DNA of 64,000 bases from contig WNKP01000008.1 in assembly GCA_009797885.1 (NCBI GenBank), forward strand, positions 62,001-126,000. The letters are read 5' to 3'. Origin of the DNA: Flavobacteriaceae bacterium GF1 (lineage in GTDB: Bacteria; Bacteroidota; Bacteroidia; Flavobacteriales; Flavobacteriaceae). Each line of letters starts with the position of its first letter. Position 1 is the first letter of the stretch. Positions 1-64,000 of this stretch are shown piece by piece. Below the pieces are notes generated by a model, which had not been told where the DNA came from, searched no databases, and saw nothing but the letters and a program-made list of their open reading frames with translations. Both the position numbers and the translations under genes were made by a program.

Positions 1-40
1 GGCCACTGAACAACAAGATTGCCACAACCTTTCTCAGCAC
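1..40 (-). CDS. Possible 5' end of a secreted protein, cut by the window edge
   Basis: Reading the minus strand from a GTG at 40 (or the TTG just before it at 43) gives a basic residue pair followed by a hydrophobic stretch (LRKVVAILLFSG), which looks like the start of a signal peptide. It lies about 16 bases after the stop of the nucleotidyltransferase gene in the same direction, so it could be the next gene of the molybdenum operon. Only 13 codons are visible and there is no ATG, so this is a weak call that depends on sequence to the left of the window. Confidence 0.25.
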   Translation of the reverse strand, partial: MLRKVVAILLFSG

Positions 41-56
41 CAAATATGCGTATTTG

Positions 57-665
57 CTATGTTCCATAGGTTTTAAATAGTTTTTTATAGGCGTCCCAAG
101 TATCCATATCCACAAACTTTCCCTTGGATGGAATGGAGGGAACGGAATTTCCATACGATCGGATGATATGTCTTGCCCCAAAATCGTTTTCCAATTTTTC
201 CAATTCAGGAAATAGGATTTGATCAAATATGGCGGGCACTCCAAGTTTTTCGTTATAATCAGTGCAAACCAGGGTATTTTGGGAGCTTTGGAACAACTGT
301 GTCAGGGCCAGCAAGTGATTTCGGTCCAATAGGGGCTGATCCACAAGCATGACCAGTGCGGCCTTAAAGCTGTTGTTTTTCATCAAATGTTCAATTCCTT
401 TTGAAATGGATTTTCCCATGCCATTCTGCCAATCGTCATTTTTAACGATTTCAACATTCTTTTCATCGATGGTATGGCGTATTTCCGAAAAGTGTGCCCC
501 TAAAACCACAAACACGTGGTCGGTCACTTCCAAAGCTTCATCAATCGCGTATTCCAGCAAGGTTTTTCCTTTCCACGGCAGTAATTGCTTGGGTTTTCCC
601 ATACGCGAGGAACCTCCCGCAGCTAGGATCAGGACGGCCAGTTCCCCTCTACGGCTTTTGCTCAT
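57..665 (-). CDS. MocA-like molybdenum cofactor nucleotidyltransferase
   Basis: A 202-residue NTP_transf_3-type nucleotidyltransferase. The N-terminus has the nucleotide-binding loop LILAAGGSSRMGKPKQLL, and a metal-binding LVDQPLL motif lies near residue 108. In the MocA family such proteins add CMP (MobA: GMP) to molybdopterin before insertion into xanthine-oxidase-family enzymes. The start ATG overlaps the xdhC stop by 4 bases (ATGA), so it is translationally coupled. Context beside xdhC and an aldehyde/xanthine-oxidase-type enzyme favours the cytidylyltransferase (MocA) role over MobA, since a separate MobA lies at 4696-5289. The nucleotide specificity itself is inferred from neighbours. 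Confidence 0.85.
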   Translation of the reverse strand: MSKSRRGELAVLILAAGGSSRMGKPKQLLPWKGKTLLEYAIDEALEVTDHVFVVLGAHFSEIRHTIDEKNVEIVKNDDWQNGMGKSISKGIEHLMKNNSFKAALVMLVDQPLLDRNHLLALTQLFQSSQNTLVCTDYNEKLGVPAIFDQILFPELEKLENDFGARHIIRSYGNSVPSIPSKGKFVDMDTWDAYKKLFKTYGT

Positions 666-1672
666 GCGTGTATCCTACCTTTCTTTTCCCGTAATGAAAT
701 AGCCTCCTTTTGGTTGATGACCGCCAATATTTCCGACAGTACGGACAATGCGATTTCCTGAGGGGTCTCCGCTCCCAATTCTAGTCCGGCGGGACCATGG
801 AGGGATTCTATGAATTCCAATGGGGTATCCGGGTTTTGCTCCAAGAGTTCATTGAACAGTTTTTCCCGTCTTCTGGCGGGTCCAAGTATACCAAAATAGG
901 CTGGCTCATGTCCGCAAAGGGCCAATAAAAACTGTAAATCCTTAACATAACTGTGGGTCATGAGCACAATGGCCGTTTGATGATCGGCATTGATGTGAAG
1001 GGTTTCAGCTTCGGCATTCACAAAATTGGTAGATCCAGGGAAATCCATAGCGGTCTTCCCTTCTTTCGGGTGGGCCACAATGGTCACCTCCCACCCCATA
1101 AGTCCTGCCATTGAACATAACTGAACGGCATCGTGTTCCGCCCCAATAATGACCAATCGGAAGCAGGGAGGTAACGTTTGATGAAAACTTTCCAAATCGG
1201 TCGGAATCACATAGCCTTCCCTAAGGGGAAGTACGGTTTCGTTCATTTCAAGGACCGAGCCGTAATTTACGTCTTCCCCAAAGTGCGGATTAAAGTAGCT
1301 CCTCATACCAAAGGCTGTCCTTTGACCAATACTATCCCAAAACCGATTGACCACTTCGGTGGAAGGCCGAAAAGGTTCCAATAAAATGAACAATATCCCT
1401 TCACAACCCAATCGATAACGGCCGTCATAGGTCATGACTTTGGGAACCTGGGTTGTAAAAACGGAGAGTGCCTGCCGGTATACCTCCTTCTCCACACATC
1501 CTCCACTTACGGCACCTACCATCGTCCCGTCTTCCAACAGGAGCATCCGAACCCCGGGTCTTCGATATGAAGAACCTTCCAGGGCTACCACGGTCGCCAA
1601 AACGGCTTTTTGACCATTTTTGTGCGCCGCTTCATAGGAATTGACAATTTTCTTTAGTTCGTGGGTCGTCAT
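662..1672 (-). CDS. XdhC/CoxI family molybdoenzyme maturation factor
   Basis: A 336-residue XdhC-type protein. The N-terminal XdhC/CoxI domain carries the family motif AVSGGCVEKEV near residue 55; a C-terminal Rossmann-like XdhC_C domain begins around residue 175 (VIIGAEHDAVQLC). XdhC proteins bind the molybdenum cofactor, protect it during terminal sulfuration and hand it to xanthine-oxidase-family apoenzymes. The partner here is presumably the large subunit at 7271-9505. The start overlaps the moeA stop by 4 bases and the stop overlaps the MocA-like start by 4 bases, which supports one co-translated maturation block. Confidence 0.9.
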   Translation of the reverse strand: MTTHELKKIVNSYEAAHKNGQKAVLATVVALEGSSYRRPGVRMLLLEDGTMVGAVSGGCVEKEVYRQALSVFTTQVPKVMTYDGRYRLGCEGILFILLEPFRPSTEVVNRFWDSIGQRTAFGMRSYFNPHFGEDVNYGSVLEMNETVLPLREGYVIPTDLESFHQTLPPCFRLVIIGAEHDAVQLCSMAGLMGWEVTIVAHPKEGKTAMDFPGSTNFVNAEAETLHINADHQTAIVLMTHSYVKDLQFLLALCGHEPAYFGILGPARRREKLFNELLEQNPDTPLEFIESLHGPAGLELGAETPQEIALSVLSEILAVINQKEAISLREKKGRIHA

Positions 1673-2862
1673 AGTATTTTTCGTGTGGGGATAAACCCTA
1701 CTTTTTCATTGTTTTCTAGTGTTTGTCCTGGCTTAACCTTGATAAAACCATTGGCCTTTGTAAGGCTGGTCAAGTCACCGGAACCATTGCCGTCAATTAA
1801 TTTTCCCCACATTTTTCCATCCTTTAAATGGGCTTTTGCCCGAACGAACCGCATTAGATCCGTGGTATTTTCAAATGATTCCTCTAAAAATAATTGAATT
1901 TCGGCATTGACCTGTCCCAAACATTTGTTAAGCCATGGTCTAAAATAGATATGAAAATTGGCAAAGGTGGATGTGGGATTTCCGGGAAAACCAAAAATAG
2001 TAGTATTACCAGGGGTATGTTCCCCAAACCAAAACGGCTTTCCAGGTCTTTGGAGTACACGATGAAAATACTTTTGTACCCCAATCCCTTCCAGAACCTC
2101 GGGCAAATAATCGTATTTTCCTTTGGAGACACCGCCACTTACTAACAGGACCTCACTGGTTTCCAAAGCGGACAGCAACGCCTTTTCAATTTTGGCCCTA
2201 TCATCCTTGATATGTATTATTTCCGAGGCAATACCGTTTTCGAAAAGAGCGGCGCGCAGGGTATGTGAATTGGATTGCCTAATTTGATGTGGTTTGGGTA
2301 CCTGGTCCACGGGAACAAGTTCATCTCCTGTGGAAAATAGCGTAATCCTCGGATTCTTTTTTACCAATAGTTCCGCTTTTCCTATGGAGGCCAATACGCC
2401 AATTTCGGCAGCTGTAACCAATGTGCCTTCACTTAAGACCACGGTACCTTGGGCTTCGTCACTCCCCCTATAATGGATATTCTGCCCTTTTGTAACGGGC
2501 TTGACAATTTTGGCAGAGCCGTCACGTATATCCAAATGTTCGTACATGACCACGGTATTGGTGTTTTTGGGGAGTACCGCCCCAGTCATGATTTCGTAAC
2601 AGCCGGAAGCGGATTGCAGTTCCTTTTGGGGGGAGCCCGCAGCGGCAACACCTTCAATGGCAAAGGTATCCAATGGCGTTCCCTGATTAAACCGTATGGC
2701 AATACCATCCTTGGTTGCACGGTCAAAAGGCGGAAAATCCCTATCCGCAACAACGTTTTCGGCCAATATGCGGCCATCGGCTTTTGCCAACGGAACGGTA
2801 ACATTCCCAAAATCACGGGTCTTACTTAAAACGATTTGATATGCCTCCTCAAATGAAATCAT
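1669..2862 (-). CDS. moeA: Molybdopterin molybdotransferase MoeA
   Basis: A 397-residue full-length MoeA, which inserts molybdate into adenylated molybdopterin in the cytoplasm. Recognisable family segments are the N-terminal RDFPPFDRATKDGIA block near residue 41, the FSTGDELV and RQSNS segments of the MoCF-type domain in the middle, VSGGVSKGKYDYLPEVL, and the FGFPGNPTSTF loop near residue 290. A C-terminal beta-barrel domain IV follows. Start and stop both share 4-base overlaps with neighbours (TSUP permease upstream, xdhC downstream). Confidence 0.95.
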   Translation of the reverse strand: MISFEEAYQIVLSKTRDFGNVTVPLAKADGRILAENVVADRDFPPFDRATKDGIAIRFNQGTPLDTFAIEGVAAAGSPQKELQSASGCYEIMTGAVLPKNTNTVVMYEHLDIRDGSAKIVKPVTKGQNIHYRGSDEAQGTVVLSEGTLVTAAEIGVLASIGKAELLVKKNPRITLFSTGDELVPVDQVPKPHQIRQSNSHTLRAALFENGIASEIIHIKDDRAKIEKALLSALETSEVLLVSGGVSKGKYDYLPEVLEGIGVQKYFHRVLQRPGKPFWFGEHTPGNTTIFGFPGNPTSTFANFHIYFRPWLNKCLGQVNAEIQLFLEESFENTTDLMRFVRAKAHLKDGKMWGKLIDGNGSGDLTSLTKANGFIKVKPGQTLENNEKVGFIPTRKIL

Positions 2863-3641
2863 AAAAAAAGATGAATTTGAAGTCCGTTGCCAATCAGCAC
2901 ACGAACACCTACTAAAAAAACCAAAACGGCAGTCAATATCCGAATGCCCTTTGGGGAAATCTTCACCAAGGTCATACGGACCCCTAACTGTCCTCCAATA
3001 AAAACGGCCAGTATAAGACCCAACAATTCCGGCCAGAATACCTCAAAAGTACCACTGGTCACCAAACCTGTAATCCCCGAAATGGAATTCACCAAAATAA
3101 AGAAACTGGCCAAAGCTGCTATGTTCAATGGCCTATTCCATTTCATATAATTCAGGATGGGGGCCAAAAAAATACCCCCTCCAATACCGACAAGGCCCGA
3201 TAATAGACCTACTCCACCCCCAATCCCATAGGAAAACCAATGCGGATACTTTGAAGGTTGGTAATTGGATTGCAGGTTTAATGTCTGAAAAATCAAGGAA
3301 AGCGCAGCCAATATCAATGCAATTCCCAGCAAGATGAAAAAGATATGTTCCTCCAGACGAAATAGTGCACCAATAAATGCCAAGGGAATACTGGTCAGTA
3401 TAAAAGGTAAAAATTTCTTGAACTTTAAGTGGCCTGCCCTGTAAAAAAGAAAACAACTCCCGGAAACCACAATGAGATTACATACCAATGCCGTACTTCG
3501 TATGACAAAAAAGGGGGTAATGGAAAGGGCCAAAATGGCCAAATAGCTGGACCCACCTCCAAAGCCTACGGAAGAATACAGTAGTGCAATACAGAAAAAA
3601 GCAAGTACCAAGAGGATAAATTCGCCCCATTCTAGTGACAT
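2859..3641 (-). CDS. TSUP-family (TauE/SafE) membrane permease
   Basis: A 260-residue integral membrane protein with about eight hydrophobic segments and the two pseudo-symmetric glycine-rich signatures of the TauE/SafE family (SVGFGGGSSYLAIL near residue 25 and GLVGIGGGIFLAPIL near residue 150). Family members export sulfite, sulfoacetate and other organosulfur compounds or anions. Its place inside a molybdenum-cofactor operon (10-base overlap with the MoeB-like gene, 4-base overlap with moeA) suggests a role linked to sulfur or oxyanion handling, for example removing a sulfur by-product or moving the oxidation product. No substrate can be read from the sequence. Confidence 0.85.
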   Translation of the reverse strand: MSLEWGEFILLVLAFFCIALLYSSVGFGGGSSYLAILALSITPFFVIRSTALVCNLIVVSGSCFLFYRAGHLKFKKFLPFILTSIPLAFIGALFRLEEHIFFILLGIALILAALSLIFQTLNLQSNYQPSKYPHWFSYGIGGGVGLLSGLVGIGGGIFLAPILNYMKWNRPLNIAALASFFILVNSISGITGLVTSGTFEVFWPELLGLILAVFIGGQLGVRMTLVKISPKGIRILTAVLVFLVGVRVLIGNGLQIHLFL

Positions 3642-4699
3642 AGCATGGAAATTTGGTTCATTCCTCCTCCAATGCTGTAAATCTTTGCATCGGGATGGGT
3701 TTGGACGAGTTGTTGCGCGGCCTGGGCACTCCGTTTACCGGATTGGCAAACCAGGTATATAGGGGTTTTAAAATCGATTTGATCGAGTGCTTCATCCAAA
3801 CTGGGTAATGGGATGTTTACCGCTCCCTCCCAATGGTTTTCCTCAAATTCCTCCGTTGAGCGAACATCTATAACCTGTTTTGGATGGTCCAGGGCCAAGA
3901 ATGCCGTCGCATCCAGGTTTAGGTCCATGGAACAAGGTGCGTATCCATAGGAGTTGGCCAATTGTTGCATCCTTTTATTCTTTGGATCGGCATTAAATTG
4001 TATCAATCGGTTTTCTTGTGACAATCCATTGTATATCAGTAGTTTTCCAGATAACACCTCTCCCACTCCGGTCAAGACCTTAACCACTTCCAACGCTTGA
4101 AGACTTCCTATAATACCAGGGATTACCCCAAGAACACCATTTTCATCGCAGTTTGGTATTTCTTCCGCCTGGGGCATCTTTGGGAACAAACAGCGATAGG
4201 TAGGACCATCATTATGGTTAAAAACGCTGACCTGTCCTTCAAAATCATGCAATGCGCCATAAACAAAAGGTTTGTTCAAGATAACACAAGCATCGTTTAT
4301 CAGATAACGGGTGGCAAAATTATCAGACGCATCCACGATCACATCGTAATCTTTAATGGTTTCCAAAGCGTTATCCTTGGTGAAGTAAGCCGGGAGTACG
4401 GTAATGGAGGTTTGTGGATTTTGCTTTCTCAACTTCGCTGCCGCCACTTGTACCTTGGATTGGCCCACTTCCGCCTCGGTATACAGCACTTGCCGATGTA
4501 GATTATGAAGTGCGATGGTGTCATTGTCCATAAGGCCCAAAGCGCCAACACCCATGGCGTTCAGGTACTGGGCAACAGGTACACCCAAGCCTCCTAATCC
4601 AATTATTAATACCTGGCTATCAACCAATTTTAATTGGCTATCTAAACCAAAACTTTCAAGATTGATCTGCCTTTGATATTTCGATAAACTTGGAATCAT
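3632..4699 (-). CDS. MoeB/ThiF-type E1-like adenylyltransferase fused to rhodanese
   Basis: A 355-residue protein. An N-terminal ThiF/MoeB Rossmann domain (LIIGLGGLGVPVAQYL, then NLHRQVLY and VDASDNFATRYL) adenylates the C-terminal glycine of a ubiquitin-like sulfur carrier. A C-terminal rhodanese domain has the active-site loop VCQSGKRS with the Cys near residue 318. It should activate and sulfurate the MoaD at 7009-7263. The start is placed at the ATG at 4699, which overlaps the mobA stop as ATGA; a longer reading would begin inside mobA. The first cysteine of the usual CYRC zinc motif is Thr (TYRCLFP) and no C-terminal CxxC pair is seen, so the structural zinc site looks lost. Confidence 0.9.
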   Translation of the reverse strand: MIPSLSKYQRQINLESFGLDSQLKLVDSQVLIIGLGGLGVPVAQYLNAMGVGALGLMDNDTIALHNLHRQVLYTEAEVGQSKVQVAAAKLRKQNPQTSITVLPAYFTKDNALETIKDYDVIVDASDNFATRYLINDACVILNKPFVYGALHDFEGQVSVFNHNDGPTYRCLFPKMPQAEEIPNCDENGVLGVIPGIIGSLQALEVVKVLTGVGEVLSGKLLIYNGLSQENRLIQFNADPKNKRMQQLANSYGYAPCSMDLNLDATAFLALDHPKQVIDVRSTEEFEENHWEGAVNIPLPSLDEALDQIDFKTPIYLVCQSGKRSAQAAQQLVQTHPDAKIYSIGGGMNQISMLCH

Positions 4700-5289
4700 C
4701 CTAACTTTTCCTTTGCCAATTGGTATTCCTCCATGGAGTTGGCATTGAACAAAAAATCTTCTTGGGAAGGTTCCACCAATTGGATATCCGAATGGATCAA
4801 AAACTTTCTTGGGCAAGAGCTTTGTACTGTTTTTAGGTATTCTTTTGCACCAACCAGAGCCTGTGGTTCCCATATCGCTATCAAGGGTTCCGGCAATCCA
4901 GAACCTTTGGCTGAAAAAGCCGTGGCCACCTTGTCCAGGTTTCGACGGGAAACCAGTTCGTACAATCCCTTTTTATCCAAAAGGGGTAAGTCGCAGGCCA
5001 AAACCAACCAGGCTACGTTGGGATGTGCGGAATGTGCACTTAGTATTCCATTAAAAGGACCACGGTACCTGTTTTGATCGGTGATAATTGGAGTATCAGC
5101 AGGGAATGAGTGCCGTTGATCCTGTCTTGCACTGAAATAGACCGTATCACAAAACGCCTCGGCCAGCTCAAAAAGGTATTCCCGTTGGGGTTTTCCATGA
5201 TACGCCAATAGGCCCTTATCATTTCCCATACGGTTACTTTGGCCCCCTGAAAGGATCAAACCATAGAGTTTAGGTGGTTTGTTGTTCAT
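4696..5289 (-). CDS. mobA: Molybdenum cofactor guanylyltransferase MobA
   Basis: A 197-residue nucleotidyltransferase with the MobA signature LILSGGQSNRMGNDKGLL at the N-terminus and the metal-binding ACDLPLL motif near residue 95. MobA transfers GMP to the molybdenum cofactor. The ATG at 5289 is chosen because it has an AAGGA ribosome-binding site about 6 bases upstream and directly precedes the conserved core; a start 14 codons earlier would add unrelated residues. A second member of the superfamily (57-665) is probably the CMP-specific enzyme. The gap to moaA is 83 bases. Confidence 0.88.
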   Translation of the reverse strand: MNNKPPKLYGLILSGGQSNRMGNDKGLLAYHGKPQREYLFELAEAFCDTVYFSARQDQRHSFPADTPIITDQNRYRGPFNGILSAHSAHPNVAWLVLACDLPLLDKKGLYELVSRRNLDKVATAFSAKGSGLPEPLIAIWEPQALVGAKEYLKTVQSSCPRKFLIHSDIQLVEPSQEDFLFNANSMEEYQLAKEKLG

Positions 5290-5372
5290 TGTAGTCCTTA
5301 ATATTTCTATGTTGCACCCGTGGTATCCCATATTAGGAAACCCATCGGTTATTGCTATTTGTATTTGAAGAG

Positions 5373-6359
5373 CTACCCTCCTATCGAGGTCATGCTATTG
5401 TCAAAAACCGACGCTTGATGTTCTTTTTGCGCATCAAATCCCGTTTTGGCCCTTGTTCCTATGGCGCCCAAAATGGCCTCCCTGATCATTTCCTCAGAAT
5501 TTTCGCCCCTAACCAAATCCCTGACATTGGTTTTTGGTTTTCCATAAAGGCAGGTAATCACATCCCCCTTTGCCGTGACCCGCAATCGATTGCAGCTTCC
5601 ACAAAATGTTCTACTGAAGGATGGGATGATTCCAAATGTACCCTTATGTCCTTCAATTTTATAGTTGATGGAGGTTGACGTTTTGGGGGAATCCAGTTTT
5701 TGGTACTGTGGATAATGCCCTGCTATATAGTCCAAAATGGTTTTATAATCCCATTTAATGCTCCCAAACGAACGGGAACCGCCATTAAAGGGCATTTCCT
5801 CCAAAAACCGAACCGATACCGGATAGTTCTTCATGGCTTCCAAAATGGGTAGGATGTCCTGTTCATTCTGCCCATCCAGCACAATGAAATTGATACGTAC
5901 ATTGAAATCTTCCTCAATCAACCGAATCAAGTTTTCCATGACCACCTCATAATTGTCCCTTCGGGTTATCCGCCGAAACGTCTCTTTATCGATGGCATCC
6001 AAGCTCACGTTGACATTTTGAACCCCCAAGGCCTTAAGCTCAGCAATATGGGAACCTATTAATGTGGCGTTGGTCGTTACGGAGATATCCTTCAAGCCCT
6101 CAAGTGGTGCCAGAAAACGCAGTAGTTCCATTAAATCCTTGCGCACAAAGGGCTCACCCCCGGTCAAGCGAATTTTATCGATTCCCATATCAATCAAGAG
6201 CTGGGCAACGAACTTCAATTCGTCCGTGGTCAATAGCTGTTCCCTTTTGGCAAAGTTTATTCCCTCTGCGGGCATGCAATAGTTGCAACGGAGATTGCAA
6301 CGATCGGTTACCGCCAATCGCAGATAATTGATTTGTCTTCCATGGTTGTCAATCAGCAT
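5373..6359 (-). CDS. moaA: GTP 3',8-cyclase MoaA
   Basis: A 328-residue radical-SAM enzyme that converts GTP to 3',8-cyclo-GTP, the first step of molybdopterin synthesis. The SAM cluster motif CNLRCNYC uses Cys 21, 25 and 28. The C-terminal cluster is marked by FCGSCNRLR and a third Cys in DVITC. The protein ends in SIGG; the conserved terminal Gly-Gly tail is a hallmark of functional MoaA. MoaC, which acts with MoaA, is not found in this window, nor is MoaE. Confidence 0.96.
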   Translation of the reverse strand: MLIDNHGRQINYLRLAVTDRCNLRCNYCMPAEGINFAKREQLLTTDELKFVAQLLIDMGIDKIRLTGGEPFVRKDLMELLRFLAPLEGLKDISVTTNATLIGSHIAELKALGVQNVNVSLDAIDKETFRRITRRDNYEVVMENLIRLIEEDFNVRINFIVLDGQNEQDILPILEAMKNYPVSVRFLEEMPFNGGSRSFGSIKWDYKTILDYIAGHYPQYQKLDSPKTSTSINYKIEGHKGTFGIIPSFSRTFCGSCNRLRVTAKGDVITCLYGKPKTNVRDLVRGENSEEMIREAILGAIGTRAKTGFDAQKEHQASVFDNSMTSIGG

Positions 6360-6368
6360 AACCCTAAA

Positions 6369-7004
6369 TTAAAAACGATATTCGACAATTCCATTATCCA
6401 AATCAAAAACTTCGGGATAATGTTCACGTAAATTCTGAATCATAAAGTCCAAGGGGACATCTTCAAAATGCCCATAATCCTCTAAATATTCCATGAATTT
6501 CTCCCCCTCTTCATTGTATTCCTGAAATATGGAATCCGTTGTGCCATCAAACTCCAGTGGTTTTACATTGCACTTTTTGCAGAGAGCCTTGTTAAAAGCC
6601 GGCGTGGCTTTTACCCACTGATTGTCCAGGAAAACGTCCACCATACCATGCGGTGTCAAAATATTGGTGCCAAAACGCTCCGTTAAACGTTCCACGGCAA
6701 TATGATTGGTCACTTTGGCAAAATGCAAACGTGCGGGGATTCCCAATCCCCGTAGACATGCCGTTAAAAGGACCGCTTTCTCCACACAATGTCCTTCCGA
6801 TTTTTTGGCAATGGTGCTGGCACGATAATTCTCGGGATTCAAACTGATTTGATAGGGATTGTAGCGCCATCCGTCCCGTATGACCAAATACATACCCTTT
6901 GCCTTTTCAATGGGGGACATTTCCTCCGATGTAAAAGGCGAAATCAGGTCCTGAATGGCCGCTGCACCATAGTCCAAATATGTGGTTGCTTTTATATACT
7001 CCAT
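6369..7004 (-). CDS. Transglutaminase-like cysteine protease-fold protein
   Basis: A 211-residue transglutaminase-core protein with no signal peptide. The likely catalytic Cys lies in SEGHCVEKAVLL, and the His and Asp in the later block TPHGMVDVFLDNQWVKATP. These positions match the Cys-His-Asp triad of the superfamily, whose members act as peptidases, amidases or acyl transferases. The ATG at 7004 is preferred over a GTG at 7019 that would overlap moaD. It sits between moaD and moaA in a molybdenum operon, 4 bases after the moaD stop and 9 bases before moaA. A target in this pathway is not established. One guess is processing of a MoaD-like C-terminus or an unrelated stowaway function. Confidence 0.8.
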   Translation of the reverse strand: MEYIKATTYLDYGAAAIQDLISPFTSEEMSPIEKAKGMYLVIRDGWRYNPYQISLNPENYRASTIAKKSEGHCVEKAVLLTACLRGLGIPARLHFAKVTNHIAVERLTERFGTNILTPHGMVDVFLDNQWVKATPAFNKALCKKCNVKPLEFDGTTDSIFQEYNEEGEKFMEYLEDYGHFEDVPLDFMIQNLREHYPEVFDLDNGIVEYRF

Positions 7005-7008
7005 AACC

Positions 7009-7263
7009 TTACCCACCACTCACAGGAGGAATTAATGCGATTTCGTCATAGGAATTCACTTCGGTCTTATCATCTGCATATGAATTATTGACCGCGATGG
7101 CCAAAGATGATAATTTATTGAGTTCGGGATAAGCCTTCCCTAGAAATTGCCGTAGTTCCCCTACGTTCTTGGGCAATTTCCTCCCATTGATATGTGTACT
7201 TGGTATAGAAAGCGAAGGGCTACCAATGATATCCTTGGTAACCCCAAATAATAAAATAGTCAT
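7009..7263 (-). CDS. moaD: MoaD/ThiS-family sulfur carrier protein
   Basis: An 84-residue beta-grasp protein ending in PPVSGG. The terminal Gly-Gly is the site that is adenylated and converted to thiocarboxylate for dithiolene formation in molybdopterin synthase. The VNNSYADDKTEVNSYDEIALIPPVSGG tail region matches the family pattern in which a DEIA(L/F) block precedes the di-glycine. The activating enzyme would be the MoeB-rhodanese fusion at 3632-4699. The partner MoaE is not seen nearby. It follows the large oxidoreductase subunit by 7 bases. Confidence 0.88.
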   Translation of the reverse strand: MTILLFGVTKDIIGSPSLSIPSTHINGRKLPKNVGELRQFLGKAYPELNKLSSLAIAVNNSYADDKTEVNSYDEIALIPPVSGG

Positions 7264-7270
7264 ATATGAT

Positions 7271-9505
7271 TTATCCGATTATTTCTTGTTTTTTAGGTTT
7301 TAATAGCTCTGGAAACTTGGCGAAGGGCTGTTTATAGAGACGGTTCCCGGTGGCTGCTTTTAAGGCATTGGCCACGGCCCCACCAGCTGGAGGCAAGGTG
7401 GGTTCACCTAGTCCTGTGGGTGCAATTTCGTTCGCTATGAAATGGGTCTCCACCATAGGTGCTTCCTTGATCCGTATCAATCGGTAACGGTCGTAATTGC
7501 TGGCAAGGGGTTTTCCGTTCTCAAAACCAAAATCACCATACATGGCATGTCCAATACCATCCAATACACCTCCTTCAATCTGATTTAAAGCCCCCAAAGG
7601 ATTGACCACAATTCCACAATCCACAACGCAGGTTACTTTCTTGATCACGGGCTGTCCGTTTTCAATCTCAACATCGGCCACCTCCGCAACGTGGGTATTG
7701 TGGCAATAGTAATTCACAAAACCCTGATAGACATTGCTGGGTTTTGTTCCCCAACCAGATTTCTCAACAGCGGTCTCGATTACCTTGATCATGCGTTCCG
7801 GGGAATATTGAATACGTTCATCCGCCTCGGCGTCCACTTTTTTAAGTAGATTAATACGCATTTGAACTTTGTCCACATCCATTAACTCTGCCAGCTCGTC
7901 AAAGAAACTCTGCTCCGCGAAAGCCAGGAAATTAGTGTAGGGCGCACGCCAGGCACCGGTGGTAATATTACTTTTATACACGGCGGCATCCACTTTATAG
8001 TTTGCGATGGCACCCGCCGGGAAAAAGTTGGGGATGAGTCCGTACATATTGGAGTTTACGGCTGCTTCCTTTAAATGGTATGCCGTCACCTTCCCGTCTT
8101 TAACCCCTGCTTTAATCCGATACTTCAGGGCCATGCGGTAGATACCATCATTCATATCATCCTCACGGGTATAGACCACTTTGACCGGTTTTCTGATCTT
8201 GTCCGCAATTTCTGCTGCCTCCAACACAAAATCCCCATATAACCTTCGTCCAAAACCGCCTCCTTGTCGGGTCATTTCCAACTCTATTTCTTCCGGCTTT
8301 CTATCAAGCATTGCCGAAACGGCACCTGCTTTCCATGCCGGTGTTTGTATAGGGCCGACCAAATGCACTTTCTCATCTGTGATATGGGCATAAAAATTCA
8401 TGGGCTCCATGCAATTATGGGGAAGGAATGGTGCTTCATACGTGCGCTCAAGAATTTGATCGGCCTCGGCAAAGGCCTTTTCCACATTGCCATCCTCACG
8501 CATGGTATTGAATTCCTTGCCATCCAATAGTTCGTTCATTACCTTATCGTGGTCTTCCGTACTTTCCATCTTTACATCGTCTTCCCAGGCCGCCTCAATG
8601 CTCTCTTTTGCTTTGAAGGCCTGCCAGGTGGTCTTCGCAATCACGACTACCTTATCACTGGTGGAAAGAATATTGGCAATGTTGGGTTGTGCTTCAACAA
8701 GTTTTCTGGCTTTATCACCAATGGTCAGTACGTCCAAAACACCGGGCATTGCTTTTGCTTCGCTGGCATCAAAGGAAGTTAGTTTCTGCCCAAATGCCGG
8801 TGGCCTGAGTACCGCGGCATAGACCATGCCTTCTGTTTTGTAGTCCAACCCAAATAAAGGTTTCCCCGTAATGATTTCATCAATATCAACGTTCTGGGCG
8901 TCCTTACCAATAATTTTATAATCCTTGGGTTTTTTCAACGTAACGTTTTCCGGAATCTCCAATTGGGCAGCCTCGGTCACTACATCCCCATAGCCCAAGG
9001 TTTCCCCATTTGGATTGGTAATCACACCTTCACTGACCGTGCATTGGGAAGCGTCCACTCCCCAGCGCGCCGCAGCTGCATTGACCAACATCTGTTTGGC
9101 CGTGGCCCCGGTCTGCCGAAGGGCATCCCAACCATGTCTAAGGGATTGACTTCCCCCAGCTACCTGCCTTTCAAAGTTTTCCGTATCCAATTTCCCCTGG
9201 ACCACGTGTACATTTTTCCAAGCCACGTCCAATTCTTCCGCGATGATCATGGGCATGGAGGTTTTTACACCCTGTCCAATCTCTGGATTGGGGGAAAAAA
9301 TGGTGACCACCCCATTTTCAGCTATTTTGATAAAAGCGTTGAAATCTTTATAATCCAAGTTGGAAAGATCTACGGGTGGTTCTATAGTCACTTGCGGTTT
9401 ACACGCCTGAAATAGGTTGAAACCGATCAACATTCCGCCTCCGGCCAAACCTGTGGTCCGCATGAAGGCCCTTCTGCTAAATGCCATTTTAGTATTTGTT
9501 GCCAT
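7271..9505 (-). CDS. Tat-exported xanthine-oxidase-family molybdopterin large subunit
   Basis: A 744-residue molybdopterin-binding subunit of the isoquinoline 1-oxidoreductase/aldehyde oxidoreductase (IorB-like) branch. The N-terminus has a twin-arginine signal (SRRAFMR) followed by a hydrophobic stretch and a Cys in FQAC that might be lipidated. QGGGFGRRLYGDF near residue 420 is a molybdopterin-binding motif, and the GLGEPTLPPAGGAVANAL block near the C-terminus holds the catalytic Glu. These enzymes hydroxylate aldehydes or N-heterocycles in the periplasm, passing electrons through [2Fe-2S] clusters. There is no FAD subunit or cytochrome next to it, so the electron acceptor is unknown. It probably hitchhikes its cofactorless partner at 9524-9985 through Tat. 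Confidence 0.9.
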   Translation of the reverse strand: MATNTKMAFSRRAFMRTTGLAGGGMLIGFNLFQACKPQVTIEPPVDLSNLDYKDFNAFIKIAENGVVTIFSPNPEIGQGVKTSMPMIIAEELDVAWKNVHVVQGKLDTENFERQVAGGSQSLRHGWDALRQTGATAKQMLVNAAAARWGVDASQCTVSEGVITNPNGETLGYGDVVTEAAQLEIPENVTLKKPKDYKIIGKDAQNVDIDEIITGKPLFGLDYKTEGMVYAAVLRPPAFGQKLTSFDASEAKAMPGVLDVLTIGDKARKLVEAQPNIANILSTSDKVVVIAKTTWQAFKAKESIEAAWEDDVKMESTEDHDKVMNELLDGKEFNTMREDGNVEKAFAEADQILERTYEAPFLPHNCMEPMNFYAHITDEKVHLVGPIQTPAWKAGAVSAMLDRKPEEIELEMTRQGGGFGRRLYGDFVLEAAEIADKIRKPVKVVYTREDDMNDGIYRMALKYRIKAGVKDGKVTAYHLKEAAVNSNMYGLIPNFFPAGAIANYKVDAAVYKSNITTGAWRAPYTNFLAFAEQSFFDELAELMDVDKVQMRINLLKKVDAEADERIQYSPERMIKVIETAVEKSGWGTKPSNVYQGFVNYYCHNTHVAEVADVEIENGQPVIKKVTCVVDCGIVVNPLGALNQIEGGVLDGIGHAMYGDFGFENGKPLASNYDRYRLIRIKEAPMVETHFIANEIAPTGLGEPTLPPAGGAVANALKAATGNRLYKQPFAKFPELLKPKKQEIIG

Positions 9506-9523
9506 CTGAATTCCTTGTTTGGG

Positions 9524-9985
9524 TTAACGCATGTTTTCAGCAGCTTTTTCAACTGCCCTATAGATTCGGTTGTAACTGGCACACCTACAAATATTGCCGT
9601 TCATGGCATTTTTGATTTCTTCCTCGGTTGGATTGGGATTGCGTTCCAAGAATGCGGAAGCCGTCATGATCTGTCCCGCTTGGCAATATCCACATTGTGG
9701 AACGTCAATTTCTTTCCAGGCTTGTTGAACAGGATGTTCTCCAAATTCCGATAGGCCTTCAATGGTAGTGATGGATTTTCCTTCCACCTGTTCCAGGGTC
9801 ATGGTACAACTCCGCATGGCCGTTCCATCTACATGGACCGTACAGGAGCCACATACACTTATTCCACAACCATACTTTGTTCCAACTAGGTCTAAATGAT
9901 CCCGCAGTACCCAAAGTAAAGGGGTATCTGCAGCTACATCAACGGATTGGGATACTCCGTTAACTGTAATTTGATACGTTGGCAT
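9524..9985 (-). CDS. [2Fe-2S] small subunit of the molybdopterin oxidoreductase
   Basis: A 153-residue protein with two iron-sulfur domains. The N-terminal plant-ferredoxin-like cluster is bound by CGISVCGSC plus a downstream Cys (MRSCTM), and the C-terminal four-helix domain carries CGYCQAGQ and ICRCASY. It pairs with the large subunit, starting the operon 18 bases upstream of it, and relays electrons from the molybdenum site. A GGAG-like ribosome-binding site lies about 18 bases upstream of the ATG. There is no signal sequence of its own, consistent with Tat co-export of the complex. Confidence 0.93.
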   Translation of the reverse strand: MPTYQITVNGVSQSVDVAADTPLLWVLRDHLDLVGTKYGCGISVCGSCTVHVDGTAMRSCTMTLEQVEGKSITTIEGLSEFGEHPVQQAWKEIDVPQCGYCQAGQIMTASAFLERNPNPTEEEIKNAMNGNICRCASYNRIYRAVEKAAENMR

Positions 9986-10368
9986 AGCTTTTTGATTTTT
10001 GTTCTCCTGTTGAAGGTACCAAAATTTGAAGTTGCCCTGCCTTTTTTAACCGTAGAAGGACGGCTTTTAACTTTTTTTTACGAACCCTCTTTATGGATAA
10101 GGCCTCTAAATGAAAGCTGATGCCACGGCCCTAGGCCTTGCGTGTAAAACCCTATTCCGTTTACTTTGGACATGCCCAGGTGAAGGCCCAAGCCTTTGGA
10201 TATAAAAATAGTCCAAGACCGGCGTCCCCTTCCATTGGATATCCCAGAACCCTTTTTGAATTCAATGCAAGAATCCCTGTCTTTTCTTTTTTCGATTTTT
10301 TTAGGTATTTTGTTGCAACTGGATTTACGTTCAAAATCTTGCGTAATAGTATTTAAGTTCACTTCCAT
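9986..10368. other. Divergent intergenic region, 383 bases
   Basis: This stretch separates the minus-strand molybdenum operon from the plus-strand regulator and must hold both promoters. A T-rich block with two TTTTAAC-type repeats lies at about 10044-10080. Open frames exist on both strands between 10078 and 10368, but none resembles a protein family or has convincing codon use. No promoter element could be assigned with confidence. Confidence 0.5.
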
Positions 10369-13161
10369 TTGAAAAATACACTCTGGATTACCTGTCTATT
10401 GTTTTGGGGCCTCAATGCCCAGGAACTTCCTCCAATCCAAAATTTTTATCCCAAGGATTATCAGGGCGAAAATCAAAATTGGGCCATTTCACAGTCTACG
10501 GAAAAACTGATTTATGTTGCCAACAGCAAAGGCTTACTGGAATATAATGGTGCGAATTGGACACTCTACCCCTCTCCCAATGAAACCATCATGCGATCCG
10601 TTCGGGTGGTAAGGGACCGGATTTATACGGGTTGCTTTATGGAATTCGGTTATTGGAAAAGGGATGCCCTGGGCAGCCTGGTGTATACTTCTTTGTCAAA
10701 AAACATGGCAGTGGACCTTATTGAAGATGAAGAGTTCTGGGAGATTTTTGAAGTGGAGGATTATATGGTCTTCCAATCGCTAAAACGCATCTATATCTAC
10801 AATGTGGATGACGGTTCCGTGAATACAATCGAATCGAACAGTACCATTACCAAAATGTTTCGAGTAGATGAAGATATCTATTTCCAAAGGATGGGACAGG
10901 GCCTGTACAAAATAGAGTCGGGCAGGGATTTTTTGGTTTTCAACGATGACATTGTAAAAAACGATGAAGTCATTCATGTTTTTCCCGCCGAAAATGATTT
11001 GTTGGTCCTCACCAAGAACAACGGATTTTATAGGCAAAAAGATAGTGTGTTGGTTGCCTCCGAAAACTTTCCCAATACCTATTTATCGCAGCTAAGTTTG
11101 TACGATGGCGTTCAACTGGAAGATGAAAGCTATATTTTGGGCACCATATCCAATGGGCTAATCTACCTCAACAATAATGGGGAACTGCGTTATCAGATAG
11201 ATCAGGATGAGGGCTTACCCAACAATACGGTTTTGTCCCTTTTTGAAGATATGGACAGAAATATTTGGCTGGGCTTGGATCATGGTATCAGTTATGTCAA
11301 TATAGAAGCGCCCTATAAGGTTTTTAATGATTTTAAAGGAGTGTTGGGCAGTGTTTATGCCTCATCGATCCATGAAGGAAAACTATACCTGGGAACAAAT
11401 CAGGGTCTTTTTTACAGGGAATTGGATAACACCAAGGATTTTGAACTCATCAATGGAACACAGGGTCAGGTTTGGTGTTTGGAAAAGCTCGATGGCAAAC
11501 TGTTCTGCGGGCATAACTCAGGTACCTTTCTGGTCAATGGGAACAAGGTTCAAAAAATAGCCTCCGTTCAAGGGACCTGGGACATTGCCGAGTTGAAGGA
11601 CAAACCAAATTTATTGCTTCAGGGAAATTATGATGGACTCTATATCCTGGAGAAATCAAAGAACTCTTGGCGTCTGCGGAACAAGATCAAAGGGTTCAAC
11701 AATAGCTCGCGTTATTTTGAAACCCTGGGAACCCAAATCCTGGTAAACCATGAGTATAATGGCGTCTTTAAGATAACGGTGGACAGCACATTTTCCGAGC
11801 TTGGGGACATGAAAATCGATACCGTGATAAAAGGTTCCAATTCCGGTATTGTGAAATATAACGGAAAGCTCTTCTATGCGTACAAAAAGGGAATTTTTGA
11901 GTATGGGGAAACCAATGGGGATTTTCAGAGGGATAGCGTTCTAAGTACCATTTATACGGAAGACGAATACGAATCCGGAAAACTCATTGTGGATGAAAGT
12001 GATAATACCTTATGGGTATTCACCAATTCCAATATAAGCTATGTCACCCCAGTACGCCTTACCAGGGCCGCCAGAATTAAGCGTATCCCCTTGACAAAGG
12101 AGATGCGGGAAGGGATTTTGGGATACGAAAATATTACGAGATTGGACGATTCCGGAAATTATCTCCTGGGAAAAACCTCTGGATATATGACCTTTAATCT
12201 CAATGGGATTGTCCCGCGTGATTTTCGTATTTACTTGGCCAATGTTTCCAATGGCATCGCAAAAGGCGAGGAAGCGTTAAGGGACAAATCGCAGAAAGGC
12301 AATTTTAAGAGTCATGAAAACAATCTGGGATTTTCCTTTTATGCCCCGGAGTACCATAAATACTTGAACACCCAATATCAATACAGATTGCAGGGACTTT
12401 ATGACAGTTGGAGCGACTGGTCGCAAGACCACGAGGCCTACTTCGAAAACCTACCCTTTGGAGACTATGTATTCCATGTGCGCGCAAAGATTGGGGATAC
12501 CGTTTCTGAAAACAAGGCCTCTTACTCCTTTTCCGTAGCCAAGCCATGGTATATCTCAAATACCATGATTGTCCTCTATATACTGGGAATACTCCTGTTT
12601 TCATTGTTTATGCATACGCTCTACAGACGGTATTACAAAATACAACGTCAAAAGCTTATAGAGAAGAACCAAAAGGAATTGGAGTTCGCACAGGTTCAAA
12701 ATGAGAAAGAGATCATTAGGATAAAAAACAAGCAATTGGAGTTGGAAAACAAGAATAAGGGTAAGGAATTGGCGGCGTCCACAATGAATATCATCAAGAA
12801 AAATGAGTTGCTGACCAATATAAAGAACGAACTAAAGACCATTAGGGACCAGAACATCGTTAAGCCCGTAATCAAGATCATTGACAATAGTCTAAACCAG
12901 AATGACGATTGGGAACTTTTTCAGGAGGCATTTAACAATGCCGACAGTGAATTTTTGAAGAATATCAAAAAAATGCATCCTTCCCTATCCCCTAACGATC
13001 TTAAATTATGTGCCTACTTAAGACTGAATCTTTCTTCCAAGGAAATAGCCCAATTATTGAACATATCCCCCAAAAGTGTCGAAATCAAACGTTATAGGTT
13101 GCGAAAAAAACTGGATTTGCAACACGAAGACAATCTCGTGAACTATATTCTGGAGTTATGA
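10369..13161 (+). CDS. Membrane-spanning one-component regulator: propeller, Y_Y_Y and LuxR-type HTH
   Basis: A 930-residue sensor-regulator. A signal peptide (LWITCLLFWGLNAQ) leads into a periplasmic two-propeller region with Reg_prop-type repeats (for example ALSLFEDMDRNIWLGLDHGIS-like blocks near residue 285). A Y_Y_Y (triple tyrosine) domain ends near residue 720, followed by one transmembrane helix around residues 725-755, a charged coiled coil, and a C-terminal LuxR-type HTH at about 872-925 (LSSKEIAQLLNISPKSVE). There is no histidine kinase or receiver, so it should carry a periplasmic signal straight to DNA. The start is TTG; an in-frame stop lies just 13 bases upstream and no ATG is available. 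It most likely controls the beta-glucan locus that follows. Confidence 0.88.
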   Translation: MKNTLWITCLLFWGLNAQELPPIQNFYPKDYQGENQNWAISQSTEKLIYVANSKGLLEYNGANWTLYPSPNETIMRSVRVVRDRIYTGCFMEFGYWKRDALGSLVYTSLSKNMAVDLIEDEEFWEIFEVEDYMVFQSLKRIYIYNVDDGSVNTIESNSTITKMFRVDEDIYFQRMGQGLYKIESGRDFLVFNDDIVKNDEVIHVFPAENDLLVLTKNNGFYRQKDSVLVASENFPNTYLSQLSLYDGVQLEDESYILGTISNGLIYLNNNGELRYQIDQDEGLPNNTVLSLFEDMDRNIWLGLDHGISYVNIEAPYKVFNDFKGVLGSVYASSIHEGKLYLGTNQGLFYRELDNTKDFELINGTQGQVWCLEKLDGKLFCGHNSGTFLVNGNKVQKIASVQGTWDIAELKDKPNLLLQGNYDGLYILEKSKNSWRLRNKIKGFNNSSRYFETLGTQILVNHEYNGVFKITVDSTFSELGDMKIDTVIKGSNSGIVKYNGKLFYAYKKGIFEYGETNGDFQRDSVLSTIYTEDEYESGKLIVDESDNTLWVFTNSNISYVTPVRLTRAARIKRIPLTKEMREGILGYENITRLDDSGNYLLGKTSGYMTFNLNGIVPRDFRIYLANVSNGIAKGEEALRDKSQKGNFKSHENNLGFSFYAPEYHKYLNTQYQYRLQGLYDSWSDWSQDHEAYFENLPFGDYVFHVRAKIGDTVSENKASYSFSVAKPWYISNTMIVLYILGILLFSLFMHTLYRRYYKIQRQKLIEKNQKELEFAQVQNEKEIIRIKNKQLELENKNKGKELAASTMNIIKKNELLTNIKNELKTIRDQNIVKPVIKIIDNSLNQNDDWELFQEAFNNADSEFLKNIKKMHPSLSPNDLKLCAYLRLNLSSKEIAQLLNISPKSVEIKRYRLRKKLDLQHEDNLVNYILEL

Positions 13162-13162
13162 T

Positions 13163-13214
13163 AACCTTAACATAATTTTTTGAAACCTTAACAAACGCCC
13201 TACCTACCTTAACA
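13163..13214 (+). promoter_or_regulatory. Three direct ACCTTAACA repeats at 21-bp spacing
   Basis: ACCTTAACA occurs at 13164-13172, 13185-13193 and 13206-13214, exactly 21 bases apart, which is two DNA helical turns. Two further TTAACA cores occur at 13268 and 13349 before the first structural gene. The array begins just after the regulator stop and lies about 220 bases upstream of the glycosidase-barrel gene. Such helically phased direct repeats suit a regulator that binds as a head-to-tail multimer; the adjacent LuxR-type protein is the natural candidate. The binding is inferred. Confidence 0.55.
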
Positions 13215-13431
13215 ATACCTCTACAAACCCGTTTTTGCACCTTCTATTTACCACTACGGTACACTTTTTAACATTTGTTGAAAACCCTTCAAATACAGTA
13301 GCTCAAAAGGTTTTGTAATATCAAATTGATAGAATTACGGTTCTTTTTTTAACATGTATGCTTTTTGTAGTGGTTGATTTTATGGTATCCGCATTTTTTG
13401 CTCATAAGTTTAGTACATCAAAAAATGCTCA

Positions 13432-16400
13432 ATGGATACGATTCAGAAAAAATTACTCAAACTCACTTTTCTCTTATTCACAACGATTGCCTTTACACAG
13501 ACCGATAAGGTAATGGTTGTGGATGAAGGGGGAGGTCCAAAGTTGGTGGTCAATGGGAAGGATTTTATGATCAATGGGATGAACTGGGATTACATACCCA
13601 TTGGAACCAACACCGTGAACGCCGCTTTTTGGAAAAAATCCGATGATATCATCAAAGCGGGATTGGATACGGAAATGTCCCTCTTGAAAAATATGGGGGT
13701 AAATGTCATTCGTCAATATACCGGAGTACCCGCTAAATGGATTCGGTACATCTATGAGAATTACGGGATTTACACGATGTTGAACCATTCCTTTGGGCGC
13801 TACGGCCTTACCCTGAATGGTGTTTGGACTCCCGTGACCATTTATGATGACCCAACAACCGTAGATTTTTTGATGTCAGAAATGGAACAATTGGTCCGGG
13901 ATTACAAGAATACACCAGGACTCCTCATGTATTTACTGGGAAATGAGAACAATTATGGTCTATTCTGGGCGGGAGCCGAAACCGAGGATTTCCCGGATGA
14001 TGAGGGCAGAATACAGTTTATAGGGGAAAGCAGGGGAAGGCCCATGTACAGGTTGATGAATGAGGCTGCTAAAATGATGAAGGAGATGGATGCATCACAT
14101 CCTGTGGCGATATGCAATGGAGATGTATTGTTCATAGATATTGTAGCCGAGGAGTGTAAAGACGTGGACATCTACGGAACCAATACCTACAGAGGTCTTT
14201 CTTTTGGTGATATGTTCCAAGTGGTCAAGGACAAATTGAACAAACCCATAATGTTTACTGAATTTGGTGCGGATGCCTACAATGCCATGGAAAACAAGGA
14301 AGACCAGTTTTCCCAGGCCTATTATATGGTGGGCAATTGGAAAGAGATTTATGAGAATGCCGCAGGACTTGGAAAAGTAGGAAATTCCATTGGTGGTTTT
14401 ACCTTTCAATTCAGTGATGGTTGGTGGAAATTTGGTTTTGATGATAGAAAAAATGCCGATGTTCATGACAACAATGCCTCATGGTCCAATGGAGGATATG
14501 CCAGGGATTTGGCCGCCCCCGGTGCCAACAATATGAACGAGGAATGGTTTGGTATCTGTGCCAAAGGTGCCACAAACCCCAGGGGACTCTATGAACTTTA
14601 CCCCAGGGCCGCTTATTATGCATTGAAAGAGGCACATCAATTGGATCCCTATGGGGAAGGCGTGAATCTTGACTTTGTCCAGAGCCATTTTAACAATATT
14701 CAATTAATGGATGCCGTACTCAAGGCACGCGGGGATAAAGCTGCACTTAGCGGTGAGGATAGTAAGATGCTCCGCATCAGTAACCTTCAGGCAAAGCTTG
14801 CCACTTTTAGCACCGGGGGCAGTCTTATCACCACTCCGGACAATGCTGATCCGAACAATCCCAACACGTTTCCCAACCAATTGGGATTTGACCATATGCA
14901 ATCCTATTTTGTTGGTGTGGAAGGCAACCCAGCTTCCAATATGCGGGCCGAGGTAAACGTAAACGTCGTTGGAAATGTTGCCCAAAACCCAATCAACGAG
15001 CTTTTTTATGAGAACAATTCACGTCCCATTGATGTCAGTACCGATCGTGGGGATGTTATTGTTTCGGACGTCAATAGGGTTCGGATCTATCAAGCGGAAT
15101 TTGAGTGGAACGCCAAGGAATTCGATTTAAGGGGATTTTATAGAACGGGACATTATCATTGGGGGTATGAAGGCGATTTTTTTGGCTTCTATCCTGAAGC
15201 CAATTATGGCCCCAACCTGGATATCTACAACGGGGAAATTCTTGGGGCAGAACTGGATGGCAAAGGGCCCTTAAAGGGCCTAAAGGTTGCTTTGGGCCCC
15301 CAACTTTGGTGGGGTTCAAATCCAACCATGCTCTTTAAGTACCAAAAGCACATCGGAAAATTTGATGTCACCGGTATTTATCATAGGGACTTTGAAACAA
15401 ACATCTCATTTGATGACACTGGACGCCGGGTTTTGGATATAAACCAATTGCGAAGTGGTGTCGTACCGCCCTGGCCAACGGAAAGGGCTTCCCTCGCCAT
15501 AGAACGGGAATTTGGAAAATTTGGGGTCATGGTTGGAGGAATTTGGGCAGGAAGCCCCTTGAACGGCACATCGTTCCAAGACGTTAGGGGTACGCCAGGA
15601 AACTATGTGATTTTTGAAGATAGGATCCAGTCCAGCGATAATTGGGGGGGCAAAGCGAAAATCACCTATGAAGGTGGTAAGTTCAATTGGTATGGCCAAG
15701 CCTCGGCAATGGGATTGATTGCCAATGGTGGAGCGGACCAAACACTCACCTTTACCGGTTGGAAATTGAGGGATACGGGAAGTGGTAACGTAACCAGTGT
15801 ATTTTCTGGATTTACGTTCGCTGCGGGAAATTTCCAGATTGCTCCCAACTTCATGTGGCAAAAACCATTGGTAGAGGCCATCCCTCAAGATGTGCAAGCG
15901 CCAGGCCGATTACGAAACATTATTGACGATCCTTTTGCAGTGCGTTGGAATCGAGAAACCACCGCAGGTGAGATACTATTTACCTATGACCCAACTCCGG
16001 GCACTTGGATGTACGAATGGGACAATGATCGTGCCGAAGATGCCGAGTTTGCCATGAACTTAGGTTTTGTCTATCGTCGTCTGCCAACCACCATGGATGC
16101 ACATATAGGATTTTTAGCCGACCGGACCATCTTTTCCTTTCCAAATTCGGCACCGGCGGAAGACCTTTGGGAAGTACATTCTAGAATGGTTTCCAAAATT
16201 GGCCCGGATTTCGGCATGGTCGGTAATTTTTACTACGGGAACGGACAGGGAAATGGGGATTCAGATCGATTGATCAAGCGGTTTGGCGGTGATGTTCGCA
16301 TACTTTATAAAAACTTCAAATTACATTACGAGCAAAAAATTAACGATTGGGGACCTTATGATTACCACCGCGACTTTAACTTAACGTTCCCCGTGCAATT

Positions 16401-16632
16401 GATGCTGGACCTCTCCACTACCCTGGGCAAACCGGACTGGTTTATTCTACCAAGTACACAGATAGGGATACGGGGCATATGGCGATCCTTGGATGAATTC
16501 TCACCACGGTATGCACCAACCGCCGTTCCGCCCAACACATTTCAGCGAGAGCCCATTCTGAGTCCTGTAGGATTTGATAACGGTAATGAGTGGGAAATCA
16601 TGACGTACATACATATCAATATTGGGAAATAA
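13432..16632 (+). CDS. TIM-barrel glycosidase fused to an outer-membrane beta-barrel
   Basis: A 1066-residue secreted protein with a Sec signal (LTFLLFTTIAFTQ). Residues about 25-430 form a GH2/GH5-like TIM barrel: YLLGNENN gives a candidate acid/base Glu at 172 and FTEFGAD a candidate nucleophile Glu at 277. From about residue 440 to the end there are repeated alternating amphipathic strands with aromatic girdle residues and Asp/Asn/Gly-rich turns (for example VRIYQAEFEW, FDVTGIYHRDF, FNWYGQASAMG, FKLHYEQKIN), typical of an outer-membrane barrel. It opens the beta-glucan operon, 12 bases before the next gene. It could anchor the enzyme at the surface, or act as the pore for glucan fragments. 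The exact GH family is uncertain. Confidence 0.75.
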   Translation: MDTIQKKLLKLTFLLFTTIAFTQTDKVMVVDEGGGPKLVVNGKDFMINGMNWDYIPIGTNTVNAAFWKKSDDIIKAGLDTEMSLLKNMGVNVIRQYTGVPAKWIRYIYENYGIYTMLNHSFGRYGLTLNGVWTPVTIYDDPTTVDFLMSEMEQLVRDYKNTPGLLMYLLGNENNYGLFWAGAETEDFPDDEGRIQFIGESRGRPMYRLMNEAAKMMKEMDASHPVAICNGDVLFIDIVAEECKDVDIYGTNTYRGLSFGDMFQVVKDKLNKPIMFTEFGADAYNAMENKEDQFSQAYYMVGNWKEIYENAAGLGKVGNSIGGFTFQFSDGWWKFGFDDRKNADVHDNNASWSNGGYARDLAAPGANNMNEEWFGICAKGATNPRGLYELYPRAAYYALKEAHQLDPYGEGVNLDFVQSHFNNIQLMDAVLKARGDKAALSGEDSKMLRISNLQAKLATFSTGGSLITTPDNADPNNPNTFPNQLGFDHMQSYFVGVEGNPASNMRAEVNVNVVGNVAQNPINELFYENNSRPIDVSTDRGDVIVSDVNRVRIYQAEFEWNAKEFDLRGFYRTGHYHWGYEGDFFGFYPEANYGPNLDIYNGEILGAELDGKGPLKGLKVALGPQLWWGSNPTMLFKYQKHIGKFDVTGIYHRDFETNISFDDTGRRVLDINQLRSGVVPPWPTERASLAIEREFGKFGVMVGGIWAGSPLNGTSFQDVRGTPGNYVIFEDRIQSSDNWGGKAKITYEGGKFNWYGQASAMGLIANGGADQTLTFTGWKLRDTGSGNVTSVFSGFTFAAGNFQIAPNFMWQKPLVEAIPQDVQAPGRLRNIIDDPFAVRWNRETTAGEILFTYDPTPGTWMYEWDNDRAEDAEFAMNLGFVYRRLPTTMDAHIGFLADRTIFSFPNSAPAEDLWEVHSRMVSKIGPDFGMVGNFYYGNGQGNGDSDRLIKRFGGDVRILYKNFKLHYEQKINDWGPYDYHRDFNLTFPVQLMLDLSTTLGKPDWFILPSTQIGIRGIWRSLDEFSPRYAPTAVPPNTFQREPILSPVGFDNGNEWEIMTYIHINIGK

Positions 16633-16644
16633 AAAGATAGCACT

Positions 16645-18027
16645 ATGAAAAATCTACTATATATCAATGTAAGACGTGTTCTTTTTCTGAGTTTGGCCAT
16701 TACTGTTTTTTACAGTTGTGAACGGGACCTTTCAGAAGACGCACAATTTGCCACATTTCCCGCGAATGGCGACATATTTACGGATGACCCGGTAGGTCTT
16801 ACCGATCAGTTTTTTGATTCCTTCGATCCCGCAACGGGAGCAAATCCAGAAGGTTTTGATAGGGATGATGAGGTCGCTTTTGAAGGATCAGCTTCCATTC
16901 GAATTGATGTACCTGCGCCGGATGACCCGGATGGGGGTTTTATTGGGGGTATTTTCCTGGATCGTGGTGACGGTAGGGATTTGACCGGTTTTGATGCCCT
17001 GACCTTTTATGCTAGAGGCTCTACAACAGCTACTATTGGAGAAGTTGGTTTTGGAACCGATTTTGGTGAAAATAAATTTGCGGTTACCGCTAACAATATT
17101 CGACTATCGACGGATTGGCGAAAAATCATCATTCCTATTCCAGATCCTTCAAAATTGGTACAGGAAAGGGGCATGTTCTTCTTTTCGGCCGGTACCCAAA
17201 GTACCAATGGTTTTGGGTTTACCTTCTGGATCGATGAGCTGCGGTTTGAACGTTTGGGAACAATAGGGCAATCCAGACCTTCCATCTTGGGAGGCAATGA
17301 TGGCCGTTTTCCAACGACGGTGGGGGAAAGTCTTACCATTGGCCAATTGCAGCAGACGTTTAATTTGGGGTCCGGTATCAATCAAACCGTAATTCCCGCG
17401 CCTTCTTATTTTGATTTCAAAAGTTCCGATCCAAATGTGGCGTTTGTCAACGAACTTGGTGAGGTTACTGTAATCAATACCGGTACAACCGAGATTACCG
17501 CTTCTATTGCCGGGGTCTTGGCAGCGGGCAGGATATCAGTGGAATCATCCGCAACAGCGCAAATAATTTCCCTTTTTAGTGATTTGTTTGCCGATGTTCC
17601 CGTAGATAATTTCAATGGCTTTTTTGAGAATCAGACAACACAAGGTGGAGTGATTGATGAGAATGGTAACGATATCATAAAATACACTAACCTCAATTTC
17701 GTGAGTATCAATTTCTTTAGCGAGGAAAATAGGATTGATGCCTCTGAAATGACAACCCTTAATCTACAGATTAGGGTTGATGAAACAGTTGACACAGGTG
17801 ATTTCATTAGGTTGGAACTCAATAATTTCCTTAACGGTGTTGAATCGGGATCATCTTTTACCATCCCTTCAACCGAACTGATTGCCAATGAATTTGTAGA
17901 CTTTGCCATTCCACTTTCGGAGTTTCAAGGGTTAACGGACAGATCGGGACTGGGATTGTTATTCTTTGTCACCGAGGGTACCATATCCAATATTTCGGTG
18001 GATAACATCTTTTTCTCTGCTGAATAA
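16645..18027 (+). CDS. Surface glycan-binding-type lipoprotein with a Big2-like domain
   Basis: A 460-residue lipoprotein; the signal ends at a Cys in VFYSCERD near residue 27. Residues about 40-200 look like a beta-sandwich carbohydrate-binding module (CIA30/CBM11-like pattern: an SIRIDVP strand, then GFDALTFYARG and a terminal FWIDELRFE strand). Around residues 250-300 is a bacterial Ig-like block (FKSSDPNVAFVNELGEVTV), and a second CBM-like sandwich ends with ISVDNIFFS. There is no catalytic signature and no SusD helical fold. By position between the barrel chimera and the GH16 it probably binds glucan at the cell surface, as SusE/SGBP proteins do in canonical loci. Confidence 0.7.
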   Translation: MKNLLYINVRRVLFLSLAITVFYSCERDLSEDAQFATFPANGDIFTDDPVGLTDQFFDSFDPATGANPEGFDRDDEVAFEGSASIRIDVPAPDDPDGGFIGGIFLDRGDGRDLTGFDALTFYARGSTTATIGEVGFGTDFGENKFAVTANNIRLSTDWRKIIIPIPDPSKLVQERGMFFFSAGTQSTNGFGFTFWIDELRFERLGTIGQSRPSILGGNDGRFPTTVGESLTIGQLQQTFNLGSGINQTVIPAPSYFDFKSSDPNVAFVNELGEVTVINTGTTEITASIAGVLAAGRISVESSATAQIISLFSDLFADVPVDNFNGFFENQTTQGGVIDENGNDIIKYTNLNFVSINFFSEENRIDASEMTTLNLQIRVDETVDTGDFIRLELNNFLNGVESGSSFTIPSTELIANEFVDFAIPLSEFQGLTDRSGLGLLFFVTEGTISNISVDNIFFSAE

Positions 18028-18048
18028 CAGTTAAATCAGTACTAAGCC

Positions 18049-18915
18049 ATGAAAAATAAAATTCTAAATACACATATGAGATCAACACTGGGTTACAGGA
18101 TACTTAGCTTAAGCGTATTCCTTTTGGTTTTGGGTTGCGAAAATGATGATGCCCAGACCGTAGCTAGGCTCACAACTTTAGTATGGGAGGATAACTTTGA
18201 CGTAGACGGTGCTCCAGATCCGACTCGTTGGAGGTTTGACCTCGGCGATGGAACCGCACAAGGCATTCCAGGCTGGGGAAACGATGAATTGCAATACTAC
18301 ACAGATAGACCGGAAAATGTAACGGTCCAAAATGGGTTTCTCCTGATCACTGCAAAAGAGGAGGATTTCAATGGGGCCGAGTTTACCTCTGCAAGGCTTA
18401 CCACCCAAGGATTGTTTGAACGGGCCTATGGACGTTTTGAAGCACGTATCCGGGTACCTTTTGGACAAGGTTATTGGCCTGCATTTTGGTTATTGGGAAA
18501 TAATTGCGATGAAAACCCATGGCCCGCCTGTGGGGAGATCGATATTATGGAGAATGTAGGCGATGAACCTACCATTGTTTTTGGTAGTGTCCATGGCCCT
18601 GGTTATTCAGGTGGGGATTCCATCGGTAAGGATTATGAATTGACAGACGATCGTTTTGATACTGGATTCCACGTCTTTGGAATTGAGTGGTCGCCGGAAT
18701 CCATAAACTATTATGTGGATGGCGATTTGTACCAAAGTATTACACCGGAAGACATAGACGAAGAAACGGATGGTGAGGGCCAATGGATTTTTGACCGCCC
18801 CTTTTATATCATCCTTAACGTGGCCGTTGGCGGTAATTTACCAGGACCACCGAATGATGAAACAGTTTTTCCCCAAACCATGCTCGTAGACTACGTACGT
18901 GTATATGAACAGTAA
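18049..18915 (+). CDS. GH16 endo-beta-1,3-glucanase (laminarinase) lipoprotein
   Basis: A 288-residue GH16 enzyme. The signal has lipobox LVLGC with Cys 30. The catalytic block is GEIDIMENVG, with nucleophile Glu 163, Asp 165 and acid/base Glu 168; the extra residue in ExDxxE is typical of the laminarinase-type GH16 group. Substrate-cleft aromatics are visible in GQGYWPAFWLLG. The domain fills the whole mature protein and ends in the usual VDYVRVYEQ strand. As a surface lipoprotein it should make the first cuts in laminarin-like beta-1,3-glucan. The start at 18049 is the first ATG; the in-frame ATG at codon 10 is an alternative. Confidence 0.93.
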   Translation: MKNKILNTHMRSTLGYRILSLSVFLLVLGCENDDAQTVARLTTLVWEDNFDVDGAPDPTRWRFDLGDGTAQGIPGWGNDELQYYTDRPENVTVQNGFLLITAKEEDFNGAEFTSARLTTQGLFERAYGRFEARIRVPFGQGYWPAFWLLGNNCDENPWPACGEIDIMENVGDEPTIVFGSVHGPGYSGGDSIGKDYELTDDRFDTGFHVFGIEWSPESINYYVDGDLYQSITPEDIDEETDGEGQWIFDRPFYIILNVAVGGNLPGPPNDETVFPQTMLVDYVRVYEQ

Positions 18916-18934
18916 AAAGAAAAAACACTCTATT

Positions 18935-21736
18935 ATGAAACAGACAATTGAAGCAATAAAACTACTCTCGGTCTTCTTTTTGGTACTAACATTCTTAGGT
19001 TGTGAGGACGACGATACCGTACTACCAGCGGTAGAAGCAGGTTTTACCTTTACCCTGGATCAAAATACCGGTACGGTAACCTTTATCAATACATCTACCA
19101 ATGCCAATAACTTCGCCTGGAACTTTGGAGATGGGACAAGTTCGGAGGAGATCAATCCCACAAAAATCTATACGGCAAATGGTACGTTTACAGTGGTATT
19201 GACAGCATCCAGTGTGGCAGGTGCTTCCGGTACTTTTGAAGATGAACTTACGATTAACATTCCTGAAGAGGTGGGCTTTCCCATTAATTTTGACGTTGCA
19301 AACGTGGATTACTCGACCATTACCACCTTTGACACCGCGTTCCAAATTATAGAAAACCCAGAGCTATCCGGCACCAATCCAACTGCATCTTTGGTAGGTG
19401 AAATTGTTTCCAATGGGATTTCGTTTCAAGGAGTAACCTTTCCTTTGGAGACCCCAATAGACTTTAGTGGTGCGGACAAAACCATAACGTTAAAACTATA
19501 TGCCACCGTAGCAACGGATATTTTGGTTAAGTTTTCCGGCGGTATTGATGGTGCCAGGGATGTTGAAGTTGTAGCCGCACACTCTGGCAGCGGTTGGGAA
19601 GACATGACTTTTAACTTTGCGACCGATGGGGTAAAAAGTTTTGTCCAAGACGACCCCGAAAATGGTCAGGCATTTGTACCGGATGGACAATACGGGAATC
19701 TGGACCTCTTTGTAGGCTTTGGAGCCGACCCTGGAATATCAAGTACATTTTATATAGATGATATTGTACAAACCGAACCCAATTCAAATGGAGGTGGTAA
19801 TATGGGGGGCTCCCTTGTGGCCTGTGACGGTGGGGAACTGATCAATGACCTCGAATCCTCCGACGATACCATATTCAGTAATTTCGGTGGTGGCGTGGGT
19901 ACCGTTATCGATAATCCCGATACCTCCGTGAACATGAGCGCCAAAGTAGGACAGTACGTCAAGAACACCGGGGAGCTTTTTGGGGGGATAACCATCGCCC
20001 TGGACAGTAACATTGACCTTAACAATGGGGTGTTCTCCATAGACGTTTACTCACAGACGGTGCGCCAGCTCCTGTTCAAGTTGGAAGGCTTGGACGTGGA
20101 GTCGACAACACCCACTTCCGGTACCGGATGGGAGACCTTGGAGTACGATTTTAACGGAAATATGGGGGCGGTTACGGCAATTACCCTCATCATGGACAAT
20201 GGGACCGCTGGGGACGGCAGTGCAGATTGGACCATACAGTTCGATAACATCAGGTTGTGCAGCAACGATAGTACAGGTGGCGGTAGCTCCCTTGTGGCCT
20301 GTGATGGTGGGGAACTGATCAATGACCTCGAATCATCCGACGATTCCATATTCAGTAATTTCGGGGGTGGCGTCGGTACTGTTATCGATAATCCCGACAC
20401 CTCCGTGAACATGAGCGCCAAGGTAGGACAGTACGTCAAGAACGCCGGGGAGCTTTTTGGGGGGATAACCATCGCCCTGGACAGTAACATTGACCTGAAC
20501 AATGGGGTGTTCTCCATAGACGTTTACTCACAGACGGTGCGCCAGCTCCTGTTCAAGCTGGAGGGCTTGGACGTGGAGTTGACAACACCCACTTCCGGTA
20601 CCGGATGGGAGACCTTGGAGTACGATTTTAACGGAAATATGGGGGCGGTTACGGCAATTACCCTCATCATGGACAATGGGACCGCCGGTGACGGCAGTGC
20701 AGATTGGACCATACAGTTCGATAACATAAGGTTGTGCAGCAACGGTAGTACAGGTGGCGGTAGCTCCCTAGTGGCCTGTGACGGTGGGGAACTGATCAAT
20801 GACCTCGAATCCTCCGACGATTCCATATTCAGTAATTTCGGTGGTGGCGTCGGCACCGTTATCGATAATCCCGATACCTCTGTGAACATGAGCGCCAAGG
20901 TAGGACAGTACGTCAAGAACGCCGGGGAGCTTTTTGGGGGGATAACCATCGCCCTGGACAGTAACATTGACCTGAACAATGGGGTGTTCTCCATAGACGT
21001 TTACTCACAGACGGTACGCCAGCTCCTGTTCAAGCTGGAGGGCTTGGACGTGGAGTTGACAACACCCACTTCCGGTACCGGATGGGAGACCTTGGAGTAC
21101 GATTTTAACGGAAATATGGGGGCCGTTACGGCAATTACCCTCATCATGGACAACGGGACCGCTGGGGACGGCAGTGCAGACTGGACCATACAGTTCGATA
21201 ACATCAGGTTGTGCAGCAACGGTAGTACCGGTGGAAGTGGAACACCAGGAGGATTGGCTTCAAATGGTGACTTTGAAACGGGCGACGATACAGGTTGGAT
21301 GTTGTTTCAGAATGGTGGAACGGCAGCACTTGACAATACCCTGAACAATGGCGGTAGCTGGTCCGGAAGACTTACTGTTGGCGATACGGGAGGAAACCCT
21401 GCCTTCAAGCAAGAAAGAATCGGAGCGGGTACCGTAGCTGCAGGGGACGTTGTTCAAATTCAATTTGACCATATTGGTTCTATAGTACAGCCAGGTGCGG
21501 CGGTCAATGTAGTTCTCTTTGGGGAAAGTCCCGGTGGAGTTACCTTTACGGAAGTCTTGACACCGGCGCCTGTTTTAGGAGGAACGTGGTCAACTTTTAC
21601 AGGAACATATACCATTCCCGGCGGCACGGATGTCTCTGAAGGTATTTCATTCCTTATTGAAACCGTTTGTGGAGCAGTAACTGGTTGTAGCGTTACAATG
21701 AATATTGATAATGTCTCAGTTACTTTAAATCCATAA
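18935..21736 (+). CDS. PKD and multi-CBM surface lipoprotein with triplicated module
   Basis: A 933-residue lipoprotein with signal ending at LTFLGCEDDD. A PKD domain follows (FAWNFGDGTSSEEINPTKIY) at about residues 35-110, then a CBM-like sandwich to about residue 285. Three tandem 159-residue modules come next, each starting SLVACDGGELINDLES and ending at a DNIRLCSN strand with a Gly/Ser linker. A C-terminal CBM4-like domain begins SNGDFETGDDTGW. No catalytic domain is seen, so it is probably a surface beta-glucan binder. The ATG at 18935 gives a proper lipoprotein signal; earlier GTG and ATG codons at 18899 and 18905 overlap the GH16 gene. It is the last gene before an intergenic hairpin. 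Confidence 0.82.
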   Translation: MKQTIEAIKLLSVFFLVLTFLGCEDDDTVLPAVEAGFTFTLDQNTGTVTFINTSTNANNFAWNFGDGTSSEEINPTKIYTANGTFTVVLTASSVAGASGTFEDELTINIPEEVGFPINFDVANVDYSTITTFDTAFQIIENPELSGTNPTASLVGEIVSNGISFQGVTFPLETPIDFSGADKTITLKLYATVATDILVKFSGGIDGARDVEVVAAHSGSGWEDMTFNFATDGVKSFVQDDPENGQAFVPDGQYGNLDLFVGFGADPGISSTFYIDDIVQTEPNSNGGGNMGGSLVACDGGELINDLESSDDTIFSNFGGGVGTVIDNPDTSVNMSAKVGQYVKNTGELFGGITIALDSNIDLNNGVFSIDVYSQTVRQLLFKLEGLDVESTTPTSGTGWETLEYDFNGNMGAVTAITLIMDNGTAGDGSADWTIQFDNIRLCSNDSTGGGSSLVACDGGELINDLESSDDSIFSNFGGGVGTVIDNPDTSVNMSAKVGQYVKNAGELFGGITIALDSNIDLNNGVFSIDVYSQTVRQLLFKLEGLDVELTTPTSGTGWETLEYDFNGNMGAVTAITLIMDNGTAGDGSADWTIQFDNIRLCSNGSTGGGSSLVACDGGELINDLESSDDSIFSNFGGGVGTVIDNPDTSVNMSAKVGQYVKNAGELFGGITIALDSNIDLNNGVFSIDVYSQTVRQLLFKLEGLDVELTTPTSGTGWETLEYDFNGNMGAVTAITLIMDNGTAGDGSADWTIQFDNIRLCSNGSTGGSGTPGGLASNGDFETGDDTGWMLFQNGGTAALDNTLNNGGSWSGRLTVGDTGGNPAFKQERIGAGTVAAGDVVQIQFDHIGSIVQPGAAVNVVLFGESPGGVTFTEVLTPAPVLGGTWSTFTGTYTIPGGTDVSEGISFLIETVCGAVTGCSVTMNIDNVSVTLNP
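19810..21240 (+). repeat. Three tandem 477-bp coding repeats
   Basis: Copies run at about 19810-20286, 20287-20763 and 20764-21240 with an exact 477-base period (159 codons). Copies 2 and 3 encode the same residues through the core and differ only at scattered silent positions, while copy 1 differs at a few residues (DDT/DDS, KNT/KNA, VES/VEL). The pattern suggests recent expansion or gene conversion of a carbohydrate-binding module within the lipoprotein gene. Confidence 0.95.
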
Positions 21737-21811
21737 AAGCAAATTTGATTTTAATTGTGGCTCAATTCAATCTGAAATGCTTTTAAAACAATGTAAAACC
21801 TGATATGAGCG

Positions 21812-21842
21812 AAGGGTTGGCGTAGTTTTCTCGCCGACCTTT
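21812..21842 (+). terminator. Intergenic stem-loop between surface and cytoplasmic genes
   Basis: AAGGGTTGGCG at 21812-21822 can pair with CGCCGACCTTT at 21832-21842 (11 pairs, two of them G-U) around a 9-base loop. It lies in the only sizeable gap (140 bases) inside the locus, upstream of the phosphorylase gene. It is not followed by a clean T run, so it may be an attenuator or an RNA-stability element rather than a full terminator. Confidence 0.4.
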
Positions 21843-21876
21843 CCTTGTCAATCAAAATACGATAGTCAACCAAATT

Positions 21877-24800
21877 ATGTCTGCAAAGGATATTTATATA
21901 GGTAATTCCCAAATAACAATTCCCACAAAGGAAATCTCTGGGAAACAGGTGAGGTTTGAAAATGAAAATTATTACAAAATTTCAAACTTCGATGGAATGC
22001 GTCCCTTCTTTATGAGCGTGGTGAGCGATTCGAATCACTGGTTGTTTATCTCCAGTAATGGAGGTTTGTCCGCCGGAAGGCAGAACTCGGAATCCGCCCT
22101 ATTTCCCTATTACACGGATGATAAAATAACGGAATCCGCTGATATTACGGGAAGCAAGACCCTACTCCATGTACATTCCGATAATAGGATTTTTTTATGG
22201 GAACCTTTTTCGGGGCAGTCTTCGGATGTATATACCATCCAACGGAACCTTTATAAAAACAGTCTTGGCAATAAGATTGTTTTTGAGGAAATTAATGAAG
22301 ATTTGGGCTTGACCTTCAGATACCACTGGAATTCGAGCAATCGATTTGGGTTTGTAAAAAAATCCACACTTGTGAACAATCGTGACAAAGAGGTTAAGGT
22401 CACCGTTTTGGATGGCATCCAAAATATCATGCCCTATGGCGTGAATTCGGCCCTGCAAAATGCCAGTAGCAACCTTGTTGACGCCTACAAAAAAAATGAA
22501 TTGGAAGCGGAAATCGGACTTGGTATTTACGCATTGAGCGCCATTATAGTGGACAAAGCAGAACCCAGCGAAGCCTTAAAGGCCACAACGGTCTGGTCCA
22601 CCGGGATTGAAAGTGCAAGCTATTTGCTTTCCTCATTGCAGTTGGATGCCTTCCGAAAAGGACGGCAAATTGAGCAGGAAATCGATATCAAAGCGGAAAA
22701 GGGAGCTTACTTTATCAATGCGGACGTCGATCTAAAGCCCAATGGTCAAAAAGATTGGATGTTGGTTGCCGAGGTGAACCAATCCAAAACGACCATTGCG
22801 GAAACCGCCCATTTGATCAAAACAAAGAAGAACCTTTTTGATTTCGTTCAAGACGATGTTGAAAAAGGATCGGCCCTTTTGCTGCAACTGAATGCAGCTG
22901 CTGATGGCATGCAATTGACCGCAGATAAGCTCAGAAATACACGACATTTTTCCAATTCGCTTTTCAATATCATGCGGGGCGGAATTTTTGACGATGGCTA
23001 TTCCATTGAAAAAGAAGACTTCATCACCTACATTCAAAAAGCGAATACCGGAGTCTATCTGGAGAAATTGGATAAACTCCATGAACTTCCGGTAAGCTTC
23101 ACCCATAGTGAGCTCAAGGCCATTTCAGATGATGATGACCATTCGGATTTTAGAAGGTTGGCCATGGAGTATATGCCCTTGAAGTTCAGTCGTAGACATG
23201 GCGATCCCAGTCGTCCATGGAACAGATTTTCCATCAATACGGAAGATGAAGACGGCAAAAAGATTCTGGATTATGAAGGCAACTGGCGGGATATCTTCCA
23301 AAACTGGGAAGCCTTGGCACATTCCTACCCCGCTTTTATTGAAAGCATGATCTTCAAGTTTGTGAACGCCACTACGTTTGATGGGTACAATCCATATCGG
23401 GTCACCAAGGACGGTTTTGACTGGGAAATCATCGAACCGGATGACCCATGGTCCTATATTGGCTACTGGGGCGATCATCAGATCATTTACCTGCTCAAAT
23501 TTCTTGAGTTCATTGAAGATCACTACCCCCAACAACTGGCCTCCTATTTTAGGGACGACATTTTTACTTATGCCAATGTGCCCTACAGAATAAAAAGCTA
23601 CCAGGCAATCCTCGAAAATCCAAAGGACACCATTGAATTTGATGAGGAATTGGATGCGAAAATCAATGAGGGACGCCAGCAATTGGGTGCGGATGCTGCT
23701 TTATTGAAGGATGCAAAAGATACAATTTATAAGGTAAACCTCTTGGAAAAATTATTGGCAACGGTACTGGCCAAAGTGTCCAACTTTATTCCGGAAGGCG
23801 GTATTTGGATGAATACCCAACGTCCTGAATGGAACGATGCCAATAACGCTTTGGTGGGCAATGGTGTTTCAATGGTCACCCTTTGTTACCTAAGACGGTT
23901 CCTTCATTTTTTTGAAAAGGTGTTAAAGGATTCCGCTGACACCGAATATCAGGTTTCGGAGGAACTCCTTCAATTTTTTAAGGCGAGCTGGGCTGCATTA
24001 TCAAACAATTCATCCATGCTCTCAGGTAAAATTTCCAATACGGATAGGAAGACCCTGATGGATGGATTGGGCAACGCAGGCGGTGCCTATCGCGATACAA
24101 TTTATGAAACGGGTTTTGGTGGTGAAAAAGGCAGGCTTACCAAGGACAATCTCCTGCAATTTGTTCAAATCACCCAGAAATACCTGGAACATAGCATTGA
24201 AGCCAATAAAAGGCCGGATAATCTCTATCATGCCTACAATCTAATGACGGTTGAAAACGACCATGAAGTCTCCATTTCCTATCTATCGGAAATGTTGGAA
24301 GGTCAGGTTGCCGTTTTGAGTTCGGGCTATATTTCGGGCAAAGCTTCCCTGGAACTTTTGGACGCATTAAAGCAAAGTGCCCTGTTCAGACCGGACCAGT
24401 ATAGTTATATTCTTTATCCGAATAAGGAACTCCCCCGTTTTTCCGATAAGAACAATGTACCCGCCCAAAAGATGGAGCAGTCGGAGTTGGTGCAAAAACT
24501 TTTGGAGGATGGAAATACGAAAATTGTTGAACAAACCATTAATGGTAGCTATCATTTCAATGGCAATTTCAATAATGCCAATAGCCTAAAAGCAGCATTG
24601 AAAAGGCTTCCGGAAGCCTATGATGAATTGGTGGAAAAAGATACTCCACTATTGCTGGAGACTTTTGAACAGGTCTTTAACCATAAGGCGTTTACCGGTC
24701 GTTCGGGTACGTTCTTTGGTTATGAAGGTTTGGGCTCCATTTACTGGCACATGGTTTCAAAACTATTGTTGAGCGTTCAGGAAACCTGTCTGGCAGCTAT

Positions 24801-25332
24801 CGAAAACAAGGAAAGTGGGGAGACCATAGGCCGATTATTGGAACACTATTACGAAATTAATGAGGGTATAGGGGTACATAAATCCCCTGAACTCTATGGT
24901 GCTTTTCCAACGGATCCCTATTCCCATACACCGGAGGGAAAAGGGGCTCAGCAACCGGGTATGACCGGTCAGGTAAAAGAGGACATCTTGAGCCGTTTTG
25001 GAGAGTTGGGTGTTTTTGTTCAAGACGGTGAATTGCTATTTAAACCCCATTTGCTGCGAAAAGAGGAGTTCTTGAAGCATTCCCAAACGTTCCAATACAT
25101 TGATGTCCACAAGGAACCAAAGGAAATCCAATTGGAAGAAGGTTCACTTTGTTTTACCTATTGCCAAATACCCATTATATATCAGTTATCCAAAAAGGAA
25201 GGGATAAAAATTGTGTCCGGTAATCATGCCATTCAAGAAAACGATGTATTGAAGCTTGACAAAGAAACCAGTGCTTTGATTTTCAACAGATCTGGCGATA
25301 TCGATCGAATTATAGTTGCAATCCAAAAATAA
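21877..25332 (+). CDS. Cytoplasmic GH149-like beta-1,3-glucan phosphorylase (GH94 superfamily)
   Basis: An 1151-residue protein with no signal peptide. The N-terminal third is a beta-sandwich region (NHWLFISSNGGLSAGRQN; TTVWSTGIESASYLL) and the rest an alpha/alpha-barrel with GDPSRPWNRFSI, SYIGYWGDHQIIYLL and RPEWNDANNAL. The Asp 654 of EWND aligns with the general acid of GH94 cellobiose phosphorylase-type enzymes. Size, lack of export signal and neighbours (GH16, GH17, GH30, MFS) fit GH149 beta-1,3-oligoglucan phosphorylases, which release glucose-1-phosphate from laminari-oligosaccharides. Assignment to GH149 rather than GH94 or GH161 is from memory of family size and context and is not proven here. 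Confidence 0.72.
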   Translation: MSAKDIYIGNSQITIPTKEISGKQVRFENENYYKISNFDGMRPFFMSVVSDSNHWLFISSNGGLSAGRQNSESALFPYYTDDKITESADITGSKTLLHVHSDNRIFLWEPFSGQSSDVYTIQRNLYKNSLGNKIVFEEINEDLGLTFRYHWNSSNRFGFVKKSTLVNNRDKEVKVTVLDGIQNIMPYGVNSALQNASSNLVDAYKKNELEAEIGLGIYALSAIIVDKAEPSEALKATTVWSTGIESASYLLSSLQLDAFRKGRQIEQEIDIKAEKGAYFINADVDLKPNGQKDWMLVAEVNQSKTTIAETAHLIKTKKNLFDFVQDDVEKGSALLLQLNAAADGMQLTADKLRNTRHFSNSLFNIMRGGIFDDGYSIEKEDFITYIQKANTGVYLEKLDKLHELPVSFTHSELKAISDDDDHSDFRRLAMEYMPLKFSRRHGDPSRPWNRFSINTEDEDGKKILDYEGNWRDIFQNWEALAHSYPAFIESMIFKFVNATTFDGYNPYRVTKDGFDWEIIEPDDPWSYIGYWGDHQIIYLLKFLEFIEDHYPQQLASYFRDDIFTYANVPYRIKSYQAILENPKDTIEFDEELDAKINEGRQQLGADAALLKDAKDTIYKVNLLEKLLATVLAKVSNFIPEGGIWMNTQRPEWNDANNALVGNGVSMVTLCYLRRFLHFFEKVLKDSADTEYQVSEELLQFFKASWAALSNNSSMLSGKISNTDRKTLMDGLGNAGGAYRDTIYETGFGGEKGRLTKDNLLQFVQITQKYLEHSIEANKRPDNLYHAYNLMTVENDHEVSISYLSEMLEGQVAVLSSGYISGKASLELLDALKQSALFRPDQYSYILYPNKELPRFSDKNNVPAQKMEQSELVQKLLEDGNTKIVEQTINGSYHFNGNFNNANSLKAALKRLPEAYDELVEKDTPLLLETFEQVFNHKAFTGRSGTFFGYEGLGSIYWHMVSKLLLSVQETCLAAIENKESGETIGRLLEHYYEINEGIGVHKSPELYGAFPTDPYSHTPEGKGAQQPGMTGQVKEDILSRFGELGVFVQDGELLFKPHLLRKEEFLKHSQTFQYIDVHKEPKEIQLEEGSLCFTYCQIPIIYQLSKKEGIKIVSGNHAIQENDVLKLDKETSALIFNRSGDIDRIIVAIQK

Positions 25333-25339
25333 AATTCAG

Positions 25340-26644
25340 ATGAAGAACATTAAAATTAACATTGTACCCATTGTTTGCCTATTGTTTATTTTAACAATGT
25401 TCTCCTGTAAAAATAAGACCAACAACGAAAGCAAAACAGCTACTGTGAAAGAAGAACCGGTATTGAGTGCAAAGGATATTTTAGGAAACCCAAACTATTT
25501 GGCTATGTCCTATGGGGGATACAGACATTCGGACCATGGTATTGAACCCACCTTGGACGAACTAAAAGAGGATATGAAAATTTTGGCGGCCATGGGGGTC
25601 GGGATCATACGCACCTATAAAGTGCATTTACCCCATGCTTCCAATGTATTAAAGGCGATCAGTGCCCTAAAACAGGAAGATTCGAGCTTTGAAATGTATG
25701 TGATGCTCGGTGCTTGGATCGATTGTAAAAACGCGTGGACCGATCAGGAGCCCGACCACCATCAAGAAAGCGAAAGAAACGCCATCGAAATTGCCGAAGC
25801 GGTCCGGTTGGCCAATGCCTATCCCGATATCGTAAAAATCGTAGCGGTAGGCAATGAGGCCATGGTAAAATGGGCCACAAGCTACTATGTGCAACCAGGG
25901 GTGATTTTAAAGTGGGTCAATCATTTACAGGACTTGAAAAAATCAGGAAAGCTATCCAAAGATTTATGGATTACAAGCTCTGATAATTTTGCTTCCTGGG
26001 GCGGTGGCGATGCCGAATATCATGTTGAGGACTTGAATAAACTGATTAAGGCGGTGGACTTTCTTTCCGTACACACCTACCCTATGCATGATACCCACTA
26101 CAATCCTGATTTCTGGGGAGTTCGTGAATCTGAAAAGGAATTATCTGACCTTGAAAGGATTCATTCCGCCATGCTAAGATCCAAAGAATATGCAATGACC
26201 CAATACCAAAGTGTGTATGATTATATGAAAAGCCTGGGTGTTGACAAACCTATACATATAGGTGAAACGGGCTGGGCCACTATTTCCAATGGGCATTATG
26301 GGCCCAATGGCTCAAAGGCCACCGATGAGTACAAAGAAGCGCTGTTCTATGACCACATACGGGACTGGACCAATGCTGAAGGGATTTCGTGTTTTTATTT
26401 TGAAGGATTTGATGAACCCTGGAAGGATGCTAAAAACCCCCGGGGGTCCGAAAACCATTTTGGATTGTTTACCGTTGATGGCGAGGCAAAATACGCGCTC
26501 TGGAGCTTAGTGGACAAGGGAACTTTTGACGGACTGAAACGCAACGGTAACCCAATCACCAAAACATACGATGGCGATAAAGAAGCATTGTTGCGGGACG
26601 TATTGGTGCCGCCCATGGCCAGTGAAACCAAAGTTCAACACTAA
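25340..26644 (+). CDS. GH17 beta-1,3-glucanase/glucosyltransferase lipoprotein
   Basis: A 434-residue lipoprotein with signal ending LTMFSCKNK. The GH17 TIM barrel has acid/base Glu 173 in VAVGNEAM and nucleophile Glu 309 in HIGETGWAT; FYFEGFDEPWK near residue 360 is also typical. GH17 enzymes cleave or transglycosylate beta-1,3-glucan. The lipoprotein signal places it in the envelope, probably the periplasm or outer membrane, where it would trim laminarin oligosaccharides. The ATG at 25340 lies 7 bases after the phosphorylase stop and directly begins the signal; an upstream start would overlap that gene. Confidence 0.9.
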   Translation: MKNIKINIVPIVCLLFILTMFSCKNKTNNESKTATVKEEPVLSAKDILGNPNYLAMSYGGYRHSDHGIEPTLDELKEDMKILAAMGVGIIRTYKVHLPHASNVLKAISALKQEDSSFEMYVMLGAWIDCKNAWTDQEPDHHQESERNAIEIAEAVRLANAYPDIVKIVAVGNEAMVKWATSYYVQPGVILKWVNHLQDLKKSGKLSKDLWITSSDNFASWGGGDAEYHVEDLNKLIKAVDFLSVHTYPMHDTHYNPDFWGVRESEKELSDLERIHSAMLRSKEYAMTQYQSVYDYMKSLGVDKPIHIGETGWATISNGHYGPNGSKATDEYKEALFYDHIRDWTNAEGISCFYFEGFDEPWKDAKNPRGSENHFGLFTVDGEAKYALWSLVDKGTFDGLKRNGNPITKTYDGDKEALLRDVLVPPMASETKVQH

Positions 26645-26668
26645 GAATGTATTGTAAGACATCGGGGA

Positions 26669-28165
26669 ATGAGAACATTGAACCATTACATTTTTATCGC
26701 ATTGACTATTGCTATGTTGGGGTGTAAGCAAAAACAGGAATCCTTGGATGTAACCGTATACGAAACCTCCGCCGCCGGAAATAAGCTGCAAAAGGTGGAA
26801 ACGACCACTGCTGCTGGGAACGTTACATCCATACAACTTTTGCCCAATCAGGAGTACCAGACCATTACAGGGTTTGGGGGTTCATTTACTGAAGCGTCAG
26901 CACATTTGTTGAACCAACTGGGCAAACAAAACCGAAGCAAGGTTTTGGAAGCTTATTTTGGGGAAGACGGAGCTAGGTACTCGTTGACAAGAACCCATAT
27001 GAATTCCTGTGATTTCTCCGTAACCAATTACTCCTATGCCCCCGTAGAAGGTGATATGGGGTTGGAACACTTTTCGATTGAAGAGGACAAAAATGATATC
27101 ATTCCAATGATTAAGGAGGCCATGGCATTGTCCCAGGATGGATTTAAAATTGTAAGCTCACCATGGACGGCGCCCCCCTGGATGAAGGATAACAACGATT
27201 GGCGTGGCGGCAAACTGCTGCCCAAATATTACGATACCTGGGCCTTGTTCTTCTCCAAATACATTGATGCTTACAAAGCTGAAGGGATTGACATTTGGGG
27301 TTTTACCGTAGAGAACGAACCTTTGGGCAATGACAATAACTGGGAGAGCATGCACTTTACGCCCCAGGAAATGACACAATTTGTTCAGAACCATTTGGGC
27401 CCTAAACTCGAAGCCGACGGTAAAGGGCATATTAAGGTTTTGGGCTACGATCAAAACCGCGAGCATTTAAAGGAATGGGTGGATGTAATGTATGCTGATG
27501 AAGCGGCCTCAAAATACTACGATGGCACAGCGATCCATTGGTATGCGAGCACCTATGAGGTTTTTCCGGAAGCACTTCAGTATGCGCATCAAAAAGCACC
27601 GAACAAGCATTTGATACAAACGGAAGCCTGTGTGGACGCCGAAATCCCAAAATGGAAGGACGATGCATGGTACTGGTCCAAAGAAGCCACGGATTGGGGA
27701 TGGGATTGGGCTCCGGAAGCGGATAAAAAATACCATCCCAAATATGTGCCCGTATATCGTTATGCAAGGGACATTATAGGTTGCTTGAACAACTGGGTAG
27801 ACGGTTGGATAGATTGGAATATGGTGCTTGATCGCCAGGGAGGGCCCAATTGGTTCAAGAATTGGTGTGTTGCGCCGGTCATTGTAGATCCCGAAAAAAA
27901 TGAAATCTATTTTACGCCCTTATACCATACCATGGCACATTTTAGCAAATACATAAGGCCCGGGGCCAAAAGGATTGGGTTCAATACTACGGATGAATCC
28001 CTATTGGTCACGGCAGCAAAAAATCCCGACGGGACAATAGCAGTAGTGGTTTTGAATATGGATACCGACCCGAAAAACGTGGAGTTGTCCATGGAAGGCC
28101 GTTCAAAGCAGTTGAAAATCAGTCCGCAAGCTATTCAGACCCTGTTGGTCAAACAACTAAATTAA
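26669..28165 (+). CDS. GH30 beta-1,6-glucanase or beta-glucosidase lipoprotein
   Basis: A 498-residue GH30 enzyme with lipobox MLGCKQ. The TIM barrel carries GFGGSFTEASA at its entry, SSPWTAPPWMKDN, acid/base Glu 217 in TVENEPL and nucleophile Glu 319 in IQTEACVD. A C-terminal beta-sandwich of the usual GH30 side domain ends the protein. In laminarin-use loci GH30 proteins remove beta-1,6-linked branches, which suits its position beside GH16 and GH17. Specificity between beta-1,6-glucanase and exo-beta-glucosidase cannot be decided from sequence alone. Confidence 0.92.
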   Translation: MRTLNHYIFIALTIAMLGCKQKQESLDVTVYETSAAGNKLQKVETTTAAGNVTSIQLLPNQEYQTITGFGGSFTEASAHLLNQLGKQNRSKVLEAYFGEDGARYSLTRTHMNSCDFSVTNYSYAPVEGDMGLEHFSIEEDKNDIIPMIKEAMALSQDGFKIVSSPWTAPPWMKDNNDWRGGKLLPKYYDTWALFFSKYIDAYKAEGIDIWGFTVENEPLGNDNNWESMHFTPQEMTQFVQNHLGPKLEADGKGHIKVLGYDQNREHLKEWVDVMYADEAASKYYDGTAIHWYASTYEVFPEALQYAHQKAPNKHLIQTEACVDAEIPKWKDDAWYWSKEATDWGWDWAPEADKKYHPKYVPVYRYARDIIGCLNNWVDGWIDWNMVLDRQGGPNWFKNWCVAPVIVDPEKNEIYFTPLYHTMAHFSKYIRPGAKRIGFNTTDESLLVTAAKNPDGTIAVVVLNMDTDPKNVELSMEGRSKQLKISPQAIQTLLVKQLN

Positions 28166-28180
28166 TCAAACCGAAAAATT

Positions 28181-30535
28181 ATGAGTGAAGCCATGAGTAC
28201 CACAGCAAAAGTGCCCTTTGGGCAAAAAGTAGCTTTTGGAGTTGGAATGTTTGCCAACCAAATGTTCCCCGCCATTCTTGGAATTTTTATGGTGGTCCTT
28301 GTACAATCATTCGGATTTAATGGGTGGTTGTGGTCCTTGGTCTATTTTTTCCCTAGGATTTTTGATTCCATAACCGATCCCATTATGGGGTTCATATCGG
28401 ACAATACGAAATCCAAATGGGGTAGACGAAAGCAGTACGTGCTAATTGGTGGAATTCTAATGGGGATAGCGTTTACCTTGATGTGGCAATTGTATTCGGA
28501 TAATACCTTACAATATAATTTTTGGTATTTCTTTTTATGGTCCATTGTATTTTACCTGGGGCTCACTTTTTTCAGTGTACCCTATGTGGCCATGGGTTAT
28601 GAAATGAGCGATGATTTTCATGAACGGACCAACATTATGGCCGTGGCCCAATGGATTGGCCAATGGGCTTGGGTCATTGCCCCCTGGTTTTGGGTGATCA
28701 TGGATGATCCGGATTGGTTTCCCAATCAAGAAATAGCTGTCCGTGAATTAGCGGTTTGGGTGGCCATCCCTTGTGCGATTGCGGCTATGGTACCAGCTAT
28801 ATTCATTAAAAGTAAATCAACCCTCGATGAAGATTATGAGCCATTGAACGTGGCCAATATTGGGGGTAGTCTTAAGAAAATTGTAGATAGTTTCAAAGAT
28901 GCCTTTAAACTAGCGGAATTTAGAAGGATCTGTGGTGCCACGTTTTTGATTTTCAATGCTTTCAATACTGTGGCCGCCCTAACCTATTTTGTTATTGTTT
29001 ATAGATTGTTCAACGGTGATGCCGTTGCCACGGGTATTTGGGTTGCCCTATTCGGATGCATAGGAGCGTTGGGCACAACGTTTATCGTGATACCATTGGT
29101 TACCTGGATGTCAAAAATAATGGGTAAAAAGAAGGCGTTCATGTGGGCCCAGGCCATTTCAATTGTTGGTTATGTCATGATGTATTTCCTTTTTATACCC
29201 GGAAAACCATGGTTGTACATTATTGCATTGCCCTTTTTCTCTTTCGGGATAGGGAGTTTGTTTACCATTATGATGTCCATGACAGCGGATGTTATCGATA
29301 TAGATGAGCTCAATTCAGGTAAACGTAGGGAAGGTATCTTTGGTGCCATCTACTGGTGGATGGTCAAAGTGGGCTTTGCCATAGCTGGGGCGCTTAGTGG
29401 GGTAATTATTGGTATTGTTGGCTTTAACCCGGATTTAGTCACCACCGAACAGCAGGGGGCAGTTGATGGGCTTCATGCATTTTTCTGCTTCTTTCCTATG
29501 GTAGGAACCCTATTTGCCATGTTGATCATGAAGAATTACGATGTTTCCGAAGAGCGCGCAAATGAAATACGTACGGAATTGGAAAAGCGTAAGAACAAGC
29601 CAGTCGAAAAACTGACTTCGTACTACCAAACGGACAAACTACGCTCGCTCGCTACCATGAACCTAAATGTCCAATCAAAGACGGATATCGATTTCATGGG
29701 AAAAACAGATGCTGAAATCAAAAAGATATTATCAAAATCGTTGACGACCGGACTTCATGGGCTTTGCTTCAGTCCGTATTTGGAAGGTCAGGATATTGGT
29801 GATTCCTTGTCGGAAGCACAGATATGGCAACGGATGGAGGTCATTGCCCCCTACACCAAATGGGTCCGCTCTTTTTCCTGTACGGAAGGAAATGAGTTTA
29901 TTCCCCACATAGCCCATGAAAAAGGATTAAAAACCATGGTAGGGGCTTGGATCGGAAGTGATAAAAAAGAAAATGAAAAGGAAATCAAGGCCCTCATTGA
30001 CCTTGCCAAAAAGGGACAGGTTGACATTGCCGTAGTAGGCAATGAGGCTTTAATGCGGCATGAGGTCACCAAGCAAGAAATCCTGGATTATATCCGCGAT
30101 GTCAAAAAAGCGTTGCCGAACGTTCCGGTCGGTTATGTGGATGCTTATTATCAATTTCTTGAAAACCCTGAATTGATAGATGCCTGCGATGTGGTTTTGG
30201 CCAATTGTTATCCATTCTGGGAAGGATGCGATATTCAGTATGCGGCGACCTATTTAAAACAAATGTACACGGTCACTAAAAATGCGGCGGCAGGAAAACC
30301 CGTGATTATTACGGAAACCGGTTGGCCCGACCAGGGTACGAATACCGGGGCAGCGGAACCTTCATCATCAAATGCGATGAAATACTTCATTAACAGTACC
30401 AATTGGGCCACTCAAGAAGGGATTTCCATGTTTTATTTCTCATCCTTTGATGAGTCCTGGAAAGTGCACCATGAAGGGGATGTTGGGGAACGCTGGGGAA
30501 TTTGGAATAAAAATGAACAACTAAAATATCAATAG
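28181..30535 (+). CDS. GPH/MFS sugar transporter fused to a cytoplasmic GH17 domain
   Basis: A 784-residue two-part protein. Residues about 10-460 form a 12-helix glycoside-pentoside-hexuronide:cation symporter: FFPRIFDSITDPIMGFISD near residue 55, KWGRRKQYVLIG, and TADVIDIDELNSGKRREG near residue 375 are family motifs. A charged linker to about residue 505 leads into a complete GH17 TIM barrel with acid/base Glu 622 (VVGNEAL) and nucleophile Glu 712 (ITETGWP). An even number of helices puts the GH17 in the cytoplasm. The frame is continuous with no stop, so this is a real gene fusion as written. It would couple uptake of beta-glucan oligomers with cleavage or transglycosylation at the inner face. 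Confidence 0.9.
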   Translation: MSEAMSTTAKVPFGQKVAFGVGMFANQMFPAILGIFMVVLVQSFGFNGWLWSLVYFFPRIFDSITDPIMGFISDNTKSKWGRRKQYVLIGGILMGIAFTLMWQLYSDNTLQYNFWYFFLWSIVFYLGLTFFSVPYVAMGYEMSDDFHERTNIMAVAQWIGQWAWVIAPWFWVIMDDPDWFPNQEIAVRELAVWVAIPCAIAAMVPAIFIKSKSTLDEDYEPLNVANIGGSLKKIVDSFKDAFKLAEFRRICGATFLIFNAFNTVAALTYFVIVYRLFNGDAVATGIWVALFGCIGALGTTFIVIPLVTWMSKIMGKKKAFMWAQAISIVGYVMMYFLFIPGKPWLYIIALPFFSFGIGSLFTIMMSMTADVIDIDELNSGKRREGIFGAIYWWMVKVGFAIAGALSGVIIGIVGFNPDLVTTEQQGAVDGLHAFFCFFPMVGTLFAMLIMKNYDVSEERANEIRTELEKRKNKPVEKLTSYYQTDKLRSLATMNLNVQSKTDIDFMGKTDAEIKKILSKSLTTGLHGLCFSPYLEGQDIGDSLSEAQIWQRMEVIAPYTKWVRSFSCTEGNEFIPHIAHEKGLKTMVGAWIGSDKKENEKEIKALIDLAKKGQVDIAVVGNEALMRHEVTKQEILDYIRDVKKALPNVPVGYVDAYYQFLENPELIDACDVVLANCYPFWEGCDIQYAATYLKQMYTVTKNAAAGKPVIITETGWPDQGTNTGAAEPSSSNAMKYFINSTNWATQEGISMFYFSSFDESWKVHHEGDVGERWGIWNKNEQLKYQ

Positions 30536-30537
30536 AA

Positions 30538-31446
30538 ATGTCATACAGGGAAGGCCGTCAGTTTTCACAGGCAAAGCATAATTTCACCGAATACGCTGGA
30601 GTTGACTTCAGCAAGATTTCCGATGATGAATTACGGGCATTGTGGTTGGAAACACTGCAAAACGGAATGCATGGTATTTGCTTTAGCATGTATGAAGATG
30701 GGCAAAAACCGGGCGATATCATTACGGAAGAACAAGTGGAACGACGAATCCAAATTCTTAAACCCTTTACCAAATGGGTACGTTCGTTTTCCTGCATTGA
30801 GGGAAACGAACATGTACCTCGCATCGCCCATAAAAATGGACTTCAAACTTTGGTAGGTGCCTGGTTAAGTGACGATTTGGAAGCCAATGAAAAGGAAATA
30901 GATGCGTTGATCCAGTTGGCCAATGAAGGTTGTGTTACCATAGCGGCAGTGGGCAATGAGGTACTCTATAGAAATGAACTTAATGAAGAACAACTACTGG
31001 GCTATCTCAACAGGGTAAAAGAAGCCATACCGGGCATTCCCGTAGGCTATGTTGATGCCTATTACGAGTTCACGAACCATCCAAAGATTACGGAAACCTG
31101 CGATGTTATCCTTTCCAATTGCTATCCCTATTGGGAGGGTTGCCCCATGGAATATTCCTTGAACCATATGCAACAAATGTATGGGCAGGCCGTTGATGCC
31201 GCGAATGGGAAAAAAGTAATCATTACGGAAACCGGATGGCCAAGTGAGGGGAGCAGCCTGGGGGGAGCCGTCTCCTCAGCGGAAAATGCAATGAAATACT
31301 TCATCAACACCCAAGTATGGTCGGCCAAGGCCAACATTGAGGTGTTCTATTTTTCGTCCTTTGACGAATCATGGAAGACCGGGGATGAGGGAGATGTTGG
31401 TGCCTATTGGGGACTTTGGGACAAACACGAAAAACTAAAGTTTTAA
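30538..31446 (+). CDS. Stand-alone cytoplasmic GH17 protein
   Basis: A 302-residue GH17 barrel without any signal peptide, starting 2 bases after the transporter fusion stop. Acid/base Glu 141 lies in AAVGNEVL and nucleophile Glu 231 in IITETGWPSEG. Along its whole length it matches the GH17 half of the preceding fusion (shared WVRSFSC.EGNE, VGYVDAYY, CDV.L.NCYP.WEGC, FYFSSFDESWK blocks), so the two are close paralogs from a local duplication. Either the free enzyme was duplicated and one copy joined to the transporter, or the fusion shed a copy. It probably acts on imported beta-1,3-gluco-oligosaccharides. Confidence 0.88.
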   Translation: MSYREGRQFSQAKHNFTEYAGVDFSKISDDELRALWLETLQNGMHGICFSMYEDGQKPGDIITEEQVERRIQILKPFTKWVRSFSCIEGNEHVPRIAHKNGLQTLVGAWLSDDLEANEKEIDALIQLANEGCVTIAAVGNEVLYRNELNEEQLLGYLNRVKEAIPGIPVGYVDAYYEFTNHPKITETCDVILSNCYPYWEGCPMEYSLNHMQQMYGQAVDAANGKKVIITETGWPSEGSSLGGAVSSAENAMKYFINTQVWSAKANIEVFYFSSFDESWKTGDEGDVGAYWGLWDKHEKLKF

Positions 31447-31765
31447 AAGGGATGGATTCCTAAACTTATCCTTCCCCCTACTCCACTTTTTTGATTACCT
31501 AGTCTGGGACGCTTTCGTTTTACCGGTTATGGTCCAGCCTAAGCCATAGTACGACCTTGCGCAACTGACCACTAGTGAGGGTTTTGCGTTGGCATTTTTG
31601 GTACCATGCTATATCGGAAATACAAGGACCATGTACAAAAACAAGTCAAAGAATGATGGAATAATGGGTTTCATAAAGTGTTAAATCGAATCGGGTACGC
31701 ACAAAATTCCCGTAATACACACTATTGGTCCGGTTTTTGCGTTTGATGGGAAGAACCAGAACATT
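31447..31765 (+). other. Intergenic region with a possible terminator hairpin
   Basis: Just after the GH17 stop, GGGATGGAT at 31449-31457 can pair with ATCCTTCCC at 31468-31476 with one mismatch; a run of six T follows at about 31487. This could end the beta-glucan operon. The remaining bases up to 31765 show no gene, repeat or clear promoter that I can support. Confidence 0.4.
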
Positions 31766-32869
31766 ATGAATATGAAATCATCAATCAAATTTCTATCCTT
31801 TTTTCTATGTGCGGTTGTTTTGCTACAATCATGTGGTAATGCCGATGATGACGTTAATTTCAATATCAATCAAGGTGAACTTGGACAAGGTGAGGAACCT
31901 GATGACTGTCTAAACTTTGAAGAAAACGAACTGCTATTGTCCATTCAGGATCAATTTACCACCCTTCCGGGCAAGGTGTCCATCCTGTTCAAGGTATCCG
32001 ATAAAGAGGGAAATCCTATTTCGGGCCTAACGGCAAATCAATTTACCATTTACGAGCAAGGTAGGAATGATGACTGTTTCAATACCATTTCCGCTTCGGA
32101 ATCCTTGGCGCGTATCTCCCCAAACTCACAGGTATTCACCAATAATACGTTACTGGTACTGGACTTAAGTAATTCGGTACTTCAAGGAAGCTTGGAAGAA
32201 TTGAAAACAGCCTCTACAAGTTTCGTGAATAATGTGATGCCCGATGTTGAAACCGAGTCCTTTAGAATGGCCATTTACTGGTTTGATGGTGAGGACGAAC
32301 TTCATTTACTCAATCCTTTGACCTCTTCGGTGACCGAATTGACCGCTGCCATTGATGGGATTACCGATGATATCAGCAACGATCCCTCCACAGATTTATA
32401 CGGTGCGGTAATAAAATCAACAAACAGGGCCGAAGAATTGATAGATGAGGCAAACAGTATTCAAGGCGCGCCCATTGTGGCGGCTTCGGTGGTCCTATTT
32501 ACGGACGGTACCGACCAGGCCTCACGATTTACCGAGGAAAGTGCCCTAAATGCCGTGGACAATGCCAATCCCAATATATCCTTTTTTACCATAGGCCTGG
32601 GAGCTGAAATTGATCAGGAAATCCTACAGGAAATTGGGAAAACGTCCAGTGTGGTGGCCAGCAATGCAGCGGAACTGGAAACGACCTTTAATCAAATCTC
32701 TGCCCGGGTTTCCGAACAGGCCAACAGTTTTTACCTATTTGAGTACTGCACGCCAAAACGTGACGGCAGTGGGGAAAACAACCTTGTGATTCAATTGACC
32801 AATGGTGCACGACAAGGTGCGGTACAAACCCGATTTGAAGCCGATGGCTTTACCGGAGGTTGTGAATAG
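31766..32869 (+). CDS. VWA-domain lipoprotein
   Basis: A 367-residue lipoprotein, signal ending at VLLQSCGNAD. Residues about 55-100 form a beta-rich lead (VSILFKVSDKEGNPISGL), followed by a von Willebrand factor A domain from about residue 130: the metal-ion-dependent adhesion motif is VLDLSNSV (DxSxS) and LFTDGTDQ supplies the later Asp. VWA lipoproteins mediate metal-dependent protein contacts at the cell surface. It is separated from the glucan locus by 319 bases, so co-regulation is not evident. The ATG two codons later is an equally good start. Confidence 0.82.
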   Translation: MNMKSSIKFLSFFLCAVVLLQSCGNADDDVNFNINQGELGQGEEPDDCLNFEENELLLSIQDQFTTLPGKVSILFKVSDKEGNPISGLTANQFTIYEQGRNDDCFNTISASESLARISPNSQVFTNNTLLVLDLSNSVLQGSLEELKTASTSFVNNVMPDVETESFRMAIYWFDGEDELHLLNPLTSSVTELTAAIDGITDDISNDPSTDLYGAVIKSTNRAEELIDEANSIQGAPIVAASVVLFTDGTDQASRFTEESALNAVDNANPNISFFTIGLGAEIDQEILQEIGKTSSVVASNAAELETTFNQISARVSEQANSFYLFEYCTPKRDGSGENNLVIQLTNGARQGAVQTRFEADGFTGGCE

Positions 32870-32925
32870 GATGTACTAGTGTTTTCATGGGATTTGAGTA
32901 TCTTCATGCACTTAAATCCAATACG

Positions 32926-33861
32926 ATGAAAATAGCTTTCTCCCCACTCACACTTGCATTGTTCCTATTGTTGTTCACACTCCCCCTTTGTGCCCAAAAG
33001 CAGCATCCCTTGGAAGGGCGATGGGACTTGGAGATACAGTTTATGGAAAAAACCGCTCCCTCCTGGTTGGAGGTTAGGCATTCCGGTCACGAAACTTTGG
33101 TAGGTCGATTTGTTTTTGCGTTTGGCAGTGCCAGACCGATAGCCGAAATAGAGACTTTTGGGGACAAGTTCACCTTCACGATTCCCAGACAATGGGAACC
33201 GGAAGGAAGTGATATGATCCTTCATGGTGAATTAAAGGATGGCATCATCGAGGGGACACTTATCTATACCGACGGCAGTATTATTCCCTGGACCGGGAAA
33301 CCCGTTCCAAAACTGGCTTATGTGGAAAATCCCAATTGGGGAAAACCCATTGCCCTCTTCAATGGTAAGGATTTGGATGGCTGGTATCTGGATTCTGACC
33401 AAAATGAATGGTCCGTGGAAAACGGTATCCTTACCAATTCCAAAAGCGGGGCCAACCTCATTAGCAACCAAAAGTTTACCGATTTTAAATTGGTCACGGA
33501 ATTCAGGTATCCGGAAGGCAGTAATAGCGGTATTTACTTAAGGGGGCGCTATGAGGTCCAGATTGCGGACAACCATGGCCTGGAAGCTTCCGACATTTAT
33601 TTTGGTGGTATCTATGGCTTTCTGGAACCCAATGAAAACGTAGCTAAACCCGCCGGTGAGTGGCAACGCTATGAAATTGAGTTTATTGGTAGCCGTGTAA
33701 CGATCAAAGCCAATGGCAAGGTCATTATTCACAATCAAACCATTCCAGGGATTACGGGGGGTGCATTGGACAGTAAGGAAGGGGAACCGGGACCGATTAT
33801 GATTCAAGGGGATCATGGTCCGGTTGAGTTCAGAAAGTTTGAGGTGACGACGGTAAAATGA
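32926..33861 (+). CDS. Secreted DUF1080 (LamG-like) protein with an N-terminal extension
   Basis: A 311-residue secreted protein. The signal is LALFLLLFTLPLCAQ. Residues about 25-135 form an extra beta-rich domain (LEGRWDLEIQF), and residues about 140-310 a DUF1080/3-keto-disaccharide hydrolase-type jelly roll (ALFNGKDLDGWY, GSNSGIYLRGRYEVQI, GEWQRYEIEFIG). DUF1080 proteins bind or hydrolyse sugars, including 3-keto-glycosides. The ATG at 32926 is chosen since it starts the signal; an earlier ATG at 32887 would add 13 unrelated residues. It faces a second DUF1080 gene end to end, 24 bases away. Confidence 0.85.
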   Translation: MKIAFSPLTLALFLLLFTLPLCAQKQHPLEGRWDLEIQFMEKTAPSWLEVRHSGHETLVGRFVFAFGSARPIAEIETFGDKFTFTIPRQWEPEGSDMILHGELKDGIIEGTLIYTDGSIIPWTGKPVPKLAYVENPNWGKPIALFNGKDLDGWYLDSDQNEWSVENGILTNSKSGANLISNQKFTDFKLVTEFRYPEGSNSGIYLRGRYEVQIADNHGLEASDIYFGGIYGFLEPNENVAKPAGEWQRYEIEFIGSRVTIKANGKVIIHNQTIPGITGGALDSKEGEPGPIMIQGDHGPVEFRKFEVTTVK

Positions 33862-33885
33862 TACCAATAACCTCAGGTTTGTTTT

Positions 33886-34488
33886 TTAATCGTTCGTAAT
33901 AGGGAGCAATTTAATGTCCTTCCAACGGACTTTGATGCCTCCACCGTCATGGATTTGTAGGGCTATGGCCCCTTTTCCCTGGCCTATTTTTTCGTCTTCC
34001 AATCGTACCATCTCCACACCGTTTAACCAAGTCGTTACGGTATTGCCCACGGCCTTAATTCTCATGGTGTTCCATTGCCCCATTTTAAGGGCGGAATCCT
34101 TTTCACCTTCCGGTTTTATCAACCAGCCCCTGCCATAGGATTCATAGATGCCTCCCGTATGTTTTTTGGGTGGGGCAACTTCAACCTGCCAGCCCGTGAC
34201 CTTGGTGCCCTCAAAAGTGGAACGGAAAAAGACACCACTGTTTCCATCGGCCTCTTGTTTAAAGCTTAGGGTAAGTTCAAAATCGTCATAATGGGTATTG
34301 GTCGACAAATATCCATATTCTCCTTTGGGGCCACTTTCACAAATCAATTCCCCCTTTTCCACATACCATTGCTCACTGCCATGATTGGTCCACCCGTCCA
34401 AATCCTTACCATTAAAGAGGTTGATTTCCTGCGCGGGAACCGTATACACCGAACCAACAACAAGGATTATGTGCAGTAATTTCCTCAT
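33886..34488 (-). CDS. Secreted single-domain DUF1080 protein
   Basis: A 200-residue protein with signal LLHIILVVGSVYTVPAQ followed by one DUF1080 jelly roll: LFNGKDLDGWTNHG near residue 25, DGNSGVFFRSTFEG in the middle and IKVRWKDIKLLP at the end. It may act on 3-keto-sugars or bind glycan in the periplasm. It shares the fold of the convergent neighbour at 32926-33861 but lacks its N-terminal domain, and the two are diverged enough that a recent duplication is unlikely. Confidence 0.87.
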   Translation of the reverse strand: MRKLLHIILVVGSVYTVPAQEINLFNGKDLDGWTNHGSEQWYVEKGELICESGPKGEYGYLSTNTHYDDFELTLSFKQEADGNSGVFFRSTFEGTKVTGWQVEVAPPKKHTGGIYESYGRGWLIKPEGEKDSALKMGQWNTMRIKAVGNTVTTWLNGVEMVRLEDEKIGQGKGAIALQIHDGGGIKVRWKDIKLLPITND

Positions 34489-34673
34489 GATATCATTTAG
34501 TTTAGGGTTTGTTATGGCAAATTACACTTTTTAGGGGAATCCACTTCAACGATGAATGCGGTCATTTGAACGTTTTAAGGACACTTCTGGTGGCCAGCAG
34601 TAGGGTTTTTGGCATTGTACTTGTTATTATTTCAACAACAACTGGCTACATCCTTTGTTAAAACGATACGGTT

Positions 34674-34841
34674 ATGGATGTATTTAAGGAAATAATGAAC
34701 AACGGACCTTTGGGGCTATTGCCCTTTTGGAGTAAAAGTATGGTATTGCTATTGTTTTCGGCAATAGTCTCTACCTTATTCACCATGCTCATTATATTGT
34801 TGGTTTACGGTTCCGAAGTATCCGTTCAGTTTGGATATTGA
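34674..34841 (+). CDS. Possible 55-residue single-span membrane peptide
   Basis: An ATG at 34674 opens a 55-codon frame ending in TGA at 34839-34841. The product starts MDVFKEIMNNGP, has one strongly hydrophobic helix (MVLLLFSAIVSTLFTMLIIL, residues 23-42) and a short tail. Amphipathic N-terminus plus one helix is the layout of many small membrane proteins. It sits between a minus-strand DUF1080 gene and the 3' end of the M14 peptidase gene, ending 3 bases from that gene's stop. No family is recognised and coding status is uncertain. Confidence 0.45.
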   Translation: MDVFKEIMNNGPLGLLPFWSKSMVLLLFSAIVSTLFTMLIILLVYGSEVSVQFGY

Positions 34842-34843
34842 TA

Positions 34844-36316
34844 CTAGCGATAAATGAGTGCATTCCCAAAATCCTGGTTCTCCAAGGGTTTGGAGAGGTC
34901 CAAGAGAAATCCATTGATAATGGCATGGGTAAGCTTACCCTCTTTTTCGAGGAAAAAGGTTGGATTTTTTCCTACCATGAGCTTAAAATCAGGTAGTCGA
35001 AAGCCTTCTGATGCCAAGTTTATTTTGGAAGGCAATTGTACTTTATCCCCAGGAATATCGCGCATACGTAAATAGCCGAAACCGGCACGCACCCATTTTT
35101 CGTAATCCATTAAACGATCAAAGTTGGACAAACTGGGAACAGCTTGGTCCGTAATCCTGGGAGGAACTACCGTATAACCGGTCGCATCAAAAGTTTTGTA
35201 TCCGTAGTAAGTGGAAAGGTCCCCTTGATCCACAATAACACTTTTATAGTGAAAACCATCATGACGCTCATCGTCGATTTCCTGTCTTTGTATCCCCAAA
35301 TCCAAAATGTATTCTTTACCATTGAGGATATAGGTCAGGTTTTCAATTTTTAAGTCGAACAGCTTTCTATCGTTTCTTGGGATTTCCCCATAGCGTTCAA
35401 TAGGAATATCCTTGTATGCTCCAGTGGCAATGCCATACAGTGCGGAAAGTATGGAAACATAGTTCAACTTACGGATTTCCTGTTTTTCCCGGTCATCCAC
35501 ATATCCGCCAGATTCAATAAGGATAAGGCTTGTTCCCCATTTTGCAATATTGTCACCAAAGGCCCTGGGTTCAAAATCATCGCTGTAACGACCTACCTGT
35601 CCCGGAGCATATTTCTGGATAACATCGTTCATATACACAATGGCTTTCATGGCGCGTTCCCTTACCTCGTTGGTATCCTTTTCGTAATTGTATGCTGTGG
35701 CCAGATAGGATATGGTGGCGGGTTTTGGGGTTCGTTCGGCATTGTAATATCGACTCTGATCATGTAGGTTAAAACCAAAGGTAGCGTCCAAGCTATCCCG
35801 AATCCTTTTCAATACCCTTCCCTCCGGTGATTGTAATCGAAGCGCATCCCTATTGATATCTATCCCCAAAGCGTTTCTACGTTGAAACACTTCCGCACCG
35901 TCCGGATTTACCATGGGCAAAAAGTGCAATTGGGTATTTGCAAGGATGATCTTACGTTCTTTTTGGAAATCATTGGAGTCAAAAAAATTCAGGATATCAA
36001 AAATCGCCTGTGTGGCCGTAGGTTCATCCCCATGCATTTGGGACCATAGAAAAATAGGGGTACCTCCCTTTCCCAAACTGATCAAATTTAAATCCCTACC
36101 CTCAATGGATTCCCCAACTTTTTTGACCGTAAACTTGGAATTGGTCCTCAATTGATCAATGAGCGGAGTAAGCTGTGCATACTTTATTCTCCGCTTGTCC
36201 AAAGAAGGTTCTTTGTAGTTCGCGTAGGTGCTGTAAAGACTTTCGGTAAAATCCTGTGCGCTCAATGATAGTGAATGGACAAGGGACAAAATGAAGACTA
36301 AAACTATTTTTTTCAA
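34844..36316 (-). CDS. Secreted M14-family zinc carboxypeptidase
   Basis: A 490-residue secreted peptidase, signal IVLVFILSLVHSLSLSAQ. The M14 domain spans about residues 60-330. Zinc ligands are the His and Glu of SQMHGDEPTATQ and the His of GFNLHDQSR; the likely catalytic Glu lies in LILIESGGYVDD. A C-terminal region of about 150 residues is beta-rich. M14 members cut C-terminal residues from peptides or from peptidoglycan stems. The start is TTG, overlapping the amidase stop by 4 bases (TTGA), with no usable ATG upstream. Pairing with an amidase hints at murein or peptide turnover. Confidence 0.88.
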   Translation of the reverse strand: MKKIVLVFILSLVHSLSLSAQDFTESLYSTYANYKEPSLDKRRIKYAQLTPLIDQLRTNSKFTVKKVGESIEGRDLNLISLGKGGTPIFLWSQMHGDEPTATQAIFDILNFFDSNDFQKERKIILANTQLHFLPMVNPDGAEVFQRRNALGIDINRDALRLQSPEGRVLKRIRDSLDATFGFNLHDQSRYYNAERTPKPATISYLATAYNYEKDTNEVRERAMKAIVYMNDVIQKYAPGQVGRYSDDFEPRAFGDNIAKWGTSLILIESGGYVDDREKQEIRKLNYVSILSALYGIATGAYKDIPIERYGEIPRNDRKLFDLKIENLTYILNGKEYILDLGIQRQEIDDERHDGFHYKSVIVDQGDLSTYYGYKTFDATGYTVVPPRITDQAVPSLSNFDRLMDYEKWVRAGFGYLRMRDIPGDKVQLPSKINLASEGFRLPDFKLMVGKNPTFFLEKEGKLTHAIINGFLLDLSKPLENQDFGNALIYR

Positions 36317-36975
36317 TGGGGTTTTATTTCCGGTACCGGTTTAAAATTAAGTCTTTTGGTGGCTTTTCGTACCTTTTTCATGAAATTATCTCCAGGATCG
36401 GTCTTTTTTGTGCGATACCCTTCGTCAACTTCCAGCCATAATTCATGCCCTTCAAATGCCGTGTACTCGTGGTGACCGATCAAATAATCAATATCATATT
36501 TATTTGCCAGATAGTGTACGAGCTTTATGTTGGCCTTAAGCTGCGCCTTTGTTAATAGGAATTCCGGGGTTCCCCCAACGTTTTCCACACCAATGGCACA
36601 ATGGTTTAAACCGATGACATGCCTGGCCATATAGGTCTCCGGCATTAAGCGATATATGGTACCGTCACGGTCCACAACAAACTGTGAAGAAACATTCAGG
36701 CCACTGACATTTTCAATGTCCGGGCGCCAATTGGGTAATGTAGGGGAATTAAATGCTTCAAACGTCTTTTCGAAGGTGGGAATAACGGTATGGTGCAACA
36801 CAATCATCCTAGGGACAATGGTAATGGAGTCCGTTTCCAACTGATAACGGTTTTTAAGGTATTCCTTTGTCAATGCCACCCGTTGTGCATCAAAGATGAT
36901 GGGTCTCTCCACAAATGTCCTTTCCGTTGAACAAGAGACCAACAGAACTACCAAAATGAAACCCAAACGATACAT
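36313..36975 (-). CDS. N-acetylmuramoyl-L-alanine amidase (Amidase_2) lipoprotein
   Basis: A 220-residue lipoprotein, signal ending LLVSCSTE. The Amidase_2/PGRP-type domain shows IVLHHTVIP (first zinc His), GLNHCAIGVENVGG in the middle and LIGHHEYTAFEGHELW with the second His block, followed by KKTDPGDNF, a typical zinc-ligand end motif. It should cut the amide bond between MurNAc and L-alanine in the periplasm. It lies 4 bases after the heme/FG-GAP gene and is coupled to the M14 peptidase downstream. Confidence 0.9.
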   Translation of the reverse strand: MYRLGFILVVLLVSCSTERTFVERPIIFDAQRVALTKEYLKNRYQLETDSITIVPRMIVLHHTVIPTFEKTFEAFNSPTLPNWRPDIENVSGLNVSSQFVVDRDGTIYRLMPETYMARHVIGLNHCAIGVENVGGTPEFLLTKAQLKANIKLVHYLANKYDIDYLIGHHEYTAFEGHELWLEVDEGYRTKKTDPGDNFMKKVRKATKRLNFKPVPEIKPH

Positions 36976-36979
36976 GACC

Positions 36980-38464
36980 TTAATTTAAGAGATTTTCTAG
37001 GACCAGGACATCCACATTGGTTTCAGCCCATTGTTTTGAAAGATTTTCCGGTACGGGGGTAAAAACATAGGTAAAGGAACTCAATAGAATATCCATATCC
37101 CCATCAGCGTCCACATCGCCTTTATCCATTAAAAACCATCTTCCCTGGTTGGGATGCTCCAAAATTTTTGTGCTAAACCTATAGGCACCCGACTCCTCAT
37201 TTTCCAAATAGACAAAAGTGAGCTGAGGGGCCCTATCATAATTTGGGAATGTACTGATCAGTCCAAAATCAATATCACCATCGGCATCAAAGTCATCTGC
37301 AATTAAACGTGTAGCGCCGTTTAAAGGATAAAAGAACACTTCGGAAAAATTGTTTTGACCATCATTGAGGTGAATACGCATTCCATGGTATGGTTTATGA
37401 ACGTAGGACTTATCGGCATTATCCCCATTTACGGTAACGATATCATCAAAACCATCATTATTGTAATCCACCAACTCAAACCAACTGCTTCCATACACCG
37501 AGCTAAATTCAAGGACCTTGTCCGCCTCAAATACCAAATCTTCTTTTTGGTATAAAATGGTAATACTTTCCCAAGCCTGGGATGTAATGGTGACCAAATC
37601 CAACTTCCCATCCCGATCCATGTCCTTTGCAATGGTCCTAATGCATCCGGGCAGATTTAACAGCACTTTCTTGTCATACACACCTGTATCTTTTTGGACC
37701 AATAGGGACAATCGACCTGTTTCATTTCCAAATTCGGAGACAACCATTTCCAAAGTTCCGTCCCCATTTAAATCCTCGACCAAATTATGGACCGGTCTAT
37801 GGAAGGCATGGTTCAAGGCAAGAGTGTCTTTTCCTTTCTTGAGGATAATCTTTCCCCTTTCCAGTTCTGAAGGGTCAAGGATGCCCACCTCCGAAATAAA
37901 CTCTGTGTCCTTATTTTTGTTGTACCAGGTAACAGGGGTTTCCCCTTGAAAAAGTTGCTCAACGCCTTCGGACTTAAAATCATACCGTTTTACATTACCG
38001 CTAATATCTCCCAGCACCATGGTATTGTGTCCCTCCTCATATTCCAGAAATGTGAAGAATGCCCCATTTTGGTCGTCCAGTTCCAATGTTTTGGGCCTGA
38101 AACCGGAGAGCAGTTCCTGTTTGGGCAATGGTGTTTTGGGAAGTTGCTCCGGTGCCAGGGAAATCACATAATTCTGTAATGCAATCCAGTCATTAAGCTT
38201 TATCTCAGGTCGAAAACCTGCTTTTGCCTGATCGGGGTCTTCATAGATTTCTTTGATCTTCATTCGGGATGCCATATCGGGTAAGACATAATCCTCCCAA
38301 ATGTCCTTGGGCAAGTTTCTGATCTCAGGGGCCAGATGACAACTGGCACAATAGTTTTCGTACAGGGCAACTTCCCGCTTTTCGGGTTCTGGGGCACAGG
38401 AAAACAACAGTATAACAAACAAAAGGGAAACGACCATTCTTAGGGCCAAGGTATTATTGCACAT
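36980..38464 (-). CDS. Lipoprotein with a c-type heme motif and FG-GAP/VCBS repeats
   Basis: A 494-residue lipoprotein, lipobox LLFSCAPE with Cys 23. A short cytochrome-c-like segment holds one heme motif CASCH at residues 39-43. Residues about 150-470 form a beta-propeller of FG-GAP/VCBS repeats, each with an Asp-rich calcium loop such as DLNGDGTLEMV, DMDRDGKLDLV, DYNNDGFDDIV, DFDADGDIDFG and DVDADGDMDIL. The role may be periplasmic electron transfer or surface binding. The ATG at 38464 avoids overlap with pirin and starts the signal; a further ATG at codon 10 is possible. Confidence 0.82.
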   Translation of the reverse strand: MCNNTLALRMVVSLLFVILLFSCAPEPEKREVALYENYCASCHLAPEIRNLPKDIWEDYVLPDMASRMKIKEIYEDPDQAKAGFRPEIKLNDWIALQNYVISLAPEQLPKTPLPKQELLSGFRPKTLELDDQNGAFFTFLEYEEGHNTMVLGDISGNVKRYDFKSEGVEQLFQGETPVTWYNKNKDTEFISEVGILDPSELERGKIILKKGKDTLALNHAFHRPVHNLVEDLNGDGTLEMVVSEFGNETGRLSLLVQKDTGVYDKKVLLNLPGCIRTIAKDMDRDGKLDLVTITSQAWESITILYQKEDLVFEADKVLEFSSVYGSSWFELVDYNNDGFDDIVTVNGDNADKSYVHKPYHGMRIHLNDGQNNFSEVFFYPLNGATRLIADDFDADGDIDFGLISTFPNYDRAPQLTFVYLENEESGAYRFSTKILEHPNQGRWFLMDKGDVDADGDMDILLSSFTYVFTPVPENLSKQWAETNVDVLVLENLLN

Positions 38465-38489
38465 AAGGTATGTTTTGGTTTTAGGGATA

Positions 38490-39359
38490 TTAAGGTAATG
38501 GGACATAGGTCGCATCATTTGGCATCATGGGAAATTCCTTTTTCCTCCATGCTTCTTTGGCACTGGCTATTCTTTCTTTTGATGAAGCCACAAAATTCCA
38601 GAAGATGTGGCGTTCTTCGGGGAAGGGAATTCCACCAAAAAGGAGGATATGGGAATTGGGCCATAAGGAAATGGAACAGGTATCCTCCACTTTGGAAACC
38701 AAAATATGCCCTTTTTCAATCTGTTCTCCGCATGCTTGTATTCCACCTTCCACAATACAGATGCCGATTTCTCCCTTCAGGCCATCCTTTACCTCGAAAT
38801 CATAGGAATCCGCGTTTTTTATTTCTACCATAAACAGTTCCGAATGCACGGGTACGGGGGACTTTCTGCCATAGCCCTCTCCTGCTACCAGCGTAAATTT
38901 TGCGGAACCATCTTGCCAACTGGGCAATTCATCACCCGGAATGTGGTGGAACTCTGGTTCCATTTCCTCCAAATGCTTGGGTAAAGCCACCCAAATTTGA
39001 TAGCCATGGGCCGTAAAGGTCCTACCATCCCGAAGATGTTCCGGAGTACGTTCGGTATGGGAGACACCCTTTCCGGCGGTCATCCAGTTCACGGACCCCG
39101 GTTTAATCAACTGTTTGGAGCCCATACTGTCCTCGTGCATTAGCTCTCCTTCCAACATATAGGTCAAGGTGGAAAGTCCAATATGTGGATGTTGGTCCAC
39201 ATCCATATATGTTGTTGGACCCAATTTTGTAGGTCCCATATGATCAATAAAAATAAAGGGGCCTATCATTCGCTTTTTGCGAAAAGGAATCAATCGACCT
39301 ACCAGAAAATCACCAATATCACGACTTCGTTCTTCAATGATCAAACCTAAGTTGGACAT
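38490..39359 (-). CDS. Pirin-family cupin protein
   Basis: A 289-residue bicupin. The N-terminal cupin has the metal-binding set HPHIGLSTLTYMLEGEL...HEDS with three His and a Glu around residues 57-103. The C-terminal cupin contains SHILLFGGIPFPEERHIFWNF, the usual pirin end block. Pirins are iron-binding cytosolic proteins; some have quercetin 2,3-dioxygenase activity and others act as redox-linked regulators. It leads the minus-strand cluster with the heme/FG-GAP lipoprotein 25 bases downstream, and is divergent from the serine hydrolase gene. Confidence 0.93.
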   Translation of the reverse strand: MSNLGLIIEERSRDIGDFLVGRLIPFRKKRMIGPFIFIDHMGPTKLGPTTYMDVDQHPHIGLSTLTYMLEGELMHEDSMGSKQLIKPGSVNWMTAGKGVSHTERTPEHLRDGRTFTAHGYQIWVALPKHLEEMEPEFHHIPGDELPSWQDGSAKFTLVAGEGYGRKSPVPVHSELFMVEIKNADSYDFEVKDGLKGEIGICIVEGGIQACGEQIEKGHILVSKVEDTCSISLWPNSHILLFGGIPFPEERHIFWNFVASSKERIASAKEAWRKKEFPMMPNDATYVPLP

Positions 39360-39415
39360 GATTTTAATAGTTATATTTAGGTTCTGAAAAATACAACAAA
39401 TACCGCTCCTTGTCC

Positions 39416-40750
39416 ATGAAATGGTTTAAAAGAATCCTGTTTTTACTCGTTATCATTATCGTTCTGGTCATTATCGAAAACTATCCCAAACTCACCATTA
39501 TTTCCGGTTATGCCTCTAAGTATATGGCATCCAGTGTTTTGGTTGGAAATAGAATGCCTGCTTCCATCAACACCGTGGATTTGGACATTCCTTTGGTGAA
39601 TTTGGCCACTACGGAGTTCGTCAACGATAATGGATTTGCCATGTCCAATGTGTACGGCCTACAAGAACGAAAAGCCATAGATCGAAAGGGTCTTGGGGCC
39701 GTACTGGTCAATAAGGACTATGAGGACGGTGAACCTTATCTGCAACCCAACAGAGAACAAAAATTTGATTCCCTACCCTATCCCCTTGGCCACTTGGCCC
39801 CCAAAGATTCCATATTTCCCGAAATTGACTATGACAAACTGAACCAGGCCGTGGCATTACCTTTTGGAAATCCGGAAGTACAAAAAACACGAACCCTATT
39901 GGTACTGTACAAAGGACAGCTTTTACATGAACGCTATGTGGAAGGTTTTGATGCCACTACCCCAATTTTGGGTTGGTCCATGACCAAAAGTGTTTTGGCA
40001 ACCTTATATGGCGTTTTGGAACATCAGGGGAAATTGCAAATGGATTTGCCCGCCCCTGTTGCCGAGTGGGAAAATGATGAACGCAAAAATATTACGCTGA
40101 ACCATCTGTTACGGATGCAGAGCGGATTGGAATGGGAAGAAGACTATGGCAAAATCTCCGATGTTACCAAAATGTTGTTTCTGGAAAGCGATATGACAGC
40201 GGCACAAAAAGCAAAGGAGGCCATTGCAGCACCCACGGAAATCTGGAATTATTCCTCTGGGACAAGCAATCTGTTGTCCGGAATCCTTAGACAACAGTTC
40301 GCGACCCATCAAGCGTATCTCGATTTTCCATATGCTTCCCTAATTGATAAAATTGGTGCCCATTCCATGCTCATTGAAGCCGATTTGGAAGGCAATTATG
40401 TAGGCTCCTCCTATGGATGGGCCAACACAAGGGACTGGGGCCGCCTGGGACAACTTTATCTAAATAAGGGACAATGGAAGGGGGAACAACTCTTTGCTCC
40501 TGAATGGACCGACTATATCACCGAGCCCACGGCGCATTCCGATGGGACCTACGGAGCGCATTTTTGGTTGAATTCCGGTGGAATTTACCCTGATGTTCCC
40601 AAAGATCTATATTCCATGAATGGATATCAAGGTCAATACGTCTTTATGATTCCATCAAAGCATTTGGTGGTAGTACGGACCGGACTGGCAGAATTTCCGG
40701 AATTCGATATCAATGGCTTTCTTTCCACCTTGGTCAGTGCCATAGAATAA
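39416..40750 (+). CDS. Beta-lactamase-fold serine hydrolase, membrane anchored
   Basis: A 444-residue class C beta-lactamase-like hydrolase. The N-terminal hydrophobic segment ILFLLVIIIVLVII is an uncleaved anchor or signal. The catalytic Ser is in the SMTK box at residue 188 (GWSMTKSVLATL), and the tyrosine motif is YSSGTSNLL near residue 280. Family members act as esterases, D-aminopeptidases or DD-peptidases in the periplasm. The ATG at 39416 is preferred to a TTG two codons earlier. The neighbour on the left (pirin) is divergent. Confidence 0.88.
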   Translation: MKWFKRILFLLVIIIVLVIIENYPKLTIISGYASKYMASSVLVGNRMPASINTVDLDIPLVNLATTEFVNDNGFAMSNVYGLQERKAIDRKGLGAVLVNKDYEDGEPYLQPNREQKFDSLPYPLGHLAPKDSIFPEIDYDKLNQAVALPFGNPEVQKTRTLLVLYKGQLLHERYVEGFDATTPILGWSMTKSVLATLYGVLEHQGKLQMDLPAPVAEWENDERKNITLNHLLRMQSGLEWEEDYGKISDVTKMLFLESDMTAAQKAKEAIAAPTEIWNYSSGTSNLLSGILRQQFATHQAYLDFPYASLIDKIGAHSMLIEADLEGNYVGSSYGWANTRDWGRLGQLYLNKGQWKGEQLFAPEWTDYITEPTAHSDGTYGAHFWLNSGGIYPDVPKDLYSMNGYQGQYVFMIPSKHLVVVRTGLAEFPEFDINGFLSTLVSAIE

Positions 40751-40906
40751 AGGGGGAAATTTAGCCCTCATTTCATTTTTGCCTTGCCACACCACAAAAC
40801 AAGGGGCGTTCACAACAATAATTTCCGTAACGAAGGTCCTGGTGGTACATTTACATCATAATATTAAAGCAAGTAAATTTTTTCATTTTCATATAGTGTT
40901 CTCGTT

Positions 40907-40942
40907 AAAAGGGCCTTAGTTTAAACGCTAGGGTCCTTTTTA
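40907..40942. terminator. Hairpin between convergent genes
   Basis: AAAAGG at 40907-40912 and CCT at 40914-40916 can pair with AGG at 40930-40932 and CCTTTT at 40935-40940, giving a bulged stem with T residues after it. It lies in the 263-base gap between the serine hydrolase (plus) and menB (minus), so it may serve both directions. Confidence 0.5.
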
Positions 40943-41013
40943 GTTGGTAGCACTATAATTTACATTTTAGGCCAGAAAACCTGTTGTGCCGATTCCCCTT
41001 TTAGCAGTACCGC

Positions 41014-41859
41014 CTAAGGAATCCATTTGTTCTTACCAAAATTTGGTTTTCGCTTTTCCAAAAAGGCATTTCTTCCCTCTATGGCCTCATCGGTCATATA
41101 CGCCAAACGTGTGGCCTCTCCCGCAAATACCTGTTGCCCTACCATACCATCATCCGTTAGGTTCATGGCAAATTTCAACATTTTAATGGACGTTGGTGAT
41201 TTTGCCAAAACCTCCTGTGCCCATTGGTAGGCCGTAGCTTCCAATTCCCCATGTGGAACAACGGCATTGACCATCCCCATTTCATACGCTTCCTGGGCCG
41301 AATAATTGCGGCCTAAAAAGAAGATTTCCCTTGCCCTTTTCTGCCCTACCATTTTAGCCAAATAGGCGGATCCATATCCCCCATCAAAACTGGTCACATC
41401 AGCATCGGTCTGTTTAAATAGGGCATGCTCCTTACTGGCCAAGGTCATATCGCAGACCACGTGCAGGCTATGCCCTCCACCTACGGCCCAGCCAGGGACT
41501 ACGGCAATGACCACCTTGGGCATAAAGCGAATCAACCGTTGTACTTCCAAAATGTTCAGGCGATGGTATCCATCCTCCCCTACGTAGCCTTGATGTCCCC
41601 GGGCCTTTTGATCGCCCCCGCTGCAAAACGCCCAACCCCCGTCCTTGGGTGAGGGCCCTTCCCCAGAAAGGAGAACAACCCCTATTGAGGTATCTTCCTG
41701 GGCATCATAAAATGCCCGGTACAACTCGCTGGTGGTTTTGGGACGAAAGGCATTGCGAACCTCAGGTCGATTAAAGGCGATACGGGCAACCCCGTCACAT
41801 TTTTTATAGGTAATATCTTCAAATTCGATGGCCGTCTGCCAGTTGGGTGCATCTTTCAT
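41014..41859 (-). CDS. menB: 1,4-dihydroxy-2-naphthoyl-CoA synthase MenB
   Basis: A 281-residue crotonase-fold enzyme that closes the second ring in menaquinone synthesis, the respiratory quinone of this phylum. The family's N-terminal block FNRPEVRNAFRPKTTSEL, the oxyanion region FCSGGDQKARGHQGY and GGGHSLHVVCDMTLAS are clear, as is QTDADVTSFDGGYGSAYLA, which is specific to MenB among crotonases. It lies 5 bases after the small membrane protein gene and is likely the last gene of the SatD operon. Confidence 0.95.
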   Translation of the reverse strand: MKDAPNWQTAIEFEDITYKKCDGVARIAFNRPEVRNAFRPKTTSELYRAFYDAQEDTSIGVVLLSGEGPSPKDGGWAFCSGGDQKARGHQGYVGEDGYHRLNILEVQRLIRFMPKVVIAVVPGWAVGGGHSLHVVCDMTLASKEHALFKQTDADVTSFDGGYGSAYLAKMVGQKRAREIFFLGRNYSAQEAYEMGMVNAVVPHGELEATAYQWAQEVLAKSPTSIKMLKFAMNLTDDGMVGQQVFAGEATRLAYMTDEAIEGRNAFLEKRKPNFGKNKWIP

Positions 41860-41864
41860 TTATT

Positions 41865-42221
41865 TCAATTGAATTTTAATACTTCCTTGAACAACAAATA
41901 GGTGACTACCGCTCCTGCGATTGATAGAAAGTTTCCAACAACAAAGTAGTCATTGCTCACTTTTCTTTCTTTATCGCTATCCAATCGTGTCCCCAACTTT
42001 ATGGCTCCGAATAGTACCAAAGCGCCTCCCTGCAGGTTGGACAACAACAAAAATGCGAGAAACAGCCTTTCCAAAAACCCTTTGAGCCATGAAGTGAACT
42101 TTTCCGAATTGTTCGTGATGGGATTTTTGGGGTTCAACCATTTTGAAACGGCATAGAATATAATGATCAAAAATACTTCGACCATGATCCAATAAAGGAT
42201 TTGATATTTAATATCACTCAT
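41865..42221 (-). CDS. Small integral membrane protein
   Basis: A 118-residue protein with three or four hydrophobic helices: residues about 7-27, 48-70 (LERLFLAFLLLSNLQGGALVLFGAI) and 90-112. No known family is recognised. The start overlaps the SatD-family stop by 8 bases and it precedes menB by 5 bases, so it is translated with SatD. In other bacteria SatD-like genes often sit next to a gene for a small membrane protein, which makes a two-protein unit plausible. That link is inferred. Confidence 0.75.
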   Translation of the reverse strand: MSDIKYQILYWIMVEVFLIIIFYAVSKWLNPKNPITNNSEKFTSWLKGFLERLFLAFLLLSNLQGGALVLFGAIKLGTRLDSDKERKVSNDYFVVGNFLSIAGAVVTYLLFKEVLKFN

Positions 42222-42852
42222 TACCTATAATTTGAAAAACAAGCTGTTTTACAATATTGTATTCATCGATTCGCAATGATTTTCCTTTTTTCCATGCACC
42301 TGAGCGCGTTTTATAAAGTCCTATTCGTTTAAGATCCTTGTAATCCTTATGCTTTAGAAAGGCCGATACGATCTCAAATTCCGACAGTTTCCATTCAGAC
42401 TTTATGGATTGATAGAGTTTCATGCACAATCGTAGCTGATCATCCAGGTGTTCGTTTATAGCAATGAAATAATTGTCACCGGTTTCTTTTGCCGTTGTTA
42501 GGGCCTCCCTGGCCCTGGTCAGTCCCGGACCATACATTTCATAAGCAATCTCTTTGTTGATTTCAGTTTCTATTTCCCCAAAAACCAAGGAATATCTAAG
42601 CCCATAGGGATAGTGTGCTTCTATGATCTGCTCCTCTAAAAAAAATAGCAGATCGAAAAGGGTTTTGGTGCTATTGACAATACCTTGAAATTCATCACCC
42701 AGGGTAATGGTCAATGGTGAGATGATGTGATGGGCAAACTCGGTATTTGCTAATTTTACCAATGCTTTGAATTGGTGCATGAAATCATCATTTTTATGGA
42801 TGTGACGACTTGAGATAATATCCGCCATTATGATATGATGACTTGCTGCCAT
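42214..42852 (-). CDS. SatD-family protein with a C-terminal helix-turn-helix-like segment
   Basis: A 212-residue protein of the SatD family. The N-terminus IIMADIISSR begins a ferredoxin-like/cyclase-like core with ITLGDEFQGI near residue 58 and LRYSLVFGEIET near residue 100. The last 50 residues contain KHKDYKDLKRIGLYKTRSGA, which resembles a recognition helix pair. SatD proteins have been tied to stress or acid tolerance but their chemistry is not known. An array of TTTCC/GGAAA half-sites lies directly upstream and suggests autoregulation. Confidence 0.78.
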   Translation of the reverse strand: MAASHHIIMADIISSRHIHKNDDFMHQFKALVKLANTEFAHHIISPLTITLGDEFQGIVNSTKTLFDLLFFLEEQIIEAHYPYGLRYSLVFGEIETEINKEIAYEMYGPGLTRAREALTTAKETGDNYFIAINEHLDDQLRLCMKLYQSIKSEWKLSEFEIVSAFLKHKDYKDLKRIGLYKTRSGAWKKGKSLRIDEYNIVKQLVFQIIGNE

Positions 42853-42869
42853 TCTTGTTTCTTGTTTGT

Positions 42870-42932
42870 GGAAATATATGAATTTATTTCCTTTTTATGG
42901 AAACAATAAAGGAAATTTCCTTTTTATGGAAA
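42870..42932. promoter_or_regulatory. Array of TTTCC/GGAAA half-sites upstream of the SatD operon
   Basis: A 17-base unit TTTCCTTTTTATGGAAA occurs at 42887-42903 and again at 42916-42932, 29 bases apart; each is a TTTCC-N7-GGAAA inverted repeat. Further GGAAA copies lie at 42870 and 42911. The block starts 18 bases upstream of the SatD start on the minus strand and lies about 110 bases upstream of the plus-strand lipoprotein gene, so it may control either. Confidence 0.5.
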
Positions 42933-43044
42933 TATAGAAAGAGGCTTTGGGACCGTTTGTCCCCCTCACCAAAAAGGAGTACGAGGGACGGCCATTTAAA
43001 GCAACCATATTGGAAGATTCCCATCAATCTAAAAAGGAATGGCA

Positions 43045-43845
43045 ATGAAAAGGTTTATAGCATTCGTCCTATCGTTCATAATATTTAGCTGTAGTACTGA
43101 TGATCAAATCAACGCTGAATACTCGGAATATATCACAGGGAACTCAATAGATACGGACATCAATTTTATGCCCGAAGAGATATACAACAACAACGAGGCG
43201 CAAGAACCATCGTTAACACTAAAATTAATTACTTCCGAAGAATTCCCTTGTATTAATTATATCATATCCACAACGGAATTTACCAGTGGCAATGAAATCA
43301 TCATACGATTTGATGATATCATAAAACCGGAATGGTGTTTTACTGCCATTGGACCTGCAGTTTCCTATCTTGATTTACCGGAAAACACCAAGAAAGTTAC
43401 TTTTATCAATGGAAATGTAGTCGATCAATACGCTGTGGAAATCAATCAGGAAAAAGTTTCAATCACACGTATCGAAAAGAACTTTACAACTTCTTTGTAC
43501 CCCACCACTTTTAGAATTCCAGAAAACTCATTTGCTTACATTTGTGGCACAAACACCGATAACACCAATATTTACAATGATTTTCTAGCACTATTGGAAC
43601 AGAATCCGGACTTTGTGGAGTTTGAGTTTGAAGGGGAAGGAAGAATACCCTATCCTGAAAGTTCTGATGGAAATTGGGTCAACCATCCTTCTAGATTCTT
43701 CCTATATTCAGATGTCGGGGAATTTGCCAATTTGGCCAATATCCTTAGTGACTTTTCATCAGAAAATATTGAAGAAAATTCCGGAGTGACCATTTTAATT
43801 CAGGGTTGGAACAATATCATATACGGCAGTTGGATACAAAACTAA
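43045..43845 (+). CDS. Lipoprotein of unknown function
   Basis: A 266-residue lipoprotein with signal FIAFVLSFIIFSCSTDD. The mature part is rich in beta-prone and acidic stretches with one Cys pair candidate (EFPCINYI and EWCFTAIG) and no recognised domain. An AAAGGA ribosome-binding site ends 6 bases before the ATG at 43045, which favours it over the ATG at 43039. It is AT-richer in feel than its neighbours and stands alone between divergent SatD and the DGPF gene. Confidence 0.75.
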   Translation: MKRFIAFVLSFIIFSCSTDDQINAEYSEYITGNSIDTDINFMPEEIYNNNEAQEPSLTLKLITSEEFPCINYIISTTEFTSGNEIIIRFDDIIKPEWCFTAIGPAVSYLDLPENTKKVTFINGNVVDQYAVEINQEKVSITRIEKNFTTSLYPTTFRIPENSFAYICGTNTDNTNIYNDFLALLEQNPDFVEFEFEGEGRIPYPESSDGNWVNHPSRFFLYSDVGEFANLANILSDFSSENIEENSGVTILIQGWNNIIYGSWIQN

Positions 43846-44069
43846 AAGCTGTGCAAATACCATATTCCTACGTCCTTTGTTTCCTTTAAAATCTGTTGAC
43901 CATTACCATTGGAAGGCTAACTTTATATAGCTTTATGTGGGCAACGAGGCATGGTAGCCACTAAATCCTAAGCAGAAAAAACCGGACTATTGTCCAGTTT
44001 CCAAGTTTTCAATCATTATGGATATAAACCTTTAGTAGTTATTCATTGAACTCATTTAAAACAAAAAAC

Positions 44070-44420
44070 ATGAAAGATTTTATGATGCTGTTCCACAGCG
44101 AACCCGATCCTGATTTTAACCCTACTCCAGCGCAAATAGAAGAGGAGGTCAAAGCCTGGCAAGATTGGATGGACGGAATTGGCGCACAAGGCAAACTCAA
44201 AAATCCGGGGGAGGCCTTGGGATTTGAAGGAAAGACCATGCATGCGGATGGAACCGTTACCGATGGCCCCTATGCAGAAGTAAAAGAGATCGTGGGAGGT
44301 TTTATGATCGTATCGGCAACTTCCATTGAAGAGGCCATCCAACTTAGTAAGGGTTGCCCCGTCCTAAGTAGCGGCGGCAAAGTGGAGATTAGGGATATTA
44401 TGGTCTTGGATGGCATGTAA
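44070..44420 (+). CDS. DGPF (YCII-related) domain protein
   Basis: A 116-residue ferredoxin-like-fold protein. FMMLFHSEPDP at the start and DGPYAEVKEIVGGFMIV near residue 68 match the DGPF-domain signature (here DGPY). Such proteins are the typical genomic partners of ECF42 sigma factors; the sigma gene follows after 26 bases. Enzyme activity is not established for the family. The ATG at 44070 is used since an upstream TTG at 44046 adds residues outside the domain. Confidence 0.88.
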   Translation: MKDFMMLFHSEPDPDFNPTPAQIEEEVKAWQDWMDGIGAQGKLKNPGEALGFEGKTMHADGTVTDGPYAEVKEIVGGFMIVSATSIEEAIQLSKGCPVLSSGGKVEIRDIMVLDGM

Positions 44421-44446
44421 TACATCATTCAACGGGAAGCAATCTT

Positions 44447-45667
44447 ATGGACAACAAACAACTGTCCGGGATATTTAAGTCTGAGTACAGCAATTTGATT
44501 GCTGTACTCTGCAATTATTATGGGCTGGCCGATCTGCAATTGGCGGAGGATATTGTATCCGAAACCTTTCTTAGGGCCATGAAGGCTTGGTCCCATAAAG
44601 GCATTCCCAGCTTTCCAAAAGCCTGGCTTCGTAAAGTTGCCCAAAATCTGCTGTATGAACACTACCGAAGAAAAAAAATCTATACGGAAAAAATCATTCC
44701 TGAACTGGGTGCGGGAAACGGGCAAACCAACCCAATAGAGATTACGGACAAAATAATTGAAGACAGTCAGCTCCGGATGCTGTTTGTGCTCTGTGACCCC
44801 AAACTCAATACTGAATCCCAGCTTTGTATTGCCCTGCGAATTTTATGTGGTTTCAGTATTGAAGAAATTGCCAGGGCACTCTTATCAAACAAAGAAACCA
44901 TTACCAAAAGATTATACCGGGCCAAAAAAGCCCTCAAAGAACGTAATCGAATTGAAACGAATCTTACGGTAGACCAATATGTTTTAAGGCTTGATAATGT
45001 ATTACGGGTCATTTATTTACTGTTCAACGAAGGGTATTACAGTAGTATCAATGAAGAAAGTATCCGCCACGAAATATGCTGGGAAGCCCTACGATTGAGT
45101 CTTTTTCTGTCTCGGCAAAAAATCTTTCCAAAACCAAAAATATACGCGCTTATCGCCCTAATGTGTTTCCATGCTTCTAGATTGGATGCCAGAACATCCG
45201 GGGAACACGGTGATCTTTTGTACCATGAACAGGATAAAAAAAAGTGGGACATGGATTTGATTCAAAAAGGCAAAAAATACCTAAACCGCTCTGCTACCGG
45301 CAATGAGGTAACCAAGTACCATCTGGAGGCTGCGATCGCTTATTGGCATACCGAGGAAACCAGGGAAAAATGGAATAGCATATTGGCGTTGTACAACCAA
45401 TTGCTCGCCATGGCATATTCGCCTATCATAGCCATGAATCGGACGTATGCCCTTGCCAAAGCAAATTCCGTGGATGAAGCCATTCAAGAAGCCCATAAAT
45501 TGGAGCTAAAGGATAACCACCACTATTTCTGTTTGTTGGCCGAACTTTATCGTATGAAGAACAATACGGATATGGAAATGGACTGTTTACGCAAAGCCAT
45601 GGCATTCGCCAACAAGAAAAATGAAAAGGAATTAATCCAGAAAAGATTGGAAAAGGCAAAGGGATGA
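44447..45667 (+). CDS. ECF sigma factor of the ECF42 type with C-terminal TPR-like extension
   Basis: A 406-residue sigma factor. Region 2 lies at about residues 10-75 (GLADLQLAEDIVSETFLRAMKAW, then WLRKVAQNLLYEHYRRKK) and region 4 at about 120-165 (SIEEIARALLSNKETITKRLYRAK). A long C-terminal extension (NEGYYSS motif, then TPR-like helices to the end) is diagnostic of ECF42 proteins, where it is needed for activity and replaces an anti-sigma factor. It likely transcribes the adjacent DGPF gene. The known ECF42 promoter was looked for by eye upstream of 44070 and not found. Confidence 0.9.
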   Translation: MDNKQLSGIFKSEYSNLIAVLCNYYGLADLQLAEDIVSETFLRAMKAWSHKGIPSFPKAWLRKVAQNLLYEHYRRKKIYTEKIIPELGAGNGQTNPIEITDKIIEDSQLRMLFVLCDPKLNTESQLCIALRILCGFSIEEIARALLSNKETITKRLYRAKKALKERNRIETNLTVDQYVLRLDNVLRVIYLLFNEGYYSSINEESIRHEICWEALRLSLFLSRQKIFPKPKIYALIALMCFHASRLDARTSGEHGDLLYHEQDKKKWDMDLIQKGKKYLNRSATGNEVTKYHLEAAIAYWHTEETREKWNSILALYNQLLAMAYSPIIAMNRTYALAKANSVDEAIQEAHKLELKDNHHYFCLLAELYRMKNNTDMEMDCLRKAMAFANKKNEKELIQKRLEKAKG

Positions 45668-45762
45668 CAGGGGATTGCCTTTGCCGTCCGGTGGGCTTGC
45701 CAACGAAAACTATTTTGTATCCTGTTACAGAAAATTTAAAATGTCTTCCCTTATTGAATCCT

Positions 45763-45770
45763 TATCTTTG
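45763..45770 (+). promoter_or_regulatory. TAnnTTTG-type -7 element upstream of the MutS2-like gene
   Basis: TATCTTTG lies 18 bases before the ATG at 45789 and matches the Bacteroidota -7 consensus TAnnTTTG. A matching -33 TTTG at the right distance is not evident, so this is a moderate call. Confidence 0.45.
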
Positions 45771-45788
45771 CCCCGCTAGAAGAGGAAC

Positions 45789-47960
45789 ATGGAACCCATT
45801 CATTCAAAAACCCTACAGGACTTAGAGTTTCCCACTGTTTTGGAACAACTTGCCGCCCGTTGTACTACAGAACTGGGCAAGGAATCCGCAATGGAACTTG
45901 AACCGCTGACCCACCAGGAAACCCTGATGCAACAATTGGGGCAAACCTCGGAATATTTGGCTTCCTTTTTCAATGAAAACCGTATTCCCAACCATGGTTT
46001 TGATGCCATCACCAAAGAGCTGAAATTACTTCAAATAGAAAATACCGTTTTGGAGGTTTCCGGATTTCGGCGGATTGCCCATTTATGTACCACCACCTCC
46101 TTGCACAAGAAGTTTTTTAAAAAGTTCAAAGAATACTATCCCCTATTGTTTGCATTCACAGAGGGAATCCAGGAAAACACCTTTATTCCCAATGAAATTG
46201 GAGCGGTCATTGATAAATTCGGAGAAATCCGTGATAATGCTTCCGTAGACCTAAAACGGATTCGTTTGGATATCAATTCGGTGCGCGGTAAGATCAATCA
46301 AAGTTTTGGGGCTGCCCTTTTCCGTTATCTGTCGGCCGATTTTTTGGATGACATCAAGGAATCCATTGTGGAGAATAGAAGGGTTTTGGCCGTTAGGGCC
46401 ATGCACCGCCGTAAGGTGAAGGGTACGGTCATGGGAAATTCAAAAACGGGAAGTATCGTCTATATTGTTCCCGAAACCACTTTACAGTATAGTACGGAAC
46501 TCAGCAATTTGGAGTTTGAGGAAAAAGAGGAAATTCGGCGTATCCTATTGGAACTCACCAATGCCATTCGCCCAGAGGCCCCAGCATTGGAAACCTTCCA
46601 ATTCTTTTTGACCCATATGGATATGACCGCGGCCAAGGCAAAATATGCCTCGGAAATGAACGCGTTGTTACCCGAAATCAATGCGGAACGAAAACTGATT
46701 CTCCGGGACGCCTACCACCCACTGTTGTATTTGACCAATAAACAAAAAAAAGAAAGAACCTGGCCGCAGACCATAGAACTACAGCAAAACAACAGGATCA
46801 TCGTGATTTCCGGCCCCAATGCAGGAGGAAAAAGTATTACATTGAAGACCATTGGATTACTACAGGTAATGCTCCAATCCGGACTCTTAATCCCTGTCCA
46901 TGAAAGAAGTTCCGTATGCTTTTTTGATAAGGTCTTGACGGATATTGGTGATAACCAATCCATAGAAAACCATTTGAGCACTTATAGTTATCGCTTAAAG
47001 AACATGAACCAGTTTTTAAAGCGGTGCAATAACCGTACGCTATTCTTGATCGATGAATTTGGAACGGGCTCAGATCCGGAACTTGGAGGTGCCTTGGCGG
47101 AAGCCTTTTTGGAAGTGTTTTATGAGCGCGAAGCTTTTGGTGTTATTACTACCCATTACGCCAATTTAAAGCTATTGGCGAATGAAATGCCCCATATGAC
47201 CAATGCCAATATGCAATTCGACAACAGAACCCTGGAACCAACATTTAAATTGATTTTAGGGGAGGCAGGAAGTTCCTTTACGTTTGAGGTGGCCCAAAAG
47301 AATGGTATCCCCTACTCCTTGATCAACAAAGCGAAAAAGAAGATAGACCGTGGCAAGGTGCGCTTTGACGCCACCATTTCCAAATTGCAAAAAGAACGCT
47401 CCAAAATGTCCAAAACGGAATCGCGTTTACAGGACGAAGAAACCAAGGCCAAAGAGGAAGCAGCGCGTTTGGAGAAGTTAAACGCCAAGATAAAGTCGAA
47501 ACTCGAGAATTACCAGGAACTCTATGATCACAACCAACGTATGATCCATTTGGGCAATAAGGTGAATGATATTGCCGAACGTTATTTTCATGATCAAAAA
47601 AAGCGACCGTTGATTTCCGAGCTCTTACGGATTGTGGAAACCGAAAACAGTAAACGCAAAAAATCCTCTGTCAAGGAAGCCAAGGCCAAAAGGGCCATTA
47701 AAAAACAGACCGCCAATGAACTCGAGCAGAAGTTGGTAAAAGTGCGGAAAGAAAAAGTGGTAAAAAAGAAAAAAGCCCTCCAAGCCGAAAAGGTCAAACC
47801 ACGACCTGTCTTTAAGATCGGGGACCGGGTTCGTATGCATGATGGCAAAGCGGTCGGGAGTATTGATACGCTGGAAAAAGGAAAAGCCATAGTGAACTAC
47901 GGTCTTTTTACCACCAACGTAAGTGTGGATCTATTGGAGTTGGTCGAGGGAAAGAAATGA
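45789..47960 (+). CDS. MutS2-like DNA-binding ATPase lacking the Smr domain
   Basis: A 723-residue MutS2-family protein. A helical core domain covers about residues 1-320 (including TELGKESAMELEPLT near the start). The ABC ATPase has Walker A GPNAGGKS at 342-349, Walker B LFLIDEFGTGSDPELGGALAEA, and a following TTHYANLK switch. A long charged coiled coil at about 510-680 leads to a KOW/SH3-like end (FKIGDRVRMHDGKAVGSI). The C-terminal Smr nuclease domain of standard MutS2 is absent; the protein ends shortly after the KOW-like block. MutS2 proteins act on recombination intermediates or stalled ribosomes. Confidence 0.87.
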   Translation: MEPIHSKTLQDLEFPTVLEQLAARCTTELGKESAMELEPLTHQETLMQQLGQTSEYLASFFNENRIPNHGFDAITKELKLLQIENTVLEVSGFRRIAHLCTTTSLHKKFFKKFKEYYPLLFAFTEGIQENTFIPNEIGAVIDKFGEIRDNASVDLKRIRLDINSVRGKINQSFGAALFRYLSADFLDDIKESIVENRRVLAVRAMHRRKVKGTVMGNSKTGSIVYIVPETTLQYSTELSNLEFEEKEEIRRILLELTNAIRPEAPALETFQFFLTHMDMTAAKAKYASEMNALLPEINAERKLILRDAYHPLLYLTNKQKKERTWPQTIELQQNNRIIVISGPNAGGKSITLKTIGLLQVMLQSGLLIPVHERSSVCFFDKVLTDIGDNQSIENHLSTYSYRLKNMNQFLKRCNNRTLFLIDEFGTGSDPELGGALAEAFLEVFYEREAFGVITTHYANLKLLANEMPHMTNANMQFDNRTLEPTFKLILGEAGSSFTFEVAQKNGIPYSLINKAKKKIDRGKVRFDATISKLQKERSKMSKTESRLQDEETKAKEEAARLEKLNAKIKSKLENYQELYDHNQRMIHLGNKVNDIAERYFHDQKKRPLISELLRIVETENSKRKKSSVKEAKAKRAIKKQTANELEQKLVKVRKEKVVKKKKALQAEKVKPRPVFKIGDRVRMHDGKAVGSIDTLEKGKAIVNYGLFTTNVSVDLLELVEGKK

Positions 47961-48090
47961 AAATGTATCTTTTTCAGCAATTTCCATCTTAAATTATGAC
48001 CTAACACCATGAAGAATCCAGGTTTTTTGGGTAAAATTGTAAGAAACCTAATTTCATAGTACTTTTTTTACCAATTAAATCATTTTCCCC

Positions 48091-49098
48091 ATGAAACAAA
48101 GAATTATCATTGTCGTAGTCAGTCTGTTTTTTGTCGTCTCCTGTCGTACAAAGTCAGAATCCAATGCTACGACCGAAGCAGCGCAAGAAATTGAAGTTCC
48201 CACACCAGACTTTCAAATCTCATTGGCCCAGTGGTCATTTCATAATGCTTTTTTAGGCCCTAAGAGAGAAGGCTATTGGCAGTGGTTCGTAAAAACGTTA
48301 CAAGAATCACCTGATGATATATTGTTGGGTGACGCAGACCCAAACGACTTCCCAAAAATGGCTGCAAAATTTGGAGTCAAGTCCATTGAACTGGTGAACA
48401 CTTTCTACTATGGAAAAGTTGATGATCAAGCCTTTTGGGACGGTTTTAAACAGCGGTGTGAAGAAGCTGGGGTTTCTGTTGGATTGATTATGTGTGATGC
48501 ATTGGGCAATCTTGGAGATGCCGATGCGGAAGCCAGAAAAAAGGCCGTGGAAAATCATTACAAGTGGGTGGATATCGCAAAGTTTTTGGGAGCACACTCC
48601 ATTCGGGTCAATGCTGCCGGAGAAGGAAGCGCTGAGGAGGTGGCGGCCAACGCCGTTGACGGTCTTACGCAACTGGGCGAATATGGGGCTACCCAGGGCA
48701 TCAACATTATTGTGGAAAACCACGGCGGTTATTCTTCAAACGGGGCCTGGTTGGCCGGGGTTATGGCCCAAGTGAATATGGACAATGTGGGCACACTTCC
48801 CGATTACGGTAACTTCTGTATTGAGCGTGGCCCTGATGGTTGCGTCAATGAATATGATCGTTATAAAGGAATGGCCGAACTAATGCCGTATGCAAAAGGG
48901 GTAAGTGCAAAATCGCACGATTTTGATGAGAACGGCAATGAAACCCAAACCGATTTCTACAAAATGTTGAAAATTGTGAAGGATTCGGGTTTCAAAGGGT
49001 ATATCGGTATAGAATATGAAGGTAGTACGCTTTCCGAAGAAGAAGGAATTGCAGCTACACTGGCCCTTTTAAATAAGGCCATTGATAGCATACAGTAA
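48091..49098 (+). CDS. Sugar phosphate isomerase/epimerase-type TIM-barrel lipoprotein
   Basis: A 335-residue lipoprotein, signal ending FFVVSCRTK. The mature protein is an AP_endonuc_2/xylose-isomerase-like TIM barrel: SLAQWSFHNAF near residue 48, IIVENHGGYSSNGAW near residue 206, VGTLPDYGNFC, SAKSHDFDENG and YIGIEYEGS carry the metal-ligand Glu, Asp, His and Glu positions of the fold. Exported versions are common in this phylum and may act on keto-sugars or inositols in the periplasm. The substrate is unknown. It stands alone, with a run of stem-loops after it. Confidence 0.85.
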   Translation: MKQRIIIVVVSLFFVVSCRTKSESNATTEAAQEIEVPTPDFQISLAQWSFHNAFLGPKREGYWQWFVKTLQESPDDILLGDADPNDFPKMAAKFGVKSIELVNTFYYGKVDDQAFWDGFKQRCEEAGVSVGLIMCDALGNLGDADAEARKKAVENHYKWVDIAKFLGAHSIRVNAAGEGSAEEVAANAVDGLTQLGEYGATQGINIIVENHGGYSSNGAWLAGVMAQVNMDNVGTLPDYGNFCIERGPDGCVNEYDRYKGMAELMPYAKGVSAKSHDFDENGNETQTDFYKMLKIVKDSGFKGYIGIEYEGSTLSEEEGIAATLALLNKAIDSIQ

Positions 49099-49453
49099 GA
49101 AATCAGGAGTAAAACCTGAGGGAAAGTGGACTTCTGAGTCTACTTCAATACTGCTAAACTCATAACAGCCGGCATCAGATTGTTGAATCCTCAACCTGAG
49201 TGGCCGGCTGCTTGTCCAAATCATTCCCAAATCTTATTAAAAGACCGCTTTTGCGACAAGAACATAATGGTATTGTCCACTGAACGTCCCCCAGATTTGT
49301 TGGTCATTTCAAAATGAGATGCGAAGCATTGATTAAGAAATCCAGATTCCCTGTCCTTTGGTTCCCTGTATTCTTAAATGCGTTATAAAATCTAGGCATT
49401 CCATTTAACCTGTAATATCTTTGTAAAGTCCAAAATGACCATTAAAACAGGAA
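49099..49453 (+). other. Intergenic region with nested stem-loops, 355 bases
   Basis: CAGCCGGC at 49166-49173 pairs perfectly with GCCGGCTG at 49203-49210. Inside the loop, GTTGA at 49182-49186 pairs with TCAAC at 49191-49195 around ATCC. A separate small hairpin, TCAGG at 49103-49107 with CCTGA at 49115-49119, lies just after the upstream stop. No T run follows the large stem, so a plain terminator is unlikely; a small RNA or a repeat element is possible. A TATCTTTG promoter-like element is at 49416-49423. Confidence 0.45.
49416..49423 (+). promoter_or_regulatory. TAnnTTTG-type -7 element
   Basis: TATCTTTG lies about 30 bases upstream of the ATG at 49454 and fits the Bacteroidota -7 consensus. 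A -33 motif was not clear, so the call rests on one element and its position. Confidence 0.4.
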
Positions 49454-49864
49454 ATGATTGAAAAGTCTAAAAAAATAATCCTCTTTGACGGCGTATGCAA
49501 CCTTTGTAACGGAGCCATTCAATTTGTTATCAAGCGGGACAAAAAAGATGTCTTCCGCTATGCGGCGCTACAAAGTGAAATTGGCCAGGAAATGATTTCC
49601 GAGCGGGGTATTGATACCGCTAAAACGGATTCCATTATACTGGTGGCACCAGGGCTTGCTTATTATACCAAATCAGAGGCGGCACTGGAGATTGCCAGGG
49701 AGTTTGGTGGTCTATGGAAGGTATTGTTGGTGTTTAAGTGGATACCTTCCTCCTTAAGGGACGGCCTATATGATGTGGTCGCACGAAACCGATACAAATG
49801 GTTCGGTCGCAAGGATCAATGCATGATTCCGACCCCGGAATTACAGGCCAAATTTTTGGGTTGA
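49454..49864 (+). CDS. DCC1-like thiol-disulfide oxidoreductase (DUF393)
   Basis: A 136-residue protein. The family signature is the N-terminal LFDGVCNLCNGAIQFV, where the CxxC pair (Cys 15 and 18) lies in a thioredoxin-like loop. The middle has FRYAALQSEIGQ and the end WFGRKDQCMIPTPELQAKF, both usual for DUF393. It should be a cytosolic thiol-active protein; substrates are unknown. A promoter-like TATCTTTG lies upstream, so it is probably transcribed alone. Confidence 0.92.
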   Translation: MIEKSKKIILFDGVCNLCNGAIQFVIKRDKKDVFRYAALQSEIGQEMISERGIDTAKTDSIILVAPGLAYYTKSEAALEIAREFGGLWKVLLVFKWIPSSLRDGLYDVVARNRYKWFGRKDQCMIPTPELQAKFLG

Positions 49865-49971
49865 CTCATTCAAACCTCCCCTTCCCTAATCCATTTTCGG
49901 CATTGGATCACTTGGTGTTTTTAAACTGTTCTTTTTGATGGAAGTTTGATTTCAATTTTAAACTGACCGTC

Positions 49972-52005
49972 ATGAAAAAGCTCATCGTATTCCTGTTATG
50001 TATTCCCAGTATCCTTTTCCCCAATGACCAAAAAGTCCCTTCCAAAATCAAGGCCGTTACCGTATATTTAAGCGGCGCCCAAATCACCCGGACCGCAACC
50101 TGCGCTTTAAAGGAAGGCTCCAACGAGGTGGTATTTACAGGACTTTCCCACAAGATTGATGAAAGTAGCATACAGGTTTCCGGACTTGATGCCGTTTCCA
50201 TCCTTTCCATAGCCTATAACATCAATTATCTGGAGAAGTCGGAAAGTAATCCGCAGGTAAAGGAATGGGAAAATCGGATCAAAGCATTGGAACATCAAAT
50301 CACCTTGCTAAAGAATCGAATCCATGGGTTGGAGGAAGAAGAAAAAGTAATTACCACTAATCGAATGGTAAGTACGGACACCCAGGCCTTAAACCTGGAA
50401 AAGGTAAAGGAAATCAGTCAATACTATCGTGTACGTATTACGGCCATTAAGAATGAAGTATTCGAGACCACCCTGGAAATCGATACATTGAAAATGGAGG
50501 TCACGATGCTACAAAAACAATTGGCCGAAGCCAATGGCGCCCCTGAAGAAGAACAAGGGGAAATCACCCTTAAATTTGACGCGCCAAAGGCCACCAATCT
50601 GATGATGACCCTGAAATACATGGTCAATGATGCTGGTTGGGTGCCCAATTATGATATAAAGTCCACGGCATTGAACGCTCCCCTGAGTCTTGCCTATAAA
50701 GCGAACGTTTATCAAAATACAGGACAGGACTGGAACAGGGTTAATGTAGTGCTTTCCACAGGAAATCCGGATTACAATATTAGCAAACCCAAATTGGACG
50801 CCCATTACCTTAATTTTACCGCTGCATATTCCAGAAGGTACTCCCCTTCCCAAAAGAAAAAGGGTTATGCCTTTAATCCCAGTATCAAAAAAGTAGCGGG
50901 TACGGTAACCGATGCTTCCGGACAGCCCCTGCCGGGTGTCACTATCGTAATCAAGGGAACCAACAAGGGCACCCAAACCGATTTTGATGGCAATTATAGC
51001 CTTGAAGTGCCCTATGGCCAGGAACTCAGCTTTAAATATATCGGTATGATCGATCAGGACATCCCGTTGTATTCCTCAATGATTAATTTGAGCATGGAAG
51101 AAGATGCACAAGTACTGGAGGAAGTTGTGGTCACTGGTTATGGCGGTCAAAGCCGTAATTTAGCCGGAGCGGCTTCCGGAATATGGGTACGGGGAGTTGC
51201 TTCCGTTAAAAATTATGCTGAACCCCTTTATGTCATTGATGGTGTTCCCGTGGACGGTTTTGTGGAAGGCGATTTGGATGCCAGTGAAATTCAAACCGTG
51301 GATATCTTAAAGGGAAGTGATGCCACCGCTCTATACGGGAGCCGTGCCGCCACGGGCGTAATCTTAATCACCACTAAAAAAAGCAATACCAAAGAGGGCG
51401 CCACCAAAACGGAATTTGTTATCAAAAAGTCTTATTCCATCCCCTCCAATAATGACATTACGGCCATTGAAATCAATACCTTTAGGCTTCCAGCGACCTA
51501 TGAGTATTTTGCCGCACCCATCATCAATGAAAATGTATTCCTAACCGCCAGTTTTACTGATTGGGAAAAGCACCAACTCTTGCCTGGTGAAGCCAATATT
51601 TATTTTGAAGGAACCTATGCCGGAAAGACCGTATTGGATCCCTATACCACCAAAAAGGAAATGGTTCTTTCCCTGGGAATTGACACGAACATTACCATTA
51701 CCCGAAAACAGGAACGCAATTTTAAAAGCAAGTCGTTTACCGGGAACAACCGTATCCTGAACAGGACCTATAACTTGGAAGTGAAGAACAACAAGGGGGT
51801 CGCCATTGACTTGAAGTTGGTGGACAGGATTCCCAAATCCCAGGACAAGGAAATAAAGGTGGATGATGTGGTCACCAACAATGCGACCTATGAAACAAAA
51901 AAGGGCCTGCTGACCTGGACCATGAACCTGAAGCCGCTTGAAAGCAAAACCGAACGTTTTTCCTTTCAAGTAAAATATCCTCGAGGGAAATATATATCGC
52001 TTTAA
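49972..52005 (+). CDS. DUF4139 (MuiA-like) protein with an inserted TonB-plug module
   Basis: A 677-residue secreted protein, signal LIVFLLCIPSILFP. Residues about 20-115 are the N-terminal DUF4140 domain (KAVTVYLSGAQITRTA), then a coiled coil at about 95-190. DUF4139 begins near residue 215 (WVPNYDIKSTALNAPLSLAY). It is interrupted at about residues 305-472 by a carboxypeptidase-regulatory-like domain (VAGTVTDASGQPLPGVTIV) and a TonB plug (VVVTGYGGQ, PLYVIDGVPVDG, LKGSDATALYGSRAATGVI). DUF4139 then resumes (EFVIKKSYSIPSNN) to the end. No receptor barrel is present. Function is unknown; the insert suggests binding to TonB-receptor machinery. Confidence 0.85.
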   Translation: MKKLIVFLLCIPSILFPNDQKVPSKIKAVTVYLSGAQITRTATCALKEGSNEVVFTGLSHKIDESSIQVSGLDAVSILSIAYNINYLEKSESNPQVKEWENRIKALEHQITLLKNRIHGLEEEEKVITTNRMVSTDTQALNLEKVKEISQYYRVRITAIKNEVFETTLEIDTLKMEVTMLQKQLAEANGAPEEEQGEITLKFDAPKATNLMMTLKYMVNDAGWVPNYDIKSTALNAPLSLAYKANVYQNTGQDWNRVNVVLSTGNPDYNISKPKLDAHYLNFTAAYSRRYSPSQKKKGYAFNPSIKKVAGTVTDASGQPLPGVTIVIKGTNKGTQTDFDGNYSLEVPYGQELSFKYIGMIDQDIPLYSSMINLSMEEDAQVLEEVVVTGYGGQSRNLAGAASGIWVRGVASVKNYAEPLYVIDGVPVDGFVEGDLDASEIQTVDILKGSDATALYGSRAATGVILITTKKSNTKEGATKTEFVIKKSYSIPSNNDITAIEINTFRLPATYEYFAAPIINENVFLTASFTDWEKHQLLPGEANIYFEGTYAGKTVLDPYTTKKEMVLSLGIDTNITITRKQERNFKSKSFTGNNRILNRTYNLEVKNNKGVAIDLKLVDRIPKSQDKEIKVDDVVTNNATYETKKGLLTWTMNLKPLESKTERFSFQVKYPRGKYISL

Positions 52006-52012
52006 AACCTTT

Positions 52013-52038
52013 GGGCGGCAGAAATGCCGCCCTTTTTT
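52013..52038 (+). terminator. Strong intrinsic terminator
   Basis: GGGCGGCA at 52013-52020 and TGCCGCCC at 52025-52032 form a perfect 8-pair stem with a GAAA loop, followed by six T at 52033-52038. It ends the DUF4139 gene 7 bases after its stop and lies 4 bases from the stop of the convergent gene. Confidence 0.92.
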
Positions 52039-52041
52039 GGT

Positions 52042-52782
52042 TTAGTCAAACGAAATGGGCTCCGTCAATAATTTGATGATCTCTTCGTCGCCGTCAAATT
52101 GTTTTTGCCAGTTGTAGACCACCTGTTTATAGGGATTATACCCCAACAAAACCAGCTTTTGGTTCCTGTAATTTTCAACCATACGATAGATTCTGTTCGG
52201 ACTCATCCCAGGATTTGAATCCAGGTATGCTTTGAGCTCTTTGCCAATAGCCTCCCGCCAAGAGAGCGATTCCAACAAATCTTTTCTTGTAATTTCATCC
52301 AAACCGGGAGCCTCCTTCATTTTTTCCATTTTGGCTTTTGTAAACAATTGTCGGTTTAAAAGGGAAAACCATGGTTGCTTTGGGGCATCTTTAAACTTTT
52401 TCTTGACTTCTTCTACGGATTTCCCCTCAATGTATGTTGACGCAACATAAATGGAATCCGGGATAACCACATCGCGCTGCAGCAACCCCAATGATGCCCT
52501 TCCCGGACGGGCAATGATATAATTATGGTAATCAATCCTTTCTTTGATAAGGATGGTATCCACCCTAAGGACAGCATTTTCATCATAAAGCTCGCGTTCT
52601 TCGGTAATCAAGAACAGGGATTCCTTCTCATTGTAACGGTTTAGGTCCCCATAGCTACCAAAGACATACAGGGTTTTGGGAATAACGGCATGTCCGCTTT
52701 CCTGGGCATACAATTTTGGGCAAAAAAGTACAGTACCAAGGGTAATGATTGCAATCCAACGCCTTATCCGGGACAGTTTCAT
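52042..52782 (-). CDS. Secreted protein of unknown function
   Basis: A 246-residue protein with signal RRWIAIITLGTVLFCPKLYAQ. The middle has many charged residues (VDTILIKERIDYHNYI, KSVEEVKKKFKDAPKQPW) and the C-terminal half looks helical (RKDLLESLSWREAIGKELKAYL). No domain is recognised. The ATG at 52782 directly precedes the signal; an earlier ATG at 52821 would add 13 residues. It converges on the DUF4139 gene, sharing the terminator region. Confidence 0.75.
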   Translation of the reverse strand: MKLSRIRRWIAIITLGTVLFCPKLYAQESGHAVIPKTLYVFGSYGDLNRYNEKESLFLITEERELYDENAVLRVDTILIKERIDYHNYIIARPGRASLGLLQRDVVIPDSIYVASTYIEGKSVEEVKKKFKDAPKQPWFSLLNRQLFTKAKMEKMKEAPGLDEITRKDLLESLSWREAIGKELKAYLDSNPGMSPNRIYRMVENYRNQKLVLLGYNPYKQVVYNWQKQFDGDEEIIKLLTEPISFD

Positions 52783-53126
52783 AATAACGTATATTAAGGG
52801 TCTTAAAGTAGGACAAAGCACTAAACACTTCGCAAATTCGTGTACGGAAGGTGTCCTTTTATTTACATTCGGTTACAAAAGGTTCATATGTAGTGATTTT
52901 CCATGCTAAGCATAGGAATCGCAAAAAATTTAAGAAAATAATAGTCGTACTACCACCTTTTTAACAATAGCTGGCATACAATTTGTGACTTCTTTGAGTA
53001 AAAGCCAAAAGGCTTAGGCATGGTTATGGGTGAATTTCGATAGGACCACTACGGAAAATTTTCCTTTAAATCGTACCAACGTCCAGGCTCAGAAAACTAC
53101 TAATATTAATTCAAAATAGTTGTGCT
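52783..53126. other. Divergent intergenic region, 344 bases
   Basis: This gap lies between two divergent secreted-protein genes and should contain both promoters. A small hairpin AAGCC-AAAA-GGCTT is at 53002-53015 and a short palindrome ATGCTAAGCAT at 52903-52913. No gene, RNA or long repeat is supported. Confidence 0.45.
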
Positions 53127-53957
53127 ATGAAAAATCTAATTACGCTCTTTCTTGTTATGTGTTCGGTATTGGCCTTTGCGCAAGGGAGCACAAAAAACGA
53201 CATCATTTTTACCAAAGATGGTCAATTGATTCAAGCTAAAGTCGTAAAAGTAACCGCTACCACGATCAGTTTCAATTATCCTGGGGAAACGGTTATCAAT
53301 GAGGTTGAAAAGAGTGCCCTGGAAAAAATTGTATTTGCGAGTGGGCGTACCCAAACCTTTGGGAAAAGTGCTTCCACACCAACAAAAAAGGGGGAAACCG
53401 TTTTTGTCCCTGCGGAGAAACCCGGACCTATTCCCAAGGAGGAAATCTTTCTTAACGAGCGTATTGAGGATATGAGCATTGCGGTTGTTCCTGCATCCTT
53501 CAACAAAAATGGAAATTACAGCAAAGAACTTTCCAGTGAACTGAGCAGTTACATTACGACATATCTGGCCAAAAAGTCCGCGGAACACCAATTGAAGATA
53601 CAGGATATGACCAAAACCATACGCAGTCTTGTAGACAATGGTATTGGCTATCAGGAATTGAAATCGGCTTCCATAAGCCAGTTGCGAAATGCTTTGGGCA
53701 CCGAGTTTTTATTAAAAATTGAAGTGGAGGAAAATCAAAACAAAACCACTGCCAAGGCTGGAGGTTTCTTTGACGATGCCAAGGAAACCGTAAGTGGGAA
53801 TACCAAGACCACCATCCATTTAAAAGTCTACGGCATGGAAAATGACAATGAGATCCATATGGCCTCCATGACCTATGAGCAAATGAAGCCAACGAACAAT
53901 TGGCAAGCCTTGTCCGAATACATGATTGACCAGTTTATTGCTTTAAAAAGCCTTTAG
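53127..53957 (+). CDS. Secreted protein of unknown function
   Basis: A 276-residue protein with Sec signal LITLFLVMCSVLAFAQ. Residues about 25-75 form a small beta-rich unit (DIIFTKDGQLIQAKVVKVTATTI), a pattern seen in Bacteroidota exported proteins of unknown role, then a Pro/Lys-rich linker to about residue 105. The C-terminal part (IAVVPASFNKNGNY, then LGTEFLLKIEVEENQ) resembles the fold of proteins with CsgG-like or lipoprotein-sorting neighbours, but I cannot assign a family. It is closed by a clear hairpin at 53968-53999. Confidence 0.75.
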   Translation: MKNLITLFLVMCSVLAFAQGSTKNDIIFTKDGQLIQAKVVKVTATTISFNYPGETVINEVEKSALEKIVFASGRTQTFGKSASTPTKKGETVFVPAEKPGPIPKEEIFLNERIEDMSIAVVPASFNKNGNYSKELSSELSSYITTYLAKKSAEHQLKIQDMTKTIRSLVDNGIGYQELKSASISQLRNALGTEFLLKIEVEENQNKTTAKAGGFFDDAKETVSGNTKTTIHLKVYGMENDNEIHMASMTYEQMKPTNNWQALSEYMIDQFIALKSL

Positions 53958-53967
53958 ATAGTTATAT

Positions 53968-53999
53968 ATCCCCAATCCCATATTGGTTTGGGGATTTTT
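53968..53999 (+). terminator. Intrinsic terminator
   Basis: ATCCCCAA at 53968-53975 pairs with TTGGGGAT at 53988-53995, followed by a T run to 53999. It ends the plus-strand gene at 53957 and stands between it and the convergent QEGLA-motif gene, whose stop is at 54020. Confidence 0.85.
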
Positions 54000-54019
54000 G
54001 CATTTACGAGGAATACCCC

Positions 54020-55192
54020 CTACTTAAGGTTGTTCAGAATAAAATCCAAGGTGGTGTTGGTATTCAATTTTTTGTCAAAAGAAAGGCTTCTATGGGTTAT
54101 TTTGTGGGCTAGCCCTAATTTACCGAGGTGTTTGATGTTTTCGAGGTCGTCCAAGGAGACTTTTCCCATAAATAGCACATCCATATCCTGTTCTTGTTGG
54201 TAACGCTTGTAGATCTTTCTTAGACCACTAAGGTACAACCGGTCTTTTGTGAACCCTCCACCTCTATGGGCCCGTAAGGTAATGCTAAAAGCTTCTTCCC
54301 TATTGAGTTTGTATTTGTTATGGATTAAATCAAAGGTGTCCGCAAAACCATAGCCCTTGATCAAACTATCCGAAGCCATGACCCGATAGGCCAATTCCTT
54401 TAAACGCTTCAACGTCAACGCCCCGCCCATATATTCGCTCAATACGGCCAAGCCCTCTTGTGCTTCCACATTCGTGGGCATTCCGTTGGAAAATATTTTT
54501 AGCGGCTGTTTTAACCCATTGTAGGTGGTCACCAAATGCACCCCAATTTCATGATGTGCAAGTGTTAGCAATTGGTTCTTACTGAATTTGGCGTTCTTTT
54601 TAATAATAAGGGTCTTTGAGCTATTGCTCACCATGGCCTCTGCTGCAATATGGGTTGAAAACCTAATGTTCAATGGAAAATCGTACTGTTTCGCAAACTC
54701 CAAAAAATAGTCCCTGGCCTCCATGGGGGTATGAACCTTTTGCATATCCAGGGATAGGGGCTCATCTTCATAATGAAGTATAAACTGCGCATTCTGAACG
54801 TCTTTCTCCGTTGGGGTCCCATATACACTAAGGGAATTGTAATAAAAGCTTTTTCCCTTACCAATGGTTTCTATGCATTGGATCATATTGGAGTAGTAGT
54901 TGATGATTTCCTCATACATTCTCCGAATGGTATCATCGTCTATACGCTCCAAACGTTGTGCAAAGAAGAGACGCTGTAATTTATAGGGATTGAACTTTAC
55001 CTTGGGGTAATTAAAATGGGGTTCAATGGCATATTTTGATGCGAAAAAGCGGTGCTTTTCCTTTTCCACATTAATGGGATTGACATAACTGAGCAACTCG
55101 ATCTTATGAATCAATCGGTCTAAGTTGCCGTCTATTTCAAAAACATGGGGAAACTCTTGTTGCAGTTGCTTTTGGTCTTGGGTAGCTAACAT
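54020..55192 (-). CDS. QEGLA-motif (DUF1704/MATCAP-type) metallopeptidase-like protein
   Basis: A 390-residue member of the family named flavohemoglobin expression-modulating QEGLA motif proteins (DUF1704). The zincin-like site HHEIGVHLVTTYNG (HExxxH) is near residue 220 and the naming motif VEAQEGLAVLSEYMGG near residue 240. Eukaryotic relatives are tubulin tyrosine carboxypeptidases (MATCAP). No signal peptide is seen. The start overlaps the N-formylglutamate-amidohydrolase-like stop by 7 bases. Being the third gene of an operon with an ATP-grasp ligase points to trimming of an amide or peptide product. Confidence 0.9.
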   Translation of the reverse strand: MLATQDQKQLQQEFPHVFEIDGNLDRLIHKIELLSYVNPINVEKEKHRFFASKYAIEPHFNYPKVKFNPYKLQRLFFAQRLERIDDDTIRRMYEEIINYYSNMIQCIETIGKGKSFYYNSLSVYGTPTEKDVQNAQFILHYEDEPLSLDMQKVHTPMEARDYFLEFAKQYDFPLNIRFSTHIAAEAMVSNSSKTLIIKKNAKFSKNQLLTLAHHEIGVHLVTTYNGLKQPLKIFSNGMPTNVEAQEGLAVLSEYMGGALTLKRLKELAYRVMASDSLIKGYGFADTFDLIHNKYKLNREEAFSITLRAHRGGGFTKDRLYLSGLRKIYKRYQQEQDMDVLFMGKVSLDDLENIKHLGKLGLAHKITHRSLSFDKKLNTNTTLDFILNNLK

Positions 55193-56013
55193 GTGCTCTT
55201 TTCAAACTCAGTGGCCTGCAAAGGTATCAATTCCTGCAATTGTTTTTCCACCGTGGCCACAACTTCGGGAAAGATAACGCCTGTAAGCTCATCGCAGTAT
55301 ATTTTGGAAATCTCTGTTGCCAATACCAGGGTATTCGCAAAGTGTTTTGTGATGTACTTTAAAAAATGGCCATTCCCCTGAAAGGTGTCATTGATTTTTG
55401 ATGTGGATGTAATGCCATAAGGAAGGCTTAGTCCACTAAGTTTGGCACTCCATGAATCCACAATGGCCCCAAACCGATGGTTATCAATATTGGTCGTTCC
55501 CAAGTTCCAGACCGGTACTTCCCGCTCCCAACGTTTCCAGTTGTAACTGTGCATATCAAAGACAATGATCTTTGGGAACAGTGTTTCCAGTTTGGCCACT
55601 AAAGCATGGACCACCTGATAAAAACCATCGTGTTTTTTAAGGCTTTTTTGTTTCATTGCATTGGATAGCGGTACTTTCCAAAGCTGTTTTCCCCAAGCCG
55701 TGTCAAAAACCGCGCTCTCCGGGGGTCGATTTAAATCATATTCAAATCTACTGTCCAGTCCGGCAATAACTATGGGATGGGATTGGACCATCTGTTTGGT
55801 ACAGGGATCCTCCTCATACCAACGTTCATATGCCGTGTGCAAACAGTTTTCCCAAAGTTCTTTGCGGAACTGATGCCCATCATGCACCGCACCACAGATA
55901 TAGGGCACATAGCGCTCTACCTTTATCGTAAAGGAGTAATCCTCTGAAATGGCTTCAAAGGGAATCTGCTGGTTGACATTTGCAATGATTTCATGAACGG
56001 AAAGCCTATGCAT
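55186..56013 (-). CDS. N-formylglutamate amidohydrolase-like protein
   Basis: A 275-residue protein of the N-formylglutamate amidohydrolase (FGase) family. Family-like blocks are AVHDGHQFRKEL near residue 40, IAGLDSRFEYDLNRPPES near residue 85, and IIVFDMHSYNWKRW near residue 155 with the His ligands. The role in this operon is probably amide hydrolysis on a ligase product rather than histidine breakdown, as no hut genes are near. The ATG at 56013 gives an 8-base overlap with the ATP-grasp stop; a start 12 codons earlier would overlap by 44 bases. Confidence 0.85.
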   Translation of the reverse strand: MHRLSVHEIIANVNQQIPFEAISEDYSFTIKVERYVPYICGAVHDGHQFRKELWENCLHTAYERWYEEDPCTKQMVQSHPIVIAGLDSRFEYDLNRPPESAVFDTAWGKQLWKVPLSNAMKQKSLKKHDGFYQVVHALVAKLETLFPKIIVFDMHSYNWKRWEREVPVWNLGTTNIDNHRFGAIVDSWSAKLSGLSLPYGITSTSKINDTFQGNGHFLKYITKHFANTLVLATEISKIYCDELTGVIFPEVVATVEKQLQELIPLQATEFEKSTC

Positions 56014-57037
56014 CCTCCACCTCTTTTCGCAAACGGAATCGACGGTCAAAGGCCTGTAGTTTTACGGTGACCTTACTTTCAATGAAATCGATTACCTGAC
56101 ATTGTATTTTGGTTTTGTATACTTTGTTCATATACGTAATCCCACCTGGGGACATCACATTTACTTCCACCAACTTGCCCCCAATAACATCAATCCCTAC
56201 AAAAAACAATCCATCTTTCACCAATTTGGGACCGATCTGTTTGCACAGCGCTTTTTCCTCCTTGCTCATGGAATGTTTGGCAACCGATCCCCCCGCGGAG
56301 ACATTGGAACGATGATCATCACTTCCAGGTACCCTGCGCATGGCCCCAATGGGCTCCCCGTTCAATAGGAGTATGCGGACATCCCCTAAATCCGCACCTT
56401 CAATATATTCTTGAAGTATAACATAGTTAGAAGTTCCATCTGAGTTGGTTACGTAAAAATCCAAAAGCGATTTTATATTGCTCATCGCCGATTTTTCAAT
56501 CAAAATAACCCCGGATCCCCCAAAACCATTTAACGGCTTCAATATCATTTTATCGGCAGTTGATTCCTTAATCTGTTGAACCAAGTATTTTTTGTTTTTG
56601 GACACATGGGTCACGGGAATAATATTGCTATGGCTGTCCCCAAATGCGGCTGTGTAGAGCTTATTGTTCGCTTCACGAAGTCCTTGAAGGGAATTCATGA
56701 TAAAAACATCGTCCTTTACGGAATCCAAAAAATTGAGCATCAAGGGATCCAATGGCGGATTGGCACGCATGAAAATCACATCAAAACCTGCTAGGGGCAG
56801 CATTTCTTCCCTAATCTTGGCTTGTTTATAAAATGTTTTTAACGGGGCGGGAACCTTATCCATACGCCCAATAACCGTACAGAACGCACTGGTGACGCTA
56901 TTTCGGATGGTTAGATTTGCCGGTGTACAAATGGCCACACCGTGCTTACGTTTTACACATTCGTGGATTAGGGCGAGACTGGTATCGTTTTCTGGGTCGA
57001 TTTCTTCCCAGGGATACATTAAGAAGCAAATATTCAT
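56006..57037 (-). CDS. Glutathione-synthetase-like ATP-grasp ligase
   Basis: A 343-residue ATP-grasp protein close to bacterial GshB. The N-terminal pre-ATP-grasp domain has FDVIFMRANPPLDPLMLNFL near residue 85. The ATP-binding core has MILKPLNGFGGSGVILIEK near residue 165, VILQEYIEGADLGDVRILLL near residue 205, and the metal block VGIDVIGGKLVEVNVMSPGG near residue 300. It joins a carboxylate to an amine using ATP. No GshA is in the window, so whether it makes glutathione or another peptide-like product is open. It is first in a coupled three-gene operon. Confidence 0.9.
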   Translation of the reverse strand: MNICFLMYPWEEIDPENDTSLALIHECVKRKHGVAICTPANLTIRNSVTSAFCTVIGRMDKVPAPLKTFYKQAKIREEMLPLAGFDVIFMRANPPLDPLMLNFLDSVKDDVFIMNSLQGLREANNKLYTAAFGDSHSNIIPVTHVSKNKKYLVQQIKESTADKMILKPLNGFGGSGVILIEKSAMSNIKSLLDFYVTNSDGTSNYVILQEYIEGADLGDVRILLLNGEPIGAMRRVPGSDDHRSNVSAGGSVAKHSMSKEEKALCKQIGPKLVKDGLFFVGIDVIGGKLVEVNVMSPGGITYMNKVYKTKIQCQVIDFIESKVTVKLQAFDRRFRLRKEVEDA

Positions 57038-57124
57038 CTCATCTACAGTTTGTTTGAACCCTCAAAGTAAAGGATGTTTACAAGAAAACAAAGTTCCGGC
57101 CCCAGAAGCTGTAAGATTTAAGGT

Positions 57125-58450
57125 TTATTTTACCTCATCATAGTGGTCGTCCCACTCTTTGATACGGGGTTCGCCCAATTTTCCGACGGATTTGGCCACT
57201 ACCATGGAGACCGTGGCATCTCCCGTTACATTCACCACGGTACGGCACATATCCAGAGGTCGATCCACAGCAAAGATAAGGGCCAGGCCTATGGCCAATT
57301 TATCTGCTGGAAATCCTATGGATTCCAGAACAATGACCAACATTACCATTCCCGCACCGGGCACGGCGGCGGAACCAATGGAGGCCAATAAGGCGGTCAA
57401 TACAATGGTCAACTGGTCTCCAAAAGTCAAGTCAAACCCCAGGGCCTGTGAAATGAAGACTGCGGCAACACCCTGGTATAAGCTGGTCCCATCCATATTA
57501 ATGGTCGCTCCTACCGGAAGTACAAAACTGGAAACCTCCTTGTCCACTCCAATGTGTTCTTCCACCCGTTCCATCGTTACGGGCAGGGTTGCGGCACTGG
57601 AACTTGTGGAAAATGCCAATAATTGGGCGGGGCTTATCTCCTTCAGGAACCAAAAAGGGTTCTTCTTGGTAAACATAGTTACGACAAGGGTATAAAAAAC
57701 AATCATTAGGAGCAAGCCAACAACTACGACACCGGAGTATTTAAGCAGGGCCAACAAGAGATCGGGGTCACTTGAAGATACCACTACTCCGGCCAAAAGG
57801 GCAAATACGGCATAAGGGGCGGTGAGCATTATCAAATCCACCATTTTGAGCACCACATCATTCAAAGCATCAAAAAAGTCTTTAAGTGGTTTGGCCCTTT
57901 CTTCACCAATGAGCAGCATGGAAATGCCCAAAAAGATGGTAAAAAAGATGACCTGCAACATCAATGCATTGTTGCTCATGGCCTTTAAGGCGTTATCGGG
58001 GACCATGTCCACCAAAAATTGTAAGGGACCGCTTTCCTTTTGGTTCATGGCTTCATTCATCTTTGATTGCACCCCTTCGGAATTGGCGTAGGTCTCCGTC
58101 AATTTGGTTACGGTTTCCCCAGAAATTCCATCCCCTGGTTTGGAAATGTTCACTAAAAGCAGACCAATGGTGATTGCCACCACAGTGGTCATGATATATA
58201 TTCCAATGGTGCGCAAGCCTATATTCCTGAACTTGGAAATATCCTTCAAATCAGAGATTCCCTTGACCAGGGAAGCTATAATCAGGGGAATGGCGATGAG
58301 TTTCAGGAGTTTGACGAAAATGGTACCCAAGGGTTGGATCCAATCAGAAACGAAGTCTTTACCCCAATCAATACCGGTCATTATAAAACCAAAGACAATA
58401 CCCAGAACCATCCCAATAAGGATTTTCCAGTGAAGTTCAAGTTTACGCAT
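57125..58450 (-). CDS. Dicarboxylate/amino acid:cation symporter (DAACS family)
   Basis: A 441-residue secondary transporter of the GltP/DctA type. The ATG at 58450 starts a basic-hydrophobic N-terminus (HWKILIGMVLGIVFGFIM). The reentrant-loop Ser-rich motif is AFSTSSSAATLPVT near residue 285, and the transport-site motif PVGATINMDGTSLYQ near residue 320 is followed by DRPLDMCRTVVNVTGDA at the end. It imports glutamate, aspartate or C4 dicarboxylates with cations. It is a single gene between the ATP-grasp operon and aroC. Confidence 0.94.
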   Translation of the reverse strand: MRKLELHWKILIGMVLGIVFGFIMTGIDWGKDFVSDWIQPLGTIFVKLLKLIAIPLIIASLVKGISDLKDISKFRNIGLRTIGIYIMTTVVAITIGLLLVNISKPGDGISGETVTKLTETYANSEGVQSKMNEAMNQKESGPLQFLVDMVPDNALKAMSNNALMLQVIFFTIFLGISMLLIGEERAKPLKDFFDALNDVVLKMVDLIMLTAPYAVFALLAGVVVSSSDPDLLLALLKYSGVVVVGLLLMIVFYTLVVTMFTKKNPFWFLKEISPAQLLAFSTSSSAATLPVTMERVEEHIGVDKEVSSFVLPVGATINMDGTSLYQGVAAVFISQALGFDLTFGDQLTIVLTALLASIGSAAVPGAGMVMLVIVLESIGFPADKLAIGLALIFAVDRPLDMCRTVVNVTGDATVSMVVAKSVGKLGEPRIKEWDDHYDEVK

Positions 58451-58503
58451 AATCAAGATTTGGGAGTCAAGATAAGGTTTTGGGGCAAAATGCCCTAAAT
58501 CTT

Positions 58504-59568
58504 TTAAATTTTGTTGGCCCGTGCCCGTAAAGCAAAATCGGCCAGGACCAGAGCGGTCATCGCTTCCACAATGGGCACGGCCCTGGGCACTACACAGGGA
58601 TCATGCCTTCCTTTCCCTTGGGTGGTAACGGTGTTCCCATCCTTATCAATTGTCTCATACCCCTGAAGAACAGTGGCGACCGGTTTAAAGGCAACATTGA
58701 AATAGATATCCATTCCATTACTGATTCCCCCCTGAACACCTCCACTTTTATTTGTTTTTGTGGTTCCGTCCGGATTGAAGGAATCGTTATGTTCGCTACC
58801 CCGCATTGTTACCCCATCAAAACCACTTCCGTATTCAAAACCTTTTACAGCGTTGATGGAGAGCATGGCCTTGCCCAAATCGGCATGTAGCTTATCGAAG
58901 ACCGGTTCACCAAGACCAATCGGTACATTTTGCGCCACACAGCTAATGACCCCTCCAATGGTGTCCCCTTGTTTTTTGATGGATTTGATGTATTCCTCCA
59001 TCTTTTTGGCCATTTCGGTATCTGGACAGCGCACCGGGTTGGATTCAATCAATGTAAAATCCAATTCTTGATAGGGCTTATTGAGTTTTAGTTCACCAAC
59101 CTGTGAAACAAAGGCATTGATTTTAATATGGGACAACAACTGTTTTGCCACGGCCCCTGCCACTACCCTACTTGCCGTTTCCCGGGCCGAACTTCTTCCT
59201 CCACCCCGATAATCACGAAAACCATATTTCTTATCGTATACATAATCTGCATGGGAAGGACGGTAAGAATCCTTAATATGGGAGTAGTCCTTGGATTTTT
59301 GATTGGTATTGTGGATGGTAAATCCTATGGGGGTCCCTGTAGTTTTCCCTTCAAAAATGCCCGAAAGGAACGCTACGGTATCGGGTTCCTTTCGTTGGGT
59401 CACGATGGCCGATTGGCCGGGCTTACGCCGATTTAGTTCGTTTTGTATTGTCTCTACATCCAATTCCAATCCTGAAGGACAGCCATCAATTACACCACCA
59501 ATGGCCGTTCCGTGGGACTCACCAAAGGTTGTTAAACGAAATAGGCTTCCAAAAGTGTTTCCCGCCAT
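58504..59568 (-). CDS. aroC: Chorismate synthase AroC
   Basis: A 354-residue chorismate synthase, which makes chorismate from EPSP using reduced FMN. The start block [20 protein letters not shown], the [20 protein letters not shown] block near residue 120 and [18 protein letters not shown] near residue 320 are the three PROSITE-type signatures of the family. The ATG at 59568 gives the standard length; an upstream TTG adds 7 residues. It is divergent from the LpxH-like gene. Confidence 0.97.
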
Positions 59569-59755
59569 AGTTTCCCTATTAAGCGCCAAAGGTAAATTTT
59601 ATACCGTTCATACAAAAACATACCAATCGGTTAAACTTTCCCAAACACTTTAATCTTGTGGTAATATTTAGTTAACCGTAAACTCACAAACAATTGACAT
59701 CTTATTCATTTGCAGTTTATTCCTACACACTTACTTTGTATGAAACTATTCTACA

Positions 59756-60664
59756 TTGAAAAAAAGGAAGATTGAGGTTGCCGTTATTTCCGATGTACAT
59801 TTAGGCACCTACGGTTGCCATGCCGATGAACTTATCGCCTATCTCAATAGCATTCAGCCCAAGAAATTGGTGCTGAACGGGGACATTATTGACATTTGGC
59901 AATTCAGTAAACGCTATTTTCCCGCATCACATCTTAAGGTATTGAAGAAACTGATTGGTATGGCTTCCAAAGGCACCGAAGTATTCTACATTACCGGGAA
60001 TCATGATGAGATGCTCCGAAAATTTGCCCCTACCAGCATGGGCAACGTAAAAATTCTAAATAAACTCGTCCTTAACCTGGATGGTAAGAAAGCGTGGATA
60101 TTTCATGGGGACGTATTCGATATTTCCATCCAAAAGGCCAAATGGATCGCCAGACTGGGGAGTTATGGCTATGATTTCCTTATCCTTCTGAATAGCTTGG
60201 TGAACTGGTGTTTGAAAAAACTGGGACGTGAGAAATATTCCCTTTCAAAACGGATAAAAAACAGTGTCAAGACCGCGGTAAAATATATTAATGATTTTGA
60301 AAGGGTGGCCACTGAACTCGCCATTGAAAACCACTATGATTATGTGGTTTGCGGACACATCCATCAACCTAAAAAGGAGGTGGTCGAAAACAAGCATGGA
60401 AAAACAACTTATCTAAATTCAGGGGACTGGGTGGAGAACCTGACTGCTCTGGAATACTCCTTTAAACGATGGAAAGTCTACCGATACAACCATGATAAGC
60501 TTTCCCCATTCTTTGTGGATGAGGATTTAAAGGAAATGGACATGAACGAATTGATTGCATCCATTACCAACCAATCCGATATCGAAGACATGGAAGTCCA
60601 CGAAGAACAGGAGGAGAAATCACTTGACAAGCAAGGCTTCACGGAGAATAGTGACGGGATGTAG
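59756..60664 (+). CDS. LpxH-like UDP-2,3-diacylglucosamine diphosphatase/metallophosphoesterase
   Basis: A 302-residue calcineurin-like phosphoesterase. Metal motifs are SDVHLG (residues 11-16), LNGDIIDIW, ITGNHDEM and VVCGHIHQPK, in the order DxH, GD, GNHD, GHxH. The family in this phylum includes LpxH-type lipid A enzymes; the long C-terminal acidic tail is extra. The start is TTG, because an in-frame stop lies 15 bases upstream and no ATG is in frame; a nearby ATG at 59740 belongs to another frame. The 3' end overlaps the convergent FAD/Fe-S gene by 45 bases. Confidence 0.87.
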   Translation: MKKRKIEVAVISDVHLGTYGCHADELIAYLNSIQPKKLVLNGDIIDIWQFSKRYFPASHLKVLKKLIGMASKGTEVFYITGNHDEMLRKFAPTSMGNVKILNKLVLNLDGKKAWIFHGDVFDISIQKAKWIARLGSYGYDFLILLNSLVNWCLKKLGREKYSLSKRIKNSVKTAVKYINDFERVATELAIENHYDYVVCGHIHQPKKEVVENKHGKTTYLNSGDWVENLTALEYSFKRWKVYRYNHDKLSPFFVDEDLKEMDMNELIASITNQSDIEDMEVHEEQEEKSLDKQGFTENSDGM

Positions 60665-63580
60665 CGCCTTTTTTCCCGTACCATCAAAAATCTGATGCCT
60701 ACAACTGGTCCCGTTTGCCGCTATAATGGTTTGGGGTGACGACTTTCTGACCGCAGGAAACAATTTAAGCTCCCCGATGGACATGCTTACGTCATAATGC
60801 TCTTTCTCATAGCCAAAGGAACCTGCCATTCCACAGCATCCGGAAGGGATAATGGTTACCTTGTAATTTTTGGGAAGGTTAAGGACATCAAAAGTAACTT
60901 TTTGGTTGGAAAGAGCCTTTTGATGACAATGTCCGTGAATTTTTATCTCTTTCCTTTCTGAAGTAAACATAAACTCTGAAATATGTCCTTCTTCGATTTC
61001 CCTGGCTAAAAACTCTTCTATTAAAAATGAATTTTCACTCAATCCCTTTACTTCATTTGATGCATTAACCAATCGTTTGTATTCATCTCTAAAAGAGAGT
61101 ATTGCAGAAGGTTCAATTCCCAAAATTGGAAGCCTCTTTTTTATGTAGGGAGTCATCTTTTCAAGATTGGTCTCTGCCAATTTTTTGGCCTCCTTTAAAA
61201 AACCCTTGGAAAGGTAGGTACGACCACTTTCGGCATAAAACAGGTTGATTTTATAGCCCAATTGATGTAACAATCGAATCGCATCCTGTCCCACTTCAAC
61301 ATCCAGATACGTCGTAAATTCATCCAGGTAGAGGACCACTTCCCTTCCATTTTCAATATGGGGAAGTTTGTCCAGAAATTTTTGAAAATCGAACCGATAT
61401 ACCTTTGGAAGCGAACGTTGTTTGGCCACGCCCGTGGCTTTTTTCAATAGGGTTCCTATTGGTGAACCATAGACAAGATTGGTCATACCGGACATCTTAC
61501 TGGCCAAGCTATTGATCTTGGTGTTATGCGCAAAAAGCTTGGAACGAAGCGAATATCCATTGGCCTCCTGGTATTGGTATTGGAATTCGGATTTTAAGGT
61601 GGCCACATCCACATTACTGGGGCATTCGCTGGCACAGGCCTTGCAACTGATACATAGGTCAAAAACGGCCTTTAGTTCCTTATGGTCAAAACGGTTCGGT
61701 TTTTCCGAGTTGGTTAAAAACTCCCGTAGGGCATTTGCTCTGGCCCTTGTGGTATCTTTTTCATTTTTGGTGGCATGGTAACTGGGACACATACCGCCCT
61801 TCATTTCATGGGATTTTCTGCAATCCCCACTCCCATTGCACTTTTCAGTAGCCCTAAGAATACCTTCACTATCCGAAAAGTCAAGTAATGTCTTGATTTC
61901 GGGTTCTTTCCTATCGATATCATATCGCAAGGATTGGTCCATTGGGAAAGGGTCAACAATTTTTCCGGGATTAAAAATATTGTTGGGATCAAAATAGGAT
62001 TTAATACGTCTGAGGAGTTCGTAGTTTTTGTCGCCAATCATTAAGGGAATAAACTCCGCCCGGACAATACCGTCGCCATGTTCCCCGCTAAAACTTCCGT
62101 TATATTTTTTGGTCAAATGGGCAACTTCGGTTGTAATCTTTCGGAACAGTGCCACATCATCGGATTTCTTAAGGTTTAAAATGGGCCGTAAATGGAGTTC
62201 CCCTGCACCGGCATGGGCATAGTAAACCGCTTGCTGCCGATACCCTTCCATAATTGCCGTGAACTCCGCGATGAAATCCTTTAGATCGTCCAGGGCCACC
62301 GCAGTGTCCTCAATACACGCTACTGCTTTTCTATCCCCTACGATGTTTCCCAACAGGCCAAGACCCGCTTTTCGCAATTCTATGGCCTTTTGGATATCGC
62401 CATCATACAAAACCGGACTGGCATAGCTGCGTCCCGTTTTTCCAATGGTTTTCAATAAATCGGTAACGGCTTTCTCCCGTTCTTCAATGGAATTTGCCTT
62501 CACTTCCAGCATTAAGATGGCCGCAGGGTCCCCTTCCACAAAAAAGCGATTCTCCAGTTGTTGTCGGTTGTTTTTGGTACAATCCAAAATTACCTTGTCC
62601 ATCATTTCACATAGATGGAGCTGGTGTTGCATTACCGGGGCCACATCGGCCAGACAGTCTTCCAAGGTATGGTATTGGGTACATACCATGGCCGTATATT
62701 CCGGGGGGAGCACGTCCAATTGAAGTGTGATTTCAGTGGTAATTGCCAAAGTACCCTCACTACCACACAGCAACTTGCAAAAGTTAAAAGCCTTTTTTGA
62801 GTGGCCAAAAACTTCATTCTTGAGCAATTCATCCACGGCATACCCCGTATTTCGGCGGTGTATCTTGGGACTGGGGAACTCTTTTTCGATTTCGGTCACA
62901 ATTTCTTGATTTGAAAGCTCCCCCTCCAACCTGGCGTACAGTTGTCCTTCCAAATCCTTTTGTGCGGCCTTGGTACTGAACCCGGTTTGGGTAACTTCCC
63001 CAAAGGATACTTCATTCCCATCGGAAAGCACTGCCTTCAAGGCCACTACTTTGTCCCGCGTTACCCCATATTGAATCGATGTGGTCCCAGAACTATTGTT
63101 GCCCACCATTCCACCAATCATACAACGATTTGAGGTAGATGTATCCGGTCCAAAGAATAGACCGTGGGGTTTTAAAAATCGATTCAGTTCATCCCTCACC
63201 ACACCAGGTTGTACAACTACCCGTTGTTTTTCCTTGTCCAAATGGAGAATCCTGGTTAGATATCTGGAGGTATCCACAATGATGCCATCACCTACGCATT
63301 GACCGGCCAAAGACGTTCCCGCCGACCTTGGAATCAGCCCCACTTTGTTCCCAGTAGCAAAAAGGACCAGTTTTTTTAGATCATCCCCATTTTTTGGATA
63401 AGCGACCGCCAAGGGAATTTTTCGGTACACGGAAGCGTCCGTGGCGTAGATGGATTTTGTGAGGTCATCGTACATTAACTCCCCTTTCAGTTCTTGGGAA
63501 AGTGAAAAAAGTGAAGATTTATTCAATGTGGAACAATTTTTGGACGGTAAAATAAGTTTTGTTTCCAAAGTTATGGACAA
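60620..63580 (-). CDS. Fused FAD-binding and Fe-S oxidoreductase (D-lactate/glycolate dehydrogenase type)
   Basis: A 986-residue fusion. An N-terminal FAD_binding_4 domain spans about residues 45-270 (GLIPRSAGTSLAGQCVGDGI; NRCMIGGMVGNNSSG), then an FAD-oxidase C domain to about 540 (GSFSGEHGDGIVRAEFIPL). A 4Fe-4S region near residues 585-660 has CNGSGDCRK and CISCKACASECPSNVD, and a CCG domain near the end has HGHCHQKALSNQ and PSGCCGMAGSFGYE. It likely oxidises D-2-hydroxyacids with quinone or cytochrome as acceptor. The start is TTG at 63580, or another TTG at 63526; the first ATG, at codon 36, would cut into the conserved N-terminus. Confidence 0.88.
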   Translation of the reverse strand: MSITLETKLILPSKNCSTLNKSSLFSLSQELKGELMYDDLTKSIYATDASVYRKIPLAVAYPKNGDDLKKLVLFATGNKVGLIPRSAGTSLAGQCVGDGIIVDTSRYLTRILHLDKEKQRVVVQPGVVRDELNRFLKPHGLFFGPDTSTSNRCMIGGMVGNNSSGTTSIQYGVTRDKVVALKAVLSDGNEVSFGEVTQTGFSTKAAQKDLEGQLYARLEGELSNQEIVTEIEKEFPSPKIHRRNTGYAVDELLKNEVFGHSKKAFNFCKLLCGSEGTLAITTEITLQLDVLPPEYTAMVCTQYHTLEDCLADVAPVMQHQLHLCEMMDKVILDCTKNNRQQLENRFFVEGDPAAILMLEVKANSIEEREKAVTDLLKTIGKTGRSYASPVLYDGDIQKAIELRKAGLGLLGNIVGDRKAVACIEDTAVALDDLKDFIAEFTAIMEGYRQQAVYYAHAGAGELHLRPILNLKKSDDVALFRKITTEVAHLTKKYNGSFSGEHGDGIVRAEFIPLMIGDKNYELLRRIKSYFDPNNIFNPGKIVDPFPMDQSLRYDIDRKEPEIKTLLDFSDSEGILRATEKCNGSGDCRKSHEMKGGMCPSYHATKNEKDTTRARANALREFLTNSEKPNRFDHKELKAVFDLCISCKACASECPSNVDVATLKSEFQYQYQEANGYSLRSKLFAHNTKINSLASKMSGMTNLVYGSPIGTLLKKATGVAKQRSLPKVYRFDFQKFLDKLPHIENGREVVLYLDEFTTYLDVEVGQDAIRLLHQLGYKINLFYAESGRTYLSKGFLKEAKKLAETNLEKMTPYIKKRLPILGIEPSAILSFRDEYKRLVNASNEVKGLSENSFLIEEFLAREIEEGHISEFMFTSERKEIKIHGHCHQKALSNQKVTFDVLNLPKNYKVTIIPSGCCGMAGSFGYEKEHYDVSMSIGELKLFPAVRKSSPQTIIAANGTSCRHQIFDGTGKKALHPVTILREALLVK

Positions 63581-63615
63581 AACTATTCTTTAATTTTCAA
63601 CTAAAAACGAACTGT

Positions 63616-64000
63616 ATGAAGATTACCACATTTTTTAGCATTACATTTTTATTTGCAACTTCTTTCCTGAGCGCCCAGAGCATTGCCGATCATGCCCTCG
63701 GACTACGTTTGGGGGACAGCGATGGTCTTGGCGCGGAGATTTCATATCAAAAATCCATTGGTCGGTACAATCGCGCCGAATTCAATTTAGGTTGGCGGGA
63801 CAGCCGGGAGTTCGATGCCTTTAAACTTACCGGACTGTACCAATGGGTGCATAATTTGGATGGTGGATTCAATTGGTATTACGGTTTTGGCGGCGGTATT
63901 GGCAATGTGGATTTTGAAGCCGTACCCAACGGAGATGATGATGATGGGTTCTTTGTATTTGGGGCCGGGAACATTGGGCTGGAATACGATTTTGACATCC
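63616..64000 (+). CDS. Outer-membrane beta-barrel-type protein, cut by the window edge
   Basis: The ATG at 63616 opens a frame that stays open to the window end (128 codons). The signal is TTFFSITFLFATSFLSAQ. The mature start shows alternating strands (LGLRLGDSDGLGAEISYQ, FNWYYGFGGGIGNVD, then FFVFGAGNIGLEYDF), typical of a small outer-membrane barrel. Nothing more specific can be said from this fragment. Confidence 0.8.
   Translation, partial: MKITTFFSITFLFATSFLSAQSIADHALGLRLGDSDGLGAEISYQKSIGRYNRAEFNLGWRDSREFDAFKLTGLYQWVHNLDGGFNWYYGFGGGIGNVDFEAVPNGDDDDGFFVFGAGNIGLEYDFDI

Follow-up and report, generated by a model that had tools for sequence, protein, structure and literature searches.

A GH17 glycoside hydrolase fused to a membrane transporter in a flavobacterial laminarin cluster, compared with its free-standing relatives

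Laminarin represents one of the main stores of carbon in the sea. We analyzed a 64,000-nucleotide stretch of the genome of Flavobacteriaceae bacterium GF1 (contig WNKP01000008.1, positions 62,001 to 126,000), here called the window, which carries a laminarin cluster containing a gene in which a membrane transporter is joined to a GH17 domain. The features of this cluster discussed below, in window coordinates, are:

10369..13161, + strand: probable cluster regulator (domain matches to Reg_prop, Y_Y_Y and a LuxR-type HTH)
18049..18915, + strand: GH16 protein of the cluster (Pfam Glyco_hydro_16, 1.7e-22)
21877..25332, + strand: GH149 beta-1,3-oligoglucan phosphorylase, no signal peptide by eye (NCBIfam NF058639, 1811.8 bits versus a cut-off of 1150; PDB 6hq6)
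25316..26644, + strand: GH17A endo-laminarinase homologue, lipoprotein-like signal by eye (Pfam; function from FbGH17A)
26669..28165, + strand: GH30, probable beta-1,6-glucosidase, lipoprotein-like signal by eye (Pfam Glyco_hydro_30, 1.3e-76; function from FbGH30)
28181..29548, + strand: 12-helix MFS_2/GPH-type symporter domain of the fusion, residues 1-456 (Pfam MFS_2, MelB fold match, D62/D66)
29549..29707, + strand: predicted cytoplasmic helix 457-471 and linker up to residue 509 (AF2 model, lengths, dN)
29708..30532, + strand: C-terminal GH17 (beta/alpha)8 domain, residues 510-784, with Glu622 as acid/base, Glu712 as nucleophile, and Met625 (Pfam, alignments, AF2 model, fold match)
30538..31446, + strand: stand-alone GH17, 302 aa, Tyr kept, predicted cytoplasmic transglycosylase of the MlGH17B type (Pfam, alignment)

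The gene set of the cluster comprises the regulator, a GH2-like protein, GH16, a PKD/CBM protein, GH149, GH17A, GH30, the fusion and the stand-alone GH17. Intergenic gaps from GH149 through the stand-alone GH17 are at most ~25 bases, and the latter gene begins 2 bases past the stop codon of the fusion. The identity of GH149 is certain. All three Pfam GH17 matches in the whole genome lie within this cluster; the adjacent stand-alone enzyme, in which no signal peptide is seen when its N-terminus is read by eye, is 52% identical to the fused domain, and GH17A is 27% identical. The SusD model PF07980 has no match on the contig of the cluster (C61 of G000) and 20 matches elsewhere in the genome, so that, on the basis of this one SusD model, the outer-membrane importer of the cluster may be encoded apart from it or belong to a different type. 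Within the PKD/CBM_4_9 protein (18899-21736) there are three tandem 477-bp copies, 96% matching, at 19809-21234.

The fusion is a single open reading frame of 784 aa (28181-30535, + strand) with an ATG start and no internal stop, and the opposite strand of this interval is packed with stops in the one reading frame translated. Pfam MFS_2 matches residues 19-456 (1.2e-62, 212.3 bits versus a cut-off of 27), and Glyco_hydro_17, a model that covers just the C-terminal third of the barrel, matches residues 695-784 (2.5e-11). Together with the fold matches obtained for both halves, these results bear out the in-frame joining of transporter and GH17 claimed in an earlier, sequence-only reading of this DNA. 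When the fusion is compared with those of two genomes of the same genus (G002 and G007), dN/dS is ~0.01-0.02 for the MFS domain, 0.07 for GH17 and 0.2-0.3 for the helix plus linker, which also has the highest dN of the three segments; a third comparison (L044) gives figures identical to those for G007 and probably represents the same genome. The missed stop or frameshift that the sequence-only reading considered as a possible refutation was looked for, and none was found, the frame being kept in other species; nor are related fusions absent, since the same fusion is present in dozens of other genomes. Although many relatives do carry the two genes apart, the identical frame in all those other genomes and the purifying selection on both halves refute an assembly or sequencing artefact joining two neighboring genes, an explanation with practically no probability left given that the fused GH17 domains also form a clade of their own.

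An AF2 model built on an alignment of 35 sequences (the window protein and 34 relatives) has a mean pLDDT of 83.2 and contains 12 membrane helices, followed by the helix at 457-471, a low-confidence linker (pLDDT below 50 at 474-479) and a barrel starting at ~510; because the pTM is only 0.63, it is uncertain how the two domains sit relative to each other. Between residues 471 and 510 the linker has 38 residues in the window protein, and 33-40 across 35 fused proteins. The transporter half of the model matches MelB (9old) with a TM-score of 0.84 by target length over 480 columns, and the GH17 half matches the Rhizomucor miehei GH17 glucanosyltransferase (4wtr) with a TM-score of 0.86 by target length over 268 columns; the GH17 domain is therefore complete. 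When loops are taken to include five residues of each helix end, 31 Lys and Arg residues lie on the side of both termini versus 2 on the opposite side, and the GH17 domain, which follows the last membrane helix, is therefore predicted to be cytoplasmic. The cytoplasmic placing proposed in the sequence-only reading thus stands as a prediction, and its 12-helix GPH-type symporter agrees with the above-cut-off MFS_2 match, the MelB fold and the 12 predicted helices. By fold, the MFS domain looks like a GPH:cation symporter (TC 2.A.2), with no claim to the curated subfamily of NCBIfam TIGR00792 (178.4 bits, under the cut-off of 231.35). The MelB sugar-binding residues D19 and D124 are not conserved in the window MFS domain in an alignment read by eye, and our assignment of a substrate therefore draws on the cluster alone. 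MelB (4m64, 9old), a melibiose/cation symporter, thus differs at its sugar site and lacks an enzyme tail, but it shares with the window MFS domain the fold and the Asp pair of the cation site: D62 and D66, which do not vary among 35 fused proteins (that of the window among them), align with MelB D55 and D59, whose positions were taken from the D55C entry 8fq9 and from the D59C sequence common to 9old and 7l16.

The sequence-only reading knew of no described arrangement of this kind. That was wrong, and an undescribed architecture is rejected, because the arrangement was published in 2018 as FbGH17B (FORMB_24740, AOR29491.1, Formosa sp. Hel1_33_131; PMC6246565) and was reported once more in 2023, from bloom genomes (PMC10108472). 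As described in the former, FbGH17B, like the window protein, has an N-terminal 12-helix MFS domain and a C-terminal GH17 domain, and is encoded in a laminarin cluster with GH30 and GH17A adjoining. According to Unfried et al. (2018), such fusions are common in marine Flavobacteriia, and FbGH17B releases glucose from debranched laminari-oligosaccharides, with coupling to import proposed (PMC6246565). The 2023 study of bloom genomes reports at least one GH17-MFS fusion in most expressed variant-1 laminarin PULs; it also speaks of "such PULs" in genomes of SAR92, Luminiphilus and SAR86, which need not mean that each of these carries the fusion (PMC10108472). The window protein is a member of this published kind, an FbGH17B-type MFS-GH17 fusion, likened by published description rather than by sequence identity; on that description, no difference between the two is known.

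As the sequence-only reading had stated, the fused domain is a full GH17 with both catalytic Glu residues: Glu622 and Glu712 align with the GH17 catalytic pair and show no variation in a set of 35 fused proteins that includes the window's, the active-site mutant 4wtr having Ala at the Glu712 column, and the whole barrel is present in the model. Its alternative of hydrolase or transglycosylase can be narrowed by a residue nearby. In the R. miehei enzyme RmBgt17A (4wtp), a fungal protein without a transporter that shares fold and catalytic residues with the window domain, transfer depends on Tyr102, Trp157 and Glu158, as judged from Ala mutants (PMC11005184); Ala was the sole substitution tried at Tyr102, and Tyr102Ala lost transfer. 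The same paper has MlGH17B keeping all three residues and FbGH17B having Met for Tyr (PMC11005184). MlGH17B (WIW39500.1), a beta-1,3-glucanosyltransglycosylase of Muricauda lutaonensis, belongs, on its partial description, to the same GH17 group and cluster type and lacks a signal peptide; it is stand-alone and has Tyr136, a residue type that fits the neighbor at 30538-31446 and not the fused domain. In the window, the fused domain has Met625 at the Tyr102/Tyr136 column, as in FbGH17B, with Trp680 and Glu681 present, and the adjacent stand-alone GH17 has Tyr at that column. That Met625 stands where the transferring enzymes have Tyr, as Met does in the glucose-releasing FbGH17B, therefore favors a hydrolase over a transglycosylase, although the requirement for Tyr was tested in RmBgt17A by Ala alone.

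This difference extends across genomes. Among 63 unique fused GH17 domains the Tyr column has Leu in 35, Met in 24, Tyr in 3 and His in 1, versus Tyr in 121 and Leu in 6 of 127 unique stand-alone domains; unique counts were used since some places had been fetched twice, and the counts are not independent events because the rows share ancestry. A third, very divergent stand-alone GH17 lineage (~310 aa), with Val for Tyr, lies 3' of the cluster in eight rows (L045, L046, L076, L077, L096, L100, L115 and L116), which a length filter left out of the unique counts. We compared other active-site positions over 206 rows, repeats included: 65 fused (all but that of G453) and 141 others. MlGH17B numbering equals the window number minus 489, an offset confirmed by the loop printed in its paper. 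All 65 fused rows retain Trp680 and Glu681. Fused and stand-alone enzymes agree in their catalytic residues and in the glycone contacts checked (Pro50 not among them), except for one Cys at Trp760, whereas they differ at the aglycone-side positions 625, 763 and 764. His is found at 763 in 45 and at 764 in 52 of the 65 fused rows, versus mostly Gly and mostly Ala, Asp or Ser, respectively, in stand-alone enzymes; both positions are among the most different, in a list headed by position 692. In the window protein, His763-His764 adjoin the equivalents of MlGH17B Ser275 (+1) and Glu276 (-1), and the equivalent of Tyr168 (+2), which is Tyr here, varies among the fused rows (Phe in 17/65, Ser in 2/65).

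We computed a tree without the Tyr column. After dereplication it holds 49 fused GH17 domains, of which 48 group together in a single clade (bootstrap 100, SH-aLRT 99), and 63 stand-alone rows, all of which lie outside that clade. This tree leaves out repeat fetches (L001, L124-L127, L136, L139, L144) as well as domains whose match is shorter than ~230 residues (the Val-type GH17s and L087), and the 206 rows were dereplicated at 80% to 112; an earlier comparison had been dereplicated at 92%, from 188 rows to 153, and an earlier reading of the Tyr column took domains of at least 200 residues and covered 54 of 55 fused domains, the short fused L087 falling out. Among the matches listed, no domain-only match exceeds 60% identity to the fused GH17. 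The fused type thus appears in these sequences only in fused form, although a free-standing clade member that has diverged may have escaped notice, as the loci were collected by their similarity to the fused protein. The remaining fused domain, that of G453 (L147:1884-4343, - strand), nests among Tyr-type stand-alone enzymes (support 100/74; next larger set 100/95); it is attached to the same MFS family, and its linker includes a stretch that resembles the start of stand-alone enzymes and looks like a remnant of one. Judged by this placement, G453 is a second, independent MFS-GH17 fusion, of the Tyr type. Moreover, the two deepest members of the main fused clade, L115 and L148, keep Tyr, which suggests that fusion preceded loss of Tyr, the node uniting the other clade members having mixed support (96/40). 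Fusion as such therefore seems compatible with Tyr, as in these two basal members and G453, and the loss of Tyr as a rule-like result of fusion does not hold up; conversely, Leu occurs in the six unique stand-alone domains noted above. Fused and free GH17 look like paralogues with different active sites. The papers themselves, in the text available, leave as an open remark that FbGH17B and MlGH17B are 53% identical yet differ in activity (PMC11005184, PMC13188888); this difference may stem from the paralogy, the two proteins being compared by description and standing outside our tree.

The fusion itself is patchily distributed. In the same genus, two of 10 other genomes carry it (G002, G007), six have the MFS protein alone beside a GH17 (G001, G003, G004, G005, G008, G009) and two have no match (G006, G010). 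It occurs in at least 15 of 395 genomes sampled from the phylum, the window's included (12 full-length matches, G063, G259 and G453), and in at least 6 of 395 sampled from the order, a set that overlaps the phylum sample. Among named loci, the best 80 of 248 comprise 47 fused and 33 split only, a proportion that overstates how common the fusion is because the ranking was by similarity to the fused query. The 47 fused loci among these best 80 of 248 are labelled as Flavobacteriaceae (30), Cyclobacteriaceae (6), Flammeovirgaceae (3), Saprospiraceae (1), Lewinellaceae (1) and Paracoccaceae (1, L106), with five assigned to no family; GH149 is present in 44 of them, and in 43 the start of a stand-alone GH17 lies less than 300 bp from the stop codon of the fusion. 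The L106 fusion (7992-10331) is Flavobacteriaceae-like and lies on a contig labelled as a Rhodobacteraceae MAG, reflecting transfer or mis-binning. At two further fused loci (L040:271-2835 and L041:1501-3993) the MFS domain is a second, longer paralogue, and the match breaks near residue 340. Candidate triple fusions in open frames of 1025, 1045 and 1283 aa (L124, L125, L126) were rejected as they read as separate genes, as were some open frames of 828-837 aa that are split in G375, G279 and G019.

A tree of the MFS domains by a quick method (dereplicated at 95% to 110 rows, with pieces below 400 residues left out except L115) requires 20 changes between fused and split states, of which starred branches force no fewer than 13. 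The mixing of the two states therefore means that the tail was lost, gained or exchanged many times, gain and loss of the GH17 tail being indistinguishable from change counts in these sequences. Simple deletion of the tail does not hold up as the origin of split relatives in view of G004, in which the MFS protein is 94% identical to the window's and the GH17 lies on a different stand-alone branch from the window's stand-alone enzyme; this mismatch implies that cassettes were lost or exchanged.

We consider that the fusion most probably (about 0.6) serves the laminarin cluster by importing laminari-oligosaccharides together with a cation, its GH17 part being a cytoplasmic exo-hydrolase tethered at the transporter exit. 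By the activities published for their homologues, periplasmic GH30 and GH17A would cut laminarin into short oligosaccharides, and the MFS domain would import these together with a cation, both substrate and cation being what we infer for this transporter. The GH17 domain, on its ~38-residue linker under the predicted cytoplasmic mouth, would then hydrolyze glucose off at once, as FbGH17B releases it, and immediate hydrolysis might keep free oligosaccharide low and so make import harder to reverse, if tethering does speed or pull import. GH149 would phosphorolyze the shortened pieces, and the separate Tyr-type GH17 would rearrange longer chains; this division would accord with chain-length ranges in the available text of two papers, where GH149 takes chains from DP2 upward (PMC6484121) and MlGH17B requires DP4 or more (PMC11005184). 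Against this reading, hydrolysis would cost energy relative to phosphorolysis by GH149, and the fused domain is absent from many close relatives.

A less probable but still serious account is that the fusion is mainly a membrane anchor that also fixes the ratio of the parts, without kinetic coupling to transport. The many relatives with a lone MFS protein and a separate GH17, including the 33 split-only loci among the best 80 of 248, and the intermixing of both states through 20 changes on the MFS tree fit such a role, but the failure to find a free-standing member of the fused clade, the narrow range of linker lengths and the existence of a second, independent fusion speak against it. It is rather unlikely that the tethered GH17 instead acts as a transglycosylase, a beta-1,3 analogue of MalQ by which the imported oligosaccharides are disproportionated or branched and so trapped as longer or beta-1,6-kinked chains. 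Its nearest characterized relatives, RmBgt17A and MlGH17B, do transglycosylate, Trp680 and Glu681 are retained, and the papers, as far as their text is available, leave open an undetected transfer by FbGH17B (PMC11005184, PMC13188888). Nevertheless, Leu or Met replaces the transfer Tyr in 59 of 63 unique fused domains, the adjoining Tyr-type enzyme could fill this role, and FbGH17B is reported as glucose-releasing (PMC6246565, in the text available).

Returning to import-coupled hydrolysis, a bolder form of it, to which we give only a small chance, treats the fused domain as an always-tethered type of GH17 whose aglycone side was rebuilt after fusion, through the change from Tyr to Leu or Met and the His-His loop, so that it receives the reducing end of a sugar directly from the transporter in its inward-open state. 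Uptake and hydrolysis would then form a single vectorial step, comparable to group translocation but hydrolytic, and clusters lacking the fusion would use a soluble transglycosylase.

Beyond the published fusion, the present analysis adds a residue marker and the likely paralogy of fused and free GH17; in the literature, to the extent of the text available, we found no prior account separating the two as different kinds across genomes. Should the two indeed be paralogues that differ in the active site, this would settle the published contradiction between FbGH17B, which releases glucose, and MlGH17B, which transglycosylates, and a single residue (Tyr versus Leu or Met) would serve as a marker when such clusters are interpreted in metagenomes. 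Should transport be genuinely coupled to cleavage, the fusion would represent an unusual route to one-way sugar uptake.
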